Virus record (IMG/VR): IMGVR_UViG_3300010150_000009
Span: 1-64,000 of that record
Length of the DNA stretch: 64,000 nt
Reading direction: 5' to 3' (one strand)
From: a virus
Shown: piece after piece, positions 1 to 64,000 of the stretch
Numbering within the stretch: the first letter of the stretch is position 1
How the letters are laid out: each line of letters begins with the position of its first letter
The notes under the pieces: model-generated
The model's input: only the letters and a program-made list of their open reading frames with translations
Database searches by the model: none
Told to the model about the DNA's origin: nothing
Position numbers and translations under genes: made by a program

Positions 1-1931
1 GGGCGTTCATTATATGCTAACCCAGTTGCCATTTTTGCTTGTTCTTGCAACTTAAATTCTTTTGAACCTACTTCTTTTTCTTTTGCATTGGCAGCTCTTG
101 TTGTATATTGAGTCTCTAAATTCGCAAAGCCAACACTCATAGACTTCTGTAAGTCTTCTTTACTTACTTCACCTGTCAAAACACCAGTTAGAGTTGAGAA
201 AAAATTGCCAATGGTCCGGAGCTCCTTAGTTACAAAACGGTTTGTTGCGTTTAACTGTTCTATAGGTAGATTTTCGTATTCCGTTGCATCTGTTGCTGTA
301 CCAGCAGTAAGTCCTATACCTAATTTTTCTCCGAGGGAATTCATGCCTCCAGCCAAACTTTCGAGATGCGTCCCTAGCTGGGTTATACCAACAAGTAACG
401 CTCCGTTAGCAAGTTCTTCTTTAACTGCGTCTATATTTGCGTACCCGAGGGTAACTTCGTCACCTTGTCCTTCGACAACTTGTTGTCCATCTGGACCCAT
501 CTTTGTTCTTACACCGTGTATATCTTTATATACAAGTTCCAAAGCGTTGGCAATATTGCCGCCTGCAACGCCAGTCTTTTGAGCAATCTCGTTAGCCGCA
601 TCTTGAATAGCATCGAGTTTAACAGATGTTTTAAAACTTTGCTTAAATGCATTTAATCCAGCGCCTACACCTGCAGCTGCTGAATCAGCAAATGTATCCC
701 TTGTGTTTTCTATTGCGGCCTTTAATGCCGGTAAGGATTCTTCAAAAACATTAGCTGCATTAATACCAGCTGATTTCGTAGTTTGTCCCATATCGAGAAA
801 CGCCTGCCCCATTTCCGTTGACGCTAACTGCTTGGCTTCTGCAGATACTCCTTTAAACGAACCAGTAACACCGGCTTTGAATAGTTCGCCTGCTTGTGGC
901 CCGCCAAGCGAAACTGCTTCTTCATAAGCCTCCATCATCGCTGTTTGTTGTTCTAGAGGCATTTTATAAATTGCCGCTTGGAATTGAGCATCGGCTGCTA
1001 GTTTCTTTCTTTGTGCTGATTGTTCTTTAATACTTTTACCAGTAAGCATACTTAATTGGGACATTTGATTAATATAGTTAGCGGTGGCATTCGCTTGCCC
1101 GGTGTCGTCAAGTTTCCGGAGATTAGTTGCTAACGCAGTTTGGCTATTCATATCAGCCATTAAATCAGCAGTATCAGATGTGCTTAAACCTAACATTCTT
1201 GTTACTTCTATATATGATCTTCCTGCATGAACGCCTTGGGTCATGCCTCTAGTAAAATCTCCCATAACTGCCATAGTTCTAGCAAATCTTTCAGCACCAG
1301 CATTAACTGTGCCGCCAAGAACTGATAATGCTTCAGCGTTGTTTCTCACAACAGAGTTGAATCCTTCAAAACCTAGTTTAGAAACACCAACTGCTTTAGT
1401 ATACTCAACCATACTACCGCCAAAACTTGCACCCACTTTTGCTTGTTCTTGCCAACCTGCATATGCTTGATCACCAATATCTACCATCTGCTTCCCTAAT
1501 GCAAATCCGGCAGTTCCGATGCCAGTTAATATCTTGCCCACTGGGCCAAGCTTGGCCATTAAACCCTTCATTGAGGCTGCCATTCCACTACCGCCTTTTG
1601 ATGCTTCTTCCTCAATTGTTTCCATAGACTGAGCTATTCCAGCTGCCATTACTTGAGACTGTGCATTCATAACCTCAGAGTATTGTTGGGTAGCGCCGGC
1701 GGCAACACCTAAGGCGCCGGCTGCAACGTAAGATGCACGTGACTGTTGATCAGTTGCTGTCGTTGTGCCACCAAAACTTGCACCTAAATTATTAAGACTA
1801 TCTTGTGCATAATTTGCAGATCTGCTTAACCCATCAAGGCTTGTTTTGGCTCTATTGGAAGATTTGCTAACGCTATTAAATAGTGCGTCTATGCTTGCTT
1901 TAGTTTGTTGTAATATTGCGTCGTCTGCCAT
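1..1931 (-). CDS. Tape-measure-like tail protein (partial, C-terminus off the window)
   Basis: An open minus-strand frame runs from the ATG at 1931 to the window edge (643 complete codons, no stop). The product is rich in Ala, Gly, Ser and Gln and almost lacks Trp and Cys. A long helical, low-complexity composition with a hydrophobic Gly/Ala stretch near residues 110-150 (MKGLMAKLGPVGKILTG region) is what phage tape-measure proteins look like. It lies next to, and diverges from, the gp26-like chaperone gene, which fits because tail assembly chaperones usually sit beside the tape-measure gene. An exact late promoter octamer lies 44 bp upstream on the same strand. No Shine-Dalgarno is visible before the ATG, and the upstream in-frame stop leaves no earlier ATG. 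The tape-measure role is inferred from composition and position; another large virion protein is possible. Confidence 0.6.
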   Translation of the reverse strand, partial: MADDAILQQTKASIDALFNSVSKSSNRAKTSLDGLSRSANYAQDSLNNLGASFGGTTTATDQQSRASYVAAGALGVAAGATQQYSEVMNAQSQVMAAGIAQSMETIEEEASKGGSGMAASMKGLMAKLGPVGKILTGIGTAGFALGKQMVDIGDQAYAGWQEQAKVGASFGGSMVEYTKAVGVSKLGFEGFNSVVRNNAEALSVLGGTVNAGAERFARTMAVMGDFTRGMTQGVHAGRSYIEVTRMLGLSTSDTADLMADMNSQTALATNLRKLDDTGQANATANYINQMSQLSMLTGKSIKEQSAQRKKLAADAQFQAAIYKMPLEQQTAMMEAYEEAVSLGGPQAGELFKAGVTGSFKGVSAEAKQLASTEMGQAFLDMGQTTKSAGINAANVFEESLPALKAAIENTRDTFADSAAAGVGAGLNAFKQSFKTSVKLDAIQDAANEIAQKTGVAGGNIANALELVYKDIHGVRTKMGPDGQQVVEGQGDEVTLGYANIDAVKEELANGALLVGITQLGTHLESLAGGMNSLGEKLGIGLTAGTATDATEYENLPIEQLNATNRFVTKELRTIGNFFSTLTGVLTGEVSKEDLQKSMSVGFANLETQYTTRAANAKEKEVGSKEFKLQEQAKMATGLAYNER

Positions 1932-1974
1932 AATTATATGCGTATATTATAAAATAGAGTAAATACCGCTACAT

Positions 1975-1982
1975 TATTTATA
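1975..1982 (-). promoter_or_regulatory. T4-type late promoter for the tape-measure-like gene
   Basis: The minus strand reads TATAAATA exactly, the T4 late promoter -10 octamer recognised by gp55-programmed RNA polymerase. It lies 44 bp upstream of the ATG at 1931. A gp55 homologue is encoded at 8295-9101. Confidence 0.65.
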
Positions 1983-2004
1983 CATTATTTTTCGAGGATT
2001 CTAA

Positions 2005-2844
2005 ATGAGTAACATACTAGAACAATATTATCGCCAACCTGAGATTTATATCTCAATTCCACATGAGGGAAAATTTTACCCTGAAGGTAGTTTAGATTTA
2101 TCACCAACCAGCGAGGTGCCAGTTTATGCTATGACCGCAAAGGACGATATTATTTTAAAAACACCTGACGCCCTCATTTCAGGAGAGGCGGTAGCACAAG
2201 TTATTAAAAGTTGTATTCCTGCTATTTTGGATCCGTGGCAAATTCCTGCTACTGATGTTGATTTTATTTTAGTTGCTATTAGAATAGCATCATACGGAAA
2301 CGACATGGAATTAGAATTTAAATGTTCAGAATGTGAGGAAGAATTTAATTATGCAGTCACTTTAAATCATTACATAGATCATTTAAGTCAAGCCAGTATG
2401 TCTGTAGAAAGTAATATTCTCAAATACGGTGAAGTTAAAGTTCATATTAAACCTCTATCTTATAAAGATTTATCTCTAATTCAAAGAAGAACTTTTGAAG
2501 AGCAAAGAGCCATTGAAGCAGTAGGAACTATGGAAGATAAGTCAGAGGAAGAACTAAAAGAAATATATAATGAAATATTAAACACTATGACTGAAATTAA
2601 TATTAATAGCATATCATCTGGTATTAAAGGTATTGAATTACCAGATGGGACTATGGTTACAGATAAAGACGAAATTATAGGTTTTGTGAATAATGCTAGT
2701 GTAAAACTTTTTAAGAAAATTACAAATACTATACAAGAAATAAAAGATAAAACTGCACTAGAACCATTGCATATAGAATGTCCTAAATGTAACCATGCGT
2801 TTGACTCTCCAATAATTTTTGATTATGCAAATTTTTTCGCCTAA
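2005..2844 (+). CDS. 26: gp26-like baseplate hub / tail assembly chaperone (zero-frame product)
   Basis: The 279-residue protein looks like the T4 gp26 / T4_baseplate family: an N-terminal IPHEGKFYPEGSLDL segment, then PVYAMTAKDDIILKTPDAL, and two CxxC pairs (CSECEEEF near residue 110, CPKCNHAF near 265) that could bind a metal. These proteins help assemble the baseplate hub or tail and are not known enzymes. The start is supported by a GAGG 8 nt before the ATG. The gene ends at a TAA just after an A AAT TTT slippery heptamer, and the -1 frame stays open for another 77 codons (see the next feature). The next gene begins at 3068. The neighbouring tape-measure-like gene is divergent. Family assignment is from recognisable motifs, not a search. 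Confidence 0.75.
   Translation: MSNILEQYYRQPEIYISIPHEGKFYPEGSLDLSPTSEVPVYAMTAKDDIILKTPDALISGEAVAQVIKSCIPAILDPWQIPATDVDFILVAIRIASYGNDMELEFKCSECEEEFNYAVTLNHYIDHLSQASMSVESNILKYGEVKVHIKPLSYKDLSLIQRRTFEEQRAIEAVGTMEDKSEEELKEIYNEILNTMTEININSISSGIKGIELPDGTMVTDKDEIIGFVNNASVKLFKKITNTIQEIKDKTALEPLHIECPKCNHAFDSPIIFDYANFFA
2829..2835 (+). promoter_or_regulatory. Candidate -1 ribosomal frameshift site (A AAT TTT)
   Basis: In the gp26-like frame the codons GCA AAT TTT TTC GCC TAA contain the classical X XXY YYZ heptamer A AAT TTT at 2829-2835, nine bases before the stop codon. A one-base backward slip enters a frame that is open to 3068. The layout matches the lambda G/GT and P2/Mu-like tail chaperone frameshifts. 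Confidence 0.65.
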
Positions 2845-3068
2845 GGCTTTTATCATTAGGTTTTGAAGAAGTATTAGAATTAATTGCTAATTACGAGAAA
2901 CAGGTAGAAGTCATTAAAAAAGAAATTTACAAATTTGCTTGGTTTATGAGAGGTGGCTTTACTATTAATGAAATGTTCAATACTTCTTTAAAAGAAAGAC
3001 AATTGCTAACAGAGATTGTAGAAGAAAACTTAAAAATAACAAAAGATTCGGGGCTACCATACTTCTAA
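2835..3068 (+). CDS. -1 frame extension of the gp26-like chaperone (gpGT/T-like)
   Basis: From TTT at 2835 the -1 frame reads FRLRLLSLGFEEVLELIANY and continues for 77 residues to a TAA at 3066-3068. The product has ordinary protein composition: helical, with a Lys/Glu-rich stretch, WFMRGGF, and a C-terminal SGLPYF. There is no start codon with a ribosome binding site; the first ATG in this frame, at 2946, would leave only 40 residues and has no Shine-Dalgarno. The frame ends exactly on the next gene's ATG (TAATG). This is best explained as a frameshifted C-terminal domain fused to the gp26-like protein, giving about 354 residues. It could be the counterpart of the downstream T4 hub chaperone gp51, but that link is inference from gene order. 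Confidence 0.6.
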   Translation, partial: FRLRLLSLGFEEVLELIANYEKQVEVIKKEIYKFAWFMRGGFTINEMFNTSLKERQLLTEIVEENLKITKDSGLPYF

Positions 3069-3610
3069 TGGAACAAGAACTTATTAACGATTTAAAAGAC
3101 TGGATAAAAACTTTCCTTGCTAAACCGCAAGCAGAGTTAGGTAATCTACCTGTGTGTCCTTATGCAAAGCCAACTGTAGATAACAATACAATTCGTTTTA
3201 AATTTGTATATGATGACTTAGAAGAACACTTGTTAGACTTAGGGCGTAACTGGACTGACGAGGACAATGAGGGCAAAGTAGAGGTTATCGCTATACTAAC
3301 TCCAACTGAAAACTATTCTGAAGAAGAAGTTGCCAATATTACAGAAGCAGTAAATGACGAACTAATGCCACTAGACATTGTTATACTTGATGATCATCCG
3401 GAACGTGAAGAGCGTATAGGTAAATTAGTGTTAAACTTTGGTAAATGTATTTTATGTTTAATGGCAAGACTAAGTGTGTTAAACCATGCATCAGAACAAC
3501 TTGCAAAAAACACAGACTATTATAAAAATTGGCCTAAAGATTATTTAGAGTGGGTTACGCTTTGGCGTTTTGAAGAAATTCCAGCTAGTCTAAAGAAGTT
3601 AACGCTTTAA
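3068..3610 (+). CDS. Unknown 180-aa protein with LPVCPYA motif
   Basis: The ATG overlaps the stop of the frameshifted chaperone frame (TAATG), so it is probably translationally coupled to it. The N-terminal pattern, a DLKDWIKTF helix followed by LPVCPYAKP and IRFKFVYDD, loosely recalls DUF1415-type proteins (W..., CPFA, IRF). That resemblance is weak and no function follows from it. The rest is acidic and alpha/beta in character, with a Cys pair in FGKCILCLMARL near residue 130. The 3' end overlaps the convergent gene at 3585 by 26 bp with no terminator visible between them. Not recognised beyond this. Confidence 0.6.
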   Translation: MEQELINDLKDWIKTFLAKPQAELGNLPVCPYAKPTVDNNTIRFKFVYDDLEEHLLDLGRNWTDEDNEGKVEVIAILTPTENYSEEEVANITEAVNDELMPLDIVILDDHPEREERIGKLVLNFGKCILCLMARLSVLNHASEQLAKNTDYYKNWPKDYLEWVTLWRFEEIPASLKKLTL

Positions 3611-4316
3611 AACTTCTTATTTTACTGTCACGCTTACACAACTCTTTATACTCAACAGTATCTTTACTCCACTCCATACCTGTCCACCATTCAAATCCAG
3701 AAATATTTGATTTATAGATACTGCTTTTCTCATACCCAGGACCTATATACAAATACTTAAATCCTTCTTGTTGTGCCCAATATACTTCGTGCTGTAGTGT
3801 TACTTCTCCGAGACGTAGTTCTGGATTTTTATAGTCCCACGCAAACATACATGTTTCAACACTTTTATGTGGATGCTCTACGCTTTGATCAATTTCAGGA
3901 TAAAATTGCATCTTGGTAAACGCAACTATTCTACTATTATGATAGTAGATAAAAAACTTTGTTCTTTTAGTTTCGTTTAATGACCGTTCAAAGTCTTTGA
4001 AGTTATGTTTTTGTACGTATTGATTTAATATTTTACGCAGAATCTTAATAAGGTCTGGAGTAAGAGTTTCTACTAGTTCCCATTTTCCGTCGTATTCCTT
4101 CGCATCAACGCTATTAGTAATAACACGAGTGGATCGCGACATAAACCAATATTCATCATCTAAAACATCAATAAGAAATCCTTGCTCTATTGCTAAATGT
4201 TCTTCTTCTGCAGAAACATCAGTCAAAGATATCTCATTAATAATAATTTCTCTATTTTCTTGTTTTCCGAAAGATGTTTTTATTTGTTTCTGCATTATGA
4301 GATGAACTACGTTCAT
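3585..4316 (-). CDS. ATE/Bpt-like aminoacyl-tRNA-protein transferase (GNAT fold)
   Basis: The C-terminal half resembles the catalytic core of arginyl/leucyl-tRNA-protein transferases: RLGEVTLQHEVYWAQQEG, then YLYIGPGYEKSSIYKSN, then FEWWTGMEW, matching the family pattern of an LG..tL.ei.wA helix, YLG.yi..s..YK and a following aromatic patch. The middle part (TKRTKFFIYYHNSRIVAFTKM) looks like the preceding GNAT strands. Host ATE/Bpt enzymes attach an amino acid to protein N-termini and so create N-degrons. The N-terminal Cys-rich domain of eukaryotic ATE1 is absent. Two in-frame ATGs (4316 and 4295) are possible and neither has a clear ribosome binding site. It sits alone on the minus strand beside the non-coding region at 4317-4753. 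The alternative is another GNAT-fold acyltransferase. Confidence 0.55.
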   Translation of the reverse strand: MNVVHLIMQKQIKTSFGKQENREIIINEISLTDVSAEEEHLAIEQGFLIDVLDDEYWFMSRSTRVITNSVDAKEYDGKWELVETLTPDLIKILRKILNQYVQKHNFKDFERSLNETKRTKFFIYYHNSRIVAFTKMQFYPEIDQSVEHPHKSVETCMFAWDYKNPELRLGEVTLQHEVYWAQQEGFKYLYIGPGYEKSSIYKSNISGFEWWTGMEWSKDTVEYKELCKRDSKIRSFKALTSLD

Positions 4317-4370
4317 CTAGTTCTTCGCTTACAGCTCGAACTAAATTTATATAAATCACTTTTAAAAGAG

Positions 4371-4376
4371 TATAAT
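4371..4376 (+). promoter_or_regulatory. -10-like TATAAT upstream of the structured region
   Basis: A perfect TATAAT is present on the plus strand with a poor -35 (TATATA, 17-nt spacing). It would start a transcript near 4383, just before the structured segment that ends in an intrinsic terminator at 4602-4629. Confidence 0.35.
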
Positions 4377-4382
4377 ACTATT

Positions 4383-4629
4383 TAACTAAAGTTCTTTTGA
4401 TTAACTTTTTCCCGAAGTTCCGTTCACACTCCACCCGACTGGGTGAAGTGTGGTTAGACTTTTTCCTTCAGTCCCGACCTGTAAACTGTTGTGGATTGTT
4501 GTTAAACACGGAAGCGGTTGTCCTGTACTCCCTACCACAGTCTCCTGGCTATCACGCCAACAAACGGTATCTATTAAGTGCTACAGTTTCAACAAATAAT
4601 AGACGCGAGGTTTTTACCCTCGTCTTTTT
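4383..4629 (+). ncRNA. Candidate structured non-coding RNA (about 250 nt)
   Basis: This gene-free block is more GC-rich than its surroundings and rich in complementary segments. CACACT-C-CACCC pairs with GGGTG-A-AGTGTG around a GACT loop (4425-4452). AAACTGT at 4483-4489 can pair with ACAGTTT at 4583-4589 and enclose a central domain. The 3' end is a terminator hairpin with a T-run. A TATAAT lies 7 nt before the proposed 5' end. The open frame at 4397-4642 (81 aa) lacks a ribosome binding site and overlaps these elements, so I do not call it a gene. I do not recognise the RNA as tmRNA, 6S, RNase P or a known riboswitch. Confidence 0.45.
4602..4629 (+). terminator. Intrinsic terminator
   Basis: CGAGG at 4606-4610 pairs with CCTCG at 4618-4622 across a TTTTTAC loop, flanked by further partial pairing (GAC/GTC register), and is followed by TCTTTTT on the plus strand. 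This is the usual rho-independent arrangement for plus-strand transcripts. Confidence 0.6.
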
Positions 4630-4753
4630 AGCCCTGAAATAATTAATACGCTAAATTTTTGTCATCATCTCCAGAATCCCAGTGTGCTTATGCTACACCG
4701 TCAAGGAGAGCGGGTCTTAACCGCATTGTAGATGTCTTGTGTCTGTGCCTAGT
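4630..4753 (-). other. 3' flank of the minus-strand recombination operon, two hairpins
   Basis: No coding frame is apparent. On the minus strand, just downstream of the resolvase stop, two hairpins form: GCGG/CCGC around a 7-nt loop (4710-4724), and CGGTGT-A-GC-ATAA-GC-ACACTG (4680-4700). They may protect or end the minus-strand transcript, but no T-run follows on that strand. The 7-nt loop recalls an anticodon arm, but no T-arm or acceptor stem could be fitted. Confidence 0.35.
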
Positions 4754-5257
4754 TTAGTTTTGTGTACTTGAGAGAAGCTTAACTTGGTCAGTGTTGTGAG
4801 CCCAAAAATTATCGTACTCACAAAAGTTCCAACCTTTATAGTTAATGTGCCTATTGAATTTTAGTGTGGTGTGCCTATCTTCTACTGCTATGTATTTGCC
4901 TTTTCTATTAAATTTCATTATTAAGATGTTAAAGTCTCCTTCGTCAGCAGGCTCTAACAACTGTGCTATCCAATCATCTAAAAGTTTTACGTCTTGTCCA
5001 AACAAATGATGAAATGGAAAGTCTTTATATGCCTTACACTCAATATTGAGTAAAGGCATACTTTGACCTGGAATGATATCTCCTTTAAAAGAACGTATTT
5101 GTCCTTCGTGTAAAAATTCCTTCCTTGCTTTGTTTACTCCACCAATGTAAGACCCGCTATGAGGTACGCGAATAAACGTCTCACTGTATAAATCAGATAA
5201 GTGTTTAGCAACGTCGCGTTCCCATGTAGAGCCTTTAATTTTTTGCTTACTGGGCAT
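4754..5257 (-). CDS. PDDEXK nuclease, Holliday junction resolvase-like
   Basis: The 167-residue protein has the PDDEXK arrangement of archaeal/phage resolvases: an N-terminal GSTWERDVAKHL helix with Glu14, a VPHSGSYIGG loop, then FKGDII (Asp60) and LLNIECKAYK (Glu73, Lys75). Such enzymes cut branched DNA during recombination-dependent replication and before packaging. It is the last gene of the minus-strand run gp55-gp47-gp46-Hc1-resolvase and starts 3 bp after the stop of the small Hc1-like gene, so it is probably translated from the same mRNA. The family could also include VSR-like or repair endonucleases. The catalytic signature is clear; the substrate is inferred from context with gp46/gp47. 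Confidence 0.7.
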   Translation of the reverse strand: MPSKQKIKGSTWERDVAKHLSDLYSETFIRVPHSGSYIGGVNKARKEFLHEGQIRSFKGDIIPGQSMPLLNIECKAYKDFPFHHLFGQDVKLLDDWIAQLLEPADEGDFNILIMKFNRKGKYIAVEDRHTTLKFNRHINYKGWNFCEYDNFWAHNTDQVKLLSSTQN

Positions 5258-5260
5258 TAA

Positions 5261-5440
5261 TTACATTGCGTTCTTTTTGTCTTGAATCTCAGCCCTGCGT
5301 GTTTTAGCTAATTTACCAATTTCGCCTAACGCTTTACGAGCGCGAGCGGCCGCGGCTTTTACACCCTTATCCTCAAACTTTGAAGATTCGCTAACGTATG
5401 TTTCGACTTGCTCTAAGATTTGCTCATGAATTGTTGACAT
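5261..5440 (-). CDS. Small Hc1/histone H1-like DNA-binding protein (59 aa)
   Basis: A short reading frame (ATG at 5440, stop at 5261-5263) is preceded by a strong AAGGAG 9 nt upstream. The product, MSTIHEQILEQVETYVSESS followed by KFEDKG, VKAAAARARKALGEIGKLAK and TRRAEIQDKK, has the Hc1 pattern (EK-G..AA..RARKAL.EL.K....R.EIQ) seen in chlamydial histone H1-like Hc1 and in small proteins of many T4-like phages. It is helical, basic at the C-terminus and lacks Cys and Trp. It probably binds nucleic acid, perhaps compacting or protecting phage DNA. It lies between gp46 and the resolvase on the same strand, 31 bp after the gp46 stop. Confidence 0.7.
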   Translation of the reverse strand: MSTIHEQILEQVETYVSESSKFEDKGVKAAAARARKALGEIGKLAKTRRAEIQDKKNAM

Positions 5441-5471
5441 ATTGTTTACTCCTTAATGTGTAAAAATCTAT

Positions 5472-7232
5472 TTACATGATTTCTATATCGTCACTGTAAT
5501 TTGTGAAACCATTTTCTTTTGTAACTGTCAGAACGTTATGCACACGCCCGACCAGTTCATCTTTATGCGAGATAAGAAATACACTTTTATTTCTATCTCT
5601 ACAAAATTTCTTAAGAATACTTATACTACCTTCTAACCCTAACGCATCCATACCACTATCAACTAATTCGTCAATAACTAGCAGGTTTATGTTGTCGTAT
5701 AAGTGTTCCCAAACATCCCTAAACGCCCAAGATAAACTTAAAATAAGTCTATTTCGTTCGCCTCTACTAAGATTATCAAAGTCTAGATCACGCCCATACT
5801 CTGTAATTTCAACGCTTAAATCGTTCAAGAACATTACAGCATGTGGTAATCCAATCTTGTCTAAGTAATAACTTAGTCTTTTATTTAACAATGCTAAGTT
5901 TTGATCAATAATTCTTTTGCGAATAAATGAGTCCTTATTAACTAGCAATCGTGCTAAAAACTCTTGGTGCTCTCTAAGAGACACTAATTCATTTAATTTA
6001 TTGTAATTAATTTCTTGTAAAACAGAATTTTGTAGATCTTCAATTTGAGACTTATACGGATCTTCTTCCTCTGCCTTCTCTACTAAAGTATTACGCAAAT
6101 GCTCTAAACTACTATCATGCTTATAAGCACTAGCAATATCATCATAAAACGTTTCTTCGTACCAATCAATAGTACCAATTTCTTCTATTTTTTTAGTAAC
6201 AGTTGCTAAGTTTTTCTCTTCTGCTTTAATAGATTGTTTATGCTCAGTTATTTGTTCTTCCAAATCCGCAAGCATCTTTTGGTGTATTTCGTCGTGTAAT
6301 GCTTGTCCGCAAGTATGGCATGTTTTATCCTCGGTTTGTGATATATTCTTCTCAAACCGCGCTAACTCCTTGTTATATTTGGATAATAAGTTCTTAGAAG
6401 TTGACTGTTCTCTGTTATATCCACGCAGTTTAGACTCTAACTGCTCTATGTTTGCTTTTTTAGTGTGTAGTGCTATTTCCTCTTCAATCTCGACAGCTTC
6501 AAGTTCTTTAACAGCATTGTCTATTTTCTCAATATCTTTGTTGCGAGACTCTACCCACGCTTTTTGTTTTATGCCGAGACTTTTAATAGTGTTCTCAATA
6601 TTCTCGTTTGCTTGTTGCTTACCTTTGATTGCGTATTCTTCTTCAGTAATAAGATCCTTTGTTTGTCTTATAATCTCTTTAAGTTTTTCTGCTTTCTCAG
6701 ACAGCAAAGTAATACCGAGTAACTGCTCAATAACGTCACGTTGATCTGATACACGCATAGCAAGAAACGGCTCAGTGTATGTGTTAAGTGCCACAACGTG
6801 TTTAAACATTGTATGCGACATACCAACTGCTTCTTCTATTTGATCTTGCGTTTGTCTATTTTCGCCTTGTGCTTGATCAACCTCGTCATTGTTTGAATAA
6901 TATTTTAAAATACCCGGTCGTCTGCCACGTTCTATACGATGATGTACACCGTCTTTTTCAAACTCAACAGTGACTAACATGCCTTTGGCATTTGTTTTAT
7001 TGATTAAATTATCTTTTTTAATATTTGTTAATGCTTGCCCATACAACACATAACTCAACGCATTAACAATAGTAGTCTTGCCTGTACCATTACGAGCGCC
7101 GGCATCATCGCCGCCTAAGTCTAAGTTTTCACCTAAAACAAGTGTGAGATCCTGTCTGTCTAAACTAACTGCTTGGGTTTGGTTACCCACGCTCATAAAA
7201 TTCTTTACTGTCAGAGATTTTAAGACTAACAT
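5472..7232 (-). CDS. 46: gp46 recombination endonuclease subunit (Rad50/SbcC-like ATPase)
   Basis: All landmarks of the Rad50/SbcC family are present: Walker A GARNGTGKTT (residues 45-54), a long coiled coil on each side of the zinc hook CHTCG (305-309), the ABC signature LSRGERNRL (488-496) and Walker B LLVIDELVDS (517-526), followed by the switch histidine in FLISHKDE. At 586 residues it is close to T4 gp46 (560) and far shorter than SbcC. With gp47 it resects DNA ends to start recombination-dependent replication and degrades host DNA. Its ATG lies at the last base of the gp47 stop region (both genes share 7232), so the two are translationally coupled. Transcription most likely starts at the consensus promoter before gp47. 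Confidence 0.95.
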   Translation of the reverse strand: MLVLKSLTVKNFMSVGNQTQAVSLDRQDLTLVLGENLDLGGDDAGARNGTGKTTIVNALSYVLYGQALTNIKKDNLINKTNAKGMLVTVEFEKDGVHHRIERGRRPGILKYYSNNDEVDQAQGENRQTQDQIEEAVGMSHTMFKHVVALNTYTEPFLAMRVSDQRDVIEQLLGITLLSEKAEKLKEIIRQTKDLITEEEYAIKGKQQANENIENTIKSLGIKQKAWVESRNKDIEKIDNAVKELEAVEIEEEIALHTKKANIEQLESKLRGYNREQSTSKNLLSKYNKELARFEKNISQTEDKTCHTCGQALHDEIHQKMLADLEEQITEHKQSIKAEEKNLATVTKKIEEIGTIDWYEETFYDDIASAYKHDSSLEHLRNTLVEKAEEEDPYKSQIEDLQNSVLQEINYNKLNELVSLREHQEFLARLLVNKDSFIRKRIIDQNLALLNKRLSYYLDKIGLPHAVMFLNDLSVEITEYGRDLDFDNLSRGERNRLILSLSWAFRDVWEHLYDNINLLVIDELVDSGMDALGLEGSISILKKFCRDRNKSVFLISHKDELVGRVHNVLTVTKENGFTNYSDDIEIM

Positions 7233-8257
7233 TAAATGTTCCTATATATTTCTAACAACGTTTGTGGATTGTAATGCTCGCTTTCAATGTTGGCTAATTG
7301 GTCACTAACAATTGAATCGATGCTATCAAAGTTAAGTTGAATATCCTCATCAATAATGTCAAGGTCTTGTTTCTCTTTATTCGGTAATAAACTTAACTCG
7401 CGAACACTTTGCTCTTTTGTAAATGTTTCTTTGATAAAGTTTGCTTCTTCGTAACTAATGTCAATATCCATTGTTACTCTTGCGTATGTTTTACTATCTA
7501 AATACTGCGTAGGATTCTCTAACAGTTGCGATAGTTTTAGTGTTTTATATGATGGAGCATCAGGCCAAGCAACATACTCTGGCTCACCATCCCATTCCAA
7601 CATCATCATGCCACGATCATCGTCCCACGCATCAGCATAGTTGTGTGGAAAGCAATTACCAATGTATATTACATTCTTTTGCTGTTGTCTTTTATGGAAA
7701 TGACCACTAAACACGTAGTCTGCATGTCCCATGTCGTCAGCATAAAGTTCGCCGTGATCCGGCATTTGTACCATAGCGTTCATGTAAAAGTGAGGCAGTT
7801 CAAAGTGTCCAAAAATATACTTTGCTTTAATTTTTTTAATTTTCTTAAAGTCATCACCAACTAACCACGGAACAATAGCAACATTGCCCTCGTTAATTGT
7901 TTGATTTACAATAGAAATTCCAGGAAATCTACTAGCAAATTCAACACTGTTTAGATCACGACGATCTCTGTAGTAGAGATCATGGTTGCCTGTAATAAAG
8001 TAAAACTTCTCAAAAGATTTACCCAACTTTTCCAAACTACGCAAACTATAGTTTAACGTATGGACGTTAATGCTTGCTCGCTGGTGATGCCAGTCGCCTA
8101 AAAACATGCAAGTCTCGCAATCGTTTTTGTGCGCCGTTTCTATAAACCAGTCAATAAAGTCTTCACAATCTTGATTGTGTGTAGTTGAATTGCTTTTATT
8201 TCCGAAGTGTATATCTGTACAAACTGCTACTTTTTTAAATAGATTATTGTTACTCAT
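7232..8257 (-). CDS. 47: gp47 recombination endonuclease subunit (Mre11/SbcD-like nuclease)
   Basis: The 341-residue calcineurin-like phosphoesterase shows the metal-binding motifs in order: DIHFGN (Asp15, His17), FLGDWHH near residue 53, GNHDLYY near 90 and GHFHKRQQ near 185. It is the nuclease partner of gp46 in the Mre11-Rad50-type complex of T4-like phages. It is encoded immediately upstream of gp46 with a one-base junction. A perfect sigma70-type promoter lies 12 bp upstream of the ATG, its -35 overlapping the stop of the gp55 gene. No Shine-Dalgarno is visible in that short leader. Confidence 0.95.
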   Translation of the reverse strand: MSNNNLFKKVAVCTDIHFGNKSNSTTHNQDCEDFIDWFIETAHKNDCETCMFLGDWHHQRASINVHTLNYSLRSLEKLGKSFEKFYFITGNHDLYYRDRRDLNSVEFASRFPGISIVNQTINEGNVAIVPWLVGDDFKKIKKIKAKYIFGHFELPHFYMNAMVQMPDHGELYADDMGHADYVFSGHFHKRQQQKNVIYIGNCFPHNYADAWDDDRGMMMLEWDGEPEYVAWPDAPSYKTLKLSQLLENPTQYLDSKTYARVTMDIDISYEEANFIKETFTKEQSVRELSLLPNKEKQDLDIIDEDIQLNFDSIDSIVSDQLANIESEHYNPQTLLEIYRNI

Positions 8258-8269
8258 ATATAATTAAAT

Positions 8270-8298
8270 ATTATACTAAAGTTAAAGTAAATTGTCAA
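8270..8298 (-). promoter_or_regulatory. Perfect sigma70-type promoter for gp47-gp46
   Basis: The minus strand carries TTGACA (8298-8293), a 17-nt spacer and TATAAT (8275-8270), followed 12 nt later by the gp47 ATG. This is the bacterial housekeeping consensus without a mismatch. The predicted leader is only about 5 nt. Confidence 0.85.
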
Positions 8299-9101
8299 GT
8301 TTTTGCGTTTTGATTTTGCCTTGTGTAACTTGGCGCCATATCATTCATTTCTAATATATCATCACGAATGTTTTGGTTACGCTTTTCCATATTAAGAATC
8401 TTGGTAAACGAGTTAGTGACAATTGCTGTGTAATACGCAAATGGGTTTTGGCTTTTACTTTCATCAAATAGTAACCCTACTTGAATTAATTGTAATATCG
8501 CAGTACCGCGCATCTCATCATTATATGTGTATCCGCGCCAGTTAGATCTTGTGCCATAACGATCACATAACTTCATAAACATTTTAGCGAGGTTTTCAGT
8601 CATTTGACCATGATCCTTGTTAAAATATCCAGTTTCTAAGTCACCAATCCAGTGACTTTTGCCTACGCAAAAAAGTTCCTTATTGTCATCATAACGAAAG
8701 TGTTGATATGGCGGAAAAGGAAGTTTTTCATAGTGATCCGCTACACGCTTTGGTGTTTTAACCCTTCCGTGTTGTAAAGGAATATGGTCAAAAGTCATAA
8801 CTCTAAACACAAGATCTTCTTTAGGAATCTTTTTCCAATTAATTTGAAAGTCAATAAGTCGAGGTTTTTTACGAGATGTATTTTCCTCTACTGCTTTTGC
8901 GTGTTCTATCTTGGAAAGTTTTGCCGCTCGATTACGCTTCGCTTGTGCAACAGATCTTATATTAATTTTTTCAATCTCTGGTACAATGATATCGTAATCA
9001 GCATCTTCTGGTGTAGTGTAACTACTGTAGGTATTCTTTGATTTGTGTATTTCTTCTAAAATATCTTTGTTTCTAAGGTAAACTGTTTTTTTATTGTTCA
9101 T
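8295..9101 (-). CDS. 55: gp55-type sigma factor for late transcription
   Basis: The C-terminal 110 residues match T4 gp55: NWRGYTYNDEMRGTAILQ, LIQVGLLFDESKSQNPFAYY and TAIVTNSFTKILNMEKRNQN, that is, the sigma region 2 remnant (YT..EM...A......L..FD..K..NP.AY.T....N.F...). gp55 binds host core RNA polymerase and recognises TATAAATA late promoters, which occur exactly in this window. At 268 residues it is longer than T4 gp55 (185); the extra N-terminal part (residues 1-130) is basic and includes HIPLQHGRVKTPKRVADHYE and LPFPPYQHFRYDD segments not found in T4. A GGAG precedes the ATG, and a near-consensus promoter lies about 20 bp further upstream. It is the first gene of the minus-strand group. 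Confidence 0.85.
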   Translation of the reverse strand: MNNKKTVYLRNKDILEEIHKSKNTYSSYTTPEDADYDIIVPEIEKINIRSVAQAKRNRAAKLSKIEHAKAVEENTSRKKPRLIDFQINWKKIPKEDLVFRVMTFDHIPLQHGRVKTPKRVADHYEKLPFPPYQHFRYDDNKELFCVGKSHWIGDLETGYFNKDHGQMTENLAKMFMKLCDRYGTRSNWRGYTYNDEMRGTAILQLIQVGLLFDESKSQNPFAYYTAIVTNSFTKILNMEKRNQNIRDDILEMNDMAPSYTRQNQNAKT

Positions 9102-9122
9102 TTATGCTCCAATATAGTATTT

Positions 9123-9151
9123 ATTATAATACACGTATATTAAAAAGTCAA
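9123..9151 (-). promoter_or_regulatory. sigma70-type promoter for the gp55 gene
   Basis: The minus strand reads TTGACT (9151-9146), a 17-nt spacer and TATAAT (9128-9123), one mismatch from consensus. A leader with GGAG leads to the ATG at 9101, so host-type polymerase would make the late sigma factor. Confidence 0.8.
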
Positions 9152-9158
9152 ATAAATA
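9151..9158 (+). promoter_or_regulatory. Possible late promoter for the baseplate operon
   Basis: AATAAATA differs by one base from the late octamer TATAAATA and lies 23 bp before the ATG at 9182. It is the only late-type element found before this gene set. The evidence is weak because the region is AT-rich. Confidence 0.35.
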
Positions 9159-9181
9159 ACAAGGCATACAGGAACTTTTTT

Positions 9182-9850
9182 ATGGCAACAATACCATTTG
9201 GTGGAATATTATTAGGTAGCATTGCGGCGCCAATAGTTGCGTTTAGCGATGTAGGTGAGGATTGGAGAACAAGATTAACAGTCAACACTGACCTCTTGGG
9301 AGGACCAGTGCTAAGTCCATTGGCAGCCGGAAAAGGAATTATTTTTCCTTACACTCCGACACTGTTTGTTCAACACAACGCGGCTTATGGCGCGGCTGGA
9401 CTTACTCATACAAACTATGATCATCCTACGTTTGAAAGTCATCAAATTGGCTCAATACAAATTACAGGACAGTTTACAGCAAATAGTTCTGCTGAGGCGG
9501 ACTATTTAAGAGGAGTGTTACACTTTTTAAGAACTGTTACAAAAATGTTTTTTGGACAAGATGCGGAGCCTGTAGCAGGCACGCCGCCACCTGTACTAAG
9601 ATTAAATGCATCTGGAGATTACATATTTTCAAATGTACCTGTTGTAGTAGAATCATTTTCGATGGAACTGCCAAGTAGTGTTGATTACATTAGAACTTCT
9701 GATGGTAAAACAATGATTCCATCAAGCACTACAGTTACTATAACAGCAAAGCCAACGTATTCAAGAAAAGCAACATCCAAACGTTTTGGACTGAAAAAAT
9801 TCGCATCTGGCGGATTATTAGGAAGTGACAGTGAAGGAGGCTTTATATAA
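9182..9850 (+). CDS. 48: gp48-like baseplate tail tube cap protein
   Basis: The product of 222 residues contains DWRTRLTVNTDLLGGPVLSP, IIFPYTPTLFVQHNAAYG, HYLR-like LHFLRTVTKMFFGQD and GTPPPVLRLNASGDYIFSNV followed by PVVVESFSMELP, the pattern of the baseplate tube-cap protein of marine T4-like phages. It has a tube-protein-like beta fold and links the hub to the first tail tube ring. The frame extends upstream to 9104, but the ATG at 9182 is preferred because AGGA stands about 9 nt before it and family members begin near this residue. The C-terminus is Gly-rich. A gp54-type role is the main alternative. Confidence 0.7.
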   Translation: MATIPFGGILLGSIAAPIVAFSDVGEDWRTRLTVNTDLLGGPVLSPLAAGKGIIFPYTPTLFVQHNAAYGAAGLTHTNYDHPTFESHQIGSIQITGQFTANSSAEADYLRGVLHFLRTVTKMFFGQDAEPVAGTPPPVLRLNASGDYIFSNVPVVVESFSMELPSSVDYIRTSDGKTMIPSSTTVTITAKPTYSRKATSKRFGLKKFASGGLLGSDSEGGFI

Positions 9851-9851
9851 A

Positions 9852-10163
9852 ATGGCAAAGACAAGATACAGTTATTTTGCAGATAGTCCTTATTACTTAA
9901 CTCCCACTGTAAATAGTAGATTAGGCATAATGAGAAAGAGATCCTTTCCATTCGAAAACGACGATTTAGAATATCAAATTGAAGAGAGTTATAATAATCG
10001 CCCTGATTTATTAGCACATGACATTTATAACAATGCTAACCTGTGGTGGGTATTTGCGGTGAGAAACCCAGACACTCTAATTGACCCAGTATATGATTTT
10101 GTTGCGGGCGTAACTATATTTGTACCAAAAATAACAACTCTTCAAAAATCATTGGAGTTATAA
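9852..10163 (+). CDS. 53: gp53 baseplate wedge subunit
   Basis: This 103-residue protein matches gp53: FENDDLEYQIEESYNNRPDL, LAHDIYNNANLWWVFAVRNP and a closing LysM-like VAGVTIFVPK. In T4, gp53 joins neighbouring wedges around the hub. The ATG at 9852 follows the previous stop by one base and is preceded by GAAGGAGG about 12 nt upstream; a longer in-frame start at 9825 lies inside the previous gene and is unlikely. The gene keeps its place between the tube cap and hub genes. Confidence 0.85.
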   Translation: MAKTRYSYFADSPYYLTPTVNSRLGIMRKRSFPFENDDLEYQIEESYNNRPDLLAHDIYNNANLWWVFAVRNPDTLIDPVYDFVAGVTIFVPKITTLQKSLEL

Positions 10164-10167
10164 TATC

Positions 10168-13059
10168 ATGTCAGGTGATCCAAACCTACAAATAGATCCT
10201 AACAAGCCCATTCCAGCACCTGATAATATTTTACATCAGTTCACAAACTACACTTATAAAATTAGTTTGTTAAGTTTTAAATCTTTTCAGATGTATAACG
10301 ATTTGGCTGAAAACGGCAGTTGGGAATGGTGCCATGGAAATATTCCTTCTATATGTAACACATTAATATCTTCCGGAGGAATTGCAGACAGCGCCACAGA
10401 GTTTATACCAGCCCGGCACCCAGCCTTTGGATTGGATTTTTACATAGATTCTATGTCAATATCAGGAATGATGGGTATGAATTCCACCAGTCGTGCAACC
10501 AACGTGATGGATATGAACATGGCCATTGTAGAGCCAGCTGGCACCACATTGTTGGAAAGACTTCACGAAGTACTAACCGAAGACGGACCAAATTGGACAG
10601 AGAAACCGCTACTAATTCAAATTGATTTTCTTGGGTACGATGATGCAGGCCAGCCGGTTAGAATAAAACCAGCTACTCGATGGATTCCTGTCAGATTAGT
10701 AAGTTTAGATTTTAATATTACGTCAGTCGGTACTAGTTATTCAGTTGAGTTTATCGCAATGGCTGTGTTAGAAGGAAGTAACAATCCATTGACCCAAGCA
10801 CTTAATTTAAAACAAGTTAAAGGAAAATCACTTCAAGACTTTTGTAAAATTCTTGAGAAAGAATTTAATAGAGAGCAAGTGGAAAGATCAACAGACAAAA
10901 TAGGTGGTGCAGGACTAAAACCAAATTCTGCCGGAACTGTCGTCGCACCGAAAACACAGGAATTTCCTGATGAAATTGAATTTAAATTAGGGTCAGGTGG
11001 TGGCCCAATTGCTGAAAAGCTAAAAAATGCAAAAATAGAACCAAATGTTGCTAAACAAACTTTATTGAGGGTAGGCCCGGTTACTACAGCTCCTGGCGAG
11101 AGGGGGCGTCAAGTGCCTCCCGAGAAAAAATTTAAATTTAATAGAGACATAAGGTATTATGGTGAAGGTGAGAGAGGCGACTACAAGGTTGAGATAACAG
11201 CACCTGGGCAATCCATGTTAGCATTTCTTGAAAAAATAATACGTGATAGTACATACGTCACTGATCAACTAGAAGAAAACACCACGCTTGATAAAATGAA
11301 GGATGCTAGGTCAGTACTGAAAAATCCAGAAAACGGCCTAAATTGGTGGAAAATTACGTATGTTAAGACATTAAAAGATTTTGATAAAATACGAAACAAG
11401 TATGCTAGAAAAACAGTTATACAAATAGATCCTTACAAAGTAGTTGATCCTGAAGTTACTGGCGGGAAATCTAAACCTGGAGAAAACGGCCTTCGTAATC
11501 CTGCTAGAAGTTATAGCTATATCTACACTGGACAAAACTTAGATATAAGAAACTTAGATTTGACCTTCAACAATGCTTTTATAATGGCAATGTCGGGTAT
11601 TGGAACATCAAACGAAGGTTCTGAAAACCCTATTATTGAAGAAACTGAAGCAAATGTGTCACCTGAGTCAGGGAATCAGCAAGATGGAGAGGCTGTTGTT
11701 AGTGGCGCACAAAGCATTAAACCAAAAAATAACAAATTTAATGCAGATGAACACGCAAACCAAAAGCAAAGAACTGGCGCCACGTTGATGGAAAATCTAT
11801 ACAGAACTCCTGGGTCTGATATGATAACTATTAGTTTAGAGATTGTTGGAGATCCTGGTTATATACAACAAGACGGTATTCTAACAATGACTACTCCTAA
11901 TAAAACAGGAGCCCAAGGCGGCACCGAAGGACACGATCCAGCAAACGGAGCAATTCTTAGTGATCTTGACGATTCGCATTTTTACTTAGTGTTCAAAACT
12001 CCAAGAGATTATGATGAAGCAACTGGATTAGCAAACTTTGCTGAGAGTGATGGCGGTAGCACATTGTCAGGTTACTATAGAATTTGGGAGGTAAACAGTA
12101 CTTTCCAAGGCGGTGAATTTACACAAGCTGTTGAGGCCACAAGAATTTATAATCAATGGCGCGAAAACATAGACAACCCTGAGAAACCAGGTCAAGAGTT
12201 AATGTCAGATGACGAAGCCGCAAATTATGATTTTGAAGATGCTAAAGCCGCGGCCGCATCAGCAACAACAACCGCGCCTGGAAGTGAAGCAGCCGTTGAT
12301 AGCGCCGCTGGCGAATTTGACGGAACACCAGTGCAATCATTAGCCAGCCAAGAAGAACAAAAAGAACGCGAACTTGCATCAGAAGCAGCTGACAGAGAAT
12401 GGGCAGGTGAGTTTGACTCAGTTAGTGGCCCTGTAACTGAAACAGCGTCAAATAGAAACAGTGTAAATCCACATGCAGATTTTAATACCCAAGCAATACA
12501 ATCTTCTCCTCAAAGCGCACAAGAGTTTAGAGCGGCTGAAGCAAGATCATTTCAGTTAAATTCTTTAAACACAACGTCGGCGCAGTCAGGCACTACATCA
12601 GCAGTAATTTCCAATACTTCGCGAGGAACTACTCCTATGCGTCCAAATCCAGGAGACGCATCAGGATCTTTTACATTTAGTGCAAGTCCTGCTATTGAGA
12701 GTTATAGATCATCGCCGTCATTTGTAACTAGTACAGGAGGCACTGTTTTGACCGAGCCTACTGGACAATCGCTTGGCGTAGTTGGATTAAATCCAATTAT
12801 TAATACAAGCAGTTATGCGTCCCAAGACCAAACTACTATATCAAATAATAACAATACTGAACGCAGTGCGAGAAAAGATGTTATTAATGCCGTGTCTGCA
12901 GGTGCGATAGCGGCAGCCGTAACTGCTTGGGCGGCCGGAAACTCAGCGAGTGAAAGTAGTAAGATTACACACGGTAAATATGGAAACGGTTATAATAGTT
13001 GGAAAGAACACGGATATTTGTCAGACATACTTCCAGTAAATCCTCTAACAGGACAATAG
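10168..13059 (+). CDS. Large baseplate hub protein (gp27-like position)
   Basis: The 963-residue protein lies directly upstream of the gp5-like spike, where T4 gp27 would be expected in hub logic. Residues 1-250 look like a folded tube/hub domain (NYTYKISLLSFKSFQMYNDL, WTEKPLLIQIDFLGYDD, TRWIPVRLVSLDFNITSVGT). Residues 250-660 alternate charged linkers with beta segments, including GATLMENLYRTPGSDMITIS, typical of hub proteins (a DM-IS.EIVGDP.YI pattern). Residues 660-930 are Ala/Ser/Thr/Gln-rich and probably disordered, and the end GYLSDILPVNPLTGQ is ordered again. T4 gp27 has only 391 residues, so this is enlarged by the low-complexity tail. The gp27 equivalence is inference. Confidence 0.5.
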   Translation: MSGDPNLQIDPNKPIPAPDNILHQFTNYTYKISLLSFKSFQMYNDLAENGSWEWCHGNIPSICNTLISSGGIADSATEFIPARHPAFGLDFYIDSMSISGMMGMNSTSRATNVMDMNMAIVEPAGTTLLERLHEVLTEDGPNWTEKPLLIQIDFLGYDDAGQPVRIKPATRWIPVRLVSLDFNITSVGTSYSVEFIAMAVLEGSNNPLTQALNLKQVKGKSLQDFCKILEKEFNREQVERSTDKIGGAGLKPNSAGTVVAPKTQEFPDEIEFKLGSGGGPIAEKLKNAKIEPNVAKQTLLRVGPVTTAPGERGRQVPPEKKFKFNRDIRYYGEGERGDYKVEITAPGQSMLAFLEKIIRDSTYVTDQLEENTTLDKMKDARSVLKNPENGLNWWKITYVKTLKDFDKIRNKYARKTVIQIDPYKVVDPEVTGGKSKPGENGLRNPARSYSYIYTGQNLDIRNLDLTFNNAFIMAMSGIGTSNEGSENPIIEETEANVSPESGNQQDGEAVVSGAQSIKPKNNKFNADEHANQKQRTGATLMENLYRTPGSDMITISLEIVGDPGYIQQDGILTMTTPNKTGAQGGTEGHDPANGAILSDLDDSHFYLVFKTPRDYDEATGLANFAESDGGSTLSGYYRIWEVNSTFQGGEFTQAVEATRIYNQWRENIDNPEKPGQELMSDDEAANYDFEDAKAAAASATTTAPGSEAAVDSAAGEFDGTPVQSLASQEEQKERELASEAADREWAGEFDSVSGPVTETASNRNSVNPHADFNTQAIQSSPQSAQEFRAAEARSFQLNSLNTTSAQSGTTSAVISNTSRGTTPMRPNPGDASGSFTFSASPAIESYRSSPSFVTSTGGTVLTEPTGQSLGVVGLNPIINTSSYASQDQTTISNNNNTERSARKDVINAVSAGAIAAAVTAWAAGNSASESSKITHGKYGNGYNSWKEHGYLSDILPVNPLTGQ

Positions 13060-13086
13060 AACTTTAAATAACAATGGAAAAGCATA

Positions 13087-14622
13087 ATGCCTCAAGCAAA
13101 TCATCCTAAAAAGCCTACAGTAGGATTACCCACTGCTGGACGAGATTATACAGCGAAAACAGACCCAGGTCCTTATATAGGTATTGTCAAAGGATATGGT
13201 GATGACAGCGGTATGAATCGTATTGCGGTTTATATTCCTGCATTAGCACAACAGCGTAAATCCAAAGAATCAGGTTACGATAAGACAGAGTATGAATCTA
13301 ACACTATACTTTGCTCATTAGCATTGCCTTTTTACGGAAGAACGAATGCATTAGCTGATAATAATGATCAGTATGAAATGACCACTAAATCATATGGTAT
13401 GACCTTCCCTACACCTGATATTGATACCCAAGTTATGGTAGTGTTTGCAGAAGGCAAACTAGGAAGTGGTTATATTATCTCATATATTCCTGACGCATTA
13501 ATGTTACATATGGTTCCGGGTATCGCCGCATCGCCAGCATTTAAAGGCTCAAGTTCTACTAAAGCAGCTGGTATAACTTCACCAAAGTTTGAAGTGCCTG
13601 TTGCGGAATATAATAAGTTAAGTACCAAGAAATTTGACAAAACTACTGCTTGGAAAAATGTAGAAAAACCTGTACACCCAATGTTTGATACTTTGCTTAT
13701 GCAAGGATTAGAAACAGACTATGTTAGAGGACTTACAACTTCTAGTGTTCAACGCGAGAGTCCGTCTAATGTGTTTGGTATTTCCACGCCTGGTCCTTTA
13801 GATTATGACTTTGGAACAATTACGCAAGGACTTGTTACTGAGGAAAATAAAGAAGGATATGAGTGGCCTGTTAACAGAAAAAGCGGACATACTTTTGTTA
13901 TGGACGACGGCGACAATAATGGTACTAGCCAGTTAATAAGATTACGAACAGGTACAGGGCATCAAATTTTATTAAGTGACGACGGTGGCACAGTTTATTT
14001 AGGAACTGCAAGCGGGAGTGCTTGGGCTGAGTTGAGAAATGACGGATCAGTAGATGTGTTTAGTGCTAAAGACGTTAGCGTTCATGCCGAAGGTAATGTT
14101 AATATGTTAGCAGATGTTGATGTTAATATACAAGCGGGCGAGGATATTAATCTACTAGCAGGGCATAACTTTAAAATAGAAACAAATCCAACAAATGCTC
14201 AAGGCAAAGGACACGCTCACTTCTATATAAATGGTAATTTAAAAGCAACATCAGTAGGCACTATGAACTTTAAGTCCACTGACTGGTTTAATATTACTTG
14301 CAAGGAAGCAATTAGCCTTACAAGCACAGCATGTATTTTTCTTAAAAGTGGCGGCGGAACAAAGTATCCTATTAAACTCAACACTGAAGCCGGAAACGTT
14401 GCTGAAGAAGCAGGCAGAGTTGCTATATATGAAAATAACTGGGTAAACAAAGGAGCATCCAACACGCACGGTGGTAAACGTTATGCTGTTGATGGCAGCT
14501 ACTCTTATTATACCGCAATGCAACGAGTTCCAATGCACGAGCCAGATCCAAGAATTAACCAATCAAAGAAAAAGGAACCTAAAGCAGGAACCACCTCACA
14601 TATTGCTGACAGTAGTAATTAA
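13087..14622 (+). CDS. 5: gp5-like baseplate central spike without lysozyme domain
   Basis: The N-terminus has an OB-fold-like part (GPYIGIVKGYGDDSGMNRIA, VYIPAL, FPTPDIDTQVMVVFAEGK), as in gp5/VgrG. Residues 260-400 resemble the gp5 C-terminal beta-prism: GHTFVMDDGDNNGTSQLIRL, GHQILLSDDGG, then repeated VDVFSAKDVSVHAEGNVNML and ADVDVNIQAGEDINLLAGHN units of about 8 residues. T4 gp5 carries a lysozyme domain between these two parts; none is visible here and the OB part runs on directly through a Lys-rich linker. So the spike may pierce the membrane mechanically, with peptidoglycan digestion by another protein if needed. The ATG at 13087 follows GGAAAAG. Confidence 0.8.
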   Translation: MPQANHPKKPTVGLPTAGRDYTAKTDPGPYIGIVKGYGDDSGMNRIAVYIPALAQQRKSKESGYDKTEYESNTILCSLALPFYGRTNALADNNDQYEMTTKSYGMTFPTPDIDTQVMVVFAEGKLGSGYIISYIPDALMLHMVPGIAASPAFKGSSSTKAAGITSPKFEVPVAEYNKLSTKKFDKTTAWKNVEKPVHPMFDTLLMQGLETDYVRGLTTSSVQRESPSNVFGISTPGPLDYDFGTITQGLVTEENKEGYEWPVNRKSGHTFVMDDGDNNGTSQLIRLRTGTGHQILLSDDGGTVYLGTASGSAWAELRNDGSVDVFSAKDVSVHAEGNVNMLADVDVNIQAGEDINLLAGHNFKIETNPTNAQGKGHAHFYINGNLKATSVGTMNFKSTDWFNITCKEAISLTSTACIFLKSGGGTKYPIKLNTEAGNVAEEAGRVAIYENNWVNKGASNTHGGKRYAVDGSYSYYTAMQRVPMHEPDPRINQSKKKEPKAGTTSHIADSSN

Positions 14623-14670
14623 TCTACGTAGGTTAATAGTAGTATATAATTAAAATAACTAAATATTAGT

Positions 14671-15060
14671 ATGGCGATTACATATAAAGGCTTCAATACT
14701 CTGGGCAAAAACTTCTCTAATTCTTACACATTGACTGGTTTTGATATTGCAAAACAAGATCTTATGAACCATTTTAATATAAGAAAAGGTGAAAAGTTAC
14801 AACTACCTGATTTTGGATCTGTGGTATGGGATATGGTTTACGAGCCCTTGAATGAAACCACAATAGAAACAATAAGACAAGACATACAGGATGTTATTGC
14901 TTATGATCCGAGAATAGAAGCAGAAAATATAGTGGTTAAACAATATGAGCACGGTCTATTAATAGAATTAAACTTAAAGTTTATTCCAGACCAGATAATA
15001 GAAAATTTGCTAATTGATTTTAACACACAAACAACTACCGCTACACTGAGTACAGCATAA
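14671..15060 (+). CDS. 25: gp25 baseplate wedge protein
   Basis: This 129-residue protein has the GPW/gp25 fold: FDIAKQDLMNHFNIRKGEKL, QLPDFGSVVWDMVYEPLNET, IRQDIQDVIAYDPRIE and a final LLIELNLKF. The (R/K)G(E/S)...P.FG...W core is diagnostic of the family shared by T4 gp25, phage P2 gpW and type VI TssE. It staples wedges around the tube and contacts the sheath. Its last base overlaps the gp6 ATG (TAATG), so coupling with gp6 is likely. Confidence 0.92.
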   Translation: MAITYKGFNTLGKNFSNSYTLTGFDIAKQDLMNHFNIRKGEKLQLPDFGSVVWDMVYEPLNETTIETIRQDIQDVIAYDPRIEAENIVVKQYEHGLLIELNLKFIPDQIIENLLIDFNTQTTTATLSTA

Positions 15061-18000
15061 TGGCATTAACAACACGACAAAATAACATATACAACGCAGA
15101 GGATTGGCAAGTATTATACCAATCTTTTATTAACGCAGACTTTGAGAGTTATGATTTCCAAACATTGCGTAAGTCAATGATTGATTACATCAAAGCATAC
15201 TATCCTGAAGATTTCAATGACTACATTGAAAGTTCAGAATTTATTGCGTTAATTGACCTCATATCTTATGTAACACAAAACATTAGTTACAGAGTAGATT
15301 TAAACGCTAGAGAAAACTTCCTAGCAACTGCTGAACGCAGAGAAAGTATTTTAAGACTTGCGAGACTCGTAAGTTATAACGCAAAGCGTAGTGTAAACGC
15401 AAGCGGAATGTTAAAGTTATCAAGCATCTCTACAACGGAAGATGTTTATGATTCCAATGGAGAGAATTTAGCAAACACTAGAATTGATTGGAATGACATT
15501 AACAATGATGATTACGCAGAACAAATTAATTTAGTATTAAATGCGGCAATGGTGAACACACAAAAAGTTGGTAATCCTAATAGTTCTAAAACGTTAAATG
15601 GTATCGAGACTCAAGAATACCAAATTAACATAGCAACTGGAACACTGCCAGTGTTTCCATTCCAAGCATCAATTGATGGCGTTAATATTGATTTTGAAAT
15701 TGTTAGTGCTACTTTTGAAGGTTATGACTATGTTTATGAAAAAGAACCTAGCACTATCTCACCATTTAGTTTTTTATATAGAAGTGACGGCAAAGGTAAC
15801 GGCAGTGTCAACACTGGCTTCTTTGCTTACTTTAAACAAGGTACTTTAAGAGCATCTGATTTTACTATTGACCAAGCAATTCCTAATAGACAAGTATTAA
15901 TTAATACTAGTAACGTTAGCCAAAATGATGTTTGGTTATATGAGTTAGATTCTAACAATGACTTATATAGACTATGGACGCAAGTGCCAGCGGTAACAGG
16001 TAATAACGTGATTTACAATAGTTTATCAAGAGATATAAGATCATTATACAGTGTACAATCACGTGAAGCAGATCAAATTACATATGTGTTTGGCGACGGT
16101 ATATTTTCTGATATGCCACGCGGTAGTTTTAGATCATACTTTAGACAAGGTAACGGATTGTCATACGACATTAACTCAGACGATATGCAAGGTGTAACGT
16201 TAAACATTAGTTACCTAAGCAAATATAATGTTCAACATACATTAACAATGGTTCTTGATCTACAACAGCAAGTTTATAATGCAGCCGAAAGAGAAACTAT
16301 TGAAGATATTAGAACAAAGGCACCGCAGAGTTATTATTCACAAAACAGAATGGTTAATGGCGAAGATTATAATATTTTTCCAGTAACAGCAACAAACGAA
16401 ATTATTAAAGCAAAGGCAGTTAATAGAACATCAAGTGGTATATCTAGATATTTAGATGTCATTGATCCTTCAGCAAAGTATTCATCCACAAACGTATTTT
16501 GTGAGGATGGAATATTATTCCAAGAATTATTTACTAACAATTTTGATTTTGAGTTTTCTAATGAAATGGATATATTGCGAATTATTCGCGATACTATTGA
16601 ACCTATTCTACGTAACGTTAGTAGTAAACAATACTACTATAAAAATTACCCAAGAATATCAGTATCCACCACAACTTGGGAACAGTCAACTACAAGCACT
16701 AATATCAGCACTGGTTATTTTAAAAACAACATCGGCTCTCCAGTTCCAATTGGTTCAGGGGCACCAGACAACAGAGTGTGGTTAACAACAAACTCACTAG
16801 TTAAGTTTAATGCACCGTCTGGAAAATACTTTAAGTCAGATGGCAGTTTACACACTGGTGTAGTTGGTGCTCCAGGAACATTTAGTTCCATATGGGCAAT
16901 GGTTAAAAACGTAGTAGGTGATGGCATGAATGGTGGCACCGGCAATCTATCCGACGGCTCCGGCCCAGTAACACTAACAGAAAAGATTGGTGATGGTGCA
17001 GAAGTAGCGGAAATTATTCCGCAGTTTGATACAGACTTGACTTCTGCAATTGAAACAGCAATGCTAAACAAAATATTTAATCATGAAGAGTTTGGCTTAC
17101 GCTTTGATGCAACTACTAGAGAATGGATTATTGTATTAGCAGAAAATTTAAATACGACAAATGCATTTAGTTTTAGCTTTGCGGGCGACACTTCCGGACT
17201 ACGTAAAGACTCAAGTTGGATGATACGTTTTAGTAGTACTGGCGTAATTTATACATCAACATATAGAGGTTTAAAATACAGTTTTGAAAGTGATTTGGAA
17301 ACAAGATTTTACTTTGACGATTCAGTTAAAATTTATGACTCACGAACTGGACAAACATTAGCAGACCACGTTAATGTATTTAAAATGAATAGCAAGCCTG
17401 ATTCTAATGACGCATTAGATCAAGATTACATTTGGCAAATTTACGGTTTAGACACAGAGTTTTCAGGAAGCACAAACACACGTAGAGTATTAGTTACATT
17501 TTTAGATAGCGATGACGACGGCATTCCAGATAATCCAGATCAGTTTACCACAGTAATTGATCCAACAGTTAATCCAAATAACAAATTAGTATTTTTTGAA
17601 AAGTTAACTGAGGCAGACGGTGGAGAACAATATAGATTAACTACAAAAGAAGTTAATTTAGATTACGATTTAGCAACAAACTTGCCAACAGACTTGTCAA
17701 TTTTTAGTGACGGAGAAGTTATATACTTAACTCTAGATAAGAAGTTTAAAGTAAACAATTCAGCAGATAGTACATTGTTGGATAGCACAGATTATTTGGC
17801 ATATATTGGTAGAAAAGACTTATACTTTAACTACAAGCATAACTCACCAAGCGACAGAAGAATTAACCCTGGGTTGAGTAATATTATTGATTTGTATATA
17901 TTAACCCAATCATATAGTAACCAATTTATTCGTTACATAAAAGATAATACTGGTGTTGTTATTAAACCAGAAGAAAGTACTACAACAGAGTTATCGTCAC

Positions 18001-18455
18001 AATTTAGTAATTTATTAGATTATAAAATGCTAAGTGATGAGATTATTTTCCATCCAGTAAAGTATAAAGTATTGTTTGGAAGCAAAGCAGATAGCTATCT
18101 GCAAGCAGAGTTTAAGATTGTAAAAAATCCACAGTCTTCAATCACTGACACTGAAATTAAAACAAAGGCAGTGAGTGCTATTAATGAATATTTTGATAGC
18201 GTAAATTGGGACTTTGGAGATACATTTTACTTTACAGAATTATCAGCGTATATTCACACTGAATTATCACCACACGTTGCAACAGTATTAATTGTTCCAA
18301 AGGGTACTGAGCAAACTTTTGGTAGTTTGTTTGAAATTGAGTGTACAAGCGATGAGATTTTTATAAGTGATGCTAAAGTAGAAAACGTTGAGATTATTGA
18401 TGCAGTAACAGCATCTAAGATTAGAGCAAGCGGCACAATTACAACAAGTGCATAG
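15060..18455 (+). CDS. 6: gp6 baseplate wedge subunit
   Basis: The 1,131-residue protein has the gp6/baseplate J-like N-terminus: SFINADFESYDFQTLRKSMI, YYPEDFNDYIESSEFIALID and RENFLATAERRESILRLARL followed by VSYNAKRS. The J domain continues with TYVFGDGIFSDMPRGSF and later RGSF..YFRQGNG. Gp6 forms the iris ring of the baseplate and changes shape when the sheath contracts. T4 gp6 has 660 residues; this one is enlarged by beta insertions in residues 450-900, as in cyanophage homologues. It starts one base inside the gp25 stop and is followed 8 bp later by the giant wedge gene. Confidence 0.9.
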   Translation: MALTTRQNNIYNAEDWQVLYQSFINADFESYDFQTLRKSMIDYIKAYYPEDFNDYIESSEFIALIDLISYVTQNISYRVDLNARENFLATAERRESILRLARLVSYNAKRSVNASGMLKLSSISTTEDVYDSNGENLANTRIDWNDINNDDYAEQINLVLNAAMVNTQKVGNPNSSKTLNGIETQEYQINIATGTLPVFPFQASIDGVNIDFEIVSATFEGYDYVYEKEPSTISPFSFLYRSDGKGNGSVNTGFFAYFKQGTLRASDFTIDQAIPNRQVLINTSNVSQNDVWLYELDSNNDLYRLWTQVPAVTGNNVIYNSLSRDIRSLYSVQSREADQITYVFGDGIFSDMPRGSFRSYFRQGNGLSYDINSDDMQGVTLNISYLSKYNVQHTLTMVLDLQQQVYNAAERETIEDIRTKAPQSYYSQNRMVNGEDYNIFPVTATNEIIKAKAVNRTSSGISRYLDVIDPSAKYSSTNVFCEDGILFQELFTNNFDFEFSNEMDILRIIRDTIEPILRNVSSKQYYYKNYPRISVSTTTWEQSTTSTNISTGYFKNNIGSPVPIGSGAPDNRVWLTTNSLVKFNAPSGKYFKSDGSLHTGVVGAPGTFSSIWAMVKNVVGDGMNGGTGNLSDGSGPVTLTEKIGDGAEVAEIIPQFDTDLTSAIETAMLNKIFNHEEFGLRFDATTREWIIVLAENLNTTNAFSFSFAGDTSGLRKDSSWMIRFSSTGVIYTSTYRGLKYSFESDLETRFYFDDSVKIYDSRTGQTLADHVNVFKMNSKPDSNDALDQDYIWQIYGLDTEFSGSTNTRRVLVTFLDSDDDGIPDNPDQFTTVIDPTVNPNNKLVFFEKLTEADGGEQYRLTTKEVNLDYDLATNLPTDLSIFSDGEVIYLTLDKKFKVNNSADSTLLDSTDYLAYIGRKDLYFNYKHNSPSDRRINPGLSNIIDLYILTQSYSNQFIRYIKDNTGVVIKPEESTTTELSSQFSNLLDYKMLSDEIIFHPVKYKVLFGSKADSYLQAEFKIVKNPQSSITDTEIKTKAVSAINEYFDSVNWDFGDTFYFTELSAYIHTELSPHVATVLIVPKGTEQTFGSLFEIECTSDEIFISDAKVENVEIIDAVTASKIRASGTITTSA

Positions 18456-18463
18456 GAAATAAT

Positions 18464-21400
18464 ATGGCAATAAGAAAGACTGTTAACCTATTACCTGGAC
18501 AGTTTCAAACTGATGTTAATAAAAAGTTTTTAAACGCAACATTGGATCAGTTAATGTCCCCAGGGACTTTGGATGTTGTTAATGGTTTCGTTGGAAGGCG
18601 AGATGTTAACAACTTTGAAACAACTGATAGTTATGTAGTTGAAACAACATCTGATAGAAGAAACTATCAGTTAGAACCTGCAATAACAATTAAAAAAGAT
18701 TTAGCAACGGCAAACTTAGAGCAATCTGCTTATGCCTTTGCCGCCACATATATTGACACAATTAACTCAGTTAAAGTAAAGGGCGGTAGTAGTTATAATC
18801 ATAACAGATTGTTTTCTAGTGAATACTATGTGTGGACACCACCTATTGACCAAGATAAAATTTCCAGTTATACAAAATACTTTTGGTTACAAGACGGTCC
18901 AGATACTATAGAGATTGATCAAGAAATTAATGTAGAATCAGATTTAATAGGCAAAACAACTTTTACTGCTACTAGTGGCACACAATCAGTGGTGTTTTCC
19001 TCTGGACTAAAAGTTAAGTTCACTAACGCATCTACGTATCCATCATCATACCAAAACAAAGAATACCTGGTTGCAAATGTTGGAAAGAGCATTGAATTGA
19101 TTGAGTGGAGCACTTTAGTCACACCTGAGTCAGCAGTTTATTCTCTAACTAAAGATTACATAACTATTAAGCCTGGCGCACTTGATGGCAACCAATGGAG
19201 TAATAATAACCGTTGGTTCCATGAAGATATTATTACCAAAACAGCAGAATATACAAACACAGTTCCTGTATTTGATTCAGCAGTTAGAGCAAAACGTCCT
19301 ATTATTGAGTTTGATAAAAACTTAAAACTTTATGATTTTGGTACTGCTAAGTTAACAGATGTCGACTTAGTTGACACTTTATTTACAGATGCGTTCTCTG
19401 ATTTAGAAGGACAGCCAAGTGCTGGTACTTACATAGACGGAAAGTTGGTTGAAGAAGGACAATTAATAGTATTTACAAGCGATGCAGATCCTTTTGTTAA
19501 TGGCTTTGTATACGAAATACAAATTCTTAGAATTGCTGGTGTAGATACTATACACTTGGAAAAGTCAACTACTATCGCAGATCCTGTAGAGCATAATACA
19601 CTTATTGCCAAATATGGCAATAATGCAGGAACACAGTGGTATTATAAAAACAGCAAATGGAATAAAGGACAAATTAAAGCAGGAGTAAACCAAGCCCCAT
19701 TGTTTGATATGTTTGATGAGACTGGTGTTAGTTTTTCAACATATACTAACAGCACGTTCGCTGGTTCTCCAGTGTTCAGTTACGCAGTAAACTCAGCAGG
19801 AGTGGCAGACACTGAGTTAGGTTTTGCTTTAACATATAGAAACTTTAATAACATTGGCGACATTGTTTTTTACGATAATATTATTAGAGATAGTTTTACA
19901 TATACTACTGATGTTTTAAACAATGTCACTAGCAGTGTAAGAAACGCAAAAGGCTTTTTACACAACTATAATAGTATTTCTGATTATACAGTAGAAAATA
20001 ACTGGACAAAAGCACCGTTTGAGAGTAGACAGTTTATACAACAAACAATTTCAGTAGGATCTGAATTACAACAGTTTAAAATTACGACAACTCCAAAGGA
20101 AGAAACTAACGCAAAGAATTTAATTGTAAAAGTTAACGGAAAGTTGAAGGAGAAAGGAGAAAACTCCTCCACCACAAAAGATTTTTATATTTTAACAACT
20201 GATAATGTACAGTATGTTAATTTCACAACAGCCCTTACCACTGGTGACGTACTTGTTATAAAATCTTATACTGACGACACTACTGAAAACTTAGTAGATG
20301 GAGAAGTGTATAACATTCCTGTTAACTTAAATAATAACCCGCTTAATAATTTGGACGTAACAACAACATACACCCTTGGACAAATTAGAGACCATATCGG
20401 AACGTGCGTTGATAATAGTTTAGAATTTGAGGGCACATACTTTGGTTATAATAATACTAGAGACATTGGCGACATCAGTCTGTTAGGAACAAACATTGTT
20501 CAAAACTCTGCTAGTTTAGCAAAAGCAGGGTACATACTAACAAACAACGAATATGACTTTTTCACTTCAATTGACCACGCAGAAGTACAATACAATAGAT
20601 TTAAGAACTTATTTTTAACTACTGCTGACAACCTCGAGTATGATTCAAATACATCTAGGTTTGTTGATTCTATTTTACAGACAATGTTCGCTGGTAAAAA
20701 TAATACAATGGCATATCACAATAGTGATATGGTTCCGTTCTCAACAGATACAACAACTTTAACATATACAATTTTTGATATTGATAATAAGAAGTTTGAA
20801 CTTAATAAAACTTACAACGACACAGTTCCAAGTGAAACTGGTGTATTAATATACAACAATGGTGTTATGCTGGTAAAAGATAGAGATTATACTTTCTCTA
20901 CAACAACTCCGTTTGTTACATTGGCGGACAGTGTAACATTAGTTTCAAACGAAAAACTTGAGATCGTTGAGTATATTACTACAGGTGGTAACTTTGTGCC
21001 GCCTACTCCTACTAAGTTGGGATTATATCCAAAGTATGTTCCAAGTAAGTTTACAGATGACACATACAAGACATCAATTGATGTTATTCAAGGACACGAT
21101 GGTTCCATCACACCAGCGTATGGTGATTATAAAGATGATGTTTTACTAGAGTTAGAAAAAAGAATTTACAACAATCTTAAAGTTGAGTATAATAGTAATT
21201 TACTTGATACATGTAACTTGATTAACGGTCATACTAGAAAAGTAGACTACACTACTCAAGAGATTAACAATATATTAAGTGCCTACATATCCAATTGGGC
21301 TAACAAAAACGGAATAAATTACATCACAAACTCAACTTACGACGTAAGCGATCCGTTTACTTGGAACTATAGTTTAATAAAGAATAAATTTGATTCGACA

Positions 21401-24400
21401 CAATTATTGCCTGGCTACTGGAGAGGCATTTACAAGTATTTTTATGATACAGACAGACCACATACACGCCCGTGGGAAATGCTTGGATTTACAGATAAGC
21501 CATCGTGGTGGGAACTTACTTATGGCCCAGCACCTTACACAAGAGATAACTTAATATTGTGGCAAGACTTAGAGGATGGCGTGATTGCGTCCGGACCCAA
21601 AGCAGGCACATATGACAAATACAAACGCACAGGTTTAGTTGCTAACTATATTCCTACAGACAGTGCTGGTAACTTAATGCATCCTGTAGATGTTGGATTA
21701 ATTGATAGAATTGATTCAAGTACAAGCGCAGATTGGGCAATAGGTGACGACGGTCCGGCTGAAACAGCATGGAAAAGATCTAGCAGTTATCCGTTCGCGT
21801 TACAGAAGTTGATGGCGTTAACAAAGCCGGCAAAATATTTTGAACTAATGTACGATGTGTCTAAAATAACCACAAACCTAGTAGGACATTATGTACACAA
21901 GGACACTGGGTTACCAATTGTTCCTAACGCAGTAAGCACACATGGGTTTGTTAACGCAGATGGTACTGTTGAATACACTGCTGGTTATGGTAACTGGATA
22001 GTTGATTATACAGTTTACTTGGGCGGTAGCACAATAAAGTTTAATGAGAATCTTAATAGTTTAAGTCTTAATCTTGCTTATAAAATGGCAGGGTTTACAG
22101 ATAAAGAAAAGTTAAAGATTATACTTGAGCAAATTTCACCAACACGCTCTTCCAATGACGTGTTTATACCACAAGAGGATTATTCCTTTTATCTATTAGA
22201 AGGAAAGCCATTAGAAAGAATTAATTACTCGGGTGTGATAGTTGAAAGAACTGAGTCTGGCTACATTATTGATGGTTACTCTGTCGATACTCCTTACTTT
22301 AATGTTCTGCAAAGTATTACTACCTCAGGAAATAAAAGACAAGTTTCAGTTGGTGGAGTACAACTTGATACCGTTCCTTACGAGCCTAATAATGATTACG
22401 CAGCTGGACAAATATTAGAAACAACCTCTGGGTCATATTACATTGTTAATATTCCTTTTTCATCAACAGATGATTTTGAAAATGATAGGCAATATTTAAC
22501 AAGGACTCAGCAAATTCCAACGCAAGGCGGAGTTACAGTATTACGATATGGAGATTTTAAAAATACTCCAACCAAAGTGCCTTATAGAACAGAATACAAA
22601 ACTATACAAGATGTTTATGATTTTATTATTAGTTATGGTAGATATTTAGAGTCTACTGGTTTACAATTTGATAATATTAGCGATGATTTTGGACTAGTTG
22701 AAGATTGGGATCAGTCAGGAGTTGAATTTTTATACTGGACACAAACAAACTTTGGTCCCGGATCAATGCTTACAATGAGTGCTGGTAGCTCAGTTCTAAA
22801 GTTTAATCTAAGTAACGCACAGGTCGGAAGTTTAACTAGCGAGATTATTCCGTCATCAGTTATCAACCAAAACAAGCAAAAGATTTTAGTTCAAGATTTA
22901 TTTTATAAGAGAGAAGATAACACATTTGAATTAAGCACTAGCCAAGAAGTAGATGGTGTATACGCTTGCGTCTTAAATCCAATACAAACAGAACATTTGT
23001 TAATTGTAGAAAATGAAACTGTATTTAATGATGTTATTTGGAACTTAACCACTGGTAGCAGACAAAACAGAATTAAGTTAGTAGGCTATAAGACAAGATT
23101 GTGGGACGGAACGCAACAATTGCCAGGCTATGTCTTATTAGATGACAGCGTTGATGATTGGGATGTTAACAATAATTATGAACTCGGCGAGATTATAAGA
23201 TTTAAAAGTAAATTTTATGTCGCTAATATAAAACACGCTCCGTCGGATTTAACAGAACAAGGAAAGTTTGATTTTAGCAAATGGAAACTACTAGATGAAG
23301 TTAACACTGGCTTGCTTCCTAACTTGGATACAAAAGCAGATCAGTTTAGAGCCTTCTACGAGATTGAAGAAGATGTGAGGAAGTTTAGCACTGAGAAACT
23401 TTCTTCTAACCTAATAGGTTACCAAAGTAGAAAATATTTAGAGAATCTGCAGATTGACGAAACTGCTCAAAAGAAATTCTATCAAGGATTTATTAAAGAA
23501 AAAGGAACAACAGCGGTTGTTGATAAATTGCTCAGAGCAAAAGTTCCTGCTTTGGATACCTCAATTAACTTATACGAGGAATGGGCATTTAGAATTGGCG
23601 AGTATGGTTCTGTAGACAGCACACAAAGTATTGATTTTTACTTAGAAGAGAATAAATTTAAAGAAAGTCCTGACTTAATAGAGCTTATTAATGCTGACGA
23701 GCAATATAAGAATGAAAATATTACAGTTCGTCCAAGCGATCTTTACCAAAAGCCATTAGAACCATTACACTTTAATAAAAATATATTCTCTATAGAATCA
23801 GACACAATAGATGATAGACTAACCCTTCCAACAGCAGGGTATGTAAGAACTGACGATACGAAACATTCAGTTGTTAGCCTATCAGAGTGGGTTTCTTCTA
23901 ACACTATTATAATAGAAGAAACAATTAATATCGAAACACAGTTAATTGGAAGAACAAGTTATACTACTAGTGGCTCTGTTACATTATATAATGGTGCCGT
24001 AGTAAGTTTTGATAGCACACAAATTATACCGTCCAGTTATAGAGGTAAAAACTTCGTAGTAACTGGAGTAGGTGAGTCTATAGTACTAACTGAAAAAACT
24101 GCGTATCTTAATTCGTTAGCAATTGGTGACAAAGTTTGGGTCTCTAGTGCTGACAGTTTCCCACCGCAGTTTAAAGAGGATTCAAAAGATTGGGCAGTAT
24201 ATAGAATTACTAACGCAGGGAATTCACCTATAAGTGTATCTAAAGATAACGACAATGAATTAACTGTTGCATTTTTGTATCCCATTGGTAGCATACTAGT
24301 AGGCGAATATATTATTTTAAGACGCTGGACAAGCACGTCAAACAGTGGAGTAGATTTTAGTGGAATTTACAAAGTAAAAGAAAACTTATCCTCCAACGGA

Positions 24401-27400
24401 CTTTATGTACTAAAATTACACGCAACAACGTCACTGGAACCATACGCAAGTTTGGGTGATTCACAAGCACCTACTATAACACGCGGCGAGATGGTAGTAT
24501 TATCCAATGCTCGATATAATAGTTCAGACAGTTTATACGGAACAGATGAACCAAGATATGGTTGGCAAGACGGTGATTTAGCATGGGTTGATGACTACGC
24601 TGATACAGGGAAATGGGCAGTATTAGAGAAAAAGAATCCTTACACGCTAAGAGAGCAAATATATCCTAACAGTAAAGCAATTAATACTGGATTTGGGCAG
24701 GCAGTTTCCACTAACAAAGACACTTCCACATTATTAGTAGGATCAGTGTACGATGGCACCTCAGCAGGCAACATTGAACAATGGACAAGAGACATCAAAA
24801 CAGTATTTGATGTTAAGAGTATTTTTGTAAGTGGCGATGGTTCACTAACGTCAGGTTACTTAAACAACTCTGGATACTTGTTAACTGTTAATACTGACGG
24901 ATTGCCACAGCCATCATCTTTTGGTACATTTCCAAATGATAGTAATTCTAATAGAGTTACACCAAAAGTTTTTGAACACACTATAAACATCCGTGTTGGA
25001 ACAAATACCACAACTACTACTCCAAGAGAAATTGGAAGTGATAGTATTGGTATTACAGCAACTGGTGTTACTATTAAAAGTCCTATAGTTGAAGGAGAAT
25101 TAACTAACGACACTGGCAGTGCCAAAGGAAAAGCACCATTAAATTGGCAATGGAACGCTGTAGTAAACAGAAGCAAATTAGGACTGGACAGTGGCGACGG
25201 ACAACCGTTGGATGACAACCATTATAATTATTATAGTGGTAAGTTTTTAAGCCAATGGAATGACAGCGTATACTTAGAAAATAGTTATTATAATGATACT
25301 AATTACAGCGGCGATCATTGGAGACACGCGGATGGGCACTCTAAAATAATTGGCTATGCTTATGATGGTTATCCAATTTATGGACCTTTTGGATATCAAA
25401 CTCCTACTAACTCTGCTACAACACCAGTAAGAATGACCTCATCATACTTGTTACATGACGCTCCTCTTGCTGATAGAGAATACAATTATACCCAATATTC
25501 TAAAGGATCTTTTATACAAGATTATTATTATTCAGATGGATCAGGCACGTTAGACAAACACAATGGACGTTATGGTGTAACTCCTGATTATCCAGACGGC
25601 ACATACGCATACTTTTTGACAATTAAGGTAGATGGTTCTGTAGTTTATCCTTACGTAGTAGGACCAACAATGAAGGAATATCCTGTATTAGAAGCAGATA
25701 CCGTTCCTAAAGATCCAGGAGGTAGTAATACACAGACGGTTGCCTTAGTGCCGGCAGACTTTGCTTTTGACAGTAATATAATTGACGGCAGTAAACTTCG
25801 CAACAGCGGACTTCTTGGGTGGCGATTTGATAATACTAAAGAACACGATTACGTTGTAACAACAGCACCAGGAAGTAATAGTAACGAAGGCTATGTTATT
25901 GTTTTAAAACAAAAAGATGATAAAACATATGAGGCATTTGATATACTTCGATCACCGGCGCCAGCAGTAAATGGATATTTTGGTTATGATGTTGCTCTTA
26001 GTAACAACGGAAACTATATGATTATTGGCGAGCCAGGAGAGTTAAAGGCACACATTTATGGACTAACAAATACTGTTACGACAACGAATAGTGAGTTCTT
26101 TAACGGAACAGGCGCAACTCCAACGTTTGCGACAACAATATCATACAGTGACAATAGAGAAGTTACAGTGTATGTTGATGGACAAATTAAAATTGAAGGA
26201 TTAGATTATACATTAGGAGCAGGAACAATTACATTTGTTACCTTCCCACCATTAGGTTCTAACAATGTTGAGATGCGTACTGGAAATTATTTTTATCAGG
26301 TTCAAACTCTATCAGGAGCATCAGCAACAGACTTTGGTAGAAGTGTTGCTATAAACGATAATGGAGATTTTGCATTTGTCGGCCAGCCAGACAAAGCAGC
26401 CGGCGGAAAATTGCAAGTAGGAAGCACTAAAGTTTATGCTAAGTCACCTAACGAAACGTATAGCGAAGTTCAAGAACTTTCTAGTAACATAACAAGCGAG
26501 TTGGAATTTTTTGGTAAGCAAGTAGAATCAGGCGACAGTGGTCACATTGTCGCAGTTGGTGCCACAGGTGCAGATTACACCTACATAGGAGCAACTGCTG
26601 CCTTAGCGTATAATACAGGTGAAGTAGACTACTTTATTAATAATATGAAAGTAACTGGTACAATAACAGGAACAGTTGCTAATCCAACTGTTGGTATTGG
26701 TGATCAAATTGTTATTAACGGCACACAGGTTACATTTACAGGTACAGCATTGACTGATATTGTACAAGATATTAATGACGCAAGTATTACATTCATCACC
26801 GCAGAAAGCACTTCGGATAATAAATTAAAAATTACTAGTACTAGCACCACAACAAATAATAAACTTAGTATTACAGTAGGTAATACAAATGGTGTGGCAG
26901 TGTTTACAGCAATTGGTATTACATTGTATGAATTTAAAGCATCGTTAGTACATCCAGACGGTTTACAAAACGCTTATTATGGAGAAAGAATAAAGTTTAA
27001 CGAAGACGCTTCTAAATTGTTAATTAGTAGTCCAGCAGGAAACTCAATTGTTGAGATAGGTATAGATGACGGTTTAACAACATTTGATCAGTCTAATACG
27101 GCAATTAGTGATATCCAATTAGAGTCAGGGTCTGCGTTAATATACGATATTAATAGCGATATGACAAACAGTTTAATTCAACGTTTAGATTGGAGAGAAC
27201 GCAGACAGTATGACAAATACGGTTCAGGCATTACATTAACAAATAACACCGCGTTCGTTGGTGCTCCAGGAGATGATTACTTCGAAACAGAGACAACAAT
27301 TGGAGATGGTGTAACTACAGCATTTGCAATAACTGGACAATATAGTACTGATAATATTGAAGTTACTATTAATGATAAAAAGATATTATCTGGCTTTACA

Positions 27401-30400
27401 AGCGACAATGCATCACCTAATAGCACAGTTACATTTGATAATCCACCGCTTGCGTATACTATTAAGTTTAGTAAGTATACGTCTAATACTGGTTCAGTAC
27501 TAGAGGCGATTGACGCAAATAACAAAGGCTCCTGGAATGTTAAGCGACAACAAAATTCCAGAGTTGACATTGACACAATTAATCAAGTATTCACATACAA
27601 TCAGAAAACTAATAAGTTTATAAACTATGTTGACTACTTGGATCCAGTAAAAGGAAAGATACCTGGCGTTGTAAACCAAGAAATAAGTTTCAAAACATTC
27701 TATGATCCAGCAGTTTATAATGTGGCCACAGATACTACAGTGACCACAGACTCAGATAACCATTGGGGACCTAACCAAGTTGGAACATTGTGGTGGGATT
27801 TAACAAACACCAAGTATGTTGATTATGAACAAGGTGATTTGGAGTATAGAAAAAAATCATGGGGTAAACTATTCCCAGGCACACAAATTAGCGTATATGA
27901 GTGGGTAGAAAGTGATACGTTGCCTTCAAGTTACGCTGTATATGATGGCGACGGAACTCCTAAGTTTGCGAGCGATAGTGCTTATGTTGAATACGTTAGA
28001 AAAGACGACGCAACAGGCTTACTTGAATCAGTATATTATTACTGGGTTAAAAATAAAACATCAATTCCACAAAAATCTAGAGCATATTTAGACGCGACAG
28101 GACAAATTAGATTTACATCACGTGGAAGAGAATTAGAGTTGCAAAGTTTTATACCAGCCGCAACAAGAAAACTTCCAGCCAATACAGTTGCTAACATGTT
28201 AAAAGATCCGGAAGGTAACGGACTTGCTTATATAGGTGTAGTTGCTCAAAACGCAATTGTTGGTTATAATTTAAATAAAAACCTAGTTAACAAGAATATT
28301 GTACTCAGCGTTAATTATGACACAAAGAAAAATAATATTCCTTTACACACTGAATGGCAGTTAATGCAAAGAGATAATAAATTGTCTAAACCAAATAGTT
28401 ACTTGGTAACTAAACTATCAGATAGTTTAGTTGGTTTAGATATTACAGAAAAAAGTGTACCTGACCCAACAGTGCGTATTGGACAACGTTACGGAATATT
28501 AAATTATCCAAGACAAACAATGTTTGTTGACAAAGCAGGCGCTATTAAAATTTTAGTTAATTACTGTAATACAGTATTTGCAACTAATAAAATGGCGATA
28601 GACTTTGATCTAACTACTCTTAGCACCGCAGATCCAATTCCATCAACTGGCTACAATGAAATTGTAGAAACATATACAGAATTAACGTATATAAACACTA
28701 ATACAGTTTCAGAAGGTTACACTGTAATAGTTAGGAAAGACGAAACAAGAGAAAATTATTGGACATCATATTCATGGTCAACAGCACAAGGATTGTGGAA
28801 TTTTAATAAAAAACAAAAATATGACACAACCAAATATTGGGATTATGTAGATTGGTATGCTACTAACTATAGTAGCAACACAGTTATTGATCAAATTGTT
28901 CCTCTAAGAAACGATTTAGAAAAAATTACCACTGCTATAGGTGATGTGGTAAAAGTAATTAATAATGGTCAATCTAGATGGGAACTATATGTAAAAGGCT
29001 CTGATTCATATACTTTAATAGGCGAAGAAAATGCAACTGTTAAATTAAAGACAGAACTATATACATTAACAGAACCTCTACAAGAACTGAGGTACATCGT
29101 TAGTGCGTTACAAGACAATTTGTTTATTGATGAATTAGAAGAGCATTTTAATAAAGTTTGGTTTGAGTTAGTTCGTTTTGCACTACACGACCAAAACCTA
29201 CAAATTGACTGGGCATTTAAAACCAGTTTTGTAAAAGTAATACAAACAGTAAGAGAACTTACTGAAATTACAAACTACAGTTATGACGTACAGGATAGTA
29301 TAGAAAATTATATTAAGGAAGCAAAACCATATAGAACAAATTTAAGAGAGTATGTATATAGATATCCATACCTTGATGTAGCATTGACTGCGGTTACAGA
29401 CTTTGATCTTCCAGGTTACTGGGATGCGACACAAGAAATATTCCGTTCACCAAATGTATATAACGCAGACGATGACGAAAGAATGCAGACTGGCCCATGG
29501 GTCAATTGGTCCAATCATTACACTAAGCATATTGAATCTATGACTGTTGTTGATGGTGGTAGCGGCTACGGCACAACTGATCTTTCAGAGTATGCAGAGT
29601 CATCATATGATACAACGAAGTATGATGGTAAAGAAACAACAACAACTCCTCCGGTAGTTATTATTGAAAGTGGTGCCCAATGGGAACTTGGATATTCATA
29701 CACTAGCCTGGTAAGACCAGGAGAAGGTGGCGCGCAAGCAGTTTTAACTATTCCAACCCATAGCCCAGATACATTATGGTATTACAGTAGTGATATTAAA
29801 GACATGGGTTGGAAGGTGAGAGTACAGCCAGCATTACCCACTCCAGAAACAAAAACATTTGCTGTTACTGTAGTAGTTGATGGCGAAGGCAATCCAGATT
29901 TTTATATTGACGGTGTAGAGCGTCCTAATTTAATATTGTATAGAGGTTCAACATATACCTTTACGCAAACAGACGCAAGTAATGCCGCCAAAGGATATTT
30001 TAGATTCTCAGCATTAGAAGATGGTACACATAGAGACGGAAGCGGCGCAACCGCTGTTCCTGTAATGAAGTCACCAGGTTTAGATGAAGTAGAATCAGTC
30101 ACTGTAACAAATCCTGGGACAGGTTATGTAACCACGCCTAAAGTTACAGTACAAGGCGGCGCAGGTAGCGGCGCGATAGTATACGCTAACTTAGAAAACT
30201 TTAAAGTAAGAGATATTTTAGAAACAATTAAGTTTGATCGTGTGGATGGCCCTAGACATGTTAAAACAATTGCTGTAGATACTGGCGGCACAGGATACAC
30301 ATCAATTCCAACAGTTACAATAACAGGAACTGTTTCAGAAATTACAGTAACAGAAAAGGGAATGGGTTACTCAGTGGCGCCATTGATTGTAATATCACCA

Positions 30401-33247
30401 CCAGATGAGTTAAACGGAGTGCAAGCAACTGCGTCGTTGGTGTTAGACATTGATGGTTCAGTGACCAGTGTTACAGTAACAGAGCCTGGCAGTGGATATA
30501 CTAAAACTCCATTTGTACAGTTTATAAAAAATAGCCCAACTGACCCTAATCCAATAACAGAAGCAAGGGCAACGGCAGTGAGCACCGGACTTGGTGGCAC
30601 AGGCGCACAGGCAGTAGCAAATATTTCAAGCGGCGCAGTAGCAGGAATTACAGTCACTCAACAAGGCAGAGATTACCAAACAGCCCCTACTGTTATTATT
30701 AGCGGTGGCGGAGGTTCAAATGCTACAGCAACCGCAACAATTTCATTTACTACGTACAATAGATTAGAGCCAAATCATGAACTAACAAGTAAAAAGAACA
30801 GTGATCGTTTAACACTTTATTACGCAGGTGGGCAAACAGGCACAAACAGTGATAAGAACTGGAAAAACGAGCAGGTAAATACTCCAACTTATGAAGCGGT
30901 TATATCCGAATCAGGTTTGGAGTATAAAGCAAACAAGGTCCTTGGTGCGGAGTTTAGTTTAGAACCTGGTTATGACAGAGCCGCGTATGCTAGAAATGCT
31001 TTTGATGACTTTGCTATAACAGAAGAAGGCATTAGGGTTATCGCGTCTGTTGACACAGATATGAGCGGCGGTGATTTTAGCAGTACTGGCGGTGTTGACC
31101 CTGCTAATGTTGTAGTCGATGGTGATGGATTTGTTACAACATACACATCACATGCTCCTGAAGAACAAATTCCAGGTAGATTGTTTGATACACTGGATAT
31201 GAAAGTGTATGAAATGCCTACTCCAAGAAATTCAGGTGTAACTGTTAGAAAGTATACGTATAATGGCAATGGCTCAACCACTGCTTACAATTTCAGTGAC
31301 TTAGGCGGCTTACCTACTGCGTCATTTGGCGCAGAGGTATATGTTGATAACGTACTAAAAATTCGCTTAGTTGATTATACATTAGATTTTACTAACAACA
31401 CAGTTAACTTAAATTCACCTGCGTTGAATGGACAGCTAGTACATATTGTTTTAGTTGAAACGGGCGGTGAAAACTTTAGTTCATTCCAGCAAGACTTTGT
31501 TGGTGATGAATCAACAACTGAGTTTATTGTCAATGTTCCATATCAATACGCGCAAAGTTTATATGTTACAGTCAATGGTGGCAATCAATCTTATACAGCA
31601 ACTAGTTATTATAAGAGAACAAAAATTACATTTGATGCCGCTCCTATTGCTAATTCTAGAATAAGAGTACATACATTCAACATGTCTGGACTAGAAGTAA
31701 CAAATCCAGGATCTAAATATGATCCTAGCAATCCACCAACAGTTACTATTAGTGGTGTAGGCTCAAACGCAGCCGCAACCGCAGTAGTTAACGACAACGG
31801 AGAAGTTGAAGGATTTATTATAACAAACGTAGGCACAGGATATACTAGTGCGCCAACAGTTACAATAGGCACTCCTGGAGCAGGGGGTGTGCAAGCAACG
31901 GCAACCGCATCAGTTTATGATGATAAAATTGGTATTCCACAACCTTATATTAGAGTTGACTCGGAAGAATTTACTCTTCCAACACTAACAACATGGCCTA
32001 CAGATTACACATTAACTTATCCAGCACAGTTTATAGAGCAAGGTCCGGATTATGCTAAAGTAGTTGTATACTTAAACAAGACTAGACTAGCACCAGGTGA
32101 CACAGAATATTACACTGGTGATGGTAGCACAACTGTATTTGCGAGTCCATCTAATCCAACAGTAGACTACGCATTAGCAACTGATGCAGACATTCAAGTA
32201 CACGTTGGCGGAGAGTTAAAGACACTCACAACAGATTATACGTTTACAGGAACTCCAGCAAGAGCAGAAATAACATTTGTCACAGCACCTGCAGACGGCT
32301 TAGAGATTGCTATATCTGTTAGAAACGGGCAGTACTGGATTGAAAATGATCAAAGTATTATTTTAGAAGATGGTACAGGGTTATCAAGAACTGCTAATGC
32401 ATCTACTAGTGATTCAGTTTTTGTACAGTCATATATTAATCAAAAGTACAGCCAAGGAAACACTATTACTATTGAGGGATCATCAATTGCAACCTCAACA
32501 GGACTTGAAAGGTTTGACACAGTCGTATATGATGATATTGCGTACGCCGGCGATATTAGCGTTTCTATTGCTACACCAGTGTACGATATTAGAGTAATGA
32601 TGGAAGAATACAACACTAACTATGCTTGGGTATGGTTAAACGGAGTTTATCAAATAGCAAACCATGATTACTATATCACTAGTGATGGTTATTTGGTAAT
32701 GACACCACTAAGTGGGTTGATATTAGCATCAGATAAGATCACAGTGACTACTATGCGCGGAGCCGAAGCTGAGCAAGGACAAGGTATTGGATTTAGAATT
32801 TGGAAAGATATGTTTGACCAAGTTGCATACTATAGAATTTCCACAGCAAATACAACAACATTATCTACAGATCTTGCATACACAGATTTAACAATTAGTG
32901 TTACTGACGCATCCAAGTTATTAACACCGCAACCAACAAATGGTATTCCAGGTGTGATATTCATTGGAGGCGAGAGAATAGAATATTGGGAAATTGACGG
33001 AAATACATTAAAACGAGTTCGTAGAGGAACTTGGGGCACAGGTGTCCAAACAACTTATAACGCACAAACTGAAGTTGTTGATGGAAGTAAGCAACAAGCA
33101 ATTCCAGGTAAGACTGAAGCACATACTAATGTATGGTATGATCAAGGCACAAGTACAGCAACAAACGGCCAAGGTTTAGGTTTAGCAACGTCAGCACAGG
33201 CAAAATTCCTTAAGGAAGCACCGTTAACTACTCCAAAGGCATATTAA
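18464..33247 (+). CDS. Giant 4,927-aa baseplate wedge/fibre structural protein (gp7 position)
   Basis: An uninterrupted 14.8-kb frame directly after gp6 (AGGAAATAAT before the ATG) occupies the gp7 position of T4-like marine phages; T4 gp7 has 1,032 residues. Visible parts: an N-terminal module (MAIRKTVNLLPGQFQTDVNK); a YHYH-type motif IIGYAYDGYPIYGPFGY near residue 2295; FG-GAP-like blades FGYDVALSNNGNYMIIGEPG (about 2505), FGRSVAINDNGDFAFVGQP (about 2624) and FFGKQVESGDSGHIVAVGAT (about 2680); a QVGTLWWDLTNTKYVDYE segment near 3105; at least seven GTGYTSAPTVTI-type units between 3690 and 4480; several GDGSTT.F...V.V.G...DYT...I.F..AP beta modules (about 760, 2545, 2945, 4265, 4345, 4550); and a C-terminal WEIDGNTLKRVRRGTWGTG. 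Enzymatic activity is not evident. It probably forms the wedge arm plus adhesive domains. Confidence 0.75.
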   Translation: MAIRKTVNLLPGQFQTDVNKKFLNATLDQLMSPGTLDVVNGFVGRRDVNNFETTDSYVVETTSDRRNYQLEPAITIKKDLATANLEQSAYAFAATYIDTINSVKVKGGSSYNHNRLFSSEYYVWTPPIDQDKISSYTKYFWLQDGPDTIEIDQEINVESDLIGKTTFTATSGTQSVVFSSGLKVKFTNASTYPSSYQNKEYLVANVGKSIELIEWSTLVTPESAVYSLTKDYITIKPGALDGNQWSNNNRWFHEDIITKTAEYTNTVPVFDSAVRAKRPIIEFDKNLKLYDFGTAKLTDVDLVDTLFTDAFSDLEGQPSAGTYIDGKLVEEGQLIVFTSDADPFVNGFVYEIQILRIAGVDTIHLEKSTTIADPVEHNTLIAKYGNNAGTQWYYKNSKWNKGQIKAGVNQAPLFDMFDETGVSFSTYTNSTFAGSPVFSYAVNSAGVADTELGFALTYRNFNNIGDIVFYDNIIRDSFTYTTDVLNNVTSSVRNAKGFLHNYNSISDYTVENNWTKAPFESRQFIQQTISVGSELQQFKITTTPKEETNAKNLIVKVNGKLKEKGENSSTTKDFYILTTDNVQYVNFTTALTTGDVLVIKSYTDDTTENLVDGEVYNIPVNLNNNPLNNLDVTTTYTLGQIRDHIGTCVDNSLEFEGTYFGYNNTRDIGDISLLGTNIVQNSASLAKAGYILTNNEYDFFTSIDHAEVQYNRFKNLFLTTADNLEYDSNTSRFVDSILQTMFAGKNNTMAYHNSDMVPFSTDTTTLTYTIFDIDNKKFELNKTYNDTVPSETGVLIYNNGVMLVKDRDYTFSTTTPFVTLADSVTLVSNEKLEIVEYITTGGNFVPPTPTKLGLYPKYVPSKFTDDTYKTSIDVIQGHDGSITPAYGDYKDDVLLELEKRIYNNLKVEYNSNLLDTCNLINGHTRKVDYTTQEINNILSAYISNWANKNGINYITNSTYDVSDPFTWNYSLIKNKFDSTQLLPGYWRGIYKYFYDTDRPHTRPWEMLGFTDKPSWWELTYGPAPYTRDNLILWQDLEDGVIASGPKAGTYDKYKRTGLVANYIPTDSAGNLMHPVDVGLIDRIDSSTSADWAIGDDGPAETAWKRSSSYPFALQKLMALTKPAKYFELMYDVSKITTNLVGHYVHKDTGLPIVPNAVSTHGFVNADGTVEYTAGYGNWIVDYTVYLGGSTIKFNENLNSLSLNLAYKMAGFTDKEKLKIILEQISPTRSSNDVFIPQEDYSFYLLEGKPLERINYSGVIVERTESGYIIDGYSVDTPYFNVLQSITTSGNKRQVSVGGVQLDTVPYEPNNDYAAGQILETTSGSYYIVNIPFSSTDDFENDRQYLTRTQQIPTQGGVTVLRYGDFKNTPTKVPYRTEYKTIQDVYDFIISYGRYLESTGLQFDNISDDFGLVEDWDQSGVEFLYWTQTNFGPGSMLTMSAGSSVLKFNLSNAQVGSLTSEIIPSSVINQNKQKILVQDLFYKREDNTFELSTSQEVDGVYACVLNPIQTEHLLIVENETVFNDVIWNLTTGSRQNRIKLVGYKTRLWDGTQQLPGYVLLDDSVDDWDVNNNYELGEIIRFKSKFYVANIKHAPSDLTEQGKFDFSKWKLLDEVNTGLLPNLDTKADQFRAFYEIEEDVRKFSTEKLSSNLIGYQSRKYLENLQIDETAQKKFYQGFIKEKGTTAVVDKLLRAKVPALDTSINLYEEWAFRIGEYGSVDSTQSIDFYLEENKFKESPDLIELINADEQYKNENITVRPSDLYQKPLEPLHFNKNIFSIESDTIDDRLTLPTAGYVRTDDTKHSVVSLSEWVSSNTIIIEETINIETQLIGRTSYTTSGSVTLYNGAVVSFDSTQIIPSSYRGKNFVVTGVGESIVLTEKTAYLNSLAIGDKVWVSSADSFPPQFKEDSKDWAVYRITNAGNSPISVSKDNDNELTVAFLYPIGSILVGEYIILRRWTSTSNSGVDFSGIYKVKENLSSNGLYVLKLHATTSLEPYASLGDSQAPTITRGEMVVLSNARYNSSDSLYGTDEPRYGWQDGDLAWVDDYADTGKWAVLEKKNPYTLREQIYPNSKAINTGFGQAVSTNKDTSTLLVGSVYDGTSAGNIEQWTRDIKTVFDVKSIFVSGDGSLTSGYLNNSGYLLTVNTDGLPQPSSFGTFPNDSNSNRVTPKVFEHTINIRVGTNTTTTTPREIGSDSIGITATGVTIKSPIVEGELTNDTGSAKGKAPLNWQWNAVVNRSKLGLDSGDGQPLDDNHYNYYSGKFLSQWNDSVYLENSYYNDTNYSGDHWRHADGHSKIIGYAYDGYPIYGPFGYQTPTNSATTPVRMTSSYLLHDAPLADREYNYTQYSKGSFIQDYYYSDGSGTLDKHNGRYGVTPDYPDGTYAYFLTIKVDGSVVYPYVVGPTMKEYPVLEADTVPKDPGGSNTQTVALVPADFAFDSNIIDGSKLRNSGLLGWRFDNTKEHDYVVTTAPGSNSNEGYVIVLKQKDDKTYEAFDILRSPAPAVNGYFGYDVALSNNGNYMIIGEPGELKAHIYGLTNTVTTTNSEFFNGTGATPTFATTISYSDNREVTVYVDGQIKIEGLDYTLGAGTITFVTFPPLGSNNVEMRTGNYFYQVQTLSGASATDFGRSVAINDNGDFAFVGQPDKAAGGKLQVGSTKVYAKSPNETYSEVQELSSNITSELEFFGKQVESGDSGHIVAVGATGADYTYIGATAALAYNTGEVDYFINNMKVTGTITGTVANPTVGIGDQIVINGTQVTFTGTALTDIVQDINDASITFITAESTSDNKLKITSTSTTTNNKLSITVGNTNGVAVFTAIGITLYEFKASLVHPDGLQNAYYGERIKFNEDASKLLISSPAGNSIVEIGIDDGLTTFDQSNTAISDIQLESGSALIYDINSDMTNSLIQRLDWRERRQYDKYGSGITLTNNTAFVGAPGDDYFETETTIGDGVTTAFAITGQYSTDNIEVTINDKKILSGFTSDNASPNSTVTFDNPPLAYTIKFSKYTSNTGSVLEAIDANNKGSWNVKRQQNSRVDIDTINQVFTYNQKTNKFINYVDYLDPVKGKIPGVVNQEISFKTFYDPAVYNVATDTTVTTDSDNHWGPNQVGTLWWDLTNTKYVDYEQGDLEYRKKSWGKLFPGTQISVYEWVESDTLPSSYAVYDGDGTPKFASDSAYVEYVRKDDATGLLESVYYYWVKNKTSIPQKSRAYLDATGQIRFTSRGRELELQSFIPAATRKLPANTVANMLKDPEGNGLAYIGVVAQNAIVGYNLNKNLVNKNIVLSVNYDTKKNNIPLHTEWQLMQRDNKLSKPNSYLVTKLSDSLVGLDITEKSVPDPTVRIGQRYGILNYPRQTMFVDKAGAIKILVNYCNTVFATNKMAIDFDLTTLSTADPIPSTGYNEIVETYTELTYINTNTVSEGYTVIVRKDETRENYWTSYSWSTAQGLWNFNKKQKYDTTKYWDYVDWYATNYSSNTVIDQIVPLRNDLEKITTAIGDVVKVINNGQSRWELYVKGSDSYTLIGEENATVKLKTELYTLTEPLQELRYIVSALQDNLFIDELEEHFNKVWFELVRFALHDQNLQIDWAFKTSFVKVIQTVRELTEITNYSYDVQDSIENYIKEAKPYRTNLREYVYRYPYLDVALTAVTDFDLPGYWDATQEIFRSPNVYNADDDERMQTGPWVNWSNHYTKHIESMTVVDGGSGYGTTDLSEYAESSYDTTKYDGKETTTTPPVVIIESGAQWELGYSYTSLVRPGEGGAQAVLTIPTHSPDTLWYYSSDIKDMGWKVRVQPALPTPETKTFAVTVVVDGEGNPDFYIDGVERPNLILYRGSTYTFTQTDASNAAKGYFRFSALEDGTHRDGSGATAVPVMKSPGLDEVESVTVTNPGTGYVTTPKVTVQGGAGSGAIVYANLENFKVRDILETIKFDRVDGPRHVKTIAVDTGGTGYTSIPTVTITGTVSEITVTEKGMGYSVAPLIVISPPDELNGVQATASLVLDIDGSVTSVTVTEPGSGYTKTPFVQFIKNSPTDPNPITEARATAVSTGLGGTGAQAVANISSGAVAGITVTQQGRDYQTAPTVIISGGGGSNATATATISFTTYNRLEPNHELTSKKNSDRLTLYYAGGQTGTNSDKNWKNEQVNTPTYEAVISESGLEYKANKVLGAEFSLEPGYDRAAYARNAFDDFAITEEGIRVIASVDTDMSGGDFSSTGGVDPANVVVDGDGFVTTYTSHAPEEQIPGRLFDTLDMKVYEMPTPRNSGVTVRKYTYNGNGSTTAYNFSDLGGLPTASFGAEVYVDNVLKIRLVDYTLDFTNNTVNLNSPALNGQLVHIVLVETGGENFSSFQQDFVGDESTTEFIVNVPYQYAQSLYVTVNGGNQSYTATSYYKRTKITFDAAPIANSRIRVHTFNMSGLEVTNPGSKYDPSNPPTVTISGVGSNAAATAVVNDNGEVEGFIITNVGTGYTSAPTVTIGTPGAGGVQATATASVYDDKIGIPQPYIRVDSEEFTLPTLTTWPTDYTLTYPAQFIEQGPDYAKVVVYLNKTRLAPGDTEYYTGDGSTTVFASPSNPTVDYALATDADIQVHVGGELKTLTTDYTFTGTPARAEITFVTAPADGLEIAISVRNGQYWIENDQSIILEDGTGLSRTANASTSDSVFVQSYINQKYSQGNTITIEGSSIATSTGLERFDTVVYDDIAYAGDISVSIATPVYDIRVMMEEYNTNYAWVWLNGVYQIANHDYYITSDGYLVMTPLSGLILASDKITVTTMRGAEAEQGQGIGFRIWKDMFDQVAYYRISTANTTTLSTDLAYTDLTISVTDASKLLTPQPTNGIPGVIFIGGERIEYWEIDGNTLKRVRRGTWGTGVQTTYNAQTEVVDGSKQQAIPGKTEAHTNVWYDQGTSTATNGQGLGLATSAQAKFLKEAPLTTPKAY

Positions 33248-33250
33248 TAG

Positions 33251-33258
33251 GATAAATA
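33251..33258 (+). promoter_or_regulatory. Late-promoter-like GATAAATA
   Basis: One mismatch to TATAAATA, between the giant gene and the gene at 33265, with the ATG only 6 bp after it. It overlaps the AGGA that would serve as ribosome binding site, so it may be coincidence. Confidence 0.2.
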
Positions 33259-33264
33259 CTTCAG

Positions 33265-33936
33265 ATGGAAAATGAAAATAAACAAGTCAACGAAAGTGAA
33301 GAAAAACAAGATATGGAAACAAAACAACCTAATGAAATTCCTAGTGTGAACATTGAAGGTCACATTAAAATCTTTGATCCCGAAACAGAAGAGGTTTTTG
33401 TAGATAAGCGTAACGCTATTCATTATGAAAACTTTTCTTTAGCACTGGCACAGAGCGTCGCTAATAAGACAACAGGGTTTATTCACGAAATGCATTTTGG
33501 TAACGGTGGTACCTCAGTATCTACTACTGGTATCATTACATACCTACCTGCAAATAACTCAGGCAGTTCGGCAGACTTATACAATAAAACTTATTATAAG
33601 GTTGTTGACGATACTAGTAGTTCCAATCCAGATCCAACACGAAACAAAATGACTGTCAGTCACGTTGCAGGCACAGTTTATTCCGATATTTTAGTTTCAT
33701 GCTTGCTAGATTACGGTGAACCAGCAGGTCAAGAAGCATTTGATAACTCTGCTTCACTAGACGGCACGTATGTATTTGACGAATTAGGCCTAAAGAGTTG
33801 GGAAGGTGTGTTAGGCGAGGGTAACTTACTTACACACGTAGTTTTCCACCCTGTACAGAAGTCATTAAACCGTTTGATTCAAATCGACTATACAATACGC
33901 ATTCAAACGCTTACAAACCTAAGTTCCGCAACTTAA
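33265..33936 (+). CDS. Baseplate/fibre-associated structural protein (223 aa)
   Basis: The charged N-terminal tail (Glu/Lys/Asn/Gln-rich, residues 1-28) is followed by NIEGHIKIFDPETEEVFVDK and RNAIHYENFSLALAQSVANK, a motif common in small virion proteins that follow the large wedge gene in marine T4-like phages. The rest is beta-rich, with LDGTYVFDELGLKSWEG and a C-terminal RLIQIDYTIRIQTLTN, suggesting oligomer-forming strands. It is the last gene before the tandem late promoters at 33980. Its place suggests a wedge-to-fibre connector, possibly in the role of T4 gp8 or gp9/10, but I cannot equate it with a particular T4 protein. Confidence 0.6.
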   Translation: MENENKQVNESEEKQDMETKQPNEIPSVNIEGHIKIFDPETEEVFVDKRNAIHYENFSLALAQSVANKTTGFIHEMHFGNGGTSVSTTGIITYLPANNSGSSADLYNKTYYKVVDDTSSSNPDPTRNKMTVSHVAGTVYSDILVSCLLDYGEPAGQEAFDNSASLDGTYVFDELGLKSWEGVLGEGNLLTHVVFHPVQKSLNRLIQIDYTIRIQTLTNLSSAT

Positions 33937-33979
33937 GGCACCGGAAAAGCCACTTTTCTTGTCTATTATTGAGTCTTTC

Positions 33980-33998
33980 TATAAATAGAATATAAATA
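33980..33998 (+). promoter_or_regulatory. Tandem T4-type late promoters
   Basis: Two exact TATAAATA octamers stand at 33980-33987 and 33991-33998, 11 bp apart (about one helical turn), upstream of the fibre gene at 34083. Transcripts would start near 33993 and 34004 and carry an approximately 80-90-nt leader. Confidence 0.75.
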
Positions 33999-34032
33999 AT
34001 AGTAGCATATTATATGCAATGCCAAACATTTA

Positions 34033-34047
34033 ACGGCGTAGTGCCGT
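34033..34047 (+). promoter_or_regulatory. Leader hairpin of the fibre gene
   Basis: ACGGC and GCCGT form a 5-bp stem around GTAGT, 35 bp before the GTG start. A GCATA-TTA-TATGC palindrome lies at 34005-34017. The role is unknown; mRNA stabilisation is plausible. Confidence 0.3.
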
Positions 34048-34082
34048 GGCAAACATAATCGATTATAAAATGGAGAAATAAA

Positions 34083-35621
34083 GTGGCATATACAGTTAAT
34101 AAAACGGATGGGTCAGTCTTAACAACAGTTGCGGATTCGACTCTAGACACAACTTCAGATCTTACCCTCATTGGTAAGAACTATGCCGGTTACGGTGAGA
34201 TTCAAAACGAGAACTTTGTATACTTACTAGAAAACTTTGCAAATACAACTGCACCAAGTTCACCACTTGCTGGTGAATTATGGTGGGATACAGGAACGAG
34301 TACATTAAAAGTTTATACCGGAACAAATTGGAAAGGTGCGGGCGGTTTAACGAGACAATCAACTGCTCCTACTAGTCCCTCAGAAGGTGAGTTATGGTTT
34401 GATACCGTAAATGACCAATTATTTGCTTGGGACAACACATCATGGATTCTTGTTGGTCCTTTATACGCAGCTGGCGTTAAAACAGGCCCACTTGTAGAAA
34501 CTATCACAGATACATTGGCGGCAGATCATACTGTAATTTCAATGTATGTAGCAGACACAAGAGTTGCTATTATATCTAAAGATAGTGTCTTTACACCAAA
34601 CGTAGCAATTGGTGGATTTGCTACAGTAAGTCCTGGTTATAACCTTAGCACTACAGTAACAGATGCTAAATGGCACGGAACAGCAACTGACTCTGACTCA
34701 CTAGCAGGAGTAGCGGCCGCCAATTACATGCGATCTGACACAAACGAAACAACATCAGGTTCGATTAGTGTTTTAAATGATAATGGTGTAGTAATTGGTG
34801 TTGACTCTGATATTACATTATCAGTGTCGGGTGACGATGTAACGTTTAAGAATAATACTAGCAATGGTAATATGTACATGAACGTTAACGTAGGTGGTGT
34901 TCCTACCAACGCCATTGAAATTGATGGGTCAACTACTGCTGTTACAATCGCAGGCGACCTAACAGTTAATGGCACAACATCAACAATTGACACTACTAAC
35001 TTATTAGTAGAAGATCCATTAATTGTTCTTGCTAAAAATGTTGCAGGTACGCCTTCTTATGACGCAGGTATTATTGTTGAGCGCGGAACAAGCGCAAATA
35101 CTGGTATGATTTGGGATGAGACTGCTGATGAATGGGCAGCCGTTACCACAACAGAAACAGGTAGCACAGCAGGTAATGTAACAATTGATAGTTACGCAAA
35201 CATGCACGTAGCCACATTAACAGGTTTGGCAACTTCAGCACAATATGCTGACTTAGCAGAAAAGTTTGAAGCAGACTACGACTATGACGCAGGTACTGTT
35301 GTACAGATTGGTGGAGAGCGTGAAGTTACAATGTGTGAAACAACAGCATCAGAAGATGTGTTAGGTGTTGTAAGTTCATACCCAGCATACTTAATGAACA
35401 GTGAACAAGAAGATGGTATTCAAGTAGCATTGGCTGGTAGAGTTCCAGTTAAAGTTACTGGTTCGGTTACAAAAGGTGACCGACTAGTGTCAGCAGGTAA
35501 TGGTACAGCAAGAAAAGCAACTGATAGTGAAATAACTGCTTTTAATTGTATTGGAAGGGCGTTAGAAAGCAATAAAAATGAAAACGAGAAACTAGTTCTT
35601 TGTATTGTACGAGTAGTATAA
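34083..35621 (+). CDS. Tail fibre-like protein with C-terminal peptidase-G2-like region
   Basis: The start is GTG at 34083, supported by GGAGA 7 nt upstream; no ATG gives a better frame. The 512-residue protein opens with MAYTVNKTDGSVLTTVADST, then carries a duplicated module, TAPSSPLAGELWWDTGTSTL (about 57-80) and TAPTSPSEGELWFDTVNDQL (about 97-118), typical of marine phage fibres. The middle is Thr/Ser/Asp-rich beta material with SDSLAGVAAANYMRSDTNET, another fibre hallmark. The C-terminal YADLAEKFEADYDYDAGTVV and ALAGRVPVKVTGSVTKGDRL resemble the endosialidase/peptidase G2-type autoproteolytic ends of fibre proteins, but I cannot confirm cleavage. It is transcribed from the tandem late promoters. 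Confidence 0.7.
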   Translation: MAYTVNKTDGSVLTTVADSTLDTTSDLTLIGKNYAGYGEIQNENFVYLLENFANTTAPSSPLAGELWWDTGTSTLKVYTGTNWKGAGGLTRQSTAPTSPSEGELWFDTVNDQLFAWDNTSWILVGPLYAAGVKTGPLVETITDTLAADHTVISMYVADTRVAIISKDSVFTPNVAIGGFATVSPGYNLSTTVTDAKWHGTATDSDSLAGVAAANYMRSDTNETTSGSISVLNDNGVVIGVDSDITLSVSGDDVTFKNNTSNGNMYMNVNVGGVPTNAIEIDGSTTAVTIAGDLTVNGTTSTIDTTNLLVEDPLIVLAKNVAGTPSYDAGIIVERGTSANTGMIWDETADEWAAVTTTETGSTAGNVTIDSYANMHVATLTGLATSAQYADLAEKFEADYDYDAGTVVQIGGEREVTMCETTASEDVLGVVSSYPAYLMNSEQEDGIQVALAGRVPVKVTGSVTKGDRLVSAGNGTARKATDSEITAFNCIGRALESNKNENEKLVLCIVRVV

Positions 35622-35633
35622 TTAAGGAAAAGT

Positions 35634-35641
35634 ATAAATAC
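35634..35641 (+). promoter_or_regulatory. T4-type late promoter
   Basis: An exact TATAAATA 12 bp after the preceding fibre gene. The 125-nt leader to the ATG at 35774 also holds an AAAGG/CCTTT hairpin. Confidence 0.7.
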
Positions 35642-35773
35642 TGTTGTTACTTTTATAAAAGGCAATTATTCCTTTGTACGCTGTACATAACTTAACAAAT
35701 GAATAATACTTTGAATTTAATTAACAAAATCTCGAGAAAAAACAGTAAAACCCTATAGGAGAATATAAGAAAG

Positions 35774-36685
35774 ATGGCATACGTAACAGGTGATACAATT
35801 CTCGCTACACACTATAATGACTTTACTACTAGCGTTAACGCTATATGGGGGACTGGATCAGGTGATCATGGATACGGGCAATCAAACACAATTGCTTCTA
35901 CTTCCGCATCATCAACCGTTACAGCAACCCAGTGGTCAACATTGTTAGCAAGAATTTCCTCAGCCTCATCCCATCAAGGTAGCTCAATTACAGCGATTAG
36001 CTCACCCAGCGCAGGTGATACAATCAGTGCATACTCCGCTCTATCAGGTAATATTACCACAATTGACACAAACAGATTGAACATTACGTCCCCCAACTAT
36101 ACAGACACATCCAGTACAGGCGATGGCTCTGCTAGTTGGACAACAAGTACAGTTCATGAGTTTACACTTACATGGGCAAGTGGCGACGAAGCAAGATACT
36201 ATTTTAATGCAGGTGGTAGCACACAGTTCACATTTAGTAGAACAGGTGGCACAACACATACAAAGAATACTGAGTGGTCAAATTTAGCAACCGCATGTGG
36301 CACAATTATTTTTGCCGCACAAGGTACAACTAAGTCTGGCGGTTCTGGAACAGCAGATACAGAAGCAACAACAGTTGGTTATCATGACATGTCAACCTCT
36401 AATCAGTTGGTATTTAGACAATATGAAGGTGACAGTCCTTATACATCAAACTATATTTCTGTACAAGCAAAATCAAACGGTGCTCAGGGCGTAAACGGCG
36501 ACAGTGGTAGTGTATTAACATTCACTATTACATGGGCTGATGCAGCCGCTGATAACTTTGATGATAGCGTTGACGGTACAGTAACAAATACTATTACACA
36601 CAGAACACCAAACACTACAGCATTGAACAATGCAGCCTGGACAGGTGCACCAACATATAGTAGTACAGGCTTTACACAATCTTAA
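35774..36685 (+). CDS. Fibre/collar-like structural protein (303 aa)
   Basis: A strong AGGAG precedes the ATG. The protein begins MAYVTGDTILATHYNDFTTS followed by VNAIWGTGSGDHGYGQS, a signature of small structural proteins frequent in marine myoviruses. The remainder is Ser/Thr/Gly-rich beta sequence with almost no Lys and no Cys except one, containing HEFTLTWASGDEARYYFNAG and VLTFTITWADAAADNFDDSV, consistent with a trimeric beta-fibre or a jelly-roll head domain. It is the last late structural gene before the accessory operon, which begins 45 bp downstream. Exact placement on the virion is unknown. Confidence 0.6.
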   Translation: MAYVTGDTILATHYNDFTTSVNAIWGTGSGDHGYGQSNTIASTSASSTVTATQWSTLLARISSASSHQGSSITAISSPSAGDTISAYSALSGNITTIDTNRLNITSPNYTDTSSTGDGSASWTTSTVHEFTLTWASGDEARYYFNAGGSTQFTFSRTGGTTHTKNTEWSNLATACGTIIFAAQGTTKSGGSGTADTEATTVGYHDMSTSNQLVFRQYEGDSPYTSNYISVQAKSNGAQGVNGDSGSVLTFTITWADAAADNFDDSVDGTVTNTITHRTPNTTALNNAAWTGAPTYSSTGFTQS

Positions 36686-36695
36686 TTAATTAATA

Positions 36696-36724
36696 TTGAC
36701 AATTAGAAGCATTTGTTATATAAT
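36696..36724 (+). promoter_or_regulatory. Perfect sigma70 consensus promoter, apparently leaderless
   Basis: TTGACA (36696-36701), a 17-nt spacer and TATAAT (36719-36724) match the housekeeping consensus completely. The ATG at 36731 is 6 nt after the -10 hexamer, where transcription is expected to start, and no Shine-Dalgarno can fit. It heads the whole accessory operon. Confidence 0.85.
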
Positions 36725-36730
36725 GAGTAT

Positions 36731-37081
36731 ATGAGTGCAAAAGAAATTGTAAAGAAAAAGTTTAACCAAAAAGTGGCTCATGCAACAAAGCGTGAGACCA
36801 CTTTGGGGTTACTCTCCCTCCCATACAACGGCGGTTTATTCAAAGTATCCTATGAATTAATTAGTTTTTGCGAACTAATGTCTTTAAGGCAACAAATTGC
36901 TGAACGAAATGACTTAGAATCAAATCCAACTGTTGTATTAGATCAATTTGAAAATCCAATTATAATTGAGGATCCAGTAGACTTTACACAAAAACTATGG
37001 CAACGGTATTACGAAGTAACCAACGAATACTATGCCGAACTAAACAAAATTCGACAAATTAGAAAACCAGATCAAATTTAA
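36731..37081 (+). CDS. Unknown 116-aa protein, first gene of the accessory operon
   Basis: The frame is open from 36713, but the ATG at 36731 (MSAKEIVKKKFNQKVAHATK) is chosen because the upstream ATG lies inside the -10 element. The protein is basic at the N-terminus and acidic later, with LLSLPYNGGLFKVSYELISF and a FENPIIIEDPVDF segment; the C-terminal half looks helical. I recognise no enzyme motif. It overlaps the next ATG by one base (TAATG). Leaderless translation start is inferred from promoter spacing. Confidence 0.6.
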   Translation: MSAKEIVKKKFNQKVAHATKRETTLGLLSLPYNGGLFKVSYELISFCELMSLRQQIAERNDLESNPTVVLDQFENPIIIEDPVDFTQKLWQRYYEVTNEYYAELNKIRQIRKPDQI

Positions 37082-37920
37082 TGCCCGATGATAAAGGCGT
37101 ATTATTATTTGCGTATGATAACGAATCAATAAGTTACACAAATCTCGCCATTATTTGTGCTTTGTTAGTACGCAAACATTTACCAGGAACAGGAATAGCG
37201 TTAGTTACTAACAATCCTGTCGATGGACCGTTTGACCACGTAATACATATTGATGCTGGCAATAGCGGAAGAAGAACGTTTAGAAACCCCGAGGGAGAAG
37301 TCGAAGAACTTACATGGCACAATAAAACTAGACCATTAGCATACGAATTGTCTCCATTCCAAAAAACTTTACTATTAGATGTAGACTATCTAATGTTTAA
37401 CAATTCGTTGCAAGGAATATTCGAAACACAAGAAGAGTTAGTATGCCATAAGAATGTGTTTGATATAACAGGTAAGAATAGTTTTATTGATGATAAGTTA
37501 TTGCATTGGAGTAGCATACCCATGCTGTGGGCAACCGTGTTATACTTTACTAAAGGAGAAACTGCTAAAACATTTTTCGATTTAGTGAGTACGGTAAAAG
37601 AAAATTATATGTATTATTACAATCTATATAATTTCAAGAAAGGGCCATACCGCAACGATTATGCTATAAGTATTGCATATAACCTTTTAAGTTTAGAAGG
37701 TTATTTCGACAACTCCCTCCTTACTTTACCTTCTCAGCATACTTTAACAGATGTTAGAGAAGATGGTATGGTAGTTTATGAGTTTGACAACGAAGTATCG
37801 ATGATACGCAATGCTAATTTACATATTATGAACAAGTATAGCATACTCGAACATGCTAATAGTATTATAAGATATGCAACACAGCCTACTTTAATCCATA
37901 CACCAAATGAAGAGAATTAA
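37081..37920 (+). CDS. GT-A glycosyltransferase-like protein
   Basis: The 279-residue protein begins with a Rossmann-like strand GVLLFAYDNESISYTNLAII and a second strand ALVTNNPVDG, then SPFQKTLLLDVDYLMFNN, in which DVD fits the DxD metal/nucleotide-sugar site of GT8-like GT-A enzymes (about residue 100). The distal RNDYAISIAYNLLSLEGY resembles the acceptor-side helix of that fold. It shares layout with the next gene (a KT...D.D strand, a variable region, then D.A.S.A..L), so the two are probably paralogues. Overlaps at both ends (1 bp and 14 bp) place it in the accessory operon. Sugar donor and acceptor are unknown. Confidence 0.6.
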   Translation: MPDDKGVLLFAYDNESISYTNLAIICALLVRKHLPGTGIALVTNNPVDGPFDHVIHIDAGNSGRRTFRNPEGEVEELTWHNKTRPLAYELSPFQKTLLLDVDYLMFNNSLQGIFETQEELVCHKNVFDITGKNSFIDDKLLHWSSIPMLWATVLYFTKGETAKTFFDLVSTVKENYMYYYNLYNFKKGPYRNDYAISIAYNLLSLEGYFDNSLLTLPSQHTLTDVREDGMVVYEFDNEVSMIRNANLHIMNKYSILEHANSIIRYATQPTLIHTPNEEN

Positions 37921-38770
37921 AGATCACAACGAACAACTAGGATATTTTACTTTTGTTCAAAACAATGAGACAACAGACTATTTAAAACTTGCTTACGCAT
38001 GTGGATTAAGTTTAAAGGCAACGCAACGTATAAACAAATTTGCCGTAGCAGTAGACGAAGCGACTAAACAGTGTTTAGAGGATAAGCACCACGAAGTGTT
38101 TGACTACGTTATAGACATACCGTGGGGAGATGAAAGCGAAGAAGATAGTTGGAAGTTAGGTAACGAGTGGAAAGCGTGGGCAATAACACCATTTAAAGAA
38201 ACAGTTAAGATAGACTGTGACTTAGTGTTTACGAGAAACATTGACCACTGGTGGACGTTTATGCGTGAGCAGGAAGTGCTTATTGCTACAAACGTTCGCA
38301 AGTTAGATGGAAGCATTGCTACATCGCGCAAATACAGAAAAGTATTTGATGAAAACGAACTGCCTAATGCGTATAGTGGGTTTATGTATTTTCGTTACGG
38401 CGAGGAAAGTTTAAAACTGTTTAAAACACTTAAATGGGTTTACAAGAACTGGAATACTGTAACAGAGAATATTAAAAACTGTAGAGACAGTAAACCCACA
38501 ACAGATGTTGCGTTAGCCATTGCGTTAGTATTACAGGAGCAAGAGTATACTGCTACTAACAGCGTATTGGATTATCCAACGTTTGTACATTTAAAGCCAA
38601 GCATTTTAGAGTGGCCCGAACAGCATAAGATAGAAGATGTTGTTAACATAAGTTATAGTGATAGCATTGGACTACTTATTGGTGTTGAGCCACAAATATA
38701 TCCAGTACATGGTGCTGAATGTAAGGAGTACTTGGCTGATAAAACAATAGAGTACTATGAAAGGACTTAA
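37907..38770 (+). CDS. GT-A glycosyltransferase-like protein, paralogue of the preceding gene
   Basis: The order of elements is the same as in the neighbour: GYFTFVQNNETTDYLKLAYA, then FAVAVDEATKQCL, then TPFKETVKIDCDLVFTRNID with DCD as the candidate DxD motif (about residue 103), then NAYSGFMYFRYGEESLKLFK and TTDVALAIALVLQEQEY. Sequence identity by eye is low, so the pair diverged long ago. The start overlaps the previous gene by 14 bp and the end overlaps the next by 14 bp. Membrane segments are absent, so it probably acts in the cytosol. Function beyond glycosyl transfer is not deducible. Confidence 0.55.
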   Translation: MKRIKDHNEQLGYFTFVQNNETTDYLKLAYACGLSLKATQRINKFAVAVDEATKQCLEDKHHEVFDYVIDIPWGDESEEDSWKLGNEWKAWAITPFKETVKIDCDLVFTRNIDHWWTFMREQEVLIATNVRKLDGSIATSRKYRKVFDENELPNAYSGFMYFRYGEESLKLFKTLKWVYKNWNTVTENIKNCRDSKPTTDVALAIALVLQEQEYTATNSVLDYPTFVHLKPSILEWPEQHKIEDVVNISYSDSIGLLIGVEPQIYPVHGAECKEYLADKTIEYYERT

Positions 38771-39146
38771 TGAGTTTTTAGAAGCATTGGAAGGCTTTGA
38801 CTATAGTGAAAAGGAAAAGCCAGACTATTGCTTATACTATGATGACGCAGGTAAAATATACGAGGCATCGCCAGAAGAAAGAGAAGAATTAAGTTATATA
38901 AAAGTTCCATGGAACTGGCCAGAGAATAACTTTATCACTGACTGGACTGTCGAAGATGGTAAGTTAAAGCCTATAGAAAAACATAGCAGTTCAGCGTCAA
39001 AGTATAGACAAGTAACACACGCTTCGGAGTTAGATCATAGTCAACCAGTTTTAGTAACAGAGAAGGATCATAGGTTAATTAAACATGTCATTGATCCAGA
39101 TCAGGTGATGTTTAATAGAGACGAAAGTTATTATCAATTACAATAA
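38757..39146 (+). CDS. Unknown 129-aa acidic protein
   Basis: Begins inside the end of the glycosyltransferase-like gene (14-bp overlap). The acidic N-terminus, with KPDYCLYYDDAGKIYEASPE and YIKVPWNWPENNFITDWTVE, recalls short phage proteins that resemble fibre-chaperone or DUF-type sequences. The C-terminal HRLIKHVIDPDQVMFNRDES is well ordered in character. No known motif was recognised. Confidence 0.55.
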   Translation: MKGLNEFLEALEGFDYSEKEKPDYCLYYDDAGKIYEASPEEREELSYIKVPWNWPENNFITDWTVEDGKLKPIEKHSSSASKYRQVTHASELDHSQPVLVTEKDHRLIKHVIDPDQVMFNRDESYYQLQ

Positions 39147-39169
39147 GAGAAACAAAATAGGAATCAATA

Positions 39170-39397
39170 ATGGTAACAAAACACGCAAAATATCCTTGGG
39201 AAGCACAGCAAGGAGAAGTAATTAAAAACAAAGAATTTAAAGAAGCAGTTAAAATTTACAGGACTGTTAAAGAGTGGTGCCAAACAAACTGTAAAGGTGA
39301 GTTTAAAGTAGACGATAAAGTTTACGCTGATGGAGTTAGAGTAACATTTAGGCGTCCAACAGAAGCAAAGTTATTTGAGGAAACATTTAATGACTGA
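39170..39397 (+). CDS. Unknown 75-aa protein
   Basis: A clear AGGAA lies before the ATG. The sequence is Lys/Glu-rich, with IYRTVKEWCQTNCKGEFKVD and YADGVRVTFRRPTEAKLFEE, suggesting a small alpha/beta fold. The next gene's ATG overlaps its stop (ATGACTGA), so both are co-translated. Not recognised. Confidence 0.55.
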   Translation: MVTKHAKYPWEAQQGEVIKNKEFKEAVKIYRTVKEWCQTNCKGEFKVDDKVYADGVRVTFRRPTEAKLFEETFND

Positions 39398-40316
39398 GAT
39401 AGTTGATGTGGCAGATTTAGACTGCATCTACTTAACATATGATGAACCACAGAAGGACGAGTTTTGGGCTAAGATACTTAACATGGTTCCGTGGGCAAAA
39501 CACGTAGATGGTGTTTATGGATCCGATGCGGCACACAAAGCGGCGGCAGAGGCAAGTGACACAGAACGTTTTGTTTTAATCGACGGAGACAATATGCCTG
39601 ACCCGGAGTTCTTTAACCTGCAACTTACAATAGATGACGCTACAAAGGATTGTGTTTTTAGATGGAAAGGACGCAATATTATAAACGGACTAATGTATGG
39701 CAATGGTGGGTTAAGTTGTTGGCCAGTTGAGTTTGTAATGAATATGAAGTCACATGAAAACACTGATGGCAGAGATGAAACATTGGTTGAATTTTGCTTT
39801 GATGACAATTACAAGGCAATGCATAACTGTTATAGCACAACATATCCAAATGGATCAGAATTACACGCATGGCGAGCAGGGTTTAGAGAAGGCGTCAAAA
39901 TGGTGTTAGACCAAGGCAAGCGTCCTGATCTTGACACATTTGAAAAAGCAATTCACGCACGTAACTACGACAATCTATGCATCTGGCAAACTGTTGGACG
40001 CGATATTGAACACGGCAATTGGGCAATATATGGAGCACGTTTAGGCACATTTTTAACTATGCTTACAGACTGGAACTATGTAAATGTAAGAGACTTTAAG
40101 TATCTCACAGAAATGTTTAACGCAGAATACGCATCTAAGGATCCAGAACAAGAAGCAAAGTTACTAGGCGAAATACTACAAAACAAACTAGGTATGCCTA
40201 TATGCGAAATGGATGCTGAAGCAAGTAAGTTTTTCAAAGCACATTATAGCACACATACTAACTACGACATTATGATACAAGAGTTGGATGTAATACGTCA
40301 AATTGAAGGCTGGTAA
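39390..40316 (+). CDS. Glycosyltransferase-like protein with LIDGDN motif
   Basis: The ATG at 39390 is chosen over the upstream TTG because GAGG stands 10 nt before it and the frame overlaps the previous stop. The N-terminus is a GT-A-like module: CIYLTYDEPQKDEFWAKILN, VDGVYGSDAAHKAAAEASDT and RFVLIDGDNMPDPEFFNLQL, with DGD as the probable metal-binding triplet (about residue 71). Further conserved-looking stretches are MYGNGGLSCWPVEFVMNMKS and ELHAWRAGFREGVKM. The same arrangement, without DGD, ends the 1,011-residue repeat protein at 57191. I infer sugar transfer; the donor is unknown. The stop overlaps the first radical SAM gene by one base. Confidence 0.55.
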   Translation: MTEIVDVADLDCIYLTYDEPQKDEFWAKILNMVPWAKHVDGVYGSDAAHKAAAEASDTERFVLIDGDNMPDPEFFNLQLTIDDATKDCVFRWKGRNIINGLMYGNGGLSCWPVEFVMNMKSHENTDGRDETLVEFCFDDNYKAMHNCYSTTYPNGSELHAWRAGFREGVKMVLDQGKRPDLDTFEKAIHARNYDNLCIWQTVGRDIEHGNWAIYGARLGTFLTMLTDWNYVNVRDFKYLTEMFNAEYASKDPEQEAKLLGEILQNKLGMPICEMDAEASKFFKAHYSTHTNYDIMIQELDVIRQIEGW

Positions 40317-41758
40317 TGGAACTATATAAAGACAATAAGGGCGACAAAGTAGAAGTAAAAGACGGAAAATTTAAATCCGACTTTTATAAAAGTGCCGAAA
40401 ATATTAAAGAGCAGTTAGACTCTGTTTCGCCATCCTTTTGTCTTGCTAAATGGAACCAAGTTAGTTTACATTTGCCAACAGGATATAATAATAGTTGCTA
40501 TCATCCTCCACTCCATAAAATGGATGCAGAAGCAGTTAAAGTAAATCCATCCGCACTACACAACACGCAACACAAAAAAGAAATGCGTAAATTGATGATC
40601 AAAGGCGAACGTCCAAAAGAATGTCAGTACTGTTGGAACATAGAAGATACAGGACATATGAGCGACAGGCACTACAGAAGTGGTGAACCATGGGCACATA
40701 TGGACTTTGAAACTATACTTAACACGCCATGGGATGCAGATAAGAACCCACGCTATGTTGAGGTTAACTTTAACCATAACTGTAATCTAAAGTGTAGTTA
40801 CTGCTCACCTCAATTTAGCACGTCGTGGGAAAAGGAAACAAAACAATTTGGAGCATGGCCCACTAAAACTCCACATAACGCACCTGAACACTTTACAGGA
40901 AGCCGTGCTTGTATTCCCCACAGTCAATATAATCCATATGTAGAAGCATTTTGGAAATGGTGGCCTGATCTATATAAAGATTTAAAACACTTTAGAATGA
41001 CAGGCGGCGAACCTTTGATGGATAAAAATACTTACAAAGTATTTGATTACATTAACGCAAATCCAAAGAGTGACCTACACCTCAACGTAACAAGTAACTT
41101 CTCTGTGGAAGATAAACTGTTTGACAAATATATTGAAGCGATTAAACCCATTTGCTTAGATGAAAAAGTAGAACACTTTATGCAGTACATTAGTGTTGAT
41201 AGTTGGATGGAGCAAGCAGAATATATACGAAATGGCTTAGATTTTAATCGAATGTGGAATAACATCAATAGATTTTTAACAGAGATTCCATATAGAAACA
41301 GTGTTACATTTATCATTACGTATAATAATTTGAGTGTAACGGGTTTAGACAAACTGTTGTCAGCAATACACGGATTAAGACAAGCATATAGTGATACGTA
41401 TCAACGTATATGGTTTGATACTCCGCTACTAAGGCAACCAGCTTGGCAGAGCGTACAGTTATTGCCAGAGTCATACCAAATGATTCATGATGATAATGTA
41501 TGTTGGATGCTCGATAATATGGAGGACGAAAGCACAAGATTTAAAGGTTTTAAGGATTATGAAGTCCAACGTATGCAACGAGATTTAGCATGGTGGCAAG
41601 AAGGCAGTAAACTAGATGAGCAATATGTAAGAGATTGTAAAGCAGATTTTTATAGATTTTTTAACGAACACGATAAACGCAGAGGAACAAACTTCCTAGA
41701 AACTTTCCCGGAGATGGTAGATTGGTGGAAAGAATGTAAGAGGTTAGCACAGGCATGA
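40316..41758 (+). CDS. N-terminal-twitch radical SAM enzyme 1
   Basis: The radical SAM motif CNLKCSYC (Cys156, 160, 163) is preceded by an N-terminal Cys-rich twitch-like region with FCLAKW (Cys42), SCYHPP (Cys61) and CQYCW (Cys103/106), expected to hold an auxiliary Fe-S cluster. The SAM-binding GGEP (TGGEPLM) is near residue 230. The family ending reads RRGTNFLETFPEMVDWW. Enzymes of this architecture are thought to act on peptides or other large substrates; the target here is unknown. At 480 residues it is the longest of the set. It is most like the enzyme at 42775 (shared FC.AKW, C.HPP, LHNT/IHNT, EYCW). Its last four bases overlap the next gene (ATGA). Confidence 0.85.
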   Translation: MELYKDNKGDKVEVKDGKFKSDFYKSAENIKEQLDSVSPSFCLAKWNQVSLHLPTGYNNSCYHPPLHKMDAEAVKVNPSALHNTQHKKEMRKLMIKGERPKECQYCWNIEDTGHMSDRHYRSGEPWAHMDFETILNTPWDADKNPRYVEVNFNHNCNLKCSYCSPQFSTSWEKETKQFGAWPTKTPHNAPEHFTGSRACIPHSQYNPYVEAFWKWWPDLYKDLKHFRMTGGEPLMDKNTYKVFDYINANPKSDLHLNVTSNFSVEDKLFDKYIEAIKPICLDEKVEHFMQYISVDSWMEQAEYIRNGLDFNRMWNNINRFLTEIPYRNSVTFIITYNNLSVTGLDKLLSAIHGLRQAYSDTYQRIWFDTPLLRQPAWQSVQLLPESYQMIHDDNVCWMLDNMEDESTRFKGFKDYEVQRMQRDLAWWQEGSKLDEQYVRDCKADFYRFFNEHDKRRGTNFLETFPEMVDWWKECKRLAQA

Positions 41759-42774
41759 GAAATGACTTTAACTGGCCATTATGGCATTGGCATTTTGAAC
41801 TTACAAGTGCTTGTACATTAAAGTGTCCGCGTTGCTCTAGAACAGAAAAACCAGAAACATTAGTAATAGATAATTTAGATTTAAATTTTTTTAAAGAAAA
41901 CTTTACTAAAGATATTTTACAAGAAACGAAAAGAGTTACTTTTTGTGGCTATGACGGCGACCCAATTTACAACAAAGAATTTATAGAAATATGCGAATAC
42001 TTTAAAAGTAATAATCAAAAAGTAGAGTTAAATATTGTAACCAATGGTAGTTATAAAAAAACTGACTGGTGGTTAGAGTTAGGAAAAACCTTAAACAAAT
42101 ACGACCAAATTCATTTTAGTTTAGATGGCTATGATCAAGAAAGCAATGAGAAGTATAGAGTAAACAGTAATTGGAATAGTATAATAGAAGGAATAGAAAC
42201 ATTGCGTATTGGTCCCGTACGACTAGTGTGGGATATGATTTATTTTTCTTTTAATTATAAACACGTAGACCATATGGTAAATCTTGCACAGGAATTAGGC
42301 TTCGATGCAATGCGACAAACTAAAAGTAATAAGTTTAATTTCTTTTACGAGCACTACGACGATTCTTTAGATCCTATTAAAGAATATATTAGTGAGTCTG
42401 GTAGATACGAAAGTAATACAATACGTTTTACTGATAGAAAAATATACGACGACAGTTTTAAGACAGCAAGAGAAATATATAAAAAGCAAACACCAATTGG
42501 AGATATAACCCCGTATTGTTTTATAGGCACAAAGGGGTTGTTTGTAGACAGCAGAGGGTATTTTTATCCGTGCTGTTGGATTATAGATAGATATAATGAT
42601 AAAGCATACGCAGAGTGGCAAACAGAAGATAAAAATATAAAACAAAGTGGATTAGAGTCCGTTTTAAACACTAATTATTGGACACAGTTTATAGCCAATA
42701 TTCCCAAGTTAGATATATGCAAATTAAAGTGCAAATCAACAGAAATTAACGAAGAAACAGTAATGAGGTTCTAA
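41755..42774 (+). CDS. Radical SAM enzyme with C-terminal Cys-rich (SPASM/twitch-like) domain
   Basis: This is the odd member of the array: the radical SAM motif is near the N-terminus (FELTSACTLKCPRCSRTEKP, Cys20, 24, 27), there is no N-terminal twitch region, and the usual GGEP is replaced by FCGYDGDP. The C-terminal part has TPYCFIGTKGLFVDSRGYFY followed by PCCW and KLKCKS, a SPASM/twitch-like set of Cys for an auxiliary cluster. SPASM enzymes commonly modify peptides or carry out dehydrogenations. It lies between two N-twitch enzymes and overlaps the first by 4 bp, abutting the next directly. Confidence 0.85.
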   Translation: MRNDFNWPLWHWHFELTSACTLKCPRCSRTEKPETLVIDNLDLNFFKENFTKDILQETKRVTFCGYDGDPIYNKEFIEICEYFKSNNQKVELNIVTNGSYKKTDWWLELGKTLNKYDQIHFSLDGYDQESNEKYRVNSNWNSIIEGIETLRIGPVRLVWDMIYFSFNYKHVDHMVNLAQELGFDAMRQTKSNKFNFFYEHYDDSLDPIKEYISESGRYESNTIRFTDRKIYDDSFKTAREIYKKQTPIGDITPYCFIGTKGLFVDSRGYFYPCCWIIDRYNDKAYAEWQTEDKNIKQSGLESVLNTNYWTQFIANIPKLDICKLKCKSTEINEETVMRF

Positions 42775-44142
42775 ATGACATTAAGAAAACCCGGTAGAGA
42801 GACTGATTTAGAAGTAAAAAAGTGGCTAAATACTAATGTAAGTCCATCTTTTTGTATGGCAAAATGGAGGAACGCTACAATATGGTTAGGCAGTGGAATG
42901 ACGACAAGTTGTCATCATCCGCCCGCCCACGAAATAGATGTAACAGAACTTCAGTCAAATCCAGCAGCTATTCATAACACATCCCAAAAAAAGAAAGATC
43001 GACACAATATGCTAGTAGGACAGCGTCCTGCAGGTTGCGAATATTGTTGGAAGATTGAAGATATTGGGCCTGATTCGATTTCGGATCGTGTCCATAAGTC
43101 AGTCATTTATGACGAGGAGGATGTTAATTATGTTAAAAATAAGTTACCTACAGAGAATTTTGCTTTACGTACTCTCGAGGCCGCCTTTGACCGGACTTGT
43201 AACTTTGGTTGCTCTTATTGCAATCCTGCTTTTAGTAGCACCTGGGTAAAAGACATCAAAAAAGACGGCCCTTACGAAAATCTAATTAGCGATGGCCGTA
43301 ATCATTTCACTCATTCCCACCCTTCCGCTCAATTATATAAAAAGGATGAAAACAATCCGTATGTTGAAGCGTTCTGGAAGTGGTGGGATGAGGAATTACA
43401 TGAAACATTAGACGAACTCCGTATTACAGGTGGTGAACCATTGATGTCCGATGATGTATGGAAACTATTTGATAAGTTCAAAGAGGGCTCAGTTAAGCCA
43501 GACATGCGTCTCGCTATTAACAGTAACCTCGGAGGAAAAGACGATTTAATAAATCGATTCATAGAAAACGCACAATCTATTAAACATCTACATTTATACA
43601 CGAGTTGTGAATCAATGGGTCCACATGCAGAGTATATACGTGACGGATTAGAATGGAACAGGTGGGTAGATAACTGCCACAAAGTTTGTACAGATGGAAA
43701 TTTAGAAGGTTTCCATATGATGTGTACTATTAACGCATTGTGCTTAAACTCATTACCGGAGTTTTTACAACAGCAAATAGAATTTAAAGAGACATATGGA
43801 TCAGATCGTCCTACGTTTACACTGAACATTTTACGTTTTCCAAGTTTCCAATCTCCGTTAATATTGCCAAAAGAAACACTAGCAGAGTTTAGGGGAGATT
43901 TACAAAACTGGTATAGTAAAGCAAAAACCAATCCACTGTTACAGGAGATGGAACGCAATCATGTAGAGCGATTAATAGACTACTTGGATGTAGTGGAAAC
44001 GCCGCACAGTGATACATTTGAAAAGCCTGCGTTACACAATGACTTCTATCATTTTTATAAACAATACGATGAGCGTAGAGGAAAGAACTTTACAGAGACA
44101 TTCCCACGCCTAGCAGACTGGTATAATAGTTTAAATGGATAA
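42775..44142 (+). CDS. N-terminal-twitch radical SAM enzyme 2
   Basis: Radical SAM motif CNFGCSYC (Cys142, 146, 149); N-terminal FCMAKW, SCHHPPAHE and CEYCWKIED supply the extra Cys; ITGGEPLM is the SAM-binding loop; the end reads RRGKNFTETFPRLADWY. It forms a close pair with the enzyme at 40316 and differs from the four that follow, where the N-terminal Cys pattern is FC..PW...CCM. It starts at the base after the previous stop and overlaps the next gene by 8 bp. Confidence 0.85.
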   Translation: MTLRKPGRETDLEVKKWLNTNVSPSFCMAKWRNATIWLGSGMTTSCHHPPAHEIDVTELQSNPAAIHNTSQKKKDRHNMLVGQRPAGCEYCWKIEDIGPDSISDRVHKSVIYDEEDVNYVKNKLPTENFALRTLEAAFDRTCNFGCSYCNPAFSSTWVKDIKKDGPYENLISDGRNHFTHSHPSAQLYKKDENNPYVEAFWKWWDEELHETLDELRITGGEPLMSDDVWKLFDKFKEGSVKPDMRLAINSNLGGKDDLINRFIENAQSIKHLHLYTSCESMGPHAEYIRDGLEWNRWVDNCHKVCTDGNLEGFHMMCTINALCLNSLPEFLQQQIEFKETYGSDRPTFTLNILRFPSFQSPLILPKETLAEFRGDLQNWYSKAKTNPLLQEMERNHVERLIDYLDVVETPHSDTFEKPALHNDFYHFYKQYDERRGKNFTETFPRLADWYNSLNG

Positions 44143-45451
44143 AGGATATCTAAGCGAGGATACACCTCACAACAGTAAATCATTATTGCTTGATAGAAAT
44201 AAACAAAAACTAGAGCAACACCAATTTACTACAGAGCATTATAATTTACTAACGAGCAGTAAACACTTTTGTATGTTGCCGTGGTTACATTTACACGGCT
44301 GGACTGATGGTAATGCTTATCCTTGCTGTATGGCTGATATGGAAATTCCAGTGGGCAACTTACGGAAAAATACTTTTGAGGAAGTATGGAATGGCGAAAG
44401 CATGAAGCAACTTCGTCTCAATATGTTGCAAGACAAACCCAGTGACACTTGTAAAAAATGTTACGAATTAGAAAAGTCTTCTCTTTTTAGTTTACGTAAT
44501 GAAAGCAATAGAAACTTTGCATATGCTGTAGATTATATAGACAACACATATGAAGATGGCAGTGCAGATCCAAACATTTTTTATTGGGATATGCGATTTA
44601 GTAATCAATGTAATTTTAGTTGTAGAATGTGTGGGCCACAGTTTAGTAGTAGTTGGGCAAAAGAATCAAACAGTATGTACAATCGTAAAGTTCCAATTAT
44701 TAATTATACCCGCGGTAGTAAACAATTAAACTGGGAAATGGTAGAGCCGTATATAGATAACTTACATAAAATATACTTTGCTGGTGGCGAACCACTTATG
44801 ATGGAAGAGCACTGGCGTTTAATAGATGAACTACTAAAGCGTGGTAAAACAGACGTAGAACTTATTTACAACACGAACTTTAGTGAGACAAAGTATAAAA
44901 AGCGTAATATATTTGAAACATGGAAGGAGTTTGAACTCGTGTCTGTGGGTGCAAGTTTAGATGCAATGGGAGCAAGGGCAGAGTACATACGTAAAGGAAC
45001 TAAGTGGGACAATATTGTGCGTAACAGAGAAGAAATGTTATCTATATGTCCTACAGTAGACTTTTTTGCGAGTGCTACGCTACAGGCATTAAACGCATAC
45101 CATATAGTAGATTTTCATAATGAGTGGATACAACAAGGATTAATAGAAACATACGATTTTCACGTTAATGTGTTGCAAGGGCCAGAGTGGTACAGACTAA
45201 CTATTTTACCACAACAAATGAAAGAAGAAGTAGTACAATTATATGAAGACCATATAGAAAAAATAAACTTTAATGATGACATCATGAGAGCATCAAACGG
45301 GTTTACAGGAGCAATAAACTTCTTAAAACAAGAGGATAGAACAGACTTGCTACCAAAGTTTAGAGAAGAAATACGCAAGTATGACCAATACAGAAACGAA
45401 AACTTTGTTGAAACGTTTCCGGAACTAAAGGAACTAATGGATGGATTATAA
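44135..45451 (+). CDS. N-terminal-twitch radical SAM enzyme 3
   Basis: Radical SAM motif CNFSCRMC (Cys159, 163, 166), N-terminal FCMLPWLHLHGWTDGNAYPC followed by CM and CKKCYELE, then YFAGGEPLMMEEHW. The end is RNENFVETFPELKELMD. It is the closest relative of the next enzyme (both share YWD.RFSN.CNF, IYFAGGEPLMMEEHW and LIYNTNFSE), so this pair arose by tandem duplication. The start overlaps the preceding gene by 8 bp and the end overlaps the next by 11 bp. Confidence 0.85.
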   Translation: MDKGYLSEDTPHNSKSLLLDRNKQKLEQHQFTTEHYNLLTSSKHFCMLPWLHLHGWTDGNAYPCCMADMEIPVGNLRKNTFEEVWNGESMKQLRLNMLQDKPSDTCKKCYELEKSSLFSLRNESNRNFAYAVDYIDNTYEDGSADPNIFYWDMRFSNQCNFSCRMCGPQFSSSWAKESNSMYNRKVPIINYTRGSKQLNWEMVEPYIDNLHKIYFAGGEPLMMEEHWRLIDELLKRGKTDVELIYNTNFSETKYKKRNIFETWKEFELVSVGASLDAMGARAEYIRKGTKWDNIVRNREEMLSICPTVDFFASATLQALNAYHIVDFHNEWIQQGLIETYDFHVNVLQGPEWYRLTILPQQMKEEVVQLYEDHIEKINFNDDIMRASNGFTGAINFLKQEDRTDLLPKFREEIRKYDQYRNENFVETFPELKELMDGL

Positions 45452-46691
45452 CGAGAAAGCACCGCTATATGTTAAACTAGAAGATTTAACAGACAACGAG
45501 CGTATTGCATTAACAGAGAACGAAGCGTTTTGTATATACCCATGGACACATATACACGCCTATCCGGACAGCACTGTACACTTATGCTGTATGTCAGATA
45601 TGGACATGCCACTAGGAACACTTAAAGATACTACACTGGAAAATATATGGCATGGTGAGAAGATGCAAAGCATACGGCAAGATATGCTTGCAGGTAAAAA
45701 GTTAAAAGAGTGTAGCAAGTGTTACGAACAGGATCGCAATGGCTTTATGAGCGGTAGAGTAAGTGCCAATAAACACTTCGGGCATCACATTAACAAAGCA
45801 AACACAGTAGATCCAGAGTTTGAGATTATATATTGGGACGTAAGGTTTAGCAATTTGTGTAACTTTAGATGTAGAACTTGCGGCCCATTGTTTAGCAGTA
45901 ACTGGTATCAAGACTATGAGAAGTTACACGGCAGTAAGCCTGACCATCCAAAAATAATCCGCTGTGGCGATACAAAAGACTTTTATCGAGAAGCAAAACG
46001 CCATATGCCATACGTAGAGCAAATATACTTTGCTGGTGGCGAACCACTTATGATGGAAGAGCACTGGAAGATCATTGAAGAACTAATACGTTTAGAACGC
46101 TTTGATGTAAAGTTAATTTATAATACAAACTTTAGCGAATTGCGTTATAAGAAACAAGATGTATTAGAGATGTGGAAGTTGTTTAATAGTGTAAGCATTG
46201 GAGCAAGTTTAGATGGAATGGGACCACGCGGTGAATACATACGCAAAGAAACTGTATGGGACCAAACAGAGCGTAACAGAGAACGCATGTTAGAAATATG
46301 CCCTAACGTAGACTTTTATATTAGTTGTACGTTAAGCATACTAAACAGTTTCCATATGCCGGACTTCCATAGAGATTGGATGGACAAAGGATTTATTAAC
46401 GCACAAGACTTTAACATTAATATATTAATGAATCCACCACACTATCGTATAGACAATCTACCAAATAATCTTAAGGAAAAACTAGTCGCTAAATACAAGG
46501 AGCATATTGAATACATTAGACCGTTGGACGGCTTGCAACGAGCAACGAACGGTTATGAAAGTGCTATTAACTTCATTAATCAAACTGCTAACGAACAATT
46601 GCTACAAGACTTCTTAAAACTTACAGCACAAATAGATGCAATACGAGATGAGAATTTTAAGGAAACATTTCCGGAACTAATCCAATTATGA
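45441..46691 (+). CDS. N-terminal-twitch radical SAM enzyme 4
   Basis: Radical SAM motif CNFRCRTC (Cys140, 144, 147), N-terminal FCIYPWTHIHAYPDSTVHLC followed by CM and CSKCYEQD, and IYFAGGEPLMMEEHW. The end RDENFKETFPELIQL keeps the family signature. It is the shortest twitch member (416 residues). Near-identical DNA over the GGEP block with enzyme 3 (44771-44815 and 46027-46071) points to a recent duplication or gene conversion. Confidence 0.85.
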   Translation: MDYNEKAPLYVKLEDLTDNERIALTENEAFCIYPWTHIHAYPDSTVHLCCMSDMDMPLGTLKDTTLENIWHGEKMQSIRQDMLAGKKLKECSKCYEQDRNGFMSGRVSANKHFGHHINKANTVDPEFEIIYWDVRFSNLCNFRCRTCGPLFSSNWYQDYEKLHGSKPDHPKIIRCGDTKDFYREAKRHMPYVEQIYFAGGEPLMMEEHWKIIEELIRLERFDVKLIYNTNFSELRYKKQDVLEMWKLFNSVSIGASLDGMGPRGEYIRKETVWDQTERNRERMLEICPNVDFYISCTLSILNSFHMPDFHRDWMDKGFINAQDFNINILMNPPHYRIDNLPNNLKEKLVAKYKEHIEYIRPLDGLQRATNGYESAINFINQTANEQLLQDFLKLTAQIDAIRDENFKETFPELIQL

Positions 46692-48040
46692 ACGAAAAAC
46701 TGAGGCAAGTTATAAAGCAAGCAGAGTCCTTTGAAAAAACTCCTACATTGTGTTATCTTCCTTTTATGCATATGGAAGCAGATGCTAAAGGTTGGCTCAA
46801 ACCTTGTTGTATGGCAGAAGGGCCTGTTTATAAAGAAGGCACGGAAGATCCATACAATTTAAACAATGGCGATACTATTACGGATGCGTTTAACAGTACT
46901 GACATGCAACAGTTACGACAAGAATTTTTAGATGGCAAAAAGCCTGAGATTTGTAAGAAGTGTTGGGATGAAGAAGGCGCAGGTTTAGAAAGTAAGCGCA
47001 TAAACTGGGCTCACTATTTCTCACATCACCTACCACAAATAAAAAATATATTTGATAAAGATGTAACAGAGAAAGATATTGCGTACTTAGATTTAAAATT
47101 AGGAACCATATGTAACTTAAAGTGTAGAATATGCGGCTCTTGGAGTAGCAGTAAGTGGGCGGAAGAAGAAATAAAAATGGGTATTAAGTTTTACGGTGCT
47201 AAGAAAGAAGATACAAAGAAAACACCCGCATACTATTATTTAAAGCAAGGTGAATGGCCGCGTAAGAACCCACAGTTTTGGGAAGATCTTAAAGAGATAT
47301 TACCTAACGTAAAACATTTGGAGTTTACGGGAGGAGAACCGTGGATGATTAAAGAGCATTTCCAAGTATTAGAAACACTAATAGAAAGCGGCCACTCTAA
47401 AGACATTAATATACATTACAACACAAACGGAACACAATTACCAAAACACGAATACCATAATATTCTGCCACATTTTAAACACTGTAGAATTTCTTTTAGC
47501 ATTGACGACATCGGCGATAAGTTCGAGTATCAACGTTACGGTGCAAAATGGGATGAAGTAAACAACAATATTCAGTATATTTCCGGAAACAAGCCAAGTA
47601 ATATAGAAACAGAGATTTGCACTACTCTTAATTTATTTAACTTTCATAATTTACCAGATGTTGCTGATTGGATCAAAGAAATTAAAAATTTAGACTCTTG
47701 GTATTTGAACTTGATGCACTATCCGTTACATTATAACATTCAAATGCATACTCCTGAAATAAAGAACATTATAGCAAATAAGTTGAGAGCATACAACTGG
47801 CAAGAGTTAATAGACAGGAAGTTTGATAATGTTAAAGAAATTGATTCTTTTATTAACTACATGCATAGCACTGATTTGAGAAATATTAAAGATGATGAAG
47901 ACCATACGGATCGTATGTTAACTGACACTGCGAGAGTAGACAGCATGAGAACTAAGACGTTAAACGAAGTAGATCCGGTATTATCAGAGTATATTGGTTA
48001 CGAATACAATAAGTGCCTGCCACCTATGAATAACCAATGA
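46688..48040 (+). CDS. N-terminal-twitch radical SAM enzyme 5
   Basis: Radical SAM motif CNLKCRIC (Cys142, 146, 149), N-terminal LCYLPFMHMEADAKGWLKPC followed by CM and CKKCWDEEG, and EFTGGEPWMIKEHF. It is more distant than enzymes 3 and 4: Trp follows GGEP, the motif is preceded by YLDLKLGTI rather than YWD.RFSN, and the C-terminal NFxETFPEL is not kept (DSMRTKTLNEVDPVLSEY). Four-base overlaps at both ends keep it in the translational chain. Confidence 0.85.
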   Translation: MNEKLRQVIKQAESFEKTPTLCYLPFMHMEADAKGWLKPCCMAEGPVYKEGTEDPYNLNNGDTITDAFNSTDMQQLRQEFLDGKKPEICKKCWDEEGAGLESKRINWAHYFSHHLPQIKNIFDKDVTEKDIAYLDLKLGTICNLKCRICGSWSSSKWAEEEIKMGIKFYGAKKEDTKKTPAYYYLKQGEWPRKNPQFWEDLKEILPNVKHLEFTGGEPWMIKEHFQVLETLIESGHSKDINIHYNTNGTQLPKHEYHNILPHFKHCRISFSIDDIGDKFEYQRYGAKWDEVNNNIQYISGNKPSNIETEICTTLNLFNFHNLPDVADWIKEIKNLDSWYLNLMHYPLHYNIQMHTPEIKNIIANKLRAYNWQELIDRKFDNVKEIDSFINYMHSTDLRNIKDDEDHTDRMLTDTARVDSMRTKTLNEVDPVLSEYIGYEYNKCLPPMNNQ

Positions 48041-49338
48041 ATACAAAGCCCGAAAACATGTGTTTGGCGCCATGGGTGCATACTTACCTAAGTCCGCAAA
48101 CAGAACGTAGATTGTGTTGTGCTTCGCGAGAACCCGCACAAAGTTTTAAGCAGTATATAGACACTGAAGCAGGCACAGGAGAATACAATCCAATAACGTT
48201 AGAAGAACATTGGAACAGCGAGTATATGAAAAGTGTGCGTAGAGCACATATGGCAGGAGAAGAGATAGATGCTTGCCAAGTATGTAACAAGAAGTTACTA
48301 AACACAGACGTATATAGAGATTACTTTTGGAATTTGTTTAAACACAAATACGACGAAGTAGTAGCAAGCACGGACGAAACAGGCTACACTACGATGAAGC
48401 CAGTAAGTTGGGACTATCGCTTTAGTAACCTATGTAACTTTAAGTGCCGTATGTGTGGCGATATGTTAAGTAGCAGTTGGGAAACAGAGCAACGTAGCAA
48501 TGATATGATTAACTATAGCGATCCAAAGAACAATTGGATGGATCCAACTGTAAGAAAACAAATAAGCGAATTCCAATCGCAAGTAGTAGAGAAAGAGTTT
48601 GCCGATGCAGTAGCAGAGGGCAGAGTAGAGGAAATATATTGGGTAGGTGGTGAACCTCTAATGTTTGAAGAACATTGGAAGTATATGAAACAGATTATAG
48701 AACAGGGAGATGGTGGTAAAGTATACGCAAGATATAATACAAACTTATCTCGTATAGAGTATAAAGGCGTACATTTATACAATGACATATTATGTAACAT
48801 ACGTGATTGGCAAATATGTGCCTCAATAGATGGCACTGGTCCTATAGGAGAATATATACGCGATGGATTGGAATGGAGTAAGTTTTTAGATTACTATAAA
48901 CAAGGTATGGCGGCACAAAAACATCCAAACCAAATGCGTTTAGACTTTACTTTAACTTTACCCGGGCTATACGAAGTAAAAAATATGTTTGATTTGAGTA
49001 AGGAGTTAGATACAATGTTATTAGCGAAGGTGACTTTTGCTTTTACGCCGGACATTATAATGAGTCCAATGTGTTTACCGCGTAACTTATTAAACGATAA
49101 AGTAGATGAATTATTAGAACAATGCAGGGAGGCAACATGGAAACAACAACCGCTAATAGATGTATTAAAAAATCTAAAAGAAAGACCAACGTTCGCAGAA
49201 GAATGGCCTAACGAATACGAGGAAGGCCTTTTAAAAGGCAAGCAACGCATGGAAAAAATTGACAATCTGCGTAAAACCAGTTATAATATTAATAATATTC
49301 TTCAAAGGGATATTTTAAATTGGTGGAACACTATATGA
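48037..49338 (+). CDS. N-terminal-twitch radical SAM enzyme 6
   Basis: Radical SAM motif CNFKCRMC (Cys133, 137, 140), N-terminal MCLAPWVHTYLSPQTERRLC followed by CASRE and CQVCNKK, and YWVGGEPLMFEEHW. The C-terminus has EKIDNLRKTSYNINNILQRD, a diverged form of the family ending. It is the last of the seven consecutive radical SAM genes and overlaps the methyltransferase start (ATGA). Acceptor and product are unknown. Confidence 0.85.
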   Translation: MNTKPENMCLAPWVHTYLSPQTERRLCCASREPAQSFKQYIDTEAGTGEYNPITLEEHWNSEYMKSVRRAHMAGEEIDACQVCNKKLLNTDVYRDYFWNLFKHKYDEVVASTDETGYTTMKPVSWDYRFSNLCNFKCRMCGDMLSSSWETEQRSNDMINYSDPKNNWMDPTVRKQISEFQSQVVEKEFADAVAEGRVEEIYWVGGEPLMFEEHWKYMKQIIEQGDGGKVYARYNTNLSRIEYKGVHLYNDILCNIRDWQICASIDGTGPIGEYIRDGLEWSKFLDYYKQGMAAQKHPNQMRLDFTLTLPGLYEVKNMFDLSKELDTMLLAKVTFAFTPDIIMSPMCLPRNLLNDKVDELLEQCREATWKQQPLIDVLKNLKERPTFAEEWPNEYEEGLLKGKQRMEKIDNLRKTSYNINNILQRDILNWWNTI

Positions 49339-50192
49339 AAAAAGACAGTATCTTAAATTTACAAAAAATTAATTCAGTAATTGATATTAATTTTGATGAA
49401 TTAAATAAACTCAATATGCCATTTTTACCTGAGATTAATTATATTTTCCATAAATTTTTTGACAAGCCCAATTTACAGTTTTCTGATTATGATACATCTA
49501 CAGCGTCATGGGAATTTCCAGAATGCTATAAACTTCGATATTATTTGTATTATATATTATGTAAAAACATAATTAAAGATGCTACAATACTTGATCTTGG
49601 ATCCAATCTTAGTTTTTTTTCTGTGTGGGCGGCGCAGATCGGTGCGAAAGAAATAACTTCAATTGAACCAAACATGCGTAGATCAACACTAGGAAAGGAA
49701 CTTGCTAGTATATGTAACCTAACAGATAAAATAACTAATCATACAATGTCTATAGATTCTACACTAACTACCGTTGATAACGAATTTATTACAGTAGATA
49801 GGCACATACCAAGAAAGAATATTAATTTAGATAGAGTAAATGTAGTGTTTATGCTTGATGTATTATATTATTTAGAAAACGGTATTCATGTTATTAGGCA
49901 TGTTAAAGAAGTGATTAGACCAAAATACTTATTTTTAGAATCAACGGTAAAGGATGATATTTTTGAAAACGGACACTTTGAGGTATGGAAACCTAAACAA
50001 ACCGACGAATCCATGGAGTCATATACTTCAGTTACTGGTTTAATGCCATCAAGAAACGCTATTGATTTTTTTGTCAAAGACCAAGGATGGAAAGTAAAAA
50101 AATATTATGATTACCAGTCATTTATTGGCCGCGGAGAATCTCCACCGAGAAAAGCAGGACGTAAATCTTTTTATCTATTAGAAAATACATAA
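49335..50192 (+). CDS. SAM-dependent class I methyltransferase
   Basis: The ATG at 49335 overlaps the preceding stop (ATGA); the longer TTG frame at 49320 is less likely. Motif I is ATILDLGSNLSFFSVWAAQI, motif II ends in ITSIEPN, and VNVVFMLDVLYYLENG is the motif IV region. The C-terminal part (GHFEVWKPKQTDESMESYTS, VTGLMPSRNAIDFFVKDQGW) resembles cap domains that recognise small molecules or sugars, as in class I enzymes of glycan pathways. The N-terminal part has CY-like aromatic residues (ASWEFPECYKLRYYLYYIL). It would follow the radical SAM steps in the operon order. Confidence 0.75.
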   Translation: MKKDSILNLQKINSVIDINFDELNKLNMPFLPEINYIFHKFFDKPNLQFSDYDTSTASWEFPECYKLRYYLYYILCKNIIKDATILDLGSNLSFFSVWAAQIGAKEITSIEPNMRRSTLGKELASICNLTDKITNHTMSIDSTLTTVDNEFITVDRHIPRKNINLDRVNVVFMLDVLYYLENGIHVIRHVKEVIRPKYLFLESTVKDDIFENGHFEVWKPKQTDESMESYTSVTGLMPSRNAIDFFVKDQGWKVKKYYDYQSFIGRGESPPRKAGRKSFYLLENT

Positions 50193-50210
50193 TAAAAGAG
50201 AAACTAATCA

Positions 50211-51296
50211 ATGAAAAAACTAGATGAAATTGTAATGACGTTAAGAACCAGACATTATAATACTATGGATGTCTATATTGATATATACGACACAGGGCTA
50301 AGCCGCAAATGGCTCACAGCATTAAACGGAATACTTAACGACAATTTAATACTCGAAAAGAACTATTGCTTTATGGGTTTTATGAATAGTAAACGCAACG
50401 GGCAATTAATACTTGATGAGATTAACGATACAGTGTTGTCTATTAATAATAGTTCATTAGATTACCATATAGAAACAGAACCATTTACAATGGAAAATTG
50501 TATCAACTATGGAGAAGTAGGATTCGGGCATTCTGGACTAACAATTAATCATGACAGATTTAATTGGTTACATAGATGGTTTGAAGAATTACAAGGAATA
50601 GACACTGGCGATTCATCCACATCAATGACCGAGCATTACCATAACGCAACTAAGGAAGAGAAGTATCACATTAGACAACTTAATTTATTATGCCATGAGT
50701 TTGAGACATGGGCGTTGACTAACCGTAAGTTAGTTCAAGCACCTGAATGGATGCAGAAGTCACAATTAATGTGCTGGCTGAATTCACCAAGATTTGATTT
50801 AGTAGATGAAGCGGACTTTGAAGGCTTCGGCATCGACTCATTACTAAAAGCACCTGGTGGTGTATATGTAGGTATAAACAAGGCAATCGGAAAATCACAT
50901 TGGGAAGTTTTTACAGACGAAGGACCGGATAGTATGTTAGACGATGTGGTGACTACGTCGTGCAGAACACAAACAAAAGCTGCCGGCGATTTCGATATTA
51001 GTTGGTCCAGAAAGGCAGATTTTCCTCAGTCAATGGACCAGATTAACCAATTTGTCGCCTGGTTAGAGAAGAATGGATTAGATCCTAAAGACCCAACATT
51101 AACACTAGGACATCCACAAGTAGGACAGGTTAACTTACAAAAGTCTTTTAATACAGACATTCCATATTTAATTTGGTATGTAATGAATGATTATTTAGAT
51201 GTTTATAAAATAAGAACATCAGACGCTAGTGCCACGTATGACTATTTTTGGCATGATGAGGATTTTAAAAATATGTCAATTAAGGAAATGCGTTAA
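50211..51296 (+). CDS. Unknown 361-aa phage protein
   Basis: The AGAGAAAC before the ATG can act as ribosome binding site. The protein has a well-mixed alpha/beta composition: VMTLRTRHYNTMDVYIDIYD, CINYGEVGFGHSGLTINHDR, KSQLMCWLNSPRFDLVDEAD and LDPKDPTLTLGHPQVGQVNL. No signal peptide or membrane segment is seen. The HDRFNWLHRWFEELQG segment and repeated His/Asp could form a metal site, but no known family came to mind. It abuts the SGNH hydrolase gene (TAAATG). Confidence 0.6.
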   Translation: MKKLDEIVMTLRTRHYNTMDVYIDIYDTGLSRKWLTALNGILNDNLILEKNYCFMGFMNSKRNGQLILDEINDTVLSINNSSLDYHIETEPFTMENCINYGEVGFGHSGLTINHDRFNWLHRWFEELQGIDTGDSSTSMTEHYHNATKEEKYHIRQLNLLCHEFETWALTNRKLVQAPEWMQKSQLMCWLNSPRFDLVDEADFEGFGIDSLLKAPGGVYVGINKAIGKSHWEVFTDEGPDSMLDDVVTTSCRTQTKAAGDFDISWSRKADFPQSMDQINQFVAWLEKNGLDPKDPTLTLGHPQVGQVNLQKSFNTDIPYLIWYVMNDYLDVYKIRTSDASATYDYFWHDEDFKNMSIKEMR

Positions 51297-52127
51297 ATGT
51301 TAGTTATATCCGGTGGTGACAGTTTTACGTTCGGTGCAGAACTTCCGGATGATGCCGGAGGCCCTAGTGAATTATGCTGGGCTAATTTAGTTTCTAAAAA
51401 ATTAGATGCCCATATGCATATCAATACAGCCTCCAGTGGTAGAAGCAATTCTTTTATTACTCGACGTATATTATACACGGTCAATAAGGCATTAGAGAAT
51501 GGGTATTTACCAGAGAATATTTTTGTTCAAATTATGTGGACATTTGTAGCAAGAAGAGAATTTAAGTTAATCAACGGAACGTTAAATGATCTAATGTATA
51601 AACAAGATTCGGAATGGTTGGCTTTGGATCCATATTGTGCCACAAACGAGGCAAAATCAGACTGGTTTAAAAAGATACACCCCGACACGCCCAATTACGC
51701 AAGCACCAAGTTTTCCTTAGAAAACAAGTATAATATTTACAAAGGTGCGGGCGTAGTAGACTTTGGTAAAGCATGGTATAATATTGTTAGCGACGAAGAT
51801 GACGTATACTCAAGTTTAAAAGATATATTCTCACTTCAAAACTTCTTAAAAATTCATAATATTAATCATATATTTGCTTATACTGGGTATCATGTTCCTA
51901 AACAATTATTTGAAGATGAGACTAACGAATACGTTACTAGTTTGAGAAAAACAATTGACCAAGATTCTTGGTATCATTTTCCCGGAGACTGGCCGACAAG
52001 CAAGTATATTGGTTTTAATGACTGGGGACTTATAAATAATTATGAATACGCTACATCACATCCTTTAGAAAAAGGACACGCAGATGCGGCAGAGTTAATT
52101 TATGAACACATTGAAAAGATATTATAA
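51297..52127 (+). CDS. SGNH/GDSL-type hydrolase 1
   Basis: The sequence begins LVISGGDSFTFGAELPDDAG (block I with the GDS nucleophile, Ser9), continues with INTASSGRSNSFITRRILYT (block II Gly and Asn) and ends with TSHPLEKGHADAAELIYEHI, which carries the D/S-x-x-H-type block V His. Such enzymes remove or add acyl groups, often acetyl groups, on glycans. The central part FGKAWYNIVSDEDDV is family specific. The gene starts at the base after the previous stop. The related enzyme at 52442 shares GDSFTFG and GHPLEDGH. Substrate unknown. Confidence 0.7.
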   Translation: MLVISGGDSFTFGAELPDDAGGPSELCWANLVSKKLDAHMHINTASSGRSNSFITRRILYTVNKALENGYLPENIFVQIMWTFVARREFKLINGTLNDLMYKQDSEWLALDPYCATNEAKSDWFKKIHPDTPNYASTKFSLENKYNIYKGAGVVDFGKAWYNIVSDEDDVYSSLKDIFSLQNFLKIHNINHIFAYTGYHVPKQLFEDETNEYVTSLRKTIDQDSWYHFPGDWPTSKYIGFNDWGLINNYEYATSHPLEKGHADAAELIYEHIEKIL

Positions 52128-52236
52128 AAAAGCAAAGTATCAAGCCATGCGCCCTATTAACGCAATTAAACGCGAAATACGATATAGAAAGCGTTTAAAA
52201 GAACTAAAAAAGAGAGATCCATTTATATATAAATGA
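52102..52236 (+). CDS. Small highly basic protein (44 aa)
   Basis: ATG at 52102 to TGA at 52234-52236, starting within the SGNH hydrolase end (26-bp overlap) and overlapping the Smr gene start by ATGA. The sequence, MNTLKRYYKKAKYQAMRPIN followed by AIKREIRYRKRLKELKKRDP, is about one-third Lys/Arg with Tyr and is predicted helical. The double overlap supports a real gene. It may bind nucleic acid; no family was recognised. Confidence 0.5.
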   Translation: MNTLKRYYKKAKYQAMRPINAIKREIRYRKRLKELKKRDPFIYK

Positions 52237-52466
52237 TTATAATCGATTACCACGGTTACACCGTGCAAGAAGCGTATGAAGATATTCAAAACACTGTTAA
52301 AGATTGTCACGAAGAACGAGTTAAAAAACTTAAAGTTATAACAGGCAAAGGAGAAATTTGTAGAGAGTTTCCTTTCTGGCTTGAGCGTAACCCACTAGTT
52401 AGAAAAATAGAACAAACAAATGATGGCGGGTGTTTTCACTTATGGATATCAATCAAGAAAAAATAA
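52233..52466 (+). CDS. Stand-alone Smr domain protein
   Basis: The 77-residue product is essentially only an Smr domain: IIIDYHGYTVQEAYEDIQNT (the DxHG motif), LKVITGKGEI (the [HT]GxG motif) and FPFWLERNPLVRKIEQTNDG leading to a closing beta strand. In MutS2 and related proteins this domain nicks DNA or RNA. It starts with an ATGA overlap and ends within the following gene. Whether it acts on phage or host nucleic acid is unknown. Confidence 0.7.
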   Translation: MIIIDYHGYTVQEAYEDIQNTVKDCHEERVKKLKVITGKGEICREFPFWLERNPLVRKIEQTNDGGCFHLWISIKKK

Positions 52467-53110
52467 TATTTACTAACGGTGATAGTTTTACTTTTGGTGA
52501 CGAGTTGGAAAAACCGTATAGTTCATGCTGGCCTTTTAAGTTAAGTGAGTTAACTAGAGCACAAGTTATTAATTTTGGCAGAAGCGGAGCATCTAACACT
52601 CGAATTGTTAATACAACTAAAAACTTTTACAATGATTTAGAAATGATTGGCTCAACTGGTGCAATCATTGCTGATGAGTCGCGATACAATCATAATCCTA
52701 ACAATGCAATTGCAATAATACAATGGACCACTTATCTTAGAATAGCACCCGAAGAAGTAAAAACGCTACCACGCGATATTTCATCTCTACCAAATAAAGA
52801 CGATATTGATCAATACTTATTAGATAAATTTTTTGTACAAGTAAGAGAGTTGCAGGAATTTTTCGAAGATAGAAGAATACCGTACTTGATGTTTAATGCG
52901 TTTGAGAATGAAAAAATAATACCTAGGTGTAATTCTAAATTTAAAGAACTTGTAGACGATAAGTACTTTATAGGATGGCCAAATGAGGCGGTAGTAAATT
53001 GGGTATATGGGTTACCACATGGTCCTAAAGGCCATCCATTGGAAGATGGCCATACTAAAATAGCAGAGATTATCTATGACAATATTGGGAGTAAGTTACG
53101 GATTTCATGA
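52442..53110 (+). CDS. SGNH/GDSL-type hydrolase 2
   Basis: ATG at 52442 (MDINQEKIIFTNGDSFTFGD) is preferred over the upstream GTG frame because members of this family start just before the GDSFTFG block. Block II is NFGRSGASNTRIVNTT and the distal LPHGPKGHPLEDGHTKIAEI carries the block V His. It is related to the hydrolase at 51297 and was probably formed by duplication, with the two separated by the basic protein and the Smr gene. Its 3' end overlaps the carbamoyltransferase by 35 bp. Confidence 0.7.
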   Translation: MDINQEKIIFTNGDSFTFGDELEKPYSSCWPFKLSELTRAQVINFGRSGASNTRIVNTTKNFYNDLEMIGSTGAIIADESRYNHNPNNAIAIIQWTTYLRIAPEEVKTLPRDISSLPNKDDIDQYLLDKFFVQVRELQEFFEDRRIPYLMFNAFENEKIIPRCNSKFKELVDDKYFIGWPNEAVVNWVYGLPHGPKGHPLEDGHTKIAEIIYDNIGSKLRIS

Positions 53111-54698
53111 CGCCGCAGCTAGCTTAATTGACAACGACGGCATTATACTTTTTGCAGGACATGCTGAACGTTACAGTAAGAAAAAACACGATAAGAATTT
53201 AAACCCCGGCCTAATAAAAGATGCTTTAAGTTTTAGTAATAGTCCTTTAGAAATAGTCGCATACTACGAAAATCCCTGGCTTAAGAAAACTCGCCAAGCA
53301 TATTCTGGGCAGTGGGCAGATTTTTTTGATTTAGATAATATTAACATACGCAAGCAGTTACAAGAACAAACTAATTGCGTTGTGGGGAAAAACTGTAAAT
53401 TTAAATACTACGGACATCACTTATCCCATGCGGCCGCCGGGTTTCAAACAAGCCCATTTGCTGATGCAACTGTAGTGGTCATTGATGCAATAGGAGAATG
53501 GGATACCATTACCATATGGGATGCAGAGTATGACAGAAACGGCAAAGCACAATATAAGAAAGTGTGGGGCGCAAAGTATCCAAACAGTATTGGTTTATTT
53601 TATAGTGCTATGACTGATCGCGTAGGCCTGCGCCCATTAGACGAAGAATATATCTTAATGGGAATGGCGGCATATGGGTTACCAATGTATACAAAAGATT
53701 TGATGGATACGTTTTGGGATATTAATGGTAAGAATATTATACGCATGAAAGAAAACTTACACGCTGGAACAGGCTGGCGCTCCGACGAGTTGATGGAAGA
53801 ACAAGACAATTATGATATTGCCGCTTCATCTCAACAAGTATTAGAGTTTGTTGTAGGGCATATTATGGCCCATGCAAGGATAAGTTGTAAGTCTAAAAAC
53901 TTAGTTTACATGGGTGGAGTTGCATTAAATTGTGTCGCTAATTCAAAGATAGCGAAAAATTGGAGCGACATTTGGATTATGCCTAACCCAGGCGATGCTG
54001 GTAGTAGTTTAGGAGCCGCCGCATTAGCATACGGTAAGAGGTTAAGGTGGGAGAGTCCATATTTAGGATATAACATACCAGGTCAATACCCTGAAGTAGA
54101 GTTGTTAAAAGAATTATTAGAGGGTAATATCGTAGGTGTTGCTAACGGTAGAGCAGAGTTTGGACCACGCGCCTTAGGTAATAGAAGTTTGTTAGCAGAT
54201 CCGCGTGGGAAACATATCAAAGACAAGGTAAATGAGATAAAGCGTAGACAAAAGTTTCGTCCATTTGCTCCAATGATACTAGAAGAGAAAGCAGACGAAT
54301 ACTTTGAAATGCCCGCAACATTTGAATTTACGCCCAATCCAGACAATTCTGATTACGTGGTATTACACGGTATAAAGTTATTTCGTAACAGAACAAAACT
54401 TAGCTCACCTTATATGCAATATACAGCAAAGTGTAAACACCCAAAAGACTTCCCTGCCATAGTTCACGCAGATGGCACCAGCAGAGTTCAAACTGTAGGT
54501 CCTAATGATAATCCTGAGATAAGAAGTTTATTAAAAATGTGGGAATATTACACAGGCTGTCCTATGTTACTTAATACCAGTTTAAACATTAGGGGAGAGC
54601 CGGTAGTAAATAATTTTCAAGACGCAAAACGCTTTGAAGAAGCATACGGTATAAAAGTATTCACAATGGCTAAAGCGCCACCCCCGCCAACAAAATAA
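53076..54698 (+). CDS. NodU/CmcH-type carbamoyltransferase
   Basis: The 540-residue protein shows both domains of the family. The N-terminal Kae1-like domain begins LGVSYGFHDAAASLIDNDGI and has GHHLSHAAAGFQTSPFADAT (about 113-132, with the metal-binding His) and VVVIDAIGEWDTITIWD. The C-terminal domain has GRAEFGPRALGNRSLLADPR (about 358-377) and LLNTSLNIRGEPVVN. Such enzymes use carbamoyl phosphate and ATP through carbamoyl adenylate to make O-carbamoyl groups on sugars or antibiotics. Homologues are frequent in marine T4-like phages. It is the last gene of the accessory operon; an inverted repeat follows. The acceptor is unknown. Confidence 0.88.
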   Translation: MTILGVSYGFHDAAASLIDNDGIILFAGHAERYSKKKHDKNLNPGLIKDALSFSNSPLEIVAYYENPWLKKTRQAYSGQWADFFDLDNINIRKQLQEQTNCVVGKNCKFKYYGHHLSHAAAGFQTSPFADATVVVIDAIGEWDTITIWDAEYDRNGKAQYKKVWGAKYPNSIGLFYSAMTDRVGLRPLDEEYILMGMAAYGLPMYTKDLMDTFWDINGKNIIRMKENLHAGTGWRSDELMEEQDNYDIAASSQQVLEFVVGHIMAHARISCKSKNLVYMGGVALNCVANSKIAKNWSDIWIMPNPGDAGSSLGAAALAYGKRLRWESPYLGYNIPGQYPEVELLKELLEGNIVGVANGRAEFGPRALGNRSLLADPRGKHIKDKVNEIKRRQKFRPFAPMILEEKADEYFEMPATFEFTPNPDNSDYVVLHGIKLFRNRTKLSSPYMQYTAKCKHPKDFPAIVHADGTSRVQTVGPNDNPEIRSLLKMWEYYTGCPMLLNTSLNIRGEPVVNNFQDAKRFEEAYGIKVFTMAKAPPPPTK

Positions 54699-54710
54699 CG
54701 CACCGCATAG

Positions 54711-54763
54711 TTATATGCTACTATTTAATATATCGTATATATTTTAAATATAATAGCATATAA
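54711..54763. repeat. 10-bp inverted repeat in the 54699-54817 intergenic region
   Basis: TTATATGCTA (54711-54720) and TAGCATATAA (54754-54763) form a perfect inverted repeat with further AT-rich complementary sequence between the arms. -10-like TATAAT copies stand at 54749 and 54759 without good -35 partners. The element could be an operator or a hairpin at the end of the carbamoyltransferase transcript. Confidence 0.45.
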
Positions 54764-54770
54764 TAAAGTT

Positions 54771-54796
54771 AAGTAGGTTAGTGGAATTTCCTACTT
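54771..54796 (+). promoter_or_regulatory. Leader hairpin before the 54818 gene
   Basis: AAGTAGG pairs perfectly with CCTACTT around a 12-nt loop. It ends 21 bp before the ATG at 54818, whose ribosome binding site GGGAAG is imperfect, so it may influence translation. Confidence 0.4.
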
Positions 54797-54817
54797 AAAT
54801 CAACGAGCGGGAAGCGA

Positions 54818-55522
54818 ATGTCTATTGAATTTAAGATAGGTGTGGATTATAGTTGTAATTTAGATAAGAAACCTGATTTAAATGTTTCTGTAATTGACAG
54901 TAACGATAATCAATTACCTATAACAAAGTTAGACGACATCTCATACACTGTAGATATTCATGACTATGAACCCAACTCTTATGTTCTAGAACTAGAGCAC
55001 ACTAACGCAGTTTACCCACAAGATTATTTAAATGGTGATTTTGGTATTGACATAAAAAGTCTGTACATCAACGGTGTTGATTTAAATGATTTAATTCACA
55101 GACGCGGCCATTGTTATATGGATTGCACTAATAATTCTTACTATATTTTAGAGCAAATGAATAATAATAACTTTATTGTTGATGATTATAAACTATTAAA
55201 CTATAGACACAATCACGTAAAGTATAATAAACCAAAAGTGTTTGACCATACAAATAACGAATTTATTGAATATAGTGGTGTCTTTATTACTGACTCTGGC
55301 TATGTTATTAAAGGAAACAAAATGTATTATGATGCAACCGCTGATATAAACTTTATTAAAGAACATTCCAATAACGACTACTTGTACGTATACGATAATA
55401 AATTAATGCACCATGTGCCAAATAGTTCTTGTTTAAATCTAAACGGTATATGGAAGTTTAAGTTTGAAACGCCACTCTACGGATGGGTCGTAGATAATAT
55501 TTTTGGCAATGACTTTGTTTGA
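54818..55522 (+). CDS. Unknown beta-rich 234-aa protein
   Basis: The sequence is rich in Asp, Asn and Tyr, with alternating hydrophobic residues (MSIEFKIGVDYSCNLDKKPD, VLELEHTNAVYPQDYLNGDF, WKFKFETPLYGWVVDNIFGN) suggesting a beta-sandwich such as a sugar-binding or structural domain. Cys residues in HCYMDCTNN form a potential pair. It is the first gene after the inverted repeat; the following gene begins 8 bp after its stop. No family recognised. Confidence 0.55.
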   Translation: MSIEFKIGVDYSCNLDKKPDLNVSVIDSNDNQLPITKLDDISYTVDIHDYEPNSYVLELEHTNAVYPQDYLNGDFGIDIKSLYINGVDLNDLIHRRGHCYMDCTNNSYYILEQMNNNNFIVDDYKLLNYRHNHVKYNKPKVFDHTNNEFIEYSGVFITDSGYVIKGNKMYYDATADINFIKEHSNNDYLYVYDNKLMHHVPNSSCLNLNGIWKFKFETPLYGWVVDNIFGNDFV

Positions 55523-55530
55523 TTGCGGAC

Positions 55531-56619
55531 ATGATGGAAATACTCTACAATAATCAGCATCCTGATGTCAATTCGTCTGGACACAATAATTATGGATTTT
55601 TACATTTTACTGGTATTTTGTTAAATCTAAAGAATGAAATTGAAGATTTATTAAGTTTATTGAATGACAATGTTGATCAGTGTATAGAAGCAATTAAGAG
55701 TTTAGACGGCCAATTTGCATTAGTGTGGAAAACAGAATCATTTTGTCTTACAGTAACAGACTTTAGTCTAATGCAATTCTTATATATGTCAGATTCTCAT
55801 ATTACTACAGCCCCTATAACTAATACTGCACCACTTCCGTCTAACAGTATACAAGTTTATGACAACGATCTAAATCTAAAAAGATCAATTAACTTTTTTG
55901 AGAATTATAGTAGTGGGGCAACAAAAGAAGATTTTAACTTATTATCCGAGTCTGTAGTACAGACAGTAACACAATTGAGAAAAAAAGGCTCGTTAACATT
56001 GTTACTGTCTGAAGGTATTGATAGTGGTTTTTTACATTGCGTATGTTTAAAAAATGGCGTCACAGTTGACGTTATTAATTACCAATGTTATCCAATATAC
56101 GAACCTGATTTTGCTTTAGTTAAGAAAAGAAAGCGTATACACACACGATATGATAAATCAGAGTTTAAAATTATAATTGATAACAAAACGCATTATGATG
56201 GTGGAGAATTTGCACCAAATGTTGACACATGTATAAAAAATATTTTTTCTGAGAACATTGTATTGGCTGGGTTTAGTGCTGATCGCATGTTTACTGATAA
56301 TGGGCATGAGGGACAGGAGTTGGATACTGATAATTCTTCTCGATGGGGAGGAATATTTCCGTTAGATTTGCACAATTACGAAAACTACTGGGTTAACGAA
56401 GATAACATTAAACTTATGACTAATTTCCAAACAGTGTTTGGAAATAAAAAAATTTTTGATGTATTCTGTACAAAAAACACAGTGATAGAGTGGTATAAGA
56501 TAACTTCTTTAATAAAGAATACTCAACGTTATAAGCAGTGGATGATAGAATATAGCGAACAGATAAAGGGATATCCTAACTTAGTTGACAGAAAGAATGG
56601 AATTAGAATAAGTAGTTAA
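55531..56619 (+). CDS. Asparagine-synthetase-like protein without glutaminase Cys
   Basis: Residues 50-85 match the Ntn-domain core of AsnB (SLDGQFALVWKTESFCLTVT followed by DFSLMQFLYM), and residues 157-166 LLLSEGIDSG correspond to the PP-loop SGGxDSS. The N-terminal Cys nucleophile that AsnB needs to hydrolyse glutamine is missing: the frame begins MIADMM from a TTG at 55519 or MMEILYNNQH from the ATG at 55531, neither with Cys2. The loop also has Glu in place of Gly. It may therefore activate a carboxylate with ATP and use ammonia or another amine, as beta-lactam synthetases do, or be inactive. The total length, 362 residues, is shorter than AsnB (about 550). The ATG at 55531 is chosen although the site is weak. 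Confidence 0.6.
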   Translation: MMEILYNNQHPDVNSSGHNNYGFLHFTGILLNLKNEIEDLLSLLNDNVDQCIEAIKSLDGQFALVWKTESFCLTVTDFSLMQFLYMSDSHITTAPITNTAPLPSNSIQVYDNDLNLKRSINFFENYSSGATKEDFNLLSESVVQTVTQLRKKGSLTLLLSEGIDSGFLHCVCLKNGVTVDVINYQCYPIYEPDFALVKKRKRIHTRYDKSEFKIIIDNKTHYDGGEFAPNVDTCIKNIFSENIVLAGFSADRMFTDNGHEGQELDTDNSSRWGGIFPLDLHNYENYWVNEDNIKLMTNFQTVFGNKKIFDVFCTKNTVIEWYKITSLIKNTQRYKQWMIEYSEQIKGYPNLVDRKNGIRISS

Positions 56620-56620
56620 T

Positions 56621-57190
56621 ATGGAAAAGAATACAATAGTAATATACGGTGCAAAGCGAAGTGGTAATCACTTACTCCAAAGTTATTTAAAAAGCAAAGG
56701 AGAGGAGTGCGAGTTTAAGCATGAAGCGTCCACAGCAAAAGAACTGTATGACGAAAAGGGCAAGCATTTAATAATATTAGTGCGTTCTCCACGTGATCAA
56801 CTTATCTCAAATATGTACTCTATGCAAAATGCATGGAGAAACGGCTATGATGTTGGGCACGTAAATAGACCACTCGAGGTATACGAACCACATGAAATTG
56901 CCGCAGATCATATAGCAAGAGCGTGTCAATATTTAAAAGCCTTTACAGATGACATGATACCGCTAGCGGCGAAGTATTCGTTTCAGTTCATATTATATGA
57001 TACCATGGTAAAGAAAGAGTTAAATACTAATTATATAATGCGCGGTTCCGAATATTATAAAAAAACAATTAGTAACTATTCTCACATCACAGAAATGCTA
57101 GATAACACAGATTTAGAAAGTTACTGCTTAAATATTTGGAGAGTATTTAATTTACAACAGAAAGTTTTTTATCCTGAATTAGCAAACTAA
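56621..57190 (+). CDS. Sulfotransferase-like P-loop protein
   Basis: The N-terminus has TIVIYGAKRSGNHLLQSYLK, the PAPS 5'-phosphosulfate loop of sulfotransferases, and LIILVRSPRDQLISNMYSM, the 3'-phosphate-binding part, with the usual order and spacing. The remaining part is helical and short (189 residues in total), as in small phage or bacterial carbohydrate sulfotransferases. It would move sulfate from PAPS to a hydroxyl or amine of a glycan or protein. It begins one base after the preceding stop and is followed directly by the repeat protein. Nucleotide kinases also have P-loops, but the RSPRD segment favours sulfotransferase. Confidence 0.65.
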   Translation: MEKNTIVIYGAKRSGNHLLQSYLKSKGEECEFKHEASTAKELYDEKGKHLIILVRSPRDQLISNMYSMQNAWRNGYDVGHVNRPLEVYEPHEIAADHIARACQYLKAFTDDMIPLAAKYSFQFILYDTMVKKELNTNYIMRGSEYYKKTISNYSHITEMLDNTDLESYCLNIWRVFNLQQKVFYPELAN

Positions 57191-60100
57191 ATGTATGATA
57201 TTATAAGCAGGGATGACGTCAATGATATTTACGAAGCAGCCAGCAAATGTAAAACGAGATATTTTTGGTACGTTGATCATGGTGTTGATTATACTGGGTT
57301 TGATTTCAATTGGGTTCCTGTACCATGGGAGTCCCAGTTCGTACATATCTTCCCAAGTAAATGGCAACGTGACGGCGGAATAAGATTAGTCAACAAACAA
57401 AGTCCTGAAGGCGAATTAAAATTCCATAATACAAAAAAGGTAACGAGAGTACCAACTACAAGAAATTGGGTACTTGAGGATAATACTGACTATACAGATT
57501 TTGACTTTAGTTGGCATCCGGATAGTCTAAATAAAGAATACACACACGCATTTCCTTCCCAGTGGCAAAGAGAAGGTGGTACTTATTATGTTACTAATCC
57601 AAGTGCGCCTAAAAAATATGTTTCTGACCAAATAACAAAAAGAACAAACTGTTTAGATAATTGGCAAATACCCAAAGGCGTTGATACAGATAATTTTGAC
57701 TTTAGTTGGCATCCTGATCCCTCACACGGTGATTGGACATATGTTTTTCCTTCCTTATGGCAACGAAACAGTAACGTATTATACATTACAAATAATGATG
57801 CACCTAAAAAATATGTAAGTGACCAAGTTATTAGGCCGTTACCTAATAAAGAAGATTGGATTATTCCTAAGAATATAGACGAAGATAGTTTTGATTTTAG
57901 TTGGTTACCAGACCCAGATGATCCACCATACATATATGTATTTGGCACACAATGGCAGAAAGACGGAGGTCCAGTATATAAAGTAGAAGGTGCGACTGAA
58001 ACAAGTTATATAGATACCCCGCAAGCAAAAGCGTTGCCCACTACAGAACATTGGCATACAGACAGTGAAGCAGATTACAGCACATTTGACTTTAGTTGGC
58101 ATCCGGAAGAATCACAAAAAGACTTTAAGCACGTATTTGGATCACAATGGCAAAAGACTAGTAAAACGTTTTACTACACTGGCAATGATGCTAATCCAAA
58201 AGTAAACTACGTAACGGACCAACGTGTAACAAGTAAAAGCGATACATTACCGCGTTACAATATTGAAACAACATTAGAGAATTTAATAAACGAACATCCT
58301 ACTGAACGCTTTTGGGCATTGAATCCGGAGATGGATTATAAGGAGTTTGACTTTAGTTGGCATCCGGATGCAAGCCAAATGGAATATGTTCATGTGTTTG
58401 GATCCCAATGGCAAAAGCATAGCCAAACATTCTACGTAAATGCTCCTGCCTATTTAAAAGGCAATAACCACTTGAATTTTGTGGGAGATCAAAGGGTAGT
58501 AGCGAATAGCACCTTGGATATCTTCTATATAGACAAAGGGGGCTCTGCTAGTACAAAACGCTATGATTCACTAGTGACGAAACACTCTCAGACGCTCAAG
58601 ACGCGCTTCTTTGGGGATACCCGCGATACACTACTGCGGTGTGCTAAGAAATGCAAGACAGGGCGATTCTGGGCGGTATCAAGCGAAAACGATTACTCAA
58701 ATTTTAACTTTGATTGGCATTGCGAACCATGGCAGAATGGTATGCTACACGTATTTGGCAGTAAATGGAACAAGTGGAGCAACACATTTTTAGTAAATGC
58801 AGACGACTTTATTCGCACGTTTGATTGGGCAGAGAATATTGAGGATGTTTATAATTTAAACTTCGTAGAGGATCAACAAGTAGAATTATTTGATGATAAT
58901 CGAGAAATATGGTACGTTGACTTTGGAAATAACGAAGAATTCTCACCCAATTTAAATTATAAGAAAGCAAGATTCTTTGGAACATGGTTAGATACTCTTA
59001 AACGGATCGTTGAACGAACAGACGAAGAATATATATGGGTATGTGGTAGTATTTGTGATTATACTAGTTTTGATTTTGGATGGGAACCAGAGCCGTGGCA
59101 ACAGAATATGTTGCATGTATTTCCGAGTAACGGACAAGTTGAAGGAGATACTTTCCTCGTTCCAGTAAAACTATTTAAAGAACAATTAGAAAGTTTAAAA
59201 GTGTTAGGATGGTTTGACACTGTAAACTATATTAAAGACGTCAGTGTTCCTCGGTGTAGTTGGCCAACAATTAAAAGTTTACAAGATTTAGATACTATGT
59301 ATGGATGGATACTGCACAATAACCAGTCTCCGGTAACATATGACCCTCCTTTCTGGAAAAAGCCAGAACTTCACGTTTTTAACACAAGTGGCAGTGTATC
59401 CTTGGTGCCGCGGGACTGTAAAAGTGAATTTCGGACTCAATTATATGACTACCCATATATCTTGCGTCATGATGGCTTTAAATGTGAGGATAAACCACTA
59501 GATATAGTGTTTATTTCAAATGGCGAAAAAAACGCCAACGAAAACTGGAAACACCTTGTAAATATACATAAACAAAACGGGTGTGAAAACCGTTTATTAC
59601 GTAGTGATGGTGTAGATGGTAGAACGCAAGCCTATCAAGCCGCCGCACGGTTAAGTGAAACAGATTGGTTTTATGCTGTTTTTGCAAAAACCGAAGTATT
59701 GCCGGATTTTAAATTTGATTTAAATCCTAATTACCTTGAGGAAACTAAACATTACATGTTACATAGTCGAAATCCGTTAAACGGATTAGAATACGGGGCA
59801 ATGAATATTAACATGTATCATAAACAATTAACTTTAGATACTAAACCTGGATTAGACTTTACTCTTAGTAGTAATCATGACACTATACCAGTTGTTGCTA
59901 GTATTAGTAGATTTAACGAAGATCCATGGGTAACATGGAGAAGTGCTTTCCGTGAAGTTTTAAAACTTAAACGTGAAGTTGATCTAGGTGATCCTAGACC
60001 AGAAATTGCCTTCCGGCTTAAAACATGGTGTACTGTTGCAGAAGGATTAAATGCTGAATGGTGTTTAGCAGGAGCAAACGATGCTTTGGAATACTATGCT

Positions 60101-60226
60101 CAAGAAGAAGGCCAGTATAGTGCTTTATTAAATAGTTATGACTGGCCGTGGTTAAAGTCTTACTTTGAAGAACGCTACAATAGTATTACTGATCCATTAC
60201 CTCTTGATACCGAGGAAGCGTTTTAA
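57191..60226 (+). CDS. 1,011-aa repeat protein with C-terminal glycosyltransferase-like domain
   Basis: Eight copies of a repeat with core FDFSWHPD...VFGSQWQK...TFYV occur at about residues 34, 101, 168, 232, 295, 382, 502 and 624 (nt 57290 to 59090), with a ninth degenerate copy near 716 (FWKKPELHVFNTSGSVSLVP). The first six are about 65-85 residues apart and the last three are further apart, where longer linkers with RFFGDTRDTLLRCAKKC appear. The last 230 residues resemble the 39390 protein (LDIVFISNGEKNANENWKHL, SDGVDGRTQAYQAAARLSET, DWFYAVFAKTEVLPDFKF), but the DGD triplet is replaced by FAK. Repeats rich in Trp, His, Asp and Phe suggest a carbohydrate-contacting array or a scaffold. It overlaps the convergent epimerase by 41 bp. 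Confidence 0.6.
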   Translation: MYDIISRDDVNDIYEAASKCKTRYFWYVDHGVDYTGFDFNWVPVPWESQFVHIFPSKWQRDGGIRLVNKQSPEGELKFHNTKKVTRVPTTRNWVLEDNTDYTDFDFSWHPDSLNKEYTHAFPSQWQREGGTYYVTNPSAPKKYVSDQITKRTNCLDNWQIPKGVDTDNFDFSWHPDPSHGDWTYVFPSLWQRNSNVLYITNNDAPKKYVSDQVIRPLPNKEDWIIPKNIDEDSFDFSWLPDPDDPPYIYVFGTQWQKDGGPVYKVEGATETSYIDTPQAKALPTTEHWHTDSEADYSTFDFSWHPEESQKDFKHVFGSQWQKTSKTFYYTGNDANPKVNYVTDQRVTSKSDTLPRYNIETTLENLINEHPTERFWALNPEMDYKEFDFSWHPDASQMEYVHVFGSQWQKHSQTFYVNAPAYLKGNNHLNFVGDQRVVANSTLDIFYIDKGGSASTKRYDSLVTKHSQTLKTRFFGDTRDTLLRCAKKCKTGRFWAVSSENDYSNFNFDWHCEPWQNGMLHVFGSKWNKWSNTFLVNADDFIRTFDWAENIEDVYNLNFVEDQQVELFDDNREIWYVDFGNNEEFSPNLNYKKARFFGTWLDTLKRIVERTDEEYIWVCGSICDYTSFDFGWEPEPWQQNMLHVFPSNGQVEGDTFLVPVKLFKEQLESLKVLGWFDTVNYIKDVSVPRCSWPTIKSLQDLDTMYGWILHNNQSPVTYDPPFWKKPELHVFNTSGSVSLVPRDCKSEFRTQLYDYPYILRHDGFKCEDKPLDIVFISNGEKNANENWKHLVNIHKQNGCENRLLRSDGVDGRTQAYQAAARLSETDWFYAVFAKTEVLPDFKFDLNPNYLEETKHYMLHSRNPLNGLEYGAMNINMYHKQLTLDTKPGLDFTLSSNHDTIPVVASISRFNEDPWVTWRSAFREVLKLKREVDLGDPRPEIAFRLKTWCTVAEGLNAEWCLAGANDALEYYAQEEGQYSALLNSYDWPWLKSYFEERYNSITDPLPLDTEEAF
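57290..59400 (+). repeat. FDFSWHPD-type protein repeat array (8 copies plus 1 degenerate)
   Basis: Within the 57191 gene the encoded unit is an aromatic FxFxW segment, 10-12 variable residues, then VF(G/P)SxWQ(K/R). The DNA is diverged between copies, so the array is old and maintained at protein level. Confidence 0.75.
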
Positions 60227-61181
60227 TAAACGGTTGCTCTAAGAGCCAATCTAAATAATTTGGAATTCCAGCATCAATATCTTCAGTAGGGTTCCAACCA
60301 GTAAACTCTTTTAACTTATTACTGTTTAATGTATCTCTGTTAGGATAAAAACTGTCGTGCGGATAAATTTCTATGTCACCACCCAGTCTTTGCTGGATCA
60401 TAGTAGCTGCTTCTAAGATAGTTCTTCCATTGCCTCGCGTACAATTAAAAATTTCGTTAGTGGTAGTCTCGTTAGTGGCACATACAGCAAACGCATCAGC
60501 AACATCAGTAACCCAACTAAAATCTAACTTATTGTCAGGACCTTGAACACGAATATTACCATTAGTTAATGAACTTTCTGCCATCTTACTAATTACTCTA
60601 ACAATCATATCTCTAGTTCCGTATAAAGCACTAGGACGAAGTATTGTATAATTTAATTCTTTTTCCCTGTGCCAAATTTGACACATGCGTTCACCTTGTA
60701 GTTTATAACTTCCATACAAAGTTTTAGGATCTGTTTTACTATTTTCATCAGGTGCATCACTTTCGAAGTTACCATATACCATACTACTGCTGGAAAATAA
60801 AATCTTTTCTACATTGTGTTCTGTGCATAAGTCTAATGTTGTTGCTGTCGCTGTAATCATATTTCCAGTAGCATCAACTACATTACGTTTTACCATATAC
60901 GCATTGGGGTAAGTTGCTAAGTGAATAACCACGTCTGGTTGAAATTCTGCAAAAACAGATGCCATAAAATTAACATCTTCAATCTTTCCAACAAATACAT
61001 GATCTGCATTTGCATGTTCTTGTCTCTGATTCAGTATACATTGATATTCATCATCAGGAAAAATATAATACTGATGATAACAATCTACTACGCCCACAAT
61101 ATGGCCTTGTTTGCGAAGTATGTTACTGGTATGTGAGCCAATAAAGCCATGGCCTCCTAATATTAAAATTTTTTTAGACAT
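60186..61181 (-). CDS. NAD-dependent epimerase/dehydratase (extended SDR)
   Basis: GGHGFIGSHTSNILRKQGHI is the Rossmann GxxGxxG loop (residues 8-13), SSSSMVYGN holds the catalytic Ser region and YGSYKLQGERM gives the YxxxK pair; LRPSALYGTRDMIVRVISKM is the substrate-side helix of UDP/dTDP-sugar epimerases and reductases. It would rework a nucleotide sugar. The 331-residue product follows the DegT aminotransferase with overlap and is the last gene of the minus operon; its 3' end overlaps the repeat protein tail to tail. Exact sugar is unknown. Confidence 0.8.
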   Translation of the reverse strand: MSKKILILGGHGFIGSHTSNILRKQGHIVGVVDCYHQYYIFPDDEYQCILNQRQEHANADHVFVGKIEDVNFMASVFAEFQPDVVIHLATYPNAYMVKRNVVDATGNMITATATTLDLCTEHNVEKILFSSSSMVYGNFESDAPDENSKTDPKTLYGSYKLQGERMCQIWHREKELNYTILRPSALYGTRDMIVRVISKMAESSLTNGNIRVQGPDNKLDFSWVTDVADAFAVCATNETTTNEIFNCTRGNGRTILEAATMIQQRLGGDIEIYPHDSFYPNRDTLNSNKLKEFTGWNPTEDIDAGIPNYLDWLLEQPFIKTLPRYQEVMDQ

Positions 61182-62227
61182 TCTAAAACTCTTTCTATTT
61201 CATCATCTGTCATATAGGGACAGTTTGGTATTGTTAAACTTTTTTCTTGCAACGTTAAACTATTCTTAAAATCACTATAATTTACATCAAATATTTTTTC
61301 TTGAATAGGCAAAATACTGTAGTGGATTTGTGTTTGAATATTATTAGATCTAAGGTGCTGTGCCAGTTCGTCTCTCTTGTCACACTTAATTACAAACTTA
61401 CTATACGTGCAATCTTGTGTATAGTCTGGAAACTCATATAAGTCTCTAAGTTCTTGTTTATATATATTAGCAATTTTCTGTCGTTTAGATTGGTGTTTTT
61501 TCATTAGGCCTAATGTAATATATAATGTAGCCGCTTCAGTACTGCTAATCATACTGTTTACGCCTAATCCTATACTAGGTGTTGAGTTATTGGATTTACC
61601 GTGTAATCTTCCTAACCTGGCTAATTCAAATACATCTTTATTTTTTGTAATTAATGCGCCACCACTTCCCATTGTAGTACAGGGTTTTGAAGGACTAAAA
61701 CTTAAAACAGTAAATTCAGCATCATTTAATAGTGCTCCTAGACTTTGCGCCGCATCTTCCACTAACAAGAGATTATTTTCGTCACAAAAAGTTTTAGCGT
61801 ATTTGTTCATTGAATTACCCCACAATGTAACATATAACATTACTCTTGTATTGTTTGTAATTTTTTCTTTGGCGTCAGATAAATCAATGCAATAATCATT
61901 ACCAACATCAACAAAGACAGGTTTTAATCCCGCAAGTAAAATACTTGTTGCAGTTGCGATAAACGTATAAGCAGGTACAAGAACCTCACTGCCAGCAGGC
62001 AAATTTAAATTACGCAAGCCTTGCGTTAGCGCGTCTGTACAACTATGGAAGATTACCGCATTGTGTAATTTACTATTAGTTACTACTTCTAATCTTGCCT
62101 CAGCCAATTTGGTTATTTCACCACCTTGGCATATACCATTAGACAAAGATAAATCAGAAGTTCTTTGAACTTCATCTCTTATTTCATTCCATAACCTGTT
62201 AAGATTATTTGCTTTTACAATGTGCAT
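61163..62227 (-). CDS. DegT/DnrJ/EryC1-type PLP sugar aminotransferase
   Basis: The protein has the family landmarks: GSEVLVPAYTFIATATSILL, GLKPVFVDVGNDYCIDLSD, LLVEDAAQSLGALLND and SFSPSKPCTTMGSGGALITK, where SPSKP carries the PLP-binding Lys (about residue 183). These enzymes transfer an amino group to keto-sugars bound to UDP or dTDP. With 354 residues it is of normal length. It lies between the PIG-L-like gene (13-bp overlap) and the epimerase (19-bp overlap), so the operon probably makes an amino sugar. Confidence 0.85.
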   Translation of the reverse strand: MHIVKANNLNRLWNEIRDEVQRTSDLSLSNGICQGGEITKLAEARLEVVTNSKLHNAVIFHSCTDALTQGLRNLNLPAGSEVLVPAYTFIATATSILLAGLKPVFVDVGNDYCIDLSDAKEKITNNTRVMLYVTLWGNSMNKYAKTFCDENNLLLVEDAAQSLGALLNDAEFTVLSFSPSKPCTTMGSGGALITKNKDVFELARLGRLHGKSNNSTPSIGLGVNSMISSTEAATLYITLGLMKKHQSKRQKIANIYKQELRDLYEFPDYTQDCTYSKFVIKCDKRDELAQHLRSNNIQTQIHYSILPIQEKIFDVNYSDFKNSLTLQEKSLTIPNCPYMTDDEIERVLECLKKF

Positions 62228-62814
62228 CTTAGTAATTCAAAACTTTCTGCATAAGGGTAATTTGTATTAGCACTACGTAATATAGCAAGTGCGCGAGTTG
62301 ATTCTAATATTTTGTCGTCAACGTCCCAGTATGAATTGCACCAATCCAATTTGTCTTGAATGTTATCCATTCCAACGAATACATTTGGATTATAAGATTT
62401 GTTATTGTTTATATAAGCACTGATTTCATATTGCAATATAGTGCCTGTAAACTTACGACTACTTGCAATTGCTAACTCGTTTACAATTTTATGGTCTTGG
62501 TGACTGTCGCCGTAATGTGGTATTAACATATAATCATATTGCTCTTTACCATAGATAATATCATCTAATCGGGCCACACTATTGTTATTTAATACTGGTC
62601 GAGTTTCAGAGTCTGAGAAGAATTCGTACGAGTAATTTAATTTAGAAGAGTTTTCAGTTACACTTGTTACTTTTTCTTTATAAAAGTAAACAATTTTAAC
62701 AAAGCCTTTCTTAGAAAGTTCATTTAAAATGAACCCACCTGCTCCTAACTCCGCGTCGTCCGGATGTGGACTAAGTGCTAGAATAGATTTCCCTTCATTT
62801 TTTAAAGACTCCAT
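62215..62814 (-). CDS. PIG-L-type (LmbE-like) deacetylase
   Basis: The N-terminus holds ILALSPHPDDAELGAGGFIL, the HPDDAE zinc motif, and the middle has IPHYGDSHQDHKIVNELAIA, the distal His motif. LmbE/PIG-L proteins remove N-acetyl groups from GlcNAc-type substrates. The 199-residue product is short but complete in catalytic residues. It overlaps the thyX stop by 13 bp and the aminotransferase start by 13 bp. Confidence 0.8.
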   Translation of the reverse strand: MESLKNEGKSILALSPHPDDAELGAGGFILNELSKKGFVKIVYFYKEKVTSVTENSSKLNYSYEFFSDSETRPVLNNNSVARLDDIIYGKEQYDYMLIPHYGDSHQDHKIVNELAIASSRKFTGTILQYEISAYINNNKSYNPNVFVGMDNIQDKLDWCNSYWDVDDKILESTRALAILRSANTNYPYAESFELLRCTL

Positions 62815-63713
62815 TTTTGCTTAAACTCATTGAGATCACGTTTGGACATGCCGTACTGCTCTGCCACTGCTTCTTCAGTTCTCCAATCCTCTACTAGTTC
62901 ATTCCATCGCTTTTTATCAATTAATCTGTTTATTAGATCAACTTCCATACGACTAGCAGTATGAGCGTTTTCAATAAAATCTTCATATGCTTCACACGAC
63001 AAAGGAAACTTATCTTGAATTAAACTATACATTGATCTTGCTAATTCTTGTATTTCCCATTGTGCGTGATAATCTGCTCTTAATTTAACGTAGTGGAAAA
63101 AGTTGTTTAAATCTATTTTCCAATATAGTTCTGTATAGTTATTAAGAGGCAACACGGCACGGGCCAACTCTCTTGACAAACCTTGACGTTGATCTTCTTC
63201 AATGTTATAATTGTCATTTGGGTGTTCTCCCAATAAACTTAAATAATCATTGTAGTTTTCTCTACCAATTCGTTTAATAGTATTATGGCACATCGTTTCT
63301 TCAACTGGAAGTAATTTACCATCTCTTCCCTGTTTGTTGATTGAACTTTGTGGTTTAAGGTTTTCTTTATCAGGAACGTAAAACTCATCCGACATAATAC
63401 TATATCTGCCAGAATATTCGTTCAAGTTTGCTGTTCTATGCCTAACGTGTTGCCTCATAACAAAGATGGGCATCTTTAAATGGAATTTTACCTCGCACAT
63501 CTCGAGCGGTGATGTGTGTCGGTGCTTAACTAGATAGCGTATTAATGCCCTATCATTACTAGTGCCTTTGGTGCCGTCACCGTATGACACTCTTGCAGCT
63601 TGGACTATCGCATTGTCAGATCCCATTGTGTCAACGAGCCCAACAAAGCCATGATCCAAATACTTTACATAGTTTTCGTCTGTGTTAAAATTTATGTCTG
63701 AAACTTTAGTCAT
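62802..63713 (-). CDS. thyX: Flavin-dependent thymidylate synthase ThyX
   Basis: The signature RHRTANLNEYSGRYS stands at residues 91-105, with the flavin/dUMP-binding LRADYHAQWEIQELARSMYS region later. ThyX makes dTMP from dUMP with FAD and folate, and is common in marine phages. It has 303 residues, slightly longer than bacterial ThyX because of the C-terminal WRTEEAVAEQYGMSKRDLNE extension, which looks like a helix-turn-helix-like tail. The first gene of its operon, it starts 6 bp after a perfect -10 element and therefore appears leaderless. Confidence 0.92.
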   Translation of the reverse strand: MTKVSDINFNTDENYVKYLDHGFVGLVDTMGSDNAIVQAARVSYGDGTKGTSNDRALIRYLVKHRHTSPLEMCEVKFHLKMPIFVMRQHVRHRTANLNEYSGRYSIMSDEFYVPDKENLKPQSSINKQGRDGKLLPVEETMCHNTIKRIGRENYNDYLSLLGEHPNDNYNIEEDQRQGLSRELARAVLPLNNYTELYWKIDLNNFFHYVKLRADYHAQWEIQELARSMYSLIQDKFPLSCEAYEDFIENAHTASRMEVDLINRLIDKKRWNELVEDWRTEEAVAEQYGMSKRDLNEFKQKWSL

Positions 63714-63719
63714 ATTTAC

Positions 63720-63748
63720 ATTATATAATTGTAACTACTTTTTGTCAA
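63720..63748 (-). promoter_or_regulatory. Perfect sigma70 consensus promoter for thyX, apparently leaderless
   Basis: On the minus strand TTGACA (63748-63743), a 17-nt spacer and TATAAT (63725-63720) are followed by six bases and the thyX ATG. The expected start point coincides with the ATG and no Shine-Dalgarno can be present. Confidence 0.85.
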
Positions 63749-63754
63749 TAAAAA

Positions 63755-64000
63755 TTAAAGATTTTTTAATGCATTGTTTGTTGATAATTGAATGTCTGTT
63801 TTAACCTTGTCAACGTTTAAAACATAGTCAATTGAAAGTACACCGCCATAGGCATCTATGCGGTATGTTAGTTCTTCTTCTAAGTCTCTTGGATCTACGC
63901 CTTCCTCTAAAAGATCGATGACACTTATTACAACTTCATTGTCATGCTCGTTGCGTAATACGAGATGATCTATATATTCGACGGGGACATTAGTGATATC
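63755..64000 (-). CDS. C-terminal part of an unknown minus-strand protein
   Basis: The frame enters at the window edge and ends at a TAA at 63755-63757, giving 81 residues: DITNVPVEYIDHLVLRNEHD, NEVVISVIDLLEEGVDPRDL, EEELTYRIDAYGGVLSIDYV and a short Asn-rich end. It is acidic, with an alternating helix/strand pattern. The stop lies only 7 bp before the -35 of the thyX promoter. No family recognised; the N-terminus is outside the window. Confidence 0.6.
   Translation of the reverse strand, partial: DITNVPVEYIDHLVLRNEHDNEVVISVIDLLEEGVDPRDLEEELTYRIDAYGGVLSIDYVLNVDKVKTDIQLSTNNALKNL

Follow-up and report, generated by a model that had tools for sequence, protein, structure and literature searches.

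Phage lambda sets the precedent: the short and long tail assembly chaperones of its G/GT system, present in a set proportion, keep hold of the tape measure and bring in the tube subunits (PMC5009743). Such frameshifting of tail chaperone genes has been reported as broadly conserved among long-tailed phages, "except T4" (PMC5009743), where gp26 and gp51 count as hub assembly chaperones and gp51 is required yet not found in the virion (PMC3004832). In the accessible text on the tail assembly chaperone (TAC) gene of phage Adele (Vandenendeviridae, Andersonviridae), an invariant poly-T lies near the 3′ end and the −1 frame is open in all members, as is largely the case for the locus described here; the phage families are different, the motif is GTTTTT, and that portion of the source mentions neither a stem nor a Shine–Dalgarno (SD)-like element (PMC12846349). 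Both that paper and PRFect (PMC10885494) refer to Vladimirov, Gautam and Davidson (2022) on T4-like TAC frameshifts, including poly-T signals. A frameshifted chaperone in T4-like phages is of a kind already known. Here a putative case is documented, at the level of sequence, in jumbo relatives whose two parts carry the labels "baseplate hub" and "hypothetical protein," or no annotation at all. A known phage device would thereby extend to a group in which T4, its most familiar member, was called the exception.

The window, that is, the whole 64-kb stretch of DNA analyzed, comes from a jumbo T4-like phage and covers the opening 64 kb of its 111.6-kb virus record. Its gene at 2005–2844 very probably undergoes programmed −1 ribosomal frameshifting of the lambda G/GT type, which would yield two tail assembly chaperones, one short and one long. 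The locus is laid out as follows.

2005..2844, + strand: short tail assembly chaperone (TAC-N, T4 gp26-like), 279 aa, 0 frame; PF12322, phrog_150
2829–2835, + strand: A AAT TTT, the heptamer named by the first-pass annotation; overlaps T TTT TTC, not kept in relatives
2832–2838, + strand: putative slippery heptamer T TTT TTC, P-site TTT and A-site TTC; invariant in homologues, one codon before the stop
2838..3068, + strand: −1 frame extension, 76 new codons from CGC at 2838–2840; stop TAA at 3066–3068
2842..2844, + strand: 0-frame stop TAA, one codon past the heptamer, likewise in most relatives
2845..2854, + strand: predicted stem, 5′ arm GGCTTTTATC, 6 nt past the heptamer; 10 bp; P=0.017 alone
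2903..2912, + strand: predicted stem, 3′ arm GGTAGAAGTC, pairing with 2845–2854

This arrangement resembles lambda gpG/gpGT in that a single gene would give both chaperones through −1 slippage close to its 3′ end, in the X XXY YYZ form of the heptamer, and in an extension that often lacks its own start. It differs from lambda in that the window protein belongs to PF12322, with a sequence unrelated or undetectably related, in that the shift site is a U run, in the stem and SD-like stimulators of T4-like phages, and in that the tape-measure neighbor is unconfirmed in the window.

The naming of the gene as gp26-like was borne out by profile searches, in which its product matched PF12322 (E=9e-18; 65.2 bits, above the cut-off of 24.5) and phrog_150 (E=8e-19); PF12322 is matched by 26/26 members of the chaperone family alignment. 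Homologues occur in the jumbo T4-like phages Phosso, Atu_ph07, PA5oct-like, 121Q, and RaK2. Each of the 11 records matching the jumbo profile contains one gp26-like locus, and no second copy was found in them with that profile, at a sensitivity at which T4 itself goes unmatched. AlphaFold2 gave confident models of both the short protein (pLDDT 86.7) and the helical extension (pLDDT 84.7). Neither sequence nor fold searches revealed relatives of the gp26-like protein with solved structures, and for this reason the predicted models add no function; a fold search with the extension likewise gave no significant match, as expected of a small helical bundle. Two CxxC pairs in the short protein, C107/C110 and C259/C262, are invariant in 8/8 aligned jumbo chaperones and possibly form a metal site linking distant parts of the protein.

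The 3′ end of the 2005–2844 frame reads GAT TAT GCA AAT TTT TTC GCC TAA. The A AAT TTT on which the first-pass annotation had placed the shift, nine bases before the stop, is indeed present, but it lies six bases from the stop, and it was rejected as the slip site because among jumbo relatives it is found in the window phage alone. The conserved site is instead T TTT TTC, which overlaps it and lies one codon further on. The preceding codon, AAT in the window, is CAT, AGT, TAT, CGT, TCT, GCT, or GAT elsewhere and always ends in T. T TTT TTY was present in 16/16 of the named jumbo phages and cyanophages first examined, with the −1 frame nearly always open. Phages carrying T TTT TTC include Phosso, Atu_ph07, Cassandra, 121Q, Vibrio 2.275, RaK2, Munch, XbC2, pEa47, fEgEco12, Syn1, P-SSM4, and S-SCSM1; Melnitz and XacN1 carry T TTT TTT. 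At greater distance, KVP40-like and rhizobial phages show the form T TTT TTN: T TTT TTC in phi-ST2 (KVP40-like) and ME01, T TTT TTG in phiM9, and T TTT TTT in phiM7. Among 81 IMG/VR loci gathered by homology to gp26-like proteins, 80 combine T TTT TTC with a −1 frame open for 60–79 codons, two of them reaching the contig end, and the remaining one is an in-frame fusion. The comparison across homologues that had been proposed as a check thus found both elements conserved, and their retention across T4-like phages, with the −1 frame of S-SCSM1 as the exception, argues for the G/GT-type frameshift that the first-pass annotation had put forward.

The heptamer shows signs of selection. Among 66 marine representatives, its wobble bases are frozen (T in 66/66, T in 66/66, and C in 65/66), while synonymous positions just 5′ of it use two to four bases, a contrast that further supports frameshifting. 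Within seven genes of the window (8120 codons), in which Phe codons are used at a TTT:TTC ratio of 275:50, T TTT TTC occurs in frame once, at 2832–2838.

Around the junction, no stop interrupts the −1 frame between 2823 and 3065. A run of 81 open codons arose in 14/20,000 dinucleotide shuffles. No ATG, GTG, or TTG precedes codon 38 of the window extension (ATG 2946), and its TAA overlaps the ATG of the next gene at 3068 as TAATG, so that the earlier description of an open, start-less frame ending on the next ATG holds. The extension is also open and conserved in Phosso, Atu_ph07, and others. In the extension of the marine phages, differences between related sequences number 1028, 488, and 3514 at −1 codon positions 1, 2, and 3, respectively, a pattern by which the −1 extension behaves as a translated frame. 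Joined to the short protein, the extension would complete a long chaperone of ~354 aa (TAC-NC).

In the proposed mechanism, most ribosomes would read 2005–2844 to its stop and produce the short chaperone. When TTT occupies the P site and TTC the A site, a minority would slip one base back on T TTT TTC, both Phe tRNAs re-pairing on TTT TTT, and would translate the −1 frame from CGC (Arg) as far as 3068, giving the ~354-aa fusion with its helical C-terminal domain. The stem 6 nt 3′ of the heptamer probably acts by slowing the ribosome. If the lambda gpG/gpGT analogy holds, many short and few long copies would coat the tape measure, recruit the tail tube, and then depart. The frames, the site and its conservation, the stem, and the relationship to gp51 can be read from the sequences themselves; that slippage takes place in the window phage, its rate, and the chaperone role there are what we infer.

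Alternatively, the downstream frame might be an independent small gene expressed by translational coupling through ATGA or TAATG overlaps, a reading that we consider very unlikely. Annotators do call two genes in many relatives (the second as "hypothetical protein" or "gp51"), and an ATG falls within codons 3–5 of the −1 frame in Phosso, Atu_ph07, 121Q, and many cyanophages, where it could serve as an alternative start of the extension. Relatives with separate real starts had been named in advance as grounds for abandoning the frameshift; such early ATGs do exist, but the phages bearing them still carry the invariant heptamer, and in many other relatives a start is lacking there. The usual start is absent near the junction in the window, Cassandra, and RaK2, and was not found in the first 12 extension codons of 18/80 IMG/VR loci, all marine, an absence that favors frameshifting and led to rejection of the extension as a free-standing gene. 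Moreover, separate genes would leave the frozen heptamer and the covariation of the stem unexplained, the SD-like element is positioned for a shift rather than for the ATG, and T4 gp51 fuses both parts. S-SCSM1 may truly operate with two genes: the heptamer is retained there, yet the −1 frame stays open for only six codons (L013:3200–3420), and a gp51-like extension lies in a different frame behind its own ATG, at which it could start.

In the layout of the E. coli dnaX frameshift, an SD-like element lies upstream and a stem downstream. Both are matched in the marine members, which carry an SD-like GAGGG about 10 nt upstream of the heptamer (mean pairing −7.5 kcal/mol) in addition to a downstream stem; the dnaX site differs in being A AAA AAG and in giving a shorter product, whereas T4-like phages would use a U run to make a longer one. 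The SD-like element is absent from the window and from most jumbo phages, a further difference from dnaX and, for the window, a point against frameshifting. Several jumbo phages have the stem alone. Helices of 8–11 bp begin 6–7 nt past the heptamer in Phosso, Atu_ph07, Cassandra, XacN1, and Vibrio 2.275; 121Q has a 7-bp helix at the same spacing, and in L020 the strongest helix begins earlier, at +1. Combined over twelve phages and compared with dinucleotide shuffles, the stem is significant at Fisher P=1.7e-10 (8e-10 without L020), values that are approximate since the twelve phages are related; Munch, XbC2, and pEa47 individually gave no stem signal against such shuffles. Folding z-scores are −3.4 for Phosso, −5.7 for Atu_ph07, −3.1 for L020, and about −1 for the window, whose own stem is weak by this score and P=0.017, a point against the frameshift.

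A 10-bp stem with the spacing seen in the jumbo phages shows covariation across the marine set, with a score of 0.194 against 0.090 for shuffled alignments (0/500 reached it) and 0.03–0.10 when the stem is slid, although the count depends in part on how the stem was chosen, from an earlier RNAalifold run and by eye. RNAalifold predicted no consensus structure from a marine alignment of 60 columns, though the named stem covaries strongly. Column 14 pairs with column 28 as U-A in 27 sequences, G-C in 12, and A-U in 11; since column 14 is mostly a silent Ala position and column 28 the second base of a Glu, Val, or Ala codon, protein coding does not explain the pairing. Together, the stem at constant spacing, its marine covariation, and the marine SD-like element support frameshifting by ribosomes. 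They also bear on transcriptional slippage, by which a base added to some mRNAs on the T run would open the −1 frame. Six consecutive T's are conserved, and phiM7 has seven, which speaks for such slippage, but the run is short, is nearly always ended by a conserved C and is not lengthened, and a stem at 6-nt spacing with an SD-like element upstream suits ribosomes; slippage of the polymerase is hardly credible here.

That the layout reflects an assembly error or a decayed gene fusion with a non-functional site, as the in-frame fusion at the same place in one marine contig might suggest, is as good as negligible, for the two-frame layout recurs in many independently sequenced phages and the window locus is identical over 3995/3995 bases in two other metagenome contigs, making an isolated assembly error unlikely. 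The fused marine T4-like locus itself (L073:2001–2930) is two bases shorter at the slip site than its neighbors and keeps both the stem and the SD-like element. A second chaperone copy was not found in its 236-kb record, and either the phage has naturally lost the short form or the contig was assembled wrongly.

How, then, does T4 relate to these phages? Both T4 gp26 and gp51 match PF12322, over nearly all of gp26 and over residues 1–201 of gp51. The marine extension aligns with the C-terminal 48 residues of T4-type gp51 (~200–249), collinear from the slip residue (probability 95.8%, E=8e-9), a homology that in turn supports the frameshift; the jumbo extension, including that of the window, gave a weaker match, over the C-terminal part only (70%, E=4e-5). 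With a PF12322 domain followed by a C-terminal extension homologous to the −1 extensions, T4 gp51 looks like the long chaperone form encoded in one frame. T4 differs in having the two forms on separate genes, with no frameshift, whereas the window has one gene with a slip site. A separate gp51 gene is present in T4, Aeromonas phages, and PspYZU05 phages. The frameshifted relatives suggest an origin for T4's two chaperone genes: we lean toward frameshifting as the ancestral route to both chaperones in the T4 superfamily, with the T4 26/51 pair derived by duplication and in-frame fusion, and, as part of the same moderately favored proposal, toward a shift site that stayed constant over the superfamily as stimulators were exchanged between groups. 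If so, the textbook "conserved except T4" would be valid only for T4's own branch.

In cyanophage, KVP40-like, and rhizobial phages, the −1 extension itself is annotated as "gp51" or "baseplate hub assembly catalyst," and the cyanophage "gp51" is most likely the −1 extension of the chaperone gene. The recoding signal is short and testable, and is found in an abundant marine phage group as well as in jumbo phages. In these, the long chaperone would have been recorded as a small gene of unrelated kind, cut short, or overlooked, and annotation pipelines should join both frames.

The first-pass annotation had also placed the locus next to a tape-measure-like gene. This was not confirmed: the neighbor, P0004, is divergent and cut by the record end, and no homology was detected between it and T4 gp29 or the tape measures annotated in relatives, though it occupies the position of the annotated tape measure in pEa47 and RaK2. 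Elsewhere in the window, seven consecutive radical SAM-like genes (40316–49338, + strand) begin at 40316, 41755, 42775, 44135, 45441, 46688, and 48037, and in at least three of them a SPASM domain precedes the radical SAM core instead of following it. Near them are a Nol-like carbamoyltransferase (53076–54698) and an aminotransferase (61163–62227, minus strand), and the cluster with its neighbors is unusual cargo for a T4-like phage. The structural gene region contains a single open reading frame of 4927 aa at 18464–33247 (+ strand).
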